IMG/VR virus record: IMGVR_UViG_3300004369_000654
Span: 1-24,773 of that record
Reading direction: 5' to 3' (one strand)
DNA from: a virus
DNA length: 24,773 nucleotides
Positions 1 to 24,773 of the stretch are shown one piece after another. A program made the position numbers and the translations under genes. The notes under the pieces are model-generated. The model did not search any database and was not told where the DNA came from. It saw only the letters and a list, made by a program, of their open reading frames with translations. Numbering within the stretch: position 1 is the stretch's first letter; each line of letters opens with the position of its first letter.

Positions 1-56
1 TATAATTATAAACTATTAATATTAAAATATTATGACTTTACGGTCTCGGAGAAAAA

Positions 57-2042
57 ATGAACAAATTCGATAAAAACTTTCATCTAAATATGTCTCCTTT
101 ATATGCTGTATTTGTTTTCATGCTGTTTATGTTATGGGCAAGTGAAGTAAAAGGTGATGAAATAGAAGAAATTGTTGTAACTGCTCAACAAGAACGAGTG
201 GTCAAGGCAGACCCAATTACTAGCAGTAGTTTGATGAGTGCTATTATGCCAGTCTTTACCTGGAATGCAGGTGGCTATGGTGGCTTTGTAGGATACAATG
301 AGCGAGGTGCTCAAACATCACATACATCAGTTTATGTAAATGGTATTCCAGCAAATGATCCTGGAGCAAGTTGGTATGATTTTGGACATGACTTTGCTAG
401 TGGTCAAACAGTAAAAGTTATTTCAGGTGCTAATGGTGTTTTATACAGCTCAGGTAGTATGGCTGGAACAGTACTAATACAAGATACTATTGAAAGAGGC
501 ATAACACTAAGGATGGAAGATGAGATTAAGTTTGCTCGTGTGGCTCCTATAGATCAGTTAGAGTTCAGTATGGTTAATACTGGTATGGATAGTGTTCGTA
601 ATGACAATGACGAAGAAGACAATTACGAAAACAAAACAGCAAGGTTTAATGTAGATGCAGGTGACTTTACTATAGTAGGTAAGTTTACTGAATACAAATA
701 CGACTATGATAATTGTTTTGATTATAACTGGGGTCAAAGTAACGACTGCTTACAAGACGGCCAAAGGTATAATGTTGCTATTAGAAATGATTACATCACA
801 ATAGGCAGAAACTATAATACAGCAGAATACTTTACTGAATTAGATCCTACATACACAAACGAAAGTTATAGAGATTATTTTAGAATTGGTAATCAAGTAG
901 AACTTAGTAATAGTTTGAATGTTGCATTTGGTATAGATGTAGAAAAACAATATTATAATACCAGTAGTTGGCAAAATGTTGAAGGCACAGAACTTGTTGA
1001 AGGTTACAATATAATACCAGGTTCCTATACAGATGACAATTTAAGTTATAATGATGGTACTTTGTTGCCTTTATGGGACGGCTTCTTAAAACCAGATTTA
1101 AATAATCCTTTTGAAGTACTTGATGGAAATGGTATTTACACCTTAACACAAACTGATCTAAAGTACTCAGATGAAAATGGTGGTATATATTTTCAAGCCA
1201 ATGCTAACTTTATTTTAAATTATAACTTTGGTATTAGATTAGGCAATGATGATCAGAATGCTCTTAGACTGGGTATAGAAAAAGGAGACTTCTTTTTTAA
1301 CATTGGTAACAGTTTTAGAAAAGCAAACTTATATGAAAAGTTTGGTGATGGAGTTGTACAAGGCAATGAGGAACTAGAGCCTGAAAAAGGTGTAGGTGTT
1401 GAATTAGGATATGGTGTATTAAGTGTATTCATGTATGATTTTGAAGAAGCAATAGAATATGTTCCAGGATATTATACAGATGTTATTACAACAACATTGG
1501 AACTTAATGATGATTTATCTGTAAATAAAGACGGCACATATGGTGGTTGTGTATTAGATCCTAATTATACAGCATCAGATGGTATGCCATTAGGGTGTGT
1601 TTATACATTAGTAGAAGACAATAATCCAGTTTATACTATGCCTACTTATGCTAACACAGGAGAATACACCACAGCAGGTATGAGATATGCAAATAACTTT
1701 GGTCCTTTTTTTGTAATGCTAAAATATACAGATACAGATCAAACCAGAGTACCAAAATATGCAGGTGTTTTACAATACAACCAAGACTTCTTTAATGTGA
1801 ATTTTAGATTAAAATATGCATTTAATTTGGATAGAAAACCTGGACCATATGATGTATTGGAAGAAGGACAGGAGTATTTGGAAGATTTAAATAAGTTAAA
1901 TTTGTATGTGACCAAAGAGTTTGCAAATGGTTTAACAGTTTCCTTTAAAGCAGAAAACATAACAGACGAAGTAGTAGAGGTTGTTCCTTTTTATAATACA
2001 CAAGGTGCAGAATATTACTTGACATTAGGGTATAAGTGGTAG
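57..2042 (+). CDS. TonB-dependent outer-membrane receptor
   Basis: A 661-residue protein with the layout of TonB-dependent transporters, which move iron complexes, vitamins or sugars across the Gram-negative outer membrane using energy from TonB-ExbBD. A signal peptide is visible (hydrophobic core about residues 14-28). It is followed by a TonB box-like EEIVVTA at 37-43, a short plug domain (about 45-145, with VYVNGIP and ISGANGVLYSSGS matching the family's DG(V/I)P and GP-x-x-LYGS segments), and a barrel rich in alternating aromatic strands. The chain ends in GYKW; a terminal aromatic is the usual beta-barrel assembly signal. The length is at the short end of the family. GGAG at 48-51 sits five bases before the ATG, so the start is firm. 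The stop is only 11 bases before uvsW, which places it in the viral genome. The substrate cannot be read from sequence. Nothing suggests decay: the frame is intact and codon use resembles its neighbours. Confidence 0.88.
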   Translation: MNKFDKNFHLNMSPLYAVFVFMLFMLWASEVKGDEIEEIVVTAQQERVVKADPITSSSLMSAIMPVFTWNAGGYGGFVGYNERGAQTSHTSVYVNGIPANDPGASWYDFGHDFASGQTVKVISGANGVLYSSGSMAGTVLIQDTIERGITLRMEDEIKFARVAPIDQLEFSMVNTGMDSVRNDNDEEDNYENKTARFNVDAGDFTIVGKFTEYKYDYDNCFDYNWGQSNDCLQDGQRYNVAIRNDYITIGRNYNTAEYFTELDPTYTNESYRDYFRIGNQVELSNSLNVAFGIDVEKQYYNTSSWQNVEGTELVEGYNIIPGSYTDDNLSYNDGTLLPLWDGFLKPDLNNPFEVLDGNGIYTLTQTDLKYSDENGGIYFQANANFILNYNFGIRLGNDDQNALRLGIEKGDFFFNIGNSFRKANLYEKFGDGVVQGNEELEPEKGVGVELGYGVLSVFMYDFEEAIEYVPGYYTDVITTTLELNDDLSVNKDGTYGGCVLDPNYTASDGMPLGCVYTLVEDNNPVYTMPTYANTGEYTTAGMRYANNFGPFFVMLKYTDTDQTRVPKYAGVLQYNQDFFNVNFRLKYAFNLDRKPGPYDVLEEGQEYLEDLNKLNLYVTKEFANGLTVSFKAENITDEVVEVVPFYNTQGAEYYLTLGYKW

Positions 2043-2048
2043 TATAAT
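2019..2048 (+). promoter_or_regulatory. sigma70 promoter for uvsW (TTGACA-18-TATAAT)
   Basis: TTGACA at 2019-2024 and TATAAT at 2043-2048 are separated by 18 bases: a 12/12 match to the host vegetative consensus. It lies inside the last codons of the receptor gene and the short gap after it. The expected transcription start (about 2054-2055) falls on the ATG of uvsW. Confidence 0.75.
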
Positions 2049-2053
2049 AGATT

Positions 2054-3511
2054 ATGGGTAAATGTGTTTTAGAAATCAGAGATGAAGTGAATGTTCGCTT
2101 TAAAGGTCTTGATGTAAAAGCAAGACGTAAGATTTCTGACGCCTGTAAATATTTTTTACCACATGCTTATCATATGCCGGCATACAAGTTAGGCAGATGG
2201 GACGGTTGTGTAAGGTACTGCGATATTGGAGGCAGGACATATTTCCATTTGTTGGATAAACTGGTTCCAATAATTACAGACGAAGGTTATGAAATTGAGA
2301 TACAGGATCACAGAAAGGCATGGGAATTTAATTTTGAGCCTGTAACACAAACAAGTTATGATAGTGTAAAATGGCCTAAAAAACATCCAGCAGAAGGTGA
2401 GCCAATTATATTGAGGGACTATCAGGTTGATATAATCAACAAGTTTTTAGAAAACACACAATGCTTACAAGAAATTGCCACAGGTGCAGGTAAAACACTT
2501 ATAACTGCCGTACTAAGTCATAAATGTGAGGAGTATGGCAGGACAATAGTTATAGTACCAAATAAGGATTTAGTGGTACAAACAGAAAAAGATTACAAAA
2601 ACTTAGGCCTTGATGTGGGTGTATTGTATGGAGACAGAAAGGAATATGATAAAACTCATACTATTTGTACATGGCAAAGTTTAAGTATATTAGAAAAGAA
2701 AAGTAAAAACTATGAAGCAGACTTTCCTATAGATGAATTTTTAGATGGAGTTGCCTGTGTAATGGTGGATGAAGTGCATAAAGCAAAAGCAGATGTACTT
2801 AGAAATTTACTTAGTGGTGTATTTGCTAATGTCCCTATCAGATGGGGGCTAACAGGAACTATCCCTAAGGAAGAATATGATGCAGTAGGTTGTACTTGTA
2901 GTTTAGGGCCTGTTGTAGGAAAAATGAGTAGTAAAGAGTTACAGGACATGGGTGTTCTTGCAGACTTAGATATAAGTATTTTGCAATTACAAGATGGAAT
3001 GATACAATTCGGAAACTATGCTCAAGAGTTGAAATGGCTTGTTACTGATGAAAAAAGGCTAAAAGAACTATCTGAAATTATTAAAGGTGTTGCTGTGAAT
3101 GGTAACACATTGGTACTTATAGATAGATTAGCAACAGGAACAAGACTAGAAGAATTAAATCCAGATTGGGTGTTTGTTTCAGGTTCAATGAAACAAGCAG
3201 ACAGACAGGAAAATTATGATGATGTTTCTGAAATGGATAATAAAGTAATAGTTGCAACTTATGGTGTTGCGGCTGTTGGAATCAATATACCAAGAATATT
3301 TAACTTAGTTATGTTGGAACCTGGTAAAAGTTTTGTAAGAGTTATACAAAGTATAGGCAGAGGTATTAGAAAAGCCTCTGACAAAGACTATTTAAATGTA
3401 TTAGATGTTACAAGTAATTTAAAGTATAGTAAAAGACATTTAACAAAACGCAAACAGTTTTACAAAGAACAAGGTTTTAGATTTCAGGTAGTAAAAATTG
3501 ATTACAAATAA
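2054..3511 (+). CDS. uvsW: UvsW-like superfamily 2 DNA helicase
   Basis: A 485-residue homologue of T4 UvsW (503 residues), an SF2 helicase that unwinds R-loops and branched DNA and drives fork regression during recombination-dependent replication. The N-terminal domain has the GRWDG segment (47-51), matching the GNWDG of T4 UvsW. Helicase motifs follow in order: RDYQ (121-124), Walker A ATGAGKT (142-148), DEVH box (239-242), GLTGT motif III (265-269), and IQSIGRGIRK motif VI (431-440). All catalytic motifs look intact. There is no Shine-Dalgarno sequence before the ATG; the -10 element ends five bases upstream, so the message may be leaderless. In T4 uvsW is expressed late, so a strong sigma70 promoter here would be a change of timing. 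Confidence 0.93.
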   Translation: MGKCVLEIRDEVNVRFKGLDVKARRKISDACKYFLPHAYHMPAYKLGRWDGCVRYCDIGGRTYFHLLDKLVPIITDEGYEIEIQDHRKAWEFNFEPVTQTSYDSVKWPKKHPAEGEPIILRDYQVDIINKFLENTQCLQEIATGAGKTLITAVLSHKCEEYGRTIVIVPNKDLVVQTEKDYKNLGLDVGVLYGDRKEYDKTHTICTWQSLSILEKKSKNYEADFPIDEFLDGVACVMVDEVHKAKADVLRNLLSGVFANVPIRWGLTGTIPKEEYDAVGCTCSLGPVVGKMSSKELQDMGVLADLDISILQLQDGMIQFGNYAQELKWLVTDEKRLKELSEIIKGVAVNGNTLVLIDRLATGTRLEELNPDWVFVSGSMKQADRQENYDDVSEMDNKVIVATYGVAAVGINIPRIFNLVMLEPGKSFVRVIQSIGRGIRKASDKDYLNVLDVTSNLKYSKRHLTKRKQFYKEQGFRFQVVKIDYK

Positions 3512-3522
3512 AAGGAAAAAAT

Positions 3523-4020
3523 ATGAAAATACTGACTGTTGAAAATGACACATATGATATAGATTGCGTACCTGACGAAATAGATGATATTAGATATTGC
3601 GTATTAGATGGTGGTGATCCTGAATATGTAGATTTTTATTTTTTACCTTTAATATTTCTAGAAAGTTTTCATGCTCCAGCAATTTGCCTACAAATTGGAG
3701 AATATAATATTCAGATGCCAATGGATTGGAGTATATTATTATGTGATGAAGACTTAGACGGTATTGAGGTATTACCACTCGCAAGTTTAAATAATAGAGG
3801 TTTTAGGGTACTTGTGATGAATCCATTAACAACTAGGATTCCACAAAGTGAAGAAATTGGTATAACTAATGTCTATCAAGACGTTAAATGGTATGTACCA
3901 AAACTTAAAAATGGTCATATGTTGGCTGTACCATTAGAAGATGGTCCTAACCCAAAGTGTGCATATTTTGTTAAAGAAGCAAATAAAGTTAAAAATATCC
4001 AGATAGCAGATCTTGTATGA
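3523..4020 (+). CDS. Unrecognised 165-residue protein
   Basis: An acidic soluble protein that I cannot assign. The start is supported by an AAGGA-type ribosome site 11-12 bases after the uvsW stop. The centre has a hydrophobic strand-rich segment (YFLPLIFLESFHAPAICLQI, about 39-58), then MPMDWSILLCDEDLDGIEVLPL (about 69-90), and a C-terminal VKWYVPKLKNGHMLAVPL segment. This suggests a compact beta-rich fold. It has no signal peptide or obvious catalytic motif. Its last bases (ATGA) overlap the start of the next small gene. Position in the replication/nucleotide block suggests an early or middle role, but no function can be given. Confidence 0.75.
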   Translation: MKILTVENDTYDIDCVPDEIDDIRYCVLDGGDPEYVDFYFLPLIFLESFHAPAICLQIGEYNIQMPMDWSILLCDEDLDGIEVLPLASLNNRGFRVLVMNPLTTRIPQSEEIGITNVYQDVKWYVPKLKNGHMLAVPLEDGPNPKCAYFVKEANKVKNIQIADLV

Positions 4021-4112
4021 TAGAAGTTTTGTTTTGGAGTTTAATAATAATTACATGGGCGTCAGTAGGCTTACATGTAATAAAAGAATATGTGAGAAAT
4101 CACTTAGAATAG
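4017..4112 (+). CDS. 31-residue single-pass membrane micro-protein
   Basis: A short ORF starting at the ATGA overlap with the preceding gene and ending in TAG; an AGGAG directly behind the stop serves the next gene. The product has one hydrophobic segment (about residues 4-22: VLFWSLIIITWASVGLHVI) and a charged tail (KEYVRNHLE). The 4-base overlap, the typical junction in this block, and the exact fit between two genes argue that it is translated. Small phage membrane peptides of this kind often act on the host envelope or host enzymes, but there is no sequence clue to a target. Confidence 0.5.
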   Translation: MIEVLFWSLIIITWASVGLHVIKEYVRNHLE

Positions 4113-4121
4113 GAGAATGAA

Positions 4122-4532
4122 ATGATAGAATCAACTATAAAAAAACCTAGTCTATTTAGAAGAACTGTAATGGGTCTTGTAAGTGGCTGGAGACGTATAA
4201 TGGATGTGCGATACAATCCATTAAGTGTAATTAAAGATCCAAGTTTGCAGACATATTTTATGTTAGTACTGTTTACTGTATGGAGTGTGTTCTTTGGCTT
4301 CTTAGCCGCAAACTACTTAGGATTTTTTAATTATAATACTGTAATCAGTATTGTAATACATATTTCTATTTTACTACCATTAGCATTTACTAATGCAATC
4401 TTTGTTGATGCAGAACGTGATGGGCATAAATGGTTGAAAGAATGGAAAGAAGAGCAGAATAGATATACTATTGTTACCAATAGATTAAAGAAGAAAAACT
4501 TAGTAATTTGGAATCCAAATAAGGAGGCATAA
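4122..4532 (+). CDS. Two-helix membrane protein, function unknown
   Basis: A 136-residue protein with a basic N-terminus (SLFRRTVMGLVSGWRRIMDVRY) and two clear membrane segments (about 45-67 and 73-95). It ends in a soluble, highly charged tail (DAERDGHKWLKEWKEEQNRY and on). The basic flank before helix 1 and charged tail after helix 2 suggest both ends face the cytoplasm. AGGAG at 4111-4115 precedes the ATG. It directly follows the one-helix micro-protein, and the two could form a membrane pair; that is inference. It has no holin-like context (no endolysin nearby). Confidence 0.7.
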   Translation: MIESTIKKPSLFRRTVMGLVSGWRRIMDVRYNPLSVIKDPSLQTYFMLVLFTVWSVFFGFLAANYLGFFNYNTVISIVIHISILLPLAFTNAIFVDAERDGHKWLKEWKEEQNRYTIVTNRLKKKNLVIWNPNKEA

Positions 4533-5311
4533 TGTCAAAAAGAAAATTTAGAATAGAAGGCGGCAGATATGGAGGAGAACTTGTTTTAGGTTCAGTAAAT
4601 CCAGCATTTGCCAGTTATTACGCAGAACTAGACGATACTAGTGAATTAATTGATGCTGTATTAGAAGCAGATCAAATGGGATATGCAGAAGAGGAGGAAC
4701 CAGAAGATGCATTATTAGACCCAGATACTCCTCCTGGTCCTGCCGCAGATGCAGATGACTACTTTAACATGTGGGAGAATGATGAGTTTGAACACATTAA
4801 TAGTGCCTATGCTGATGGTGGATTCACAGTATATGAAGTTCCAGCAGATGGATCAAATGATTGGGACTATGATAAAGAAGTATATGAAGGTGAAGCAATT
4901 CATGTATATGGAAGAGAAGGCGGATACTTTAGTACTGATGACGAACCAGAAGTAATTAACGAAGAAGATGAAGACGGTAACAAATATGTACCTGTATTGA
5001 TGTTCCACAGTTGTGAGAAAGGTTCTTTTGGTGCTTGGTTTGTGGAAACAGATGAAGATTTTGATGAGTTTAAACTTGGAATGGGTGTTGTAGAAACAAA
5101 TTTAGGCGAATTTGTTGATGCTGTATTTTATGATAAAGTAGAATTAGATTGCAACTATGATTATAATGACACAACCGGTAAAAGTTATGATGCACAGGTA
5201 GGCTGGTTAAATACTAAGTGGCATGATAGTCAGGAAAACATACATGAAAACCTGGATGAATATCTTGCTGAATTTGAAGAAAACGCAGAATGGGAAAGGG
5301 AAAATAGATGA
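4532..5311 (+). CDS. Very acidic 259-residue protein, function unknown
   Basis: By hand count about 70 Asp/Glu against about 15 Lys/Arg, giving a strongly negative protein. The N-terminal 20 residues are basic (SKRKFRIEGGRYGGE); the acidity is spread along the rest, densest at about 51-95 and 138-180. A middle segment, about 149-165 (KYVPVLMFHSCEKGSFGAWF), is ordinary folded sequence. A strong ribosome site (AAGGAGG, 4521-4527) suggests high expression. No family is recognised. Acidic phage proteins sometimes mimic DNA to block host nucleases or polymerases; here that is only a possibility. It overlaps the neighbours by TAATG upstream and ATGA downstream, so translation is probably coupled. 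Confidence 0.78.
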   Translation: MSKRKFRIEGGRYGGELVLGSVNPAFASYYAELDDTSELIDAVLEADQMGYAEEEEPEDALLDPDTPPGPAADADDYFNMWENDEFEHINSAYADGGFTVYEVPADGSNDWDYDKEVYEGEAIHVYGREGGYFSTDDEPEVINEEDEDGNKYVPVLMFHSCEKGSFGAWFVETDEDFDEFKLGMGVVETNLGEFVDAVFYDKVELDCNYDYNDTTGKSYDAQVGWLNTKWHDSQENIHENLDEYLAEFEENAEWERENR

Positions 5312-6108
5312 AACGAATCTTAATTTTTGGCTTACCAGGTGCTGGTAAATCCACTCTTGCAGAAAAACTGGTTGAAGTTTTAGGAAACGCAGACTGGTAT
5401 AACGCAGACAAAATACGTGAAACATTTAATGATTGGGACTTCTCACCTGAGGGCAGAGAACGTCAATCATTGCGTATGAGAGATTATGTACGCAAAAGTG
5501 TTGCCAAAGGTAGATATGGCGTAGCAGACTTTGTTTGTCCTACAAATGAACTTCGTGAAAAGAATGTTCCAGAATATGTAATCTGGATGGATACTATTGA
5601 AGAAGGCAGGTTTGAAGACACAAATAAAATGTTTGAGCAACCTGATGGCAGTACTTTTATAAATGCTAGAATTACTGCTGATAAATGGTGGTCAGAAGAA
5701 TTACTTGAGGAATGGGCAAGGCTACTTGCAGTTGATATTAAAGATCATGAATTCCAACCAAAGCAACCAACTACACAAATGTTAGGAAGATTTCAGCCTT
5801 GGCACGAAGGACATCAAAAATTATTCGAAAGAGCACTTGATAAACACGGGCAGGTAGCAATACTTGTACGTGATATGCCATTAACAGATGACAATCCCTG
5901 GCAAGTAGATAAGATATGTGAAAACATTGAAATAGCATTGGCCGAACATGCTGGTAAATTTAGATGTTATCCTGTGCCTAATATTATGAATATTACTTAT
6001 GGCAGAGGTGTAGGTTATAAGATTGAAGAGGAAGTTCTTGATGAGGAAACGCAAAAAATTAGTGCAACTAAAATTAGAGAACAGATGAGAAAGGATGGCA
6101 AACTATAA
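5308..6108 (+). CDS. Bifunctional P-loop kinase / nucleotidyltransferase
   Basis: A 266-residue fusion. The N-terminal half is a small-molecule P-loop kinase: GLPGAGKST at 8-16, then WYNADKIRETFND and a region similar in arrangement to adenylylsulfate (APS) kinases. The C-terminal half is a HIGH-type nucleotidyltransferase: GRFQPWHEGH at 160-169 carries the H-x-G-H ATP-binding motif, and ISATKIR at 251-257 is the ISSTxxR-like motif. NMN adenylyltransferases and cytidylyltransferases share this fold. The two activities would suit successive phosphorylation and nucleotidyl transfer, for example in NAD or a modified nucleotide pathway, but the substrate is not readable. It overlaps the next gene by 14 bases. 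Confidence 0.85.
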   Translation: MKRILIFGLPGAGKSTLAEKLVEVLGNADWYNADKIRETFNDWDFSPEGRERQSLRMRDYVRKSVAKGRYGVADFVCPTNELREKNVPEYVIWMDTIEEGRFEDTNKMFEQPDGSTFINARITADKWWSEELLEEWARLLAVDIKDHEFQPKQPTTQMLGRFQPWHEGHQKLFERALDKHGQVAILVRDMPLTDDNPWQVDKICENIEIALAEHAGKFRCYPVPNIMNITYGRGVGYKIEEEVLDEETQKISATKIREQMRKDGKL

Positions 6109-6457
6109 AGTCTATGAAATAAAATTCAAAGATGGCATGGTTTATTACGGTTACACAGCAAAACCTTTTGAAATGAGAATGGCTGAGCATATAAATAGTA
6201 GCCAAAAAGGCAAGAACAAACTATATAAAAAAATGCGAAATGCAGAATACGATTGTGATTGTAGAGTCGTTAATCAATTCCCCACAATGGAAGAAGCATT
6301 GGATTGGGAAAAGAAATTAATTAGTAAAACTCCACATAAATTAAAACTTAATTCAAGTTGGGGTGGTGAAAATGGAGAAAACAATTTTAGGCGGTGGAAA
6401 CAACAGGATATCATTAAAAAACATTTCAAAAGGAAAAAGACCAAATACAAAGTTTAG
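6095..6457 (+). CDS. GIY-YIG family nuclease
   Basis: A 120-residue protein with the GIY-YIG nuclease core. The two signature strands appear as KVYEI (5-9) and YYGYT (17-21). The conserved Arg is R28 in EMRMAEH, and the metal-binding Glu is probably E72 in DWEKKLI. The C-terminus is very basic (FRRWKQQDIIKKHFKRKK), suitable for DNA contact. The length fits a stand-alone GIY-YIG domain. It could be a free-standing homing endonuclease (T4 Seg-like) or a nuclease acting on host or repair DNA. It overlaps both neighbours, which argues for a resident gene rather than a recent homing insertion. Confidence 0.8.
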   Translation: MANYKVYEIKFKDGMVYYGYTAKPFEMRMAEHINSSQKGKNKLYKKMRNAEYDCDCRVVNQFPTMEEALDWEKKLISKTPHKLKLNSSWGGENGENNFRRWKQQDIIKKHFKRKKTKYKV

Positions 6458-6704
6458 TCATCCTGCTTATACGAGGTATCCCCATTTGAAAGAAAAAGGG
6501 CCAACAGATGCAGTTTATACAGATTGGAAAAGAGTTTTTGCTTGGAAGCCTGTAAAATGTTTAGACGGAGAGATAGTTTGGCTGAAATATGTATTTAAAA
6601 GAACAAGGACAGTAGAATGGACACCTCCACAATTTCCACCAAATGCTTTTAATAGAACAGAATATAGTACCTGGGAAGGTATTTTAAATATGAAAATGAG
6701 GTAA
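6372..6704 (+). CDS. Unrecognised 110-residue basic protein
   Basis: Starts inside the 3' end of the GIY-YIG gene (86-base overlap). ATG 6372 is preferred over an upstream GTG at 6363 because GGTGGTGA precedes the ATG. The N-terminal third is low-complexity and basic; the second half looks folded (VYTDWKRVFAWKPVKCLDGE and a Trp/Pro-rich segment WTPPQFPPNAFNRTEY). No family is recognised. Given the overlap, part of the N-terminus may not be meaningful and the true start could lie further in. The stop is followed at once by metK. Confidence 0.6.
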   Translation: MEKTILGGGNNRISLKNISKGKRPNTKFSHPAYTRYPHLKEKGPTDAVYTDWKRVFAWKPVKCLDGEIVWLKYVFKRTRTVEWTPPQFPPNAFNRTEYSTWEGILNMKMR

Positions 6705-6706
6705 TT

Positions 6707-7798
6707 ATGTATCAATTTACAAGTGAAAGTGTAAGTAAAGGGCACCCAGATAAAGTAGCAGATTTAATTTCAGATGCTGTAGCAAATTATATTATAGATA
6801 AAAATATTAATCACAGAGCGGCGGTAGAAACACTAGTAACAACAAATATGGTTACACTTGCTGGTGAATACAAGAGTGATAAGTTTGATAAAGTTTATAT
6901 TGATAAACTAGTTAGGGCAGTAGTTAGAGATATCGGTTATGAACAAGAAGGATTCCATTGGGAAAATTTAAAAATTTATAATGAATTACATGGACAATCA
7001 CCTGATATAGCATTGGGTACAGATGATTTTGGTGCAGGTGATCAAGGACTTATGTTTGGTTATGCATGTAATGAAACAGAAAATTATATGCCAAGTGCTA
7101 TTCACTACAGTCACAGAATACTTAGAAAACTGCAAAGCGAAAGAACAAATGGTATATTATGGTTAGGTCCAGACAGCAAAAGCCAAGTTACAATGAAATA
7201 TGAAAGCATTAACAAACCTTTAGAAATAGAAAAAATTGTTTGTAGTACCCAACATAGTGAAGACAGAGACATCAAAGTTGTAAGGCAAAATGTTGAAGAA
7301 ATTATCAGGGACGAACTTAAAGAAATAAATTTAAGTAATGTAGAATTTTTAATAAACCCAACAGGTAGATTTGTTATTGGCGGACCTGATGGAGACACAG
7401 GACTAACAGGCAGAAAAATTATTGTTGATACTTATGGCGGATATGCTCCACATGGTGGCGGCGCATTTAGTGGTAAAGATTGCACAAAGGTTGATAGAAG
7501 TGCGGCTTACATGGCCAGATACTTGGCAAAGAATATTGTGGCAAGTGGCAAAGCCCAAAATGCCACAGTCCAATTAAGTTATGCTATTGGTGTAAAAGAA
7601 CCAACCAGTTTATATGTTTATGCAGATGGACAAATAAGAAAAGAAATTGCAGATTGGTTTATAGATAATGTAGATCTTACTCCTAAAGGTATTATAGACA
7701 AGTTTAATTTATTTGAATTAGACTTAACTAGAACAACCAATTACGGTCATTTTGGTAGATTAGATTTACCATGGGAAAAGGTAGATATATGGAATTAA
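6707..7798 (+). CDS. metK: S-adenosylmethionine synthetase
   Basis: A 363-residue MetK, which makes SAM from methionine and ATP, releasing phosphate and pyrophosphate. Diagnostic motifs are present: GHPDK (12-16), GAGDQGLMFGYA (109-120), DTGLTGRKI (230-238) and the phosphate-binding GGGAFSGKD (250-258). It is about 20 residues shorter than the E. coli enzyme (384) but spans all three repeats, so it should be active. GAGGT lies just before the ATG. It overlaps apt, forming a metK-apt pair. Viral MetK would raise SAM for methyltransferases or polyamine synthesis; no methyltransferase is seen in this window. Confidence 0.96.
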   Translation: MYQFTSESVSKGHPDKVADLISDAVANYIIDKNINHRAAVETLVTTNMVTLAGEYKSDKFDKVYIDKLVRAVVRDIGYEQEGFHWENLKIYNELHGQSPDIALGTDDFGAGDQGLMFGYACNETENYMPSAIHYSHRILRKLQSERTNGILWLGPDSKSQVTMKYESINKPLEIEKIVCSTQHSEDRDIKVVRQNVEEIIRDELKEINLSNVEFLINPTGRFVIGGPDGDTGLTGRKIIVDTYGGYAPHGGGAFSGKDCTKVDRSAAYMARYLAKNIVASGKAQNATVQLSYAIGVKEPTSLYVYADGQIRKEIADWFIDNVDLTPKGIIDKFNLFELDLTRTTNYGHFGRLDLPWEKVDIWN

Positions 7799-8328
7799 AA
7801 GATAGTATAAGAACAGTACCTGACTTTCCTATAGAAGGAATACAGTTTAGGGACATTACAAGTGTGCTAGAACGCCCAGAAGCCTTCAATAAAGCACTTA
7901 TTGATATGACTGCTGTATGTATGATGTTTAATGCTACAAAAATTGTAGCAATAGAAAGCAGAGGCTTTTTATTTGCTAGTCCTATTGCTAGAGATATGGA
8001 ACTTCCTCTAATACTTGCTCGTAAGCCAGGTAAATTACCTAATCCAACTTACCAAAGAGATTATAGTTTAGAGTATGGAAAATCAACAATTCATATACAA
8101 CAAAACTCTGATTTGACAATACACGATAAAATTGTTATAATAGATGACTTAATTGCAACTGGTGGTACCGCAAAAGCAATAGCAGGTCTTATAAGTCAAT
8201 GTTGGAATGTTCCAAAAGAAAATATTTTAGTTTTAGGTTTAATTGATCTGTTTGAACTAGGTGGTAGCTCTATGCTTAGAGATCAAGGCTACAATGTAGA
8301 AACTATTATTGAATTTGAAGGAAAGTAA
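7789..8328 (+). CDS. apt: Adenine phosphoribosyltransferase
   Basis: A 179-residue enzyme of the Apt family: adenine + PRPP gives AMP + PPi. It matches E. coli Apt closely: residues 6-27 (IRTVPDFPIEGIQFRDITSVLE), ESRGFLF (56-62), KPGKLP (79-84) and the PRPP-binding IVIIDDLIATGGTA (115-128). ATG 7789 is chosen over the in-frame ATG at 7771 because the protein then begins where bacterial Apt does and an AAAGG lies 7-8 bases upstream; it overlaps metK by 10 bases. Salvaging adenine freed from SAM metabolism or degraded host DNA would be its role. A perfect sigma70 promoter lies inside the gene. Confidence 0.95.
   Translation: MELKDSIRTVPDFPIEGIQFRDITSVLERPEAFNKALIDMTAVCMMFNATKIVAIESRGFLFASPIARDMELPLILARKPGKLPNPTYQRDYSLEYGKSTIHIQQNSDLTIHDKIVIIDDLIATGGTAKAIAGLISQCWNVPKENILVLGLIDLFELGGSSMLRDQGYNVETIIEFEGK
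8113..8141 (+). promoter_or_regulatory. Intragenic sigma70 promoter within apt (TTGACA-17-TATAAT)
   Basis: TTGACA at 8113-8118 and TATAAT at 8136-8141 with a 17-base spacer match the consensus at all 12 positions. The start would be near 8148, about 180 bases before the clamp-loader-like gene. It overlaps the codons for the Apt PRPP loop, so chance cannot be fully excluded. Confidence 0.6.
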
Positions 8329-8795
8329 TGCCTAAAAAACCACAAATACCGTTAAAAGATATAATGGCGGCAATAGATAAAAAAGATAGAAACTTTTATA
8401 ATAATCTATCTGATGAAGGTAAAAAAGCCTTTAGTGCCTGGATGATGATGAGGTATTGCAGTAGTGTGCAGGGAAGAAATGCCGCAGATTATATTTTTAT
8501 GACAAATGAATGTGTAAATTATCAGTTTAGTGAGGTAAGCAAACATCCTGAATTGCAATGGTTATTACTAAGTGTATGTGGAGTTGGTTCTGTACAATTT
8601 CATCCATATATAAAACCGCCTAACAGCAGGAAGAAAAAAAGCAAAGTATTTGATTTTATATATGAAACTTTCCCCCATATGAAAGCAGAGGATATAAATC
8701 ATTTAATAGAGCTCAACAGTAAAGAGGAACTAAAAGAATTAGCAGTAGCACACGGATACGATGATAAAACAATCGGAGACATATTTGGAAAATAA
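8328..8795 (+). CDS. Probable clamp-loader small subunit (gp62-like)
   Basis: A 155-residue protein whose pattern recalls the small clamp-loader subunit (T4 gp62) as found in marine T4-like phages: FSAWMMMRYCSS (about 35-46), then NECVNYQFSEVSKHPELQWL, a basic linker (NSRKKKSKV) and a C-terminal helical region. In T4, gp62 joins gp44 to load the sliding clamp gp45. The match is from memory and by pattern only, so it is moderate. Neither gp44 nor gp45 is in the window. AAGGAAAG precedes the ATG, and it overlaps apt by one base (TAATG). Confidence 0.5.
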   Translation: MPKKPQIPLKDIMAAIDKKDRNFYNNLSDEGKKAFSAWMMMRYCSSVQGRNAADYIFMTNECVNYQFSEVSKHPELQWLLLSVCGVGSVQFHPYIKPPNSRKKKSKVFDFIYETFPHMKAEDINHLIELNSKEELKELAVAHGYDDKTIGDIFGK

Positions 8796-9459
8796 ATGCA
8801 AATGGTGTGAAAAAACATTTATGAGTGAGAGAACTTTAAGTGCTCATATGTGTATTAAAAAAAGACGTTGGGCTGATAAGGATTTAACTCACACCAGATT
8901 AGGCTATAGAGTCTTTCAAATGTTTTATGAAATAAATACCACAGCAACTAAATCTAAAACACATGAAGATTTTATTAAAAGTCAGTATTACGAAGGGTTT
9001 GTTAAATTTGGAAGAAGTTGTGTTGTTAATGAATATTTACAGCCTGAAAAATTTGCAGAATGGCTTATAAAAGAAGGTAAAAAATTAAAAGACTGGTGTA
9101 AGGATAGCCTTTATGACGAATATCTTTTAACTTATGTAAAAAAAGAACCAGGACTAAAAGCATTGGAAAGAACAATAATATACCTAAATAATTGGAGTGC
9201 AGAATCAGGAAATGATTGGCAAGACTATTTCAAAACAGTAAGTCCAGCAAGGGCAGTACATGATTTGAGAAGTGCAAAGATAAGTCCTTGGGTATTGTAT
9301 TTAAGTGAAACAGGAGGAGAATTACTTACAAGATTTAATGATGAACAGGTAAAAATGATTCAACATATTATCGATACAACATTTTGGATGAAGCAGTTTG
9401 GACACAATAAAGAAGAAGTTAAAGAAATAAAGAATGCATGTGAGGTAGCAGGATTATGA
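8761..9459 (+). CDS. Zinc-finger-containing protein, function unknown
   Basis: A 232-residue protein starting with a C2HC-type zinc knuckle: C13, C16, H29 and C31 (CKWCEKTF, then LSAHMC). It is followed by a basic stretch (KKRRWADKD) and a long helical region with many aromatics (FVKFGRSCVVNEYLQPEKFAEW; PWVLYLSETGGELLTRFN). I recognise no named T4 family. The ATG at 8761 lies 35 bases inside the preceding gene; it is the only in-frame ATG before the zinc residues, though a TTG nearer the previous stop could be used. The finger and basic stretch suggest nucleic-acid binding, possibly in replication given the neighbours. Confidence 0.75.
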   Translation: MIKQSETYLENKCKWCEKTFMSERTLSAHMCIKKRRWADKDLTHTRLGYRVFQMFYEINTTATKSKTHEDFIKSQYYEGFVKFGRSCVVNEYLQPEKFAEWLIKEGKKLKDWCKDSLYDEYLLTYVKKEPGLKALERTIIYLNNWSAESGNDWQDYFKTVSPARAVHDLRSAKISPWVLYLSETGGELLTRFNDEQVKMIQHIIDTTFWMKQFGHNKEEVKEIKNACEVAGL

Positions 9460-9746
9460 AAGATTTAGTAGAAAAAGTATCGCAATGGCACCATGATAGA
9501 AATCTTATTGATGGTGCAACTAGTAAAGATCAAGTTTTAAAACTTGTACAAGAAGTTGGAGAACTTTCAGATAGTGTATGTAAAGGAGAAGATATCAAAG
9601 ATGATATTGGAGATTGTTTAGTTATATTAATTAATATAGCAGAACGAGAAGGAACAACATTAGAAGAATGCTTAGAAGTTGCTTATAATGACATTAAAGA
9701 TAGAAAAGGTCGTATGGTAGATGGTATCTTTGTAAAGGAAGAATAA
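9456..9746 (+). CDS. mazG: MazG-like nucleotide pyrophosphohydrolase
   Basis: A 96-residue single-domain MazG protein. It has the metal-binding pattern of the family: EVGE at 33-36 (E-x-x-E) and DIGD at 50-53 (in place of E-x-x-D), followed by the hydrophobic helix CLVILINIA and the typical YNDIKDRKGRMVDGIFVKE ending. The enzymes hydrolyse (d)NTPs to the monophosphate, and phage versions are thought to adjust nucleotide pools or the starvation signal ppGpp. ATGA overlap with the upstream gene and TAATG with the downstream one indicate coupled translation. Confidence 0.9.
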   Translation: MKDLVEKVSQWHHDRNLIDGATSKDQVLKLVQEVGELSDSVCKGEDIKDDIGDCLVILINIAEREGTTLEECLEVAYNDIKDRKGRMVDGIFVKEE

Positions 9747-10315
9747 TGAAGTTTGATTTTGATGTAGATATAGATATGGCTAACAGAGACGAGTTTCTAG
9801 AGTTAGTTAGTCATACACCTGCTAGTATTGAAAAAGATAACAAATATACAAAACACAACACAGGTGTCTATTTTCAAAATATACCAAAATTTCCACTACA
9901 AGGTTACAGTACAATAGATCACAAACAGGCAGAACAACAAGGCTGGTTTAAAGTAGATTTTTTAAATAATCATATATACACTGGTATAAAAGATGAAACA
10001 CATCTGGATAAACTTATTTCAATAGAGCCTATGTGGGAACTATTTGAACACAAAGAAGTTGTAGAACAATTATTCCATATCAGTAATCATTTTGATATAA
10101 TTAAAAAACATCCGCCTACTAGTTTAGAACAACTAGCAATGATACTTGCAATAATTAGACCAGGCAAAAGGCACTTAGTTGGTAAAAGTTGGGAAGAAAT
10201 AGAAGCAGATGTTTGGGTCAAGCCTGAAGATGGTTCCTATTTTTTTAAGAAAAGTCACAGTTATGGTTATGCCTTAGCAATTATTGTACAATTAAACTTG
10301 ATTTGTGAAGGTTAG
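9746..10315 (+). CDS. Miniature C-family DNA polymerase palm-like protein
   Basis: A 189-residue protein that reads as a collinear, much reduced version of the bacterial Pol III alpha (DnaE) palm. FDFDVDIDMANRDEF (3-17) resembles PDFDVDFxxxxRDxV, which holds two catalytic Asp (here D6 and D8). KHNTGVYFQNIP (36-47) resembles the KHAGGVVIAP segment. WFKVDFLNNHIYTGI (67-81) resembles VKFDFLGLRTLTII, with D71 matching the third catalytic Asp. SLEQLAMILAIIRPG (126-140) resembles the FEDMIALVALFRPGP segment. FFKKSHSYGYAL (166-177) resembles FNKSHSAAYAL. The PHP, fingers and C-terminal domains of DnaE (over 1000 residues) are absent. Whether it polymerises DNA is unknown; it may be a repair enzyme or an exapted fold. 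The similarity is by eye. Confidence 0.6.
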   Translation: MKFDFDVDIDMANRDEFLELVSHTPASIEKDNKYTKHNTGVYFQNIPKFPLQGYSTIDHKQAEQQGWFKVDFLNNHIYTGIKDETHLDKLISIEPMWELFEHKEVVEQLFHISNHFDIIKKHPPTSLEQLAMILAIIRPGKRHLVGKSWEEIEADVWVKPEDGSYFFKKSHSYGYALAIIVQLNLICEG

Positions 10316-10692
10316 TCAGTTTTACGAACTAGTTGAACACCACGTCTTTTAATTCTTTTCTTAATTAAATTTTGCAATGAAGTCATAGGACCAAAAATTA
10401 TTTCTACATCTTTCATTACAAATGTGGATAGGAAAGGGGTGAATTCCTTCATTTCATGATTAAGAAAAATATCTATAGGTAGTTGTCTGTTTGATTCCCA
10501 CCACCACATATCACCATATTCTAAAAATTTACGTTTAATTTCTAATGATGGCATTTTATTTACATCATAAAAAGTCAGTATAGCATTGTCATGATTTACC
10601 ACAATACCAACGTATTCGTTCCCCCCATAGTTGATTCCTGTTATGAAAGGATATCTTTCTTGTGCCTCTGATATAAGTTCTGCTTTATCCAC
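10312..10692 (-). CDS. Unrecognised 126-residue protein, minus strand
   Basis: The only convincing minus-strand gene. It begins with GTG (complement of 10690-10692) and ends with a 4-base convergent overlap with the preceding gene. The product is soluble: ERYPFITGINYGGNEYVGIV, a WWWESNRQLPIDIFL segment (about 58-72) and a basic C-terminus (LIKKRIKRRGVQLVRK). I cannot assign it; similar aromatic-rich small proteins occur in marine T4-like phages as far as I recall, without function. No Shine-Dalgarno sequence precedes the GTG. A weak -10-like CATAAA with a TTGTAC 17 bases further upstream (minus strand) would place the start of the message at the GTG. Confidence 0.7.
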   Translation of the reverse strand: MDKAELISEAQERYPFITGINYGGNEYVGIVVNHDNAILTFYDVNKMPSLEIKRKFLEYGDMWWWESNRQLPIDIFLNHEMKEFTPFLSTFVMKDVEIIFGPMTSLQNLIKKRIKRRGVQLVRKTD

Positions 10693-10714
10693 AACTTTAT
10701 TTATGTTTCATTAT

Positions 10715-10722
10715 GATAAATA
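10715..10722 (+). promoter_or_regulatory. Late promoter GATAAATA before the 10749 gene
   Basis: GATAAATA matches the T4-type late promoter (TATAAATA in T4) at 7 of 8 bases and is identical to elements before four other virion-type genes in this window. The ATG lies 26 bases downstream of the element. Confidence 0.7.
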
Positions 10723-10748
10723 GTACAATATAAAGAGTTAAAAACCCT

Positions 10749-11558
10749 ATGAGTTATGGAGATTACAGATTATTTTTATACGATGAGATAGTTGATCTTG
10801 TGATCGGCTCTGACGGGTTATATGTGGATAACAGACCTATGAATAATAAAAGATTAACAGTACATAAAGGATTATCTAATGAGGTAATTTTTAATATTAG
10901 AAATAAAGATAGAAAGTTACAAAACGTAGATTCAAATATATTAAGAGGAACCTTAGTACATCCTGGAACAGGCAAAAGAATTTTTACTAGAGTTTTAGAA
11001 CATACAGGAAGTACTGGACAGGTAAAACTAAATTTTGCAGAATCTGATCTAACAAATTTAGATCCAGGATTATATCAGTTATACATTTCCAGAGAAACTT
11101 CAGAAGGTTCAGAGCTTCCTGTATTTGCAGATCAAAACAATAATATTAAATTTGATATAGAGATAAAAGATCAAACTAAACAAACACCTGTTGATACGCA
11201 AACTGCAAATGTAAGTCAATTTATGCAAGTCACAAATACAAATAATGGAGACAATTCAAATGTATTTGTAACATCTGCACTAAAAGGAAATCAAAAAAGA
11301 AACTTTACTTCTTGTTTACATAGTATTGCAATTCATCCTGATACATTTACAGGAAATTTTTCAATACAGGCAAGTTGTGTAGAAAATACACCTAATACAG
11401 CAAACAATAGCAGTGATTGGTTTAATGTTGTAAGTAATGTTTCTTTAACATCTAATTCTACAATTTATCATCATACTTTTCAAGTTAATGCAAATTACAT
11501 AAGAGTATTAAGTGAACCCATCGCAGGAAATATATCGTTAGTACAATTAAGAAATTAA
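10749..11558 (+). CDS. Probable virion structural protein, Ig-like
   Basis: A 269-residue, beta-rich protein. The first half (about 20-140) has the pattern of an immunoglobulin-like or baseplate upper-protein N-terminal domain (ILRGTLVHPGTGKRIF, then LDPGLYQLYISRETSEG, ending FDIEIKD). A Thr/Asn-rich linker follows (about 145-165). The second half resembles many phage virion domains with alternating strands (SDWFNVVSNVSLTSNST; QVNANYIRVLSEPIAGNI) ending VQLRN. A GATAAATA late promoter and no sigma70 promoter precede it, consistent with a structural role. It stands alone between replication genes. The ribosome site is weak (AAAGAG). Confidence 0.65.
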   Translation: MSYGDYRLFLYDEIVDLVIGSDGLYVDNRPMNNKRLTVHKGLSNEVIFNIRNKDRKLQNVDSNILRGTLVHPGTGKRIFTRVLEHTGSTGQVKLNFAESDLTNLDPGLYQLYISRETSEGSELPVFADQNNNIKFDIEIKDQTKQTPVDTQTANVSQFMQVTNTNNGDNSNVFVTSALKGNQKRNFTSCLHSIAIHPDTFTGNFSIQASCVENTPNTANNSSDWFNVVSNVSLTSNSTIYHHTFQVNANYIRVLSEPIAGNISLVQLRN

Positions 11559-11587
11559 TTGACTTTTACATACTTTTCGTGTATAAT
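11559..11587 (+). promoter_or_regulatory. sigma70 promoter for the primase gene (TTGACT-17-TATAAT)
   Basis: TTGACT at 11559-11564 and TATAAT at 11582-11587, spacer 17 bases: 11 of 12 consensus matches. The intergenic gap is only 35 bases and the promoter fills it. Six bases separate the -10 from the primase ATG, so +1 is expected on the A of the ATG. Confidence 0.78.
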
Positions 11588-11593
11588 TAATGC

Positions 11594-12571
11594 ATGGATA
11601 TAGACTTTTTAGTAGAAAAGGTGCATCGTCTCCTTTTGGATAATCTTCCAATAAGAACTAGCAAAACTCCTAGTGGCTGGAACACTATGGACTGTCCTAT
11701 GTGTAGTGATAAAAGAAAACGTGGAGGTTTAATTACAACAGGAGCAAAAATATCATATAATTGTTTTAACTGTGGTTTTACAACTGGATGGGAACCTAAT
11801 CCTACATTAGGAAAAAAATATAAAGACTTAGCAACTATATTAGGTGCTGATCAGCAAGACATACATAAAGTTACAATAGAATTATTGAAGTTTGCAGAAG
11901 AATTAGAAACTGAAAGTACCACAGACTATGTTTATAACTTACAAAAATTTAATACAGAACAAATTCCTGAATCAGCAATGGCGGTAGATGAATTGCCAGA
12001 TGAACATGCTGTAAAGGAATATGCAAGGCAAAGAGGACTACTTGGTCTATATCCACTGCTATACTTTGATGAAAAGTTATACAAGCAGAGATTGGTAGTC
12101 CCCTTTACATATAACAATGACGTTGTAGGCTGGACAGGAAGGCATATCAGCCCTCCTGACAAACAGACGCCTAAGTACTTACATAAAATGCAACCAGGAT
12201 ATGTTTTTAACATAGACAAATTTGCAGACAGTAAAAGACAAATTGTTATTGTAACCGAGGGTGTATTTGATGCGATACTGATAGATGGTGTTGCAATACA
12301 AGGTAATAGTGTTGGGCCTGAACAGGCACATTTAATTGAAAAGTTAGGTAAAAGAATTATAGTATGTCCTGACAGAGATAAAGCAGGTATAGAGTTGATG
12401 TTGCAGGCCGCTGAACTAGGGTGGGAAGTAAGTTTCCCGCCTTGGCATGTGGATTGTAAAGATGCCGCAGATGCAGTACAAAGGTATGGCAGACTAGCAA
12501 CTGTAAGCAGTATTATAAAACATGCAACAAACAATAAACTTAAAATAGAAGTAAAAGCGAAGATGATATGA
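11594..12571 (+). CDS. DNA primase (T4 gp61-like)
   Basis: A 325-residue primase that would make RNA primers for lagging-strand synthesis with the gp41-type helicase encoded two genes on. A zinc finger is formed by C34, C37, C57 and C60 (CPMC and CFNC). The TOPRIM catalytic domain has TEGVFDAI (220-227, the metal-binding Glu) and DRDKAG (259-264). Between them, RLVVPFTYNNDVVGWTGR (165-182) is the usual pre-TOPRIM segment. Length is close to T4 gp61 (342). No Shine-Dalgarno sequence is present, in keeping with a leaderless message. It overlaps the next gene by ATGA. Confidence 0.92.
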   Translation: MDIDFLVEKVHRLLLDNLPIRTSKTPSGWNTMDCPMCSDKRKRGGLITTGAKISYNCFNCGFTTGWEPNPTLGKKYKDLATILGADQQDIHKVTIELLKFAEELETESTTDYVYNLQKFNTEQIPESAMAVDELPDEHAVKEYARQRGLLGLYPLLYFDEKLYKQRLVVPFTYNNDVVGWTGRHISPPDKQTPKYLHKMQPGYVFNIDKFADSKRQIVIVTEGVFDAILIDGVAIQGNSVGPEQAHLIEKLGKRIIVCPDRDKAGIELMLQAAELGWEVSFPPWHVDCKDAADAVQRYGRLATVSSIIKHATNNKLKIEVKAKMI

Positions 12572-13224
12572 AATTATATGTAAATGGATGTAGTTTTAGT
12601 TACGGTAATACTTTAGATAATAAGTCTGCATGGCCAGATTTTATGGAAGGTTATGATGTTATAAATGAAAGTTGGATAGGCAGTAGTAATAAAAGAATAC
12701 TAAGACGCACAATAGAATACATAGAAACTCATGCTTACCATGATACATTTTTTGTTATACAACTGTCTGATTGGTTTAGAGATGAATGGTACGATGCAGA
12801 ATTTGATACCTGGATAGGTATGTGTAAAGATAGTGTTGTTTTAGATGACAGATCATATAACAGAAACGATATAGATCAAATAGAACTAAACAGAAAAGTA
12901 AAAAATTTTATACAACATTCATTATTACATAGATCAATAAAAACTGTTGAGCAAGAAACATTTAACTTATTAAATACTGCAATAGCATATTTTAATCAAA
13001 ACAATGTAAATTATATTTTTACAGGAATGAGTTCTAGATGTATGCCACACGATAATAATGTTGATATAATTATACCAGGACATTTTGTTAAACCTATTAG
13101 TATTATTGCTGGAAATAACATTATCAGCACTAGTGACAGCCATCCAAACGAAGCAGGACATAAACTGTTCGCAAGATATATATTAAATGAGATAAAAAAT
13201 TATGAGCGATATCCAGAATTATAA
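12568..13224 (+). CDS. SGNH/GDSL hydrolase-like protein
   Basis: A 218-residue protein with SGNH-hydrolase features: block I NGCSFSYG (6-13) with candidate nucleophile S9; GSSNKRI (38-44) as the Gly block; and TSDSHPNEAGH (188-198) supplying D190 and H192 near the C-terminus, as in many phage SGNH proteins. The family cleaves ester bonds in lipids, acetylated sugars or polysaccharides. No signal peptide is present, so it acts inside the cell or in the virion. Its position between primase and helicase, overlapping both (4 and 23 bases), is odd for an esterase. The assignment to the fold is moderate; the substrate is unknown. Confidence 0.65.
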   Translation: MKLYVNGCSFSYGNTLDNKSAWPDFMEGYDVINESWIGSSNKRILRRTIEYIETHAYHDTFFVIQLSDWFRDEWYDAEFDTWIGMCKDSVVLDDRSYNRNDIDQIELNRKVKNFIQHSLLHRSIKTVEQETFNLLNTAIAYFNQNNVNYIFTGMSSRCMPHDNNVDIIIPGHFVKPISIIAGNNIISTSDSHPNEAGHKLFARYILNEIKNYERYPEL

Positions 13225-14584
13225 CGAAGAAACACAAGAGCTGTTTATAAGATTTTTATTGAGCGATAACGATTTATTCGCAAGATGTCAAAATATTGTA
13301 AAACCTGAATTTTTTAGCAGTAAGTTTAGGCCTGCTGTAAAATTATTTCAAAGTCATGCAAAAGATTTCAATAGCATTCCTACACCTGAGCAAGTAAGTG
13401 CTGTATCTGGATTGCAATTAGAAACAATAGAAAATGTAACAGTAGATCATCATAATTGGTTTTTAAAAGAGTTTGAAATATTTTGCAGACACAAAGCATT
13501 AGAAAAAGCAATTATTGAAAGTACTGACTTGTTGGAAAAACAAGACTATGGTACTGTGGAAAATAAAATCAGAGACGCCAGTCAAGTTGGATTAGTTAAA
13601 GATTTAGGATTAGAATATTTTGAAAATCCCAAAGAGCGACTACAATGGATAAAAGATCAAGCAGGTGCAATTAGTACAGGTTGGAAAGGCATAGATCACA
13701 AACTTTATGGCGGACTTAATAGGGGTGAGATGACTATTTTTGCTGGAGGTTCTGGTGCTGGTAAGAGTTTGTTTTTACAGAACTTTGCAGTTAATTGGGC
13801 ATTAGCAGGATTTAATTGTGTTTATATTAGTTTAGAGTTAAGTGAGCAGTTAATTAGTATGCGACTTGATAGTATGGTTTCAGGTTATGGTACAAAAGAA
13901 ATAATGAAAAATATGGACGATGTCGATCTCAAGGTTCGTATGAAAGCCAAAGGTGCAGGTAAATTAAGAGTAAAACAGATGCCAAATGGTATTAATGCAA
14001 ATGATATCAGAACATTCTTACGTGAATATGAAATACAATGTGGTGAAAAAGTGGATTGTTTAATGGTTGATTACTTGGATCTTATGATGCCTATAAGTAC
14101 AAAAGTAAGTGGCAGTGATTTGTTTATTAAAGACAAGTATGTATCTGAAGAGTTGCGTAATTTAGCAACTGAAAGAGACTTATTATTTGTTACTGCTTCA
14201 CAGTTAAACAGAGGTGCAGTGGAGGAAATAGAGTTTGATCATCATCACATAGCAGGTGGTATAAGTAAAGTACAGACAGCAGATAATGTTGTGGGTATTT
14301 TTACAAGTAATGCTATGCGAGAAAAAGGCAGGTATCAGATACAGTTTATGAAAACACGTTCTAGTAGTGGTGTAGGCACAAAAATTGATTTGAGATTCGA
14401 TCCTGACACACTCAGAATAGAAGATTTACAAGAAGGTGATGAGGATTCTGTCACAATGAGTACCACTAGTTTAGTTGAACAATTAAGCAGAAGTAAAACA
14501 ATAAAAGCAGATCAACCTGAATCTAAAGATGTAATATCAGGTGCAATGAACATGAGAGAATTCTTTAAGAAGAATGATCAATAA
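13202..14584 (+). CDS. Replicative DNA helicase (T4 gp41 / DnaB-like)
   Basis: A 460-residue hexameric SF4 helicase (T4 gp41 is 475). It unwinds DNA 5' to 3' at the fork and works with the primase. The RecA-like core shows STGWKGIDHKLYGGLNRGEM (158-177), Walker A GGSGAGKS (182-189), the strand VYISLELSE (207-215), Walker B MVDYLDLM (288-295) and the switch region TASQLNRG. The N-terminal 140 residues form the helical collar. The ATG lies inside the hydrolase gene's end; a GAGAT-like site is weak, so coupling with the upstream gene is likely. A late promoter follows directly after the stop. Confidence 0.93.
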   Translation: MSDIQNYNEETQELFIRFLLSDNDLFARCQNIVKPEFFSSKFRPAVKLFQSHAKDFNSIPTPEQVSAVSGLQLETIENVTVDHHNWFLKEFEIFCRHKALEKAIIESTDLLEKQDYGTVENKIRDASQVGLVKDLGLEYFENPKERLQWIKDQAGAISTGWKGIDHKLYGGLNRGEMTIFAGGSGAGKSLFLQNFAVNWALAGFNCVYISLELSEQLISMRLDSMVSGYGTKEIMKNMDDVDLKVRMKAKGAGKLRVKQMPNGINANDIRTFLREYEIQCGEKVDCLMVDYLDLMMPISTKVSGSDLFIKDKYVSEELRNLATERDLLFVTASQLNRGAVEEIEFDHHHIAGGISKVQTADNVVGIFTSNAMREKGRYQIQFMKTRSSSGVGTKIDLRFDPDTLRIEDLQEGDEDSVTMSTTSLVEQLSRSKTIKADQPESKDVISGAMNMREFFKKNDQ

Positions 14585-14587
14585 AAT

Positions 14588-14595
14588 GATAAATA
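14588..14595 (+). promoter_or_regulatory. Late promoter GATAAATA before the 14623 operon
   Basis: GATAAATA lies four bases after the helicase stop and 27 bases before the GTG start at 14623. It marks the switch from replication genes to the late block. Confidence 0.75.
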
Positions 14596-14622
14596 GCATT
14601 ATATATTTTAATTGGAGATATT

Positions 14623-14892
14623 GTGCGTAAAACAAGAAGCATCCTAGAAGAGCTAAATCAAATTTCTGTAGATAGAGACAGAAATCATGTAGTTTCTAAT
14701 AGAGGTGAGCATGTTATTGCAAGTGCTATTAGTTTATTAGAGCAAATTGATGCCTATTATGATCCTGAGACTGCAAAAGAATTAAGGAATAGACTAGTTA
14801 ATAGTATTAAAGGACGCGACGTCAAAAAGTTCTCCAGAGGAATTTCTAAAATAATTAAGGAAGCTCAGAGAGAACAAGATAATGCTAATTAA
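14623..14892 (+). CDS. Small helical late protein, function unknown
   Basis: An 89-residue protein starting with GTG, with GGAG at 14614-14617 upstream. It appears fully helical and charged (residues 1-11 MRKTRSILEEL; 35-43 AISLLEQID; 63-71 SIKGRDVKK; 75-86 GISKIIKEAQRE). First gene of the unit that starts at the late promoter 14588. I do not recognise it. Small helical late proteins in T4-like phages include prohead core components, and the adjacent genes look head-related, but that link is only positional. It overlaps the next gene by 11 bases. Confidence 0.7.
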   Translation: MRKTRSILEELNQISVDRDRNHVVSNRGEHVIASAISLLEQIDAYYDPETAKELRNRLVNSIKGRDVKKFSRGISKIIKEAQREQDNAN

Positions 14893-15718
14893 TGAAATAG
14901 TTAATAATACTCAAAGCCTTACAGAAAAATTACAATACGATTCTTCAAAGCTCTCTGATGTAAAAATGGACAATGTAACCTATAAGTGGGATAGTAACGC
15001 CCGTGTTTATAGGGAACCAGATGGCAGTATTATAGATAAAAATGGTCCTCTTTTTTATGATTTAGTAAGGCACAAAGATAATATGAATGCTAGAGTAGGA
15101 GGTACTCCCGGAGATTGGCAAGACAGAATGGCCAGGAAGGGAGTTGTTAAAGGTACTCGTAGTGCCATAGCAAAAAAAATAGGCCTTAGTGGTATGGGTA
15201 AAACAAAACGACTAGATCCTAAAGCAGGATTAGGCGCTAAAGTAGGTGCTACGGCAGGTGAGTACATCGGCAAGGGAATGGACAAAATACACAATTTTGT
15301 AAAAGGTGCAATTGGTAATACATTTAAAAAAGATCCTACCAATCAAAAGAGATATTTAAATATGCAAGGTAGTGCAAAAGGTATAGAACTTTTAAAGCAA
15401 AAAGTAAGAACAGGAGAAATTACCATGGATGAGGCAGGTGAGGTCTTACAATTTGTCCAAGGCATACATCCAAGTCAAAAAACAAAACAACCTACTAATT
15501 TCCAGAAGGCTTGGAGAATGTGGTATGCACAAAGTGATAGATATAAACAAGCATTGGATCAAAACAAAAAAGAAAGGCAAAAAATACAAAGACAGGTGGA
15601 TAAAGTAAAACAGGATAATGAAAAAATACGAGCCGCAAATGCACAAATGCCATTAAATCAAAGGACGCCAAAAAAATCCTTTATATTAGGACCTGATGGT
15701 AACCCAGCGTCAATATAG
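14882..15718 (+). CDS. Basic late protein, possible internal head protein
   Basis: A 278-residue, Lys/Arg/Gly/Gln-rich protein. The N-terminus MLINEIVNNTQSLTEKL has the look of the short acidic or hydrophobic leaders on neighbouring proteins but lacks a perfect cleavage site. PGDWQD (76-81) recurs in the 17771 product. A Gly/Ala-rich basic segment (about 97-125) and a C-terminal coiled-coil-like stretch (residues 223-245, QNKKERQKIQRQVDKVKQDNEKI) follow. It has no enzyme motif. Basic composition and position after a late promoter fit a DNA-associated virion protein, but the function is not known. Confidence 0.7.
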   Translation: MLINEIVNNTQSLTEKLQYDSSKLSDVKMDNVTYKWDSNARVYREPDGSIIDKNGPLFYDLVRHKDNMNARVGGTPGDWQDRMARKGVVKGTRSAIAKKIGLSGMGKTKRLDPKAGLGAKVGATAGEYIGKGMDKIHNFVKGAIGNTFKKDPTNQKRYLNMQGSAKGIELLKQKVRTGEITMDEAGEVLQFVQGIHPSQKTKQPTNFQKAWRMWYAQSDRYKQALDQNKKERQKIQRQVDKVKQDNEKIRAANAQMPLNQRTPKKSFILGPDGNPASI

Positions 15719-15720
15719 TC

Positions 15721-16977
15721 ATGAAATTTGCAGAAATATCAGAAAGTTTTATAAGACAAATAATCTTAGAAGCAGAAAATAAAAACACTCACTTAGAACA
15801 TCTGGAAGATAATATTTTTAACAAAGGTTTTCAAGGTGCCAAAGAAGCAATAAAATATTTGTATAGCCTACATGAAATGCTGGAAGGTCACAGTAAATCT
15901 GCAATATCAATGACAACTAAATGGGACGGTGCTCCAGCCATTATAGCAGGTAAAGATCCAGAAACAGGAAAATTTTTTGTAGGAACCAAAGGCGTATTTG
16001 CTCAGAAACCTAAAATAAATTTCACAGATAAAAACATAGAAGAAAATCATCCTGCAGAAGAATTACAGGACAAATTAAAAATAGCATTAAGATATCTTAG
16101 AAACTTAAATTGGAATACAGTGGTTCAGGGTGACATGCTTTTTACTAAAAAGGATTTACAAGTTACAAAAATAGACGGTGAAGAGGTATTGTTATTTAAG
16201 CCAAACACTATTGTTTATGCTGTACCTACTGAAAGCGATCTTGCAAAAGAAATTTTAAATGCAGAAATAGGAATTGTTTGGCATACTGAATATACTGGAG
16301 GCCCTACATTAGCAGACACCCAAGCAAAGTTTGGTTTCGATAGTAGTCAATTAGGAACTGCAAATGGTGTTTGGCACAGAGACGCAATTATTAAAGATTT
16401 TAGTGGTACAGTAACTTTTACAGCAGAAGAAAGTCAAGACATAATGGGTGCTATTACAGAAGCAAATAATTACTTAGAAAATATTGATGCAGAAACATTT
16501 GGATGGTTAGAAAAAGGTAATGATTTAATAGGAAAAGATTTTTTACAACAGTTAAAGGCACATGTAAATAATAACATCAGAGCTGGTGCATTTGACGAGC
16601 CTACTAAATTTGCACAAGGATTTGTACAAAAATATATAGACTTTATGCAAAAGAAAATAAACGGCTATAAAACACAGGCTAAACAGGACGAAATGACAGA
16701 CAAGTTAGTACAAGGTGTAAAGTTTATCAAACAAAATGTACCTCAAATTGTTGCTGTATATGATTTATATCTTAAACTAATAGAAGCAAAAGTAAAAATA
16801 GTTAAAAAATTAGAAACAATTAGACAGTTACCTACATTTAAGGAAACTGAAAACGGATATGAAGTTACAGGCGAAGAAGGATTTGTTGCTGTAGATAGAA
16901 TGGGTAACGCATTAAAACTGGTAGATAGACTGGAGTTTAGTAGATTAAACTTTGGCACAGGGAGGCCTGGAGCATAA
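15721..16977 (+). CDS. Ligase-like (KWDG) late protein of a conserved marine-phage family
   Basis: A 418-residue protein of a family common in marine T4-like phages (I believe DUF6267, from memory). The leader MKFAEISESFIRQIILEA ends in an I-L-E/A site like that of the T4 prohead protease gp21. The body shows features of covalent nucleotidyltransferases (DNA/RNA ligases): KWDG at 67-70 as motif I, FFVGTKGVF (85-93) as the following strand pair, and VVQGDML (134-140) in the place of motif III. This suggests it binds ATP or a nucleotide, or keeps the fold without activity. The second half is mostly helical (about 250-380). There is no Shine-Dalgarno sequence; the start is two bases after the previous stop. 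Confidence 0.72.
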   Translation: MKFAEISESFIRQIILEAENKNTHLEHLEDNIFNKGFQGAKEAIKYLYSLHEMLEGHSKSAISMTTKWDGAPAIIAGKDPETGKFFVGTKGVFAQKPKINFTDKNIEENHPAEELQDKLKIALRYLRNLNWNTVVQGDMLFTKKDLQVTKIDGEEVLLFKPNTIVYAVPTESDLAKEILNAEIGIVWHTEYTGGPTLADTQAKFGFDSSQLGTANGVWHRDAIIKDFSGTVTFTAEESQDIMGAITEANNYLENIDAETFGWLEKGNDLIGKDFLQQLKAHVNNNIRAGAFDEPTKFAQGFVQKYIDFMQKKINGYKTQAKQDEMTDKLVQGVKFIKQNVPQIVAVYDLYLKLIEAKVKIVKKLETIRQLPTFKETENGYEVTGEEGFVAVDRMGNALKLVDRLEFSRLNFGTGRPGA

Positions 16978-17774
16978 TGGAATTACAACTCATAGATAAA
17001 GAAATATCAGAAGCCAGGCTTTACAGAACAAGTTCAGCATTTGGACAACTTACAGGAAAAGATATATCAGAACTTTTATATTTAAATACATTAGTCACAT
17101 ATATGTTATATAAGGACGATAAACAAACTGATTATGCAAAAGCAGTTGCAAGACAAACAACGCAATATGGAAAATACACTTTGTTTAGAAGTCATGCTAC
17201 AGATATGTACTTATTAGCATATATGGTGTCTGATCCAGATAACAAAAATGTTAAATTAAAAGATCATTTAATAAGTAAGAAATTTTTAAAAGAATTGCAG
17301 TTTGATAAAAGACGCCATTGGCAATTTGTTCAGGGCATATCTTTTGACAGAGTGAATGATAAAATAGCAAGTCCCTACCTTTTTAGACTAGAAAGCCAAT
17401 TAAAAATCACAAATTCCATGTATAAACAATTTCGTAGATTAGTTATGGATTGGGAAAAGTTAAAGTACAATCAAAGGCAATATGTGGTAACAAAAATTAC
17501 ACAGGAAATACGAAGATTAGGTAGAGGTAGTGAAATAATGGCACCTCTTACCACAATGTTAAAATATAAAAGATACAGAGTAAATCCTGACATAAACAAA
17601 CCATCTTTAGGAAGAAAAGTAGCAGGTGCGGCCGCAGGTGCTTTAGTAGGTCGTTTTGCAGGTAAGAAGATTGCACAAAAATTAGGAAAAGATTCAGATA
17701 AATATAAGAAAGTAGGAACAGGCTTAGGCGCAATAGCAGGTTATTGGGCCGGCGGAAGACAAAAACAATTATGA
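16977..17774 (+). CDS. Late protein with glycine-zipper C-terminus
   Basis: A 265-residue protein. MELQLIDKEISEA at the N-terminus contains I-S-E/A (10-13), a match to the T4 prohead protease cleavage rule. The middle is helical and basic. The C-terminal region (about 212-260) has two Gly/Ala-rich segments (VAGAAAGALVGRFAG and VGTGLGAIAGYWAGG) typical of glycine-zipper membrane-inserting helices, separated by a Lys-rich loop. A head protein able to insert in a membrane could help DNA entry; this is inference. GGAG lies about eight bases before the ATG. It overlaps the next gene by ATGA. Confidence 0.7.
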   Translation: MELQLIDKEISEARLYRTSSAFGQLTGKDISELLYLNTLVTYMLYKDDKQTDYAKAVARQTTQYGKYTLFRSHATDMYLLAYMVSDPDNKNVKLKDHLISKKFLKELQFDKRRHWQFVQGISFDRVNDKIASPYLFRLESQLKITNSMYKQFRRLVMDWEKLKYNQRQYVVTKITQEIRRLGRGSEIMAPLTTMLKYKRYRVNPDINKPSLGRKVAGAAAGALVGRFAGKKIAQKLGKDSDKYKKVGTGLGAIAGYWAGGRQKQL

Positions 17775-18361
17775 AAATAAATGAAGTAATAATTTCAGAA
17801 TTAAGCCCAGAAGGACAAGCGGCTGAAAGGCAAAGAGCTCAAGGAGAGGTTAGGCTGTTATGGCAAATTGACCCGCAATTTGCTAGTAAATTTGAAAAAT
17901 CCTTCCGTAAATATGGTAAAAAAAGTGTTGATACTGCATATCAGGCCGCTATCACAGACATAGAAAAGAAAGGTGGTTCCTCAGGTGATGTAGATAAGTT
18001 AAAAAGAATTGCTAATATGCCTGGAGATTGGCAAGACGATAACAAAGTTAGGGCATTTGTGTCAGCAATTCCAAGCGGTTATAGAAAAACATTACCCAAT
18101 TATAAGGAACCAGGTGACAGAATGAGTGCCACAGGAAGAAGATGGGGCAACCAATATTATTCAGGTGGTGGCGTTGATAGTAGCGACAGTTTTGTTGATC
18201 CTAATTCTCCCGGCATCGGTCAAACTATTAAAAAAATAGGCTCAACAGCAAAAGATGTATGGCAAAACGCAAGAGCATCTAAAGGCCTTAAAATGGGTAG
18301 TCAAATTGGTAAGGCACTATCAAAATATGTATCAGGCCCTACAATCGTAGGAAAAAATTAG
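17771..18361 (+). CDS. Late protein with PGDWQD motif, function unknown
   Basis: 196 residues from ATG 17771, chosen over an upstream in-frame ATG at 17744 because it makes the usual ATGA overlap and gives an N-terminus (MKINEVIISELSPEG) like the leaders of its neighbours. A helical basic region (about 18-62) is followed by PGDWQD (84-89), shared with the 14882 product, then a Gly/Ser/Tyr-rich linker and a basic tail (about 155-196). No enzyme motif is seen. Last gene of the unit starting at 14588; no clear terminator follows. Confidence 0.68.
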   Translation: MKINEVIISELSPEGQAAERQRAQGEVRLLWQIDPQFASKFEKSFRKYGKKSVDTAYQAAITDIEKKGGSSGDVDKLKRIANMPGDWQDDNKVRAFVSAIPSGYRKTLPNYKEPGDRMSATGRRWGNQYYSGGGVDSSDSFVDPNSPGIGQTIKKIGSTAKDVWQNARASKGLKMGSQIGKALSKYVSGPTIVGKN

Positions 18362-18370
18362 AAAAAAAAA

Positions 18371-18378
18371 GATAAATA
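18371..18378 (+). promoter_or_regulatory. Late promoter GATAAATA before the 18425 gene
   Basis: GATAAATA nine bases after the preceding stop. The following leader shares GTAAC(A/G)GC, TAGGAGAA and ATGGCACAA with the 18724 leader. Confidence 0.8.
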
Positions 18379-18387
18379 AATGTAACA

Positions 18388-18402
18388 GCATATTTTATAT
18401 GC
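18388..18402 (+). promoter_or_regulatory. 5' UTR hairpin, 18425 gene
   Basis: GCATAT - TTT - ATATGC forms a perfect six-pair stem in the untranslated leader, just after GTAACA. The paralogous leader at 18741 has a stem at the same place with different bases, so the structure may matter, for example for message stability. Confidence 0.5.
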
Positions 18403-18424
18403 AATAACATTTTAGGAGAATATA

Positions 18425-18667
18425 ATGGCACAAGCAAACCCAAATGCGGCAGTCAGAGCGGCAAACGGTTTCGTAGGAAAAACTTTTATCCTCGAAGTTG
18501 ATGACGTAACATCTGTAACAGTTGAAGAGGCATGTTTAGAAGCACAAAACGAAGGTTTTGTAGTTGTAGCAGTTGAAGGTTTAACTTCAGGTTCGCACAT
18601 TGCACTACAAGGTGCATCAGCAACACCTTCTATTACAGGCGCAACATTAATCGCAACTTTCGGTTAA
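18425..18667 (+). CDS. Small virion-type protein, paralogue A
   Basis: 80 residues, MAQANPNAAVRAANGFVGKTF at the start, then an alternating hydrophobic pattern (ILEVDDVTSVTVEEACLEAQ; VVVAVEGLTSGSHIAL) and an Ala/Thr/Ser-rich end. It has its own late promoter, a strong ribosome site (TAGGAGA) and its own terminator, an arrangement suited to a very abundant product such as a capsid decoration protein. It shares MAQ, RAA, and F(V/I)GK-x-F with the 18776 product, so the two appear to be a diverged duplication. Exact role unknown. Confidence 0.78.
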   Translation: MAQANPNAAVRAANGFVGKTFILEVDDVTSVTVEEACLEAQNEGFVVVAVEGLTSGSHIALQGASATPSITGATLIATFG

Positions 18668-18683
18668 TCCGTAATAAACAAAT

Positions 18684-18713
18684 AAAAGAGGGCATTTTAT
18701 ATGCCCTTTTTTT
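18684..18713 (+). terminator. Rho-independent terminator after the 18425 gene
   Basis: AGGGCAT (18689-18695) pairs with ATGCCCT (18701-18707) across a TTTAT loop, extended by A/T pairs, followed by a run of T to 18713. Confidence 0.88.
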
Positions 18714-18723
18714 GTGGTAAAAT

Positions 18724-18731
18724 GATAAATA
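18724..18731 (+). promoter_or_regulatory. Late promoter GATAAATA before the 18776 gene
   Basis: GATAAATA just downstream of the terminator at 18684-18713, making 18776 an independent unit. The leader is homologous to that at 18371. Confidence 0.8.
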
Positions 18732-18740
18732 ATTGTAACG

Positions 18741-18754
18741 GCGATAGAATTCGC
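18741..18754 (+). promoter_or_regulatory. 5' UTR hairpin, 18776 gene
   Basis: GCGA - TAGAAT - TCGC in the leader, at the same position relative to the promoter and GTAACG as the 18388 hairpin but with a different stem sequence. The stem is short (four pairs). Confidence 0.4.
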
Positions 18755-18775
18755 TAAACAAATTAGGAGAATAAA

Positions 18776-19045
18776 ATGGCACAATCAGATAGAAGAGCGG
18801 CGGCGGCTGGTGAGTTTATTGGTAAAGACGTATTTTTAAAAAGTTTCCAACAACAATCAGGAAACATTAGTGCGGCAGAATTAACATCACTAGTTAGTTC
18901 AGTCCAAAACTTAAACCTTTCAGTATTAAAAATTGGTGACTTCACAGCAGATAGTCAAACAACTGTAAACTTTATACTAGAAGGTGCAGACAACTTAGCA
19001 AACGGTGACCTAGCAGGACACGTTATTGCAGACGTCTCATTCTAA
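18776..19045 (+). CDS. Small virion-type protein, paralogue B
   Basis: 89 residues beginning MAQSDRRAAAAGEFIGKDVFL, related at the N-terminus to the 18425 product. The body is Ser/Gln/Asn-rich with alternating hydrophobics (LTSLVSSVQNLNLSVLKIGDF; QTTVNFILEGAD) and ends HVIADVSF. Own late promoter, TAGGAGA ribosome site and terminator. As with its paralogue, the single-gene layout implies strong late expression of a structural protein. The two may assemble at equivalent sites on the virion or in different parts; not decidable here. Confidence 0.78.
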   Translation: MAQSDRRAAAAGEFIGKDVFLKSFQQQSGNISAAELTSLVSSVQNLNLSVLKIGDFTADSQTTVNFILEGADNLANGDLAGHVIADVSF

Positions 19046-19061
19046 GTTTAATATAACTTAT

Positions 19062-19092
19062 AAAAAATCCTCACTAGTTGGGGATTTTTTTT
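19062..19092 (+). terminator. Rho-independent terminator after the 18776 gene
   Basis: AAAAAATCC (19062-19070) pairs with GGATTTTTT (19082-19090), with inner pairs closing on a CTAGT loop, and T residues continue to 19092. Given the A-rich left arm it could also act on the reverse strand. Confidence 0.88.
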
Positions 19093-19126
19093 GAATAAAT
19101 TTCCTTAAAGTAAATTACTAAAAGTT

Positions 19127-19134
19127 GATAAATA
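19127..19134 (+). promoter_or_regulatory. Late promoter GATAAATA before the 19164 operon
   Basis: GATAAATA, 29 bases before ATG 19164, follows the terminator at 19062-19092. It probably drives 19164, 19580, 19816 and the giant gene at 20100. Confidence 0.8.
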
Positions 19135-19163
19135 GTTGAACAAACACAGATTTTGGAGAAAAT

Positions 19164-19571
19164 ATGGTTACAGGACAAAGAAGTGGAGCGATGGGTAGCT
19201 CAGAAGTTGTATCAGGCAATATAGAGTTTTACACGTTATTCACAAGTTTAGATATAACAAGAACCGGAAATTACTCAGATAACACACAAAAAGACTTTGA
19301 AAGTGTAGTACAGGTAATAGGTTTAAGAGCACAGCCTATAATAATGAATAACCCTGTAGAACTTAGCGGAGTAGGTGCAAACGTTTTAGAAAATTATGGA
19401 GCACCAACATTAACAGGTGCAGGATGGATTTTTAAATTTGCATTTGAACGTGAAGGAGTACATACTATAGACACATTAAAAGATGAGCTGAATGGAATTG
19501 TTTTAAATGATGGAACAGTGGATACAAAAAATTCAGTTAATATGGAATTTACTAAACAAGATTTATTATAG
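19164..19571 (+). CDS. Probable virion protein, function unknown
   Basis: A 135-residue beta-rich protein (NIEFYTLFTSLDITRTGNYS; FESVVQVIGLRAQPIIMNNP; GWIFKFAFEREGVHTID). GGAG lies just before the ATG, and a late promoter precedes it. The pattern of strands with many Asn, Thr and Gly, and the small size, are typical of phage structural or connector proteins. No specific family is recognised. First gene of the operon ending in the giant ORF. Confidence 0.7.
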   Translation: MVTGQRSGAMGSSEVVSGNIEFYTLFTSLDITRTGNYSDNTQKDFESVVQVIGLRAQPIIMNNPVELSGVGANVLENYGAPTLTGAGWIFKFAFEREGVHTIDTLKDELNGIVLNDGTVDTKNSVNMEFTKQDLL

Positions 19572-19579
19572 GATAAAAA

Positions 19580-19819
19580 ATGCCTAAAAAAATAGAGCCA
19601 GAAATAGAGAGAAAACCTTATACAGAAAGTGGAAACATAGAAGCACACATAATTGCTGATATGTTGAGAATAGAATCTATTTCTTCTGAGCTAAAAGAAT
19701 TCAAAGAAGTCACTAAAGAAAGGTTAAACAAATTAGAAAGTTGGATCATTGCTATTGTTGGTTTAACCTTCACAACCTTAATGACAACAGTGGTAGGACT
19801 GTTAATGAAAATATTATGA
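19580..19819 (+). CDS. Small coiled-coil membrane protein (holin/XhlA-like layout)
   Basis: 79 residues: a charged N-terminus, a helix with coiled-coil spacing (about 28-53, IESISSELKEFKEVTKERLNK) and one C-terminal membrane segment (about 55-77, WIIAIVGLTFTTLMTTVVGL) ending in MKIL. This is the layout of XhlA-type small phage membrane proteins, which act with holins in lysis. No endolysin is in the window, so the call is by layout only; it could also be a virion membrane-contact protein. It overlaps the next gene by ATGA. Confidence 0.62.
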   Translation: MPKKIEPEIERKPYTESGNIEAHIIADMLRIESISSELKEFKEVTKERLNKLESWIIAIVGLTFTTLMTTVVGLLMKIL

Positions 19820-20100
19820 GAATAGACGAATTTACAGAAGAGCCTATCTTTGAAGCCAGAATGGTTTGGCGTAAAATAGGTAATAAAATTATCCGTGCTG
19901 TACGTTGCACTTCTGGAAGACGTAAGGGCAGGGTAGTTAAAACCGCCGGCCAATGCAACAAGCCAATTGATTTTAAAAAACGTCTTACAATAAAAAAAAA
20001 CAAAGCAAAGTTTGGTGCTAGAATGGCCAGACGAGCTCAAAGAACAAAAAGATTTAACATAAAAAGCAAACAAGTAAGAGCTTTAAACAGAAGAAGATAA
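19816..20100 (+). CDS. Very basic 94-residue protein, probable internal head protein
   Basis: Start set at ATG 19816 (ATGA overlap with the previous gene) rather than at an upstream in-frame ATG at 19741 that would overlap the membrane gene. The leader MRIDEFTEEPIFE is acidic and ends in I-F-E/A, the T4 gp21-type site. After it, the remaining 81 residues hold 31 Lys/Arg (by count) and a single acidic residue, with no membrane segment. Two Cys (in VRCTSG and GQCNKP) could bind metal or form a disulfide. The composition is that of a DNA-binding protein packed with the genome. It is followed by the giant gene with a one-base overlap (TAATG). Confidence 0.75.
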   Translation: MRIDEFTEEPIFEARMVWRKIGNKIIRAVRCTSGRRKGRVVKTAGQCNKPIDFKKRLTIKKNKAKFGARMARRAQRTKRFNIKSKQVRALNRRR

Positions 20101-23100
20101 TGAAGTTTAGACATATCAAAACACTTGAGCATTTTTTAAAAGAATACGGTGCTAGTAGTAGTGGAAGTCCTACGCCTGTAGGACAACAAAAAATGGGGAC
20201 TTCTGTCGCAAATAAAAATCCAAATGTAGATCTAGGACAAAACGCATCAGTAAAACCTAAACTCATGCCGGCCAAAGACCTTGGTAAGGGTGATTTTGTT
20301 TTTGATAAAACATCAAAAAAACTAAATCAAGTTGTTTCACCAGTAGGGGCAGGTGATTTACCAGATGCATTAGTAACTCAAAATGACAAAAAAGAATATC
20401 AGGTAATAAAACAAACAGACAATGTAGATGCTGTAATAAACCCTAATAAAGATAATGATTCTGATATACAAACTCTTGATGATCCAAAACAAAGTTTTAT
20501 ACAAAAGCATAAAGGTAATTTGTACAAGGGAGCAGATTTTGCCAAAAAAATAATGAGCTCTAAAGATAATGAAGAGCAAACTGAAGGCAAACTCAGTAAT
20601 ATTGCAAAACGCAAAGGCAAAAAAATAAAAATTAAAGATTTAAAAGCCAAAATTAAAAAACTTTCTAGAAAAAGATTAAAAGAAGCCAACCCAGCATTGT
20701 TTGAAATAAACTTTAATAAAAAAGAAATAGCCATAGAGGCCTTAGACATGCCAGTAAAGTGTGGCTTTGAAGCAGAAACATTTTTTTATGGTATAGAAGG
20801 TTCAGGTTCTTCTGATGTTGATGATATGAGCATCAGTGAAATCGAATACGAATATGGTGATTTACCAGATCAAGCATACGAAGACTTTGAAGATTGGTTA
20901 TATGATAAAGGACAATCAGAATTCTTGGACGACTTAGTAAGTGATAAAGTCCAAGAAGTCAGAGAAGATGAAGAATGGTTGAACGACTTTATAGACAGCA
21001 GTAGTGGCCCAAGTTCAGAAGCAATCGAAATATACAAAAAAGATTTTGAAGAAAACGATCCAAAAGAATACGAAAACCGTGAGGAAGATGGTTGGGAATA
21101 TATAAACTGGGTCAGAGAATATGTAGAAGAAGAATACGAAGATGAGTATTTGGCTTGGCTTAATGATGCAGTCAGACAAGAATATGATTTAAATGATGAG
21201 GCCAAAGAAGCCGCAAGAGATAACTACAGTATGGATGACATGGTATATGACATAGGCAGTTATATGAGCAGTTTCCTTGATGACTATGATTACGAATATG
21301 GCAGTAGCGGAGGTGGTGTGTCAGATGTTGCTAATGAACTGTATAATGGCTGGATAGAAAAAAATAGTAGTTTTAATGAGTACCCAGAATCAGGAGATTA
21401 TGGAGACACTTATACAACAACCTCATGGGCAGTAGAAAAAGACAGCAGTATAGATCCCGATGAAGGCGCGGCCGCAGAATTAATATCACCAGTATATAGT
21501 TCTCCAAGAGACATGCTCAAAGAAATGAAAAGTCTGTTTGACTGGAGTGAAAAAAACTTTGGCACTAATAATACCACAGGTTTGCATGTCACAATGAGCT
21601 GGAACGGTCCTAGAGATGGAGATGCAACATTAGGAGGACTAGAACCTAACAAATTAAAAATGGCATTGTTATTAGGTGACGAATACTTATTAGCACAATG
21701 GGGGAGACTTAGAAACACTTATACAAAAAGCCAATATCAGAATTTATTAAAACATGCAGAAGATATGAAACGTGGTAATAAAGAGAGTTTCTTAACGTTA
21801 CAAAAAGAATTAGAAAAAGGCATTAGCAGAGAAAAGTTTTCAAGTATTCATTTTAAAAACCAAAAAGATAATGATAGCGAAAATGAATTAATAGAATTTA
21901 GAATAATGGGTGGTGCTGACTACAACACAATGTATGAAAAAGTTGTTAAAACAGTTGTAAGATATGCAACCATTATGAAGGCAGGTTATGATAAAGATGC
22001 GTTTAGAACAGATTATATAAATGCTTTGTTTAGGTTAATTCGTAAGAGCCAAGAGATAGATCCTGAAAAAGTAAAAGAACTAGAAGTTCATAATCATCCT
22101 GTGATAGATTCTGCAAAAGAAATAGTTGGTAAAAAAGATTATTTTGATGTTATAAGATTTTTAAATAATTCTGTTAATTATTTTAACGAATACGAAGAAT
22201 TAAGTGATTCAGAAGCAGATAAAAAATGGAAACAGAGTGTCAAAGATTTTGAAAAAGGCACAGGCAGTAAAATGGACATTGTTGAGCAACGTCCCACAGT
22301 AGCAGGAGACATCCGGCATCGTGGTGACACAGTAGCAGGAGAGCCAATCACAGGTTATATTCAACCAGATGCAATAGCACCTAGCAAAAGAGCACCAGCA
22401 GTATTAAAAAAATCTCAGGAAATGTTTGGTAGGGCAGTAACACTTCTTGCAAGAGATATTGCTGACAATAAAGCGAGAGGAATGCCTAATGCAAAAAGCA
22501 TAAGAATATTCAGAGAATATGCTAACAAAATAAAATTAAACAGTAAAACTTTAGAAAAAATTGCCATCCAAAGTATGGATGACTTAAACTTTAATGGTAC
22601 TGACAAAGAGAACATAGTAAGATTACAAAAAGGTGTACAAAGTTTATTTAAACAAGACATTATAAGTAAACCAACCTTTCTAACACCACAAGAAATAGAT
22701 GCTATACTTAAAAAGTCCTGGCAGTTTGCAATGTCTGATGATAAAAAAGATAATATTAAATTAAATAAATTTATAGAATTATTAGTAAAAGTATCTCCCT
22801 ACAAAGATACAGAACAAGTACAAGATGCGTTAAGACAGATATTTAACACAAGGCAGGAAAACGAATTTGCTAGATATATGAAAGGAGGGTCTTACGGAAG
22901 TAGTGGTTTATTAAAGGCAGGAAAAATAACAACTCCTGGTGCTGTTAAAGAATTACTATCCTTCCTGGAACCATATAGTGGATATGAACATCCTACAAGT
23001 CCAGATCATCATATCAATATAAGAAGTGATGACAACTATGAAAATGTTGCACAGATGAGACTGATACAGAGGATGAGAGATCGTATGGATCATTTACAAG

Positions 23101-24773
23101 ATTTACAAACTGAGGACAAAGAAAAATATCAAAGCATAGTAAAGCAATTAGGATCAATTGGACAAGACTTTATAACTGCATTGAAGCCGGTAGACTTTGA
23201 AAAAGAACTTGGATTAAAAGACAATGATCAAGATGGTAGAAATTTCCTAGGACTAGCACTCTTCGTCAACAGACACAGTGACCGACTCAATAAATGGAAC
23301 AACACCTTAGATTCCATAGTAAAGATGTCTAAACCTGATCAGGACACGTGGAATTTTACAAAATCATACGATGATTTAGTTTTTAGCCAGATTAATATAC
23401 CTGAATATTATAAAGCAAAATCACGTGATCCTGGTAATTATGAATCGTTAGAAATAAAAGCATTACTTAAGGAAAGATTTGCGGCGATTAAAAAATTCCT
23501 AACAGGATTTGATAAAATTTTCCAAAAGGAAGGTTTCCTGGATTTAAAATCCGAAATAAAAAATAAAAATCAACTGGACAAACGCAACAAAGATTTTGAA
23601 AAGAATATCAGAGGCTCTGAAAAAACTAAATTTAATATACCAGCACACAGTTGGGTATATATAGATAGAGAATTTTTTGACACTATCACAGATGAAGACT
23701 ACAGTGACAGAGAGGCATACTTGGAAAATCATTTAGAACATTTTAATGAAGAACTAAACACAGGTAAAGTTTATGTAATTGCCTCCAGTCATTTTGGCGA
23801 TGCCGGAGATGCCACGAACGGTTTGGATCTTATTGATACATTTGAAAAAAATAAAAACTATTATCATACTTGGAGAAGAACTGGTTATAATAAAATACTC
23901 AGCAAATTTAAACAAACGTATGGAATTTCCTGGAGACAATTAACTGGCGAAAAGATAGCAGATAAAACATTAATACAGGGTGACGGTGATGTATATCGTA
24001 AATTACAGGATATTGGTATTGCAGTCACACACAAAGGCGACAGCAGAAAAGGTGTGGACGGTGTACAAGATTTAGTTCCAGATAATGAAACAGAAAACCC
24101 AAGAAGTGGCGAACCACTTAACAGAGGTAGCAGTATGAGTTGGGAAAACATCAATGATGATGCTGAAGAAAAACGTTTTAAAGCATTTGATTGGAGTGTG
24201 TACCCTGAACAAATGAAAGGGTTAGTTGCCAAAGAAATGAAAGACAAAACATCCAGTTATGGCAGTTTCCAAGTAGCACTGGACAATATACTTAAAAGAG
24301 TATTAGACGGTAATACAGGTATTGAAATAGACACTAACAAAAATAGCATAATAAGAGCGGCTGATGTAGAAGGCTACATAAAAGACCATTCAGCAAAAAT
24401 AGGTGCTGAAACTAATTGGACAAATCTAGCAGATCATTTAGGTATAGCACGTGGTGTAAATGACCAAGGTGTAGAACTGCTAAAGATAACATATAGTATG
24501 TTCGATAAAAGCACCCAAGGTAACTTTGCCGCAGATGGTGTCAGTATAGAAAGGTGGTTAGATGCTGTACAAAAATCCAAAGAATATATACAAAAAAATT
24601 ATACTGTAAGTGGTGGAAATTATTTTAGAGACAAAGATTACGTTGGTGGCAGATTAGGCGGACCTGAAGATGCAGAAAGAACAATATCAACACCACCAGA
24701 AAAAGAATTTAATTCAGATTACGATTTAGCAAGAAGTCGTTGGCCTAAGTTTGATGAAATGATGCGAAATGGT
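20100..24773 (+). CDS. Giant late protein with amidoligase-like domain (3' end beyond window)
   Basis: An open frame of 1558 codons from ATG 20100 to the edge with no stop. The leader MKFRHIKTLEHFLKEYG resembles T4 capsid-targeting leaders (K-T-x-x-x-F-(I/L)-x-E). Residues about 217-640 match the COOH-NH2 ligase (amidoligase) family of glutamine-synthetase-like fold: CGFEAET (221-227, the G-x-E-x-E motif), TGLHV (493-497) and FSSIHF (580-585) with EFRIMGG (599-605). Between the first two motifs lies an unusually long, acidic, Tyr-rich insert (about 240-440). The remaining 900 residues are helical and charged, with no family seen. It would form an ATP-dependent amide bond on an unknown substrate. 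TAATG overlap with the upstream gene indicates coupled translation. Confidence 0.8.
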   Translation, partial: MKFRHIKTLEHFLKEYGASSSGSPTPVGQQKMGTSVANKNPNVDLGQNASVKPKLMPAKDLGKGDFVFDKTSKKLNQVVSPVGAGDLPDALVTQNDKKEYQVIKQTDNVDAVINPNKDNDSDIQTLDDPKQSFIQKHKGNLYKGADFAKKIMSSKDNEEQTEGKLSNIAKRKGKKIKIKDLKAKIKKLSRKRLKEANPALFEINFNKKEIAIEALDMPVKCGFEAETFFYGIEGSGSSDVDDMSISEIEYEYGDLPDQAYEDFEDWLYDKGQSEFLDDLVSDKVQEVREDEEWLNDFIDSSSGPSSEAIEIYKKDFEENDPKEYENREEDGWEYINWVREYVEEEYEDEYLAWLNDAVRQEYDLNDEAKEAARDNYSMDDMVYDIGSYMSSFLDDYDYEYGSSGGGVSDVANELYNGWIEKNSSFNEYPESGDYGDTYTTTSWAVEKDSSIDPDEGAAAELISPVYSSPRDMLKEMKSLFDWSEKNFGTNNTTGLHVTMSWNGPRDGDATLGGLEPNKLKMALLLGDEYLLAQWGRLRNTYTKSQYQNLLKHAEDMKRGNKESFLTLQKELEKGISREKFSSIHFKNQKDNDSENELIEFRIMGGADYNTMYEKVVKTVVRYATIMKAGYDKDAFRTDYINALFRLIRKSQEIDPEKVKELEVHNHPVIDSAKEIVGKKDYFDVIRFLNNSVNYFNEYEELSDSEADKKWKQSVKDFEKGTGSKMDIVEQRPTVAGDIRHRGDTVAGEPITGYIQPDAIAPSKRAPAVLKKSQEMFGRAVTLLARDIADNKARGMPNAKSIRIFREYANKIKLNSKTLEKIAIQSMDDLNFNGTDKENIVRLQKGVQSLFKQDIISKPTFLTPQEIDAILKKSWQFAMSDDKKDNIKLNKFIELLVKVSPYKDTEQVQDALRQIFNTRQENEFARYMKGGSYGSSGLLKAGKITTPGAVKELLSFLEPYSGYEHPTSPDHHINIRSDDNYENVAQMRLIQRMRDRMDHLQDLQTEDKEKYQSIVKQLGSIGQDFITALKPVDFEKELGLKDNDQDGRNFLGLALFVNRHSDRLNKWNNTLDSIVKMSKPDQDTWNFTKSYDDLVFSQINIPEYYKAKSRDPGNYESLEIKALLKERFAAIKKFLTGFDKIFQKEGFLDLKSEIKNKNQLDKRNKDFEKNIRGSEKTKFNIPAHSWVYIDREFFDTITDEDYSDREAYLENHLEHFNEELNTGKVYVIASSHFGDAGDATNGLDLIDTFEKNKNYYHTWRRTGYNKILSKFKQTYGISWRQLTGEKIADKTLIQGDGDVYRKLQDIGIAVTHKGDSRKGVDGVQDLVPDNETENPRSGEPLNRGSSMSWENINDDAEEKRFKAFDWSVYPEQMKGLVAKEMKDKTSSYGSFQVALDNILKRVLDGNTGIEIDTNKNSIIRAADVEGYIKDHSAKIGAETNWTNLADHLGIARGVNDQGVELLKITYSMFDKSTQGNFAADGVSIERWLDAVQKSKEYIQKNYTVSGGNYFRDKDYVGGRLGGPEDAERTISTPPEKEFNSDYDLARSRWPKFDEMMRNG

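Follow-up and report, generated by a model that had tools for sequence, protein, structure and literature searches.

The gene for a T4 gp61-like DNA primase in the window, that is, the whole 24,773-base stretch of viral DNA that was analysed, is directly preceded by what is very probably (we put it at roughly 0.87) a real sigma-70-like promoter giving a leaderless primase mRNA, one case in a set that spans at least five gene families of a large, mostly uncultured marine phage group: those of the primase, a UvsW-like helicase, a DnaJ-like protein, a phosphoribosyltransferase-like protein and an alpha/beta-hydrolase-like protein. This reading is carried by the motif, its spacing, its conservation, its excess over controls and the absence of a Shine-Dalgarno (SD) sequence. 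The promoter would be of the host type and would presumably be used by the host RNA polymerase. The transcript is predicted to start at, or a few bases from, the A of the primase ATG, and the mRNA would be translated without an SD sequence, perhaps by the 70S-type initiation of leaderless messages. The sigma-70-type hexamers, and their contrast with the late-type GATAAATA motifs that stand before structural genes, suggest that transcription is early.

Table 1. Features of the window around the primase promoter and its sister site.
Feature	Position	Strand	Remarks
Sister promoter, TTGACA-18-TATAAT	2019..2048	+	-35 in last codons of TonB-receptor-like gene
UvsW-like helicase gene	2054..3511	+	phrog_16, 1.2e-70; start five bases after -10
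T4-late-type motif GATAAATAG	10715..10723	+	before structural gene preceding primase
Virion structural protein gene 5' of primase	10749..11558	+	phrog_14467; probably late
-35 element TTGACT	11559..11564	+	abuts stop codon of upstream gene
-10 element TATAAT	11582..11587	+	invariant in relatives
Six bases TAATGC, -10 to start codon	11588..11593	+	letters vary, length mostly 6
T4 gp61-like DNA primase gene	11594..12571	+	phrog_47, 8.3e-41; Toprim_2; coding-type variation in codons 2-13
DnaB-like replicative helicase gene (T4 gp41-like), 3' of primase	13202..14584	+	phrog_19, 1.4e-74

The original prediction placed TTGACT, a 17-base spacer and TATAAT in the 35-base gap before the primase, left six bases to the ATG and saw no ribosome-binding site. 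Re-reading confirms this exactly: 35 bases separate the end of the structural gene (11558) from the ATG (11594-11596), the spacer covers 11565-11581, and none of the SD-like words AGGA, GGAG, GAGG and AAGG occurs in the 15 bases tested upstream of the ATG. The site ranks second in a promoter scan of positions 6000-20000, with 11/12 matches. As in sigma-70-type promoters, the hexamers resemble TTGACA and TATAAT, lie 16-18 bases apart and are conserved around a spacer that varies, and the first T of the TATAAT lies 12 bases before the ATG, as in TA-led genes. The protein matches a primase profile and has a toprim-like domain, and a DnaB-like helicase is encoded nearby, as for T4 gp61-type primases; the gene order is structural protein, primase, one gene, then the helicase. 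T4-type late promoters consist of a single TATAAATA-like element that replaces -35 and -10. Such a late promoter was considered for the primase itself and rejected, since the motif is absent and a -35 and a TATAAT are present instead. Elsewhere in the window, a single ORF (5308-6108) seems, as a family guess, to start like a P-loop kinase and to resemble a nucleotidyltransferase in its second half.

The arrangement is strongly conserved at primase loci. In the first set of relatives (80 loci, of which L067 was dropped for its missing N-terminus), TATAAT lies six bases before the ATG in all 79 loci. Together with the UvsW loci and the window, the primase set comprises 120 loci. The 119 usable ones contain 62 distinct 60-base upstreams; for lack of upstream sequence or because of partial matches, one primase locus and four UvsW loci were dropped. 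An exact TATAAT is found in every one of the 62, at six bases from the ATG in 52, seven in 2, eight in 4 and nine in 4. The seven-to-nine-base cases form one group with the coding start ATG CAT CAT CAY, and in all 52 six-base upstreams the base before the ATG is a pyrimidine. Alignment from residue 1 with at least 119 bases upstream yielded 48 distinct sequences; here, as in the other counts, distinct sequences are not independent events. All six TATAAT positions are invariant among the 48, TTGAC is always present (TTGACT in 38, TTGACA in 10), and the spacer, whose letters vary, is 16 bases long in 14 and 17 in 34. The six-base length from -10 to ATG stays constant despite the changed spacer length, and the base before the ATG is T in 27 and C in 21. 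Codons 2-13 vary mainly at third positions with the amino acids kept, which supports this ATG as the start codon.

The same geometry had been claimed for two replication genes. A TATAAT just before the ATG is indeed common to both, but at the UvsW-like gene the spacer between TTGACA (2019-2024) and TATAAT (2043-2048) is 18 bases, and the ATG (2054) follows after five; at both sites, 35 bases lie between the first base of the -35 and the start codon. Among 97 UvsW loci, 93 were usable and gave 59 distinct upstreams, with an exact TATAAT five bases from the ATG in 36 and six in one; at a cut of 10/12 matches, 41 have the promoter at five to seven bases. The geometry is missing in the other 18, including the 250-kb relative G001 (L072), where no promoter was found at UvsW. 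In several UvsW clades the stretch is 17-24 bases long and includes an SD-like word, and other exceptions are loci with a small inserted gene. The gene in which the UvsW -35 lies (57-2042) encodes a TonB-dependent-receptor-like protein with a Plug domain, here in a phage. Its relatives have their own promoter, mostly leadered, at 41 distinct promoter sites, and no relative of the protein was found in the genome contigs searched.

The window is the whole record, and the scan of the rest of the genome was therefore made on relatives. Across 195 sequences totalling 2.66 Mb, with overlaps between loci, the strict pattern TTGAC-N17-19-TATAAT-N5-7-ATG has 103 distinct matches, whereas 60 letter-permuted motifs gave a mean of 0.62 and a maximum of 4 in the same sequences. 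Nine long relatives hold 26 matches against 0 for the reversed pattern. Seven of these 26 fall in G001 (250,519 bases), where one is closely followed by an ORF with an SD sequence and another does not lead into any ORF of 40 codons. A genome-wide scan had been named beforehand as the test that could overturn the idea, and in the relatives it shows the spacing in large excess. When the distance d is counted from the promoter as far as the first ATG that begins a 50-codon ORF, 420 distinct promoters with at least 11/12 matches show a two-peaked distribution: 107 at d 3-9, a single one at d 10-15 and 174 at d 16-59, with four at d 0 and 134 without a qualifying ATG. Most of the short-distance promoters belong to primase and UvsW, which partly reflects how the loci were chosen.

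This bias was avoided by picking three other G001 genes with the geometry, the DnaJ-like, phosphoribosyltransferase-like and alpha/beta-hydrolase-like genes, and fetching relatives by protein similarity alone (66, 80 and 20 loci, respectively; loci with fewer than 60 bases upstream were left out of the five-family comparison). For DnaJ, 28/44 distinct upstreams have the promoter at d 5-7 with ATG and 33/44 at d 5-9, and relatives of only about 36% identity still show the geometry. For the phosphoribosyltransferase, the count is 25/65 at d 5-7 with ATG, or 24/40 among relatives of at least 41% identity; some of these genes have a leader, sometimes with an SD sequence, or no such promoter. The hydrolase has 9/12 at d 5-7 with at least 10/12 matches, and 12/12 at d=6 with a looser cut. 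No promoter reaches the 10/12 cut in 10 DnaJ, 37 of the 65 phosphoribosyltransferase and 3 hydrolase upstreams. Several DnaJ genes sit, by eye, directly behind a terminator-like sequence and keep d 5-7. With this excess, the conservation and the three further families, the original prediction of a class of leaderless early transcripts rather than a coincidence is supported at the level of sequence, the 5' ends and the early timing being predictions.

Some DnaJ promoters carry an inverted repeat AGCACA...TGTGCT inside the spacer (L315, L323, L324, L328, L329 and others), and the DnaJ -35 of G001-like relatives is overlapped by a repeat TTGACA...TGTCAA (both by eye); these repeats are possible operators. 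G001 also encodes a ferredoxin and a ClpP-like protein besides the DnaJ-like one (L162, L173, L174), and its ferredoxin and ClpP genes have strong promoters ten bases before the ATG.

SD-like words occur in 2/157 leaderless-type upstreams of the five families, and in 0/54 distinct primase upstreams with d 5-7, against 85/138 leadered ones, a comparison set that covers d 15-39 only and includes some wrongly assigned starts. Other strongly promoted genes of the same phages are mostly leadered, often with an SD sequence, and in the window an SD-like word, from a slightly wider word list, stands at 14/24 gene starts. Since SD sequences are common elsewhere in these phages, the leaderless-type genes are the exception. 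The base before the ATG at d 5-7 is a pyrimidine in 54/54 primase and 41/41 UvsW upstreams. However, this is weaker evidence than it first seemed, as 72/138 leadered starts have one too.

It could be argued that AT-rich sequence produces such arrangements by chance, the more so since the total of promoter-like sites between positions 6000 and 20000 of the window shows no excess (60 found, 62.3 expected). However, the permuted and reversed motif controls and the conservation refute this, and we regard it as extremely improbable. It is also conceivable that the promoter is real while its short distance reflects genome compaction only, leaderless translation not being selected. Indeed, the gaps at primase and UvsW are short and the UvsW -35 lies within upstream coding sequence. 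However, the distance remains six bases although its letters, and even the spacer between -35 and -10, change, and the leadered promoters found at these loci are mostly spread over d 17 to 59. Moreover, the DnaJ genes behind terminator-like sequences have room for a leader, and the distances expected of very short leaders (d 10-15) are nearly absent. Compaction alone thus appears quite unlikely. A primase start further downstream, giving a normal leader, might be sought at a GTG ten codons into the frame, but by eye there is no SD sequence at a fitting distance from it, and the next in-frame ATG adjoins a CPMC motif, which we take to be zinc-finger-like. On the third-position variation in codons 2-13 such a start was rejected, and we rate it as very unlikely.

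Perhaps the phage simply follows a habit of its host, since some bacteria have many leaderless genes (PMC3160421). Any naming of the host is guesswork: the G001 ferredoxin comes closest to those of SAR86 and other, mostly marine, gammaproteobacteria, and five of its best ten genome matches are SAR86 records, a weak hint at SAR86 as host. In 61 genomes of the SAR86 family the strict pattern, which misses weaker host promoters, has 13 matches against 12 for its reverse, whereas G001 has 7 in 0.25 Mb against 0. The pattern being no commoner than the control in this family, the habit would be the phage's own if SAR86 is the host, and a habit taken over from the host seems unlikely. Eight of the 13 SAR86-family matches are one repeated site, TTGACTG..TATAAT with an ATG six bases on, present in 8/61 genomes (G013, G014, G021, G029, G042, G063, G066, G070); it is perhaps a cellular leaderless gene.

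If the primase mRNA is leaderless, its surroundings suggest what this may achieve. Of the 48 distinct primase sequences, 42 have enough upstream DNA for a motif count; 40 of these carry a NATAAATA motif 700-1000 bases before the primase, against 0.066 expected. Since a late-type GATAAATA motif precedes the structural gene and the 35-base gap between that gene and the primase yielded no terminator-like site, late RNA should read through the primase frame. On such read-through RNA the frame would have no SD sequence and would be translated inefficiently; only RNA begun at the primase's own promoter would be translated well, and this promoter would decide the timing of the primase. It is a plausible hypothesis that late read-through RNA yields no primase and that all of it is made from RNA begun at its own promoter. 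Such gating cannot be the general reason for the set, because several DnaJ genes sit behind terminator-like sequences. More generally, and tentatively, leaderlessness may be a regulatory device in which a start codon used only at the 5' end ties the translation of each gene to its own promoter, such that genes within late units are made only early. If this is true, a change in the state of the ribosomes in the course of infection might adjust all members of the set jointly. A precedent for transcript-dependent translation is provided by T4 e and soc, in which an RNA hairpin hides the SD sequence and the late transcript is the active one. There, as proposed here, the same ORF is translated from one transcript and not from the read-through one; here, by contrast, there is no SD sequence to hide and activity would lie with the early transcript. 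In the window, T4-late-type GATAAATAG motifs precede several genes, being found upstream of 10749, 14623 and 19164.

Among named phages, jumbo phages come closest in their primase, UvsW-like and DnaB-like proteins, namely PA5oct and its kin and Sinorhizobium phage Phosso; identity to PA5oct and kin is 35% for the primase, about 56% for the UvsW-like and about 55% for the DnaB-like protein. PA5oct (Arenbergviridae, Pseudomonas) shares the order structural protein, primase, helicase, and its primase gene gp261 has the same neighbourhood and promoter and a start codon six bases after TATAAT. It differs in starting with GTG and in an annotated start six bases upstream, at d=0. The sequence reads TTGACA-17-TATAAT-GTGCGC-GTG, in which the annotated GTG abuts the -10 (L196, 6385-6393); the second GTG is in frame, six bases on and preceded by C, and it is likelier to be the start codon than the annotated one. 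In PA5oct gp244, annotated as an exonuclease, the ATG that follows TATAAT after seven bases is the annotated start. Two of the five strict matches in PA5oct fit gene starts and the other three do not, and, unlike in the window, its UvsW lacks the leaderless geometry. Jumbo phage GAP32 and Salmonella phage PHA46 likewise have a TATAAT between structural gene and primase, but there a leader with an SD-like sequence precedes the ATG. No TATAAT was found at the corresponding place in Phosso.

Leaderless mRNA is a known kind of message; what appears new here is that several genes of T4-like jumbo phages form a deeply conserved set of this kind. In TA-led bacterial genes, a TA-like signal 12 bases before the start codon is taken to indicate leaderlessness (PMC3160421). 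The first T of the -10 about 12 bases before the start and the missing SD sequence are the same here, but the genes described in that source belong to cellular genomes, whereas this phage group otherwise often uses SD sequences. The two-peaked promoter distances resemble the leader lengths mapped in Lactococcus cremoris, with modes at <5 nt and ~40 nt (PMC10986495), and it is mostly the whole 70S ribosome that binds a leaderless mRNA, at its 5'-terminal AUG (PMC9031893). Among phages, lambda cI (PMC9031893, PMC3160421, PMC4488713) and PY54 cI and cro (PMC4488713) have +1 at the A of the AUG, as predicted here. They are switch genes of temperate phages at single loci, in contrast to replication and other genes in at least five families. 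The AR9 paper gives 5' UTRs of 26-491 nt for that phage and calls phage transcripts "often leaderless". In open-access titles and abstract openings, among the matches listed, no leaderless early promoter set is described for a T4-like or jumbo phage.

The examples of leaderless mRNA usually quoted from phages are individual repressor genes. Replication genes are among the members of the set described here, which extends from uncultured ocean phages to Pseudomonas phage PA5oct and would offer a natural system for studying the purpose of leaderless initiation. A correction of the start codon annotated for PA5oct gp261 is also suggested, and the presence of the geometry in this cultured phage makes 5'-end mapping in the laboratory possible.

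Follow-up and report, generated by a model that had tools for sequence, protein, structure and literature searches.

We analysed a 24,773-base fragment of viral DNA from IMG/VR (hereafter the window), which has T4-like replication genes on board and in which the replicative helicase and primase genes adjoin an ORF on the plus strand (15721-16977) that starts from ATG and encodes a protein of 418 aa. This protein passes the Pfam gathering cut-off of 27 for PF19782 (DUF6267; 345.7 bits, E=5e-103) and matches phrog_455, annotated as of unknown function, among the PHROGs; PF19782 is likewise matched by 97 of 97 family members. By tblastn, DUF6267 occurs in 467 phage records, with cyanophages in the majority and Pelagibacter, Methylophilales, Stenotrophomonas and Vibrio phages also represented. 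DUF6267 was not found by name in the open literature searched, searches of PDB sequences, whether run with the protein or with profiles, gave no relevant match, PADLOC matched nothing, and no ligase family of Pfam was among the matches listed.

The genes on either side, all on the plus strand, begin in ways that bear on the N-terminus discussed below. The preceding gene (14882-15718) starts with MLINEIVNNTQSLTE↓K (arrows mark putative cleavage points), the gene that follows (16977-17774) has a leader with EISE↓AR and a homologue that is fused to DUF6267 in contig L155, and the next one (17771-18361) has the leader-like start MKINEVIISEL, with a loose leader pattern in 17 of its 32 family members. 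Further downstream, 18425-19571 encodes three small proteins (two with an MAQ start) from families that close relatives also have downstream of DUF6267, and an ORF of >1558 aa with the leader-like start MKFRHIKTLEHFLKEYGA runs off the end of the window (20100-24773); it contains a GFEAETFF...GLHVTMSW stretch that looks amidoligase-like by eye and has no Pfam match. Elsewhere in the window, an S-adenosylmethionine synthetase gene and a phosphoribosyltransferase gene, by eye of the adenine type, overlap within 6707-8328, and a TonB-dependent receptor plug domain was recognised (PF07715, E=9e-8) in a 661-aa protein of this phage fragment (57-2042). The original prediction had described the DUF6267 product as a late protein, a label that the window does not bear out: no T4-type late promoter TATAAATA lies near the gene, and the single copy of this sequence in the window is at 6190, away from it.

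It had also been proposed that TKWDGAPAI (aa 66-74), FFVGTKGVF (aa 85-93) and VVQGDML (aa 134-140) mirror motifs I, Ia and III of covalent nucleotidyltransferases. All three stretches are present, and the ordered set is completed by motifs IIIa, IV and V, which that first reading had missed. Motif I (TKWDG, aa 66-70; 15916-15930, plus strand, as are all motifs) holds the predicted AMP-accepting lysine K67, motif Ia (TKGVF, aa 89-93; 15985-15999) the invariant K90, and motif III (VVQGDML; 16120-16140) has D138 in place of the E that is usual in ligases. Motif IIIa (PNTIVYAVP, aa 161-169; 16201-16227) contains Y166, by its position the likely base-stacking residue, and is followed by motif IV (EGFVAVD, aa 386-392; 16876-16896) with E386 and G387, and by motif V (ALKLVDR, aa 397-403; 16909-16929), in which K399 and R403 are kept and the second lysine of the KxK signature is absent. 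Ahead of motif I lies a family-specific block, THLEHLED (aa 23-30; 15787-15810), with a near-invariant H27. When conservation was scored over 221 distinct DUF6267 homologues, D69, K90, D138, Y166 and H188 were kept in 221/221 and K67, E386, G387 and K399 in 220/221. The predicted catalytic lysine is thus anything but variable, the sole exception at K67 (L209) being a short, odd copy; the two departures from the ligase canon, D for E in motif III and the single lysine in motif V, are constant as well.

A strict ordered pattern (KxDG, K/R, EGxV and K at ligase-like spacing) arose in 113 of 20,000 shuffles of the DUF6267 protein (0.6%), and among 87 ORFs of at least 250 aa from other phage DNA only the DUF6267 orthologue carried it. 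A second KIDG at aa 150 was disregarded because it lies outside the conserved columns. We also considered that the ligase-like protein might serve as a scaffold in the virion or in assembly without catalysing a reaction, as the N-terminal leader, the D in motif III and the one lysine in motif V would allow, but all catalytic positions are conserved almost without exception in the 221 homologues, which renders this very improbable.

Structure prediction points the same way. AlphaFold2 modelling of the window protein from 97 family sequences gave a pLDDT of 86.3 and a pTM of 0.81. Because a helical insert between motifs IIIa and IV (aa 235-364; 16423-16812, plus strand; delimited by DSSP of the AF2 models and shorter in compact homologues) may confuse fold searches, we also modelled a compact 296-aa homologue with a smaller insert (55 sequences, pLDDT 92.8). 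In VIA comparisons, RNA or DNA ligases made up 49 of the best 50 rows for the window model, with a Naegleria RNA ligase in the best row (Z 8.6, rmsd 3.9, 182 aligned), and all of the best 50 for the compact model (Naegleria RNA ligase: Z 9.5, rmsd 3.5, 176 aligned), Z scores of 8-9.5 being middling. With Foldseek, ligases accounted for 44 of the best 50 rows for the compact model, and in plain Foldseek against the PDB no match of either model reached E<=0.001. The full model returned unrelated folds from plain Foldseek, the long helical insert being the probable cause; these were discarded, and the compact homologue gave the better result. A profile-profile comparison (hhalign) of DUF6267 with one narrow T4 Rnl2 alignment yielded no significant score. 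Since neither Foldseek nor profile comparison was significant, the link to ligases is one of predicted fold and conserved motifs, without detectable sequence homology. Ordered motifs and a nucleotidyltransferase fold, which are marks of the superfamily, are both found, the fold in the models alone, and the predicted fold aligned with polynucleotide ligases and not with an unrelated architecture. DUF6267 is therefore predicted to belong, as a divergent family, to the superfamily of covalent nucleotidyltransferases (polynucleotide ligases), and we consider it likely, with high confidence from the models and the conservation, that its members fold like ligases and keep a catalytic lysine.

The nearest VIA fold, the RNA ligase of Naegleria gruberi (Rnl5 type; PDB 6vt3, 5cou), has the nucleotidyltransferase domain in common with DUF6267, and the alignment falls mostly on residues 143-339 of the Naegleria enzyme; sequence similarity between the two was not detected. 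Whereas Rnl5 RNA ligases have an OB domain at the N-terminus, DUF6267 lacks one (the 36 residues ahead of motif I in the compact form are too few, which rules out such a domain there), and it differs further by the helical insert and the D of motif III. T4 RNA ligases 1 and 2 share with DUF6267 the motif order, a comparable spacing, the phage context and a fold match (Z about 7.5). Rnl1 and Rnl2 RNA ligases have a C-terminal domain beyond motif V, whereas DUF6267 ends about 15-19 residues past this motif without such a domain. Lacking both the C-terminal and the OB domain, DUF6267 is placed neither with Rnl1/Rnl2 nor with Rnl5. DNA ligases are present among the structural matches too and, together with the adjoining replicative helicase and primase genes, they could be taken to point to a DNA ligase whose task is to seal or protect the phage genome at entry or packaging. 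However, VIA ranks RNA ligases above DNA ligases and neither a DNA-binding nor an OB domain is seen in DUF6267. Moreover, T4-type genomes are circularly permuted and end-redundant, and we know of no need for end sealing in them. We regard a DNA ligase as decidedly unlikely.

The window protein begins with the leader MKFAEISESFIRQIILE↓A (aa 1-17; 15721-15771, plus strand), a predicted head-targeting propeptide that ends in an I/L-x-E↓A site (IILE↓A, predicted cut at 17), as judged from pLDDT and from its likeness to T4 internal proteins. Model confidence is low in this region (pLDDT <50 for residues 6-22), and leaderless homologues have no counterpart of residues 1-17. The claim of a head-type leader held up: T4 IPII and IPIII start with MKTYQEFIAE↓A, a known capsid-targeting sequence, and gp21 cleaves after L/I-x-E (PMC9026906); the leaders of DUF6267 homologues resemble this start (for example MKFTEYLTE, MHSFKQYLNE and MLSFKNYLAE), and the window protein has a predicted propeptide within the range of 10-19 residues with an L/I-x-E site. 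T4 IPI-III and Alt share with DUF6267 a short N-terminal propeptide of the cleavable type and predicted delivery together with the genome, yet their folds are unrelated to that of DUF6267, Alt being an ADP-ribosyltransferase and IPI-III small proteins. A strict aromatic leader regex was dropped, as it missed both the window's own leader and those of T4. A loose pattern matched 73 of 96 DUF6267 representatives versus 82 of 603 other ORFs on the same contigs (Fisher p about 4e-35 with sequences treated as unrelated), a p value that is only indicative because of the relatedness of the sequences and because the pattern was settled on with the data in view; the replacement of the strict regex by looser ones makes all leader statistics post hoc. 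A T4-IP-like leader is found on most non-cyanophage DUF6267 homologues, with Methylophilales phage Melnitz and Pelagibacter phage HTVC008M as cultured examples, and in the tree the leaderless copies group mainly in cyanophages and compact forms (L167 was wrongly labelled leaderless). The L155 fusion joins DUF6267 to a counterpart of the next window gene, and an LMTE↓AR site lies at the joint.

The usual gene partner of DUF6267 is a cytidylyltransferase/NMNAT-like protein (T4-GC 190, phrog_395), which is encoded by the next gene in S-PRM1, P-HM2, S-RIM8 and S-SZBM1 and is fused to DUF6267 in S-PM2. Leaders also occur on such partner proteins, namely S-SZBM1_140 (MRFRQFIIEA), S-SCSM1_91 (MKSFLQFLKEA) and S-CREM2_154 (MKNFSSFLTEA), all three of which were found in virions by mass spectrometry (PMC9146016, PMC9602691, PMC10665884). 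Virion-borne cyanophage proteins of this type thus share the leader with DUF6267 and lie next to or are fused with it in many relatives; they are HxGH nucleotidylyltransferases, whereas DUF6267 is a predicted covalent lysyl-nucleotidyltransferase. By analogy with these same-leader partners, leader-bearing DUF6267 is probably packaged in the head. For leader-bearing DUF6267 itself, our search turned up no published virion mass spectrometry; the S-SZBM1 copy, which has no leader, is missing from the short S-SZBM1 virion list (30 proteins), an absence that agrees with the leader's proposed role but is weak evidence, and the S-SCSM1 and S-CREM2 regions examined contain no DUF6267. The lack of such spectrometry in the literature searched, the leaderless copies in cyanophages and the adjoining replication genes would suit a non-virion enzyme of the replication phase whose leader is an ordinary N-terminal helix. 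This we hold to be rather unlikely in view of the three virion-detected proteins with the same leader, the match to the T4 IP leader with its I/L-x-E cleavage site, and the LMTE↓AR site inside the L155 fusion.

We then asked what the neighbourhood of DUF6267 in relatives implies for its substrate. In some relatives, a leader-bearing P-loop kinase and a HAD protein, found at 6 loci each, match phage polynucleotide-kinase families, and nucleotidyltransferase domains of the pol-beta type are either fused to the NMNAT-like protein or, in S-CREM2, present as a virion protein. Beside the DUF6267 gene of the window itself, no kinase, phosphatase or pol-beta parts were identified. At 5308-6108 the window does encode a leaderless fusion of a P-loop kinase and a cytidylyltransferase-like domain, which has only weak similarity to neighbour genes of the relatives. 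By eye, nuclease-like stretches seem to be present in two further sets of genes: L210 and L211, on contigs binned as Firmicutes, encode proteins of about 930 aa in which DUF6267 and a cytidylyltransferase-like part are joined to a nuclease-like C-terminal stretch, and leader-bearing genes just upstream of DUF6267 (L140:3169-3969, L082:4938-5993 and L085:3917-4999) contain PD-(D/E)XK-nuclease-like D...xEIK/xSLK stretches and have no Pfam match.

The kinase, phosphatase, pol-beta and ligase functions around DUF6267 relatives resemble phage RNA-repair sets (PMC7824862, PMC3014915). T4 Pnkp with Rnl1 and the jumbo-phage RlaP sets (PMC7824862) show this combination, which is partly reproduced around DUF6267 in some relatives. 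The T4 set is made in the cell after infection, Rnl1 early (PMC3014915), whereas leader-bearing DUF6267 is predicted to be delivered from the head. Because of the leader-bearing PNK-like, HAD, pol-beta and NMNAT-like neighbours, we favour nucleic-acid end repair, most likely of RNA, over genome-end sealing. The original prediction therefore stands in its ligase-type fold (as a prediction), catalytic motifs and head-type leader, but not in its idea that genome ends are sealed or protected, a possible role for which we see no specific support. Alternatively, the fold and the lysine adenylylation could be read correctly and the AMP passed to a target other than nucleic acid, be it a small molecule or a protein of the host, in a chemistry that the NMNAT-like partner would feed or share. 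The close association with an HxGH nucleotidylyltransferase, by tight linkage or by fusion, the missing ligase C-terminal domain and the family-specific conserved H27, H188, N283 and K357 are in keeping with such a target, but RNA ligases are the nearest folds and some relatives have polynucleotide-kinase-like neighbours, and we judge it unlikely.

Our preferred reading, to which we assign a probability of about 0.6, is that DUF6267 is a ligase-type lysine-adenylating enzyme that would be packaged in the head and most likely serve early-infection repair of nucleic-acid, probably RNA, ends; this value follows from our high confidence in fold and lysine taken together with our lesser confidence in packaging. 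In this scheme, K67 would attack ATP (or NAD+) to form lysyl-AMP in a pocket that K90, D138, Y166, E386 and K399 may line, and the AMP would be handed from K67 to a 5'-phosphate end for joining. Because of the T4 internal-protein-type leader, the protein of this phage and of most non-cyanophage relatives is predicted to enter the prohead, lose its leader there to the prohead protease, which would cut after I-L-E, and be injected with the DNA. Once injected, DUF6267 could repair nucleic-acid ends before early genes are expressed, the most likely substrate being RNA, such as tRNA cut by host anticodon nucleases. The role in RNA-end repair is the least certain part and, at somewhat less than even odds, we propose it tentatively.

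More speculatively, many marine T4-like phages might carry an in-head nucleic-acid end-repair kit that reverses host-defence RNA damage before phage gene expression. Such a kit, which we think somewhat improbable as a whole, would consist of the DUF6267 ligase and the NMNAT-like enzyme, joined in some phages by a PNK-like kinase, a HAD phosphatase and pol-beta, all with T4-type leaders and injected with the genome. DUF6267, present in >460 phage records and with no assigned function, can now be put to the test as an enzyme, since a fold and a catalytic lysine are predicted for it and a virion route is likely. Should it prove to be both packaged and active, it would count as a ligase delivered from the head and would lengthen the short list of enzymes that are co-injected with a phage genome.
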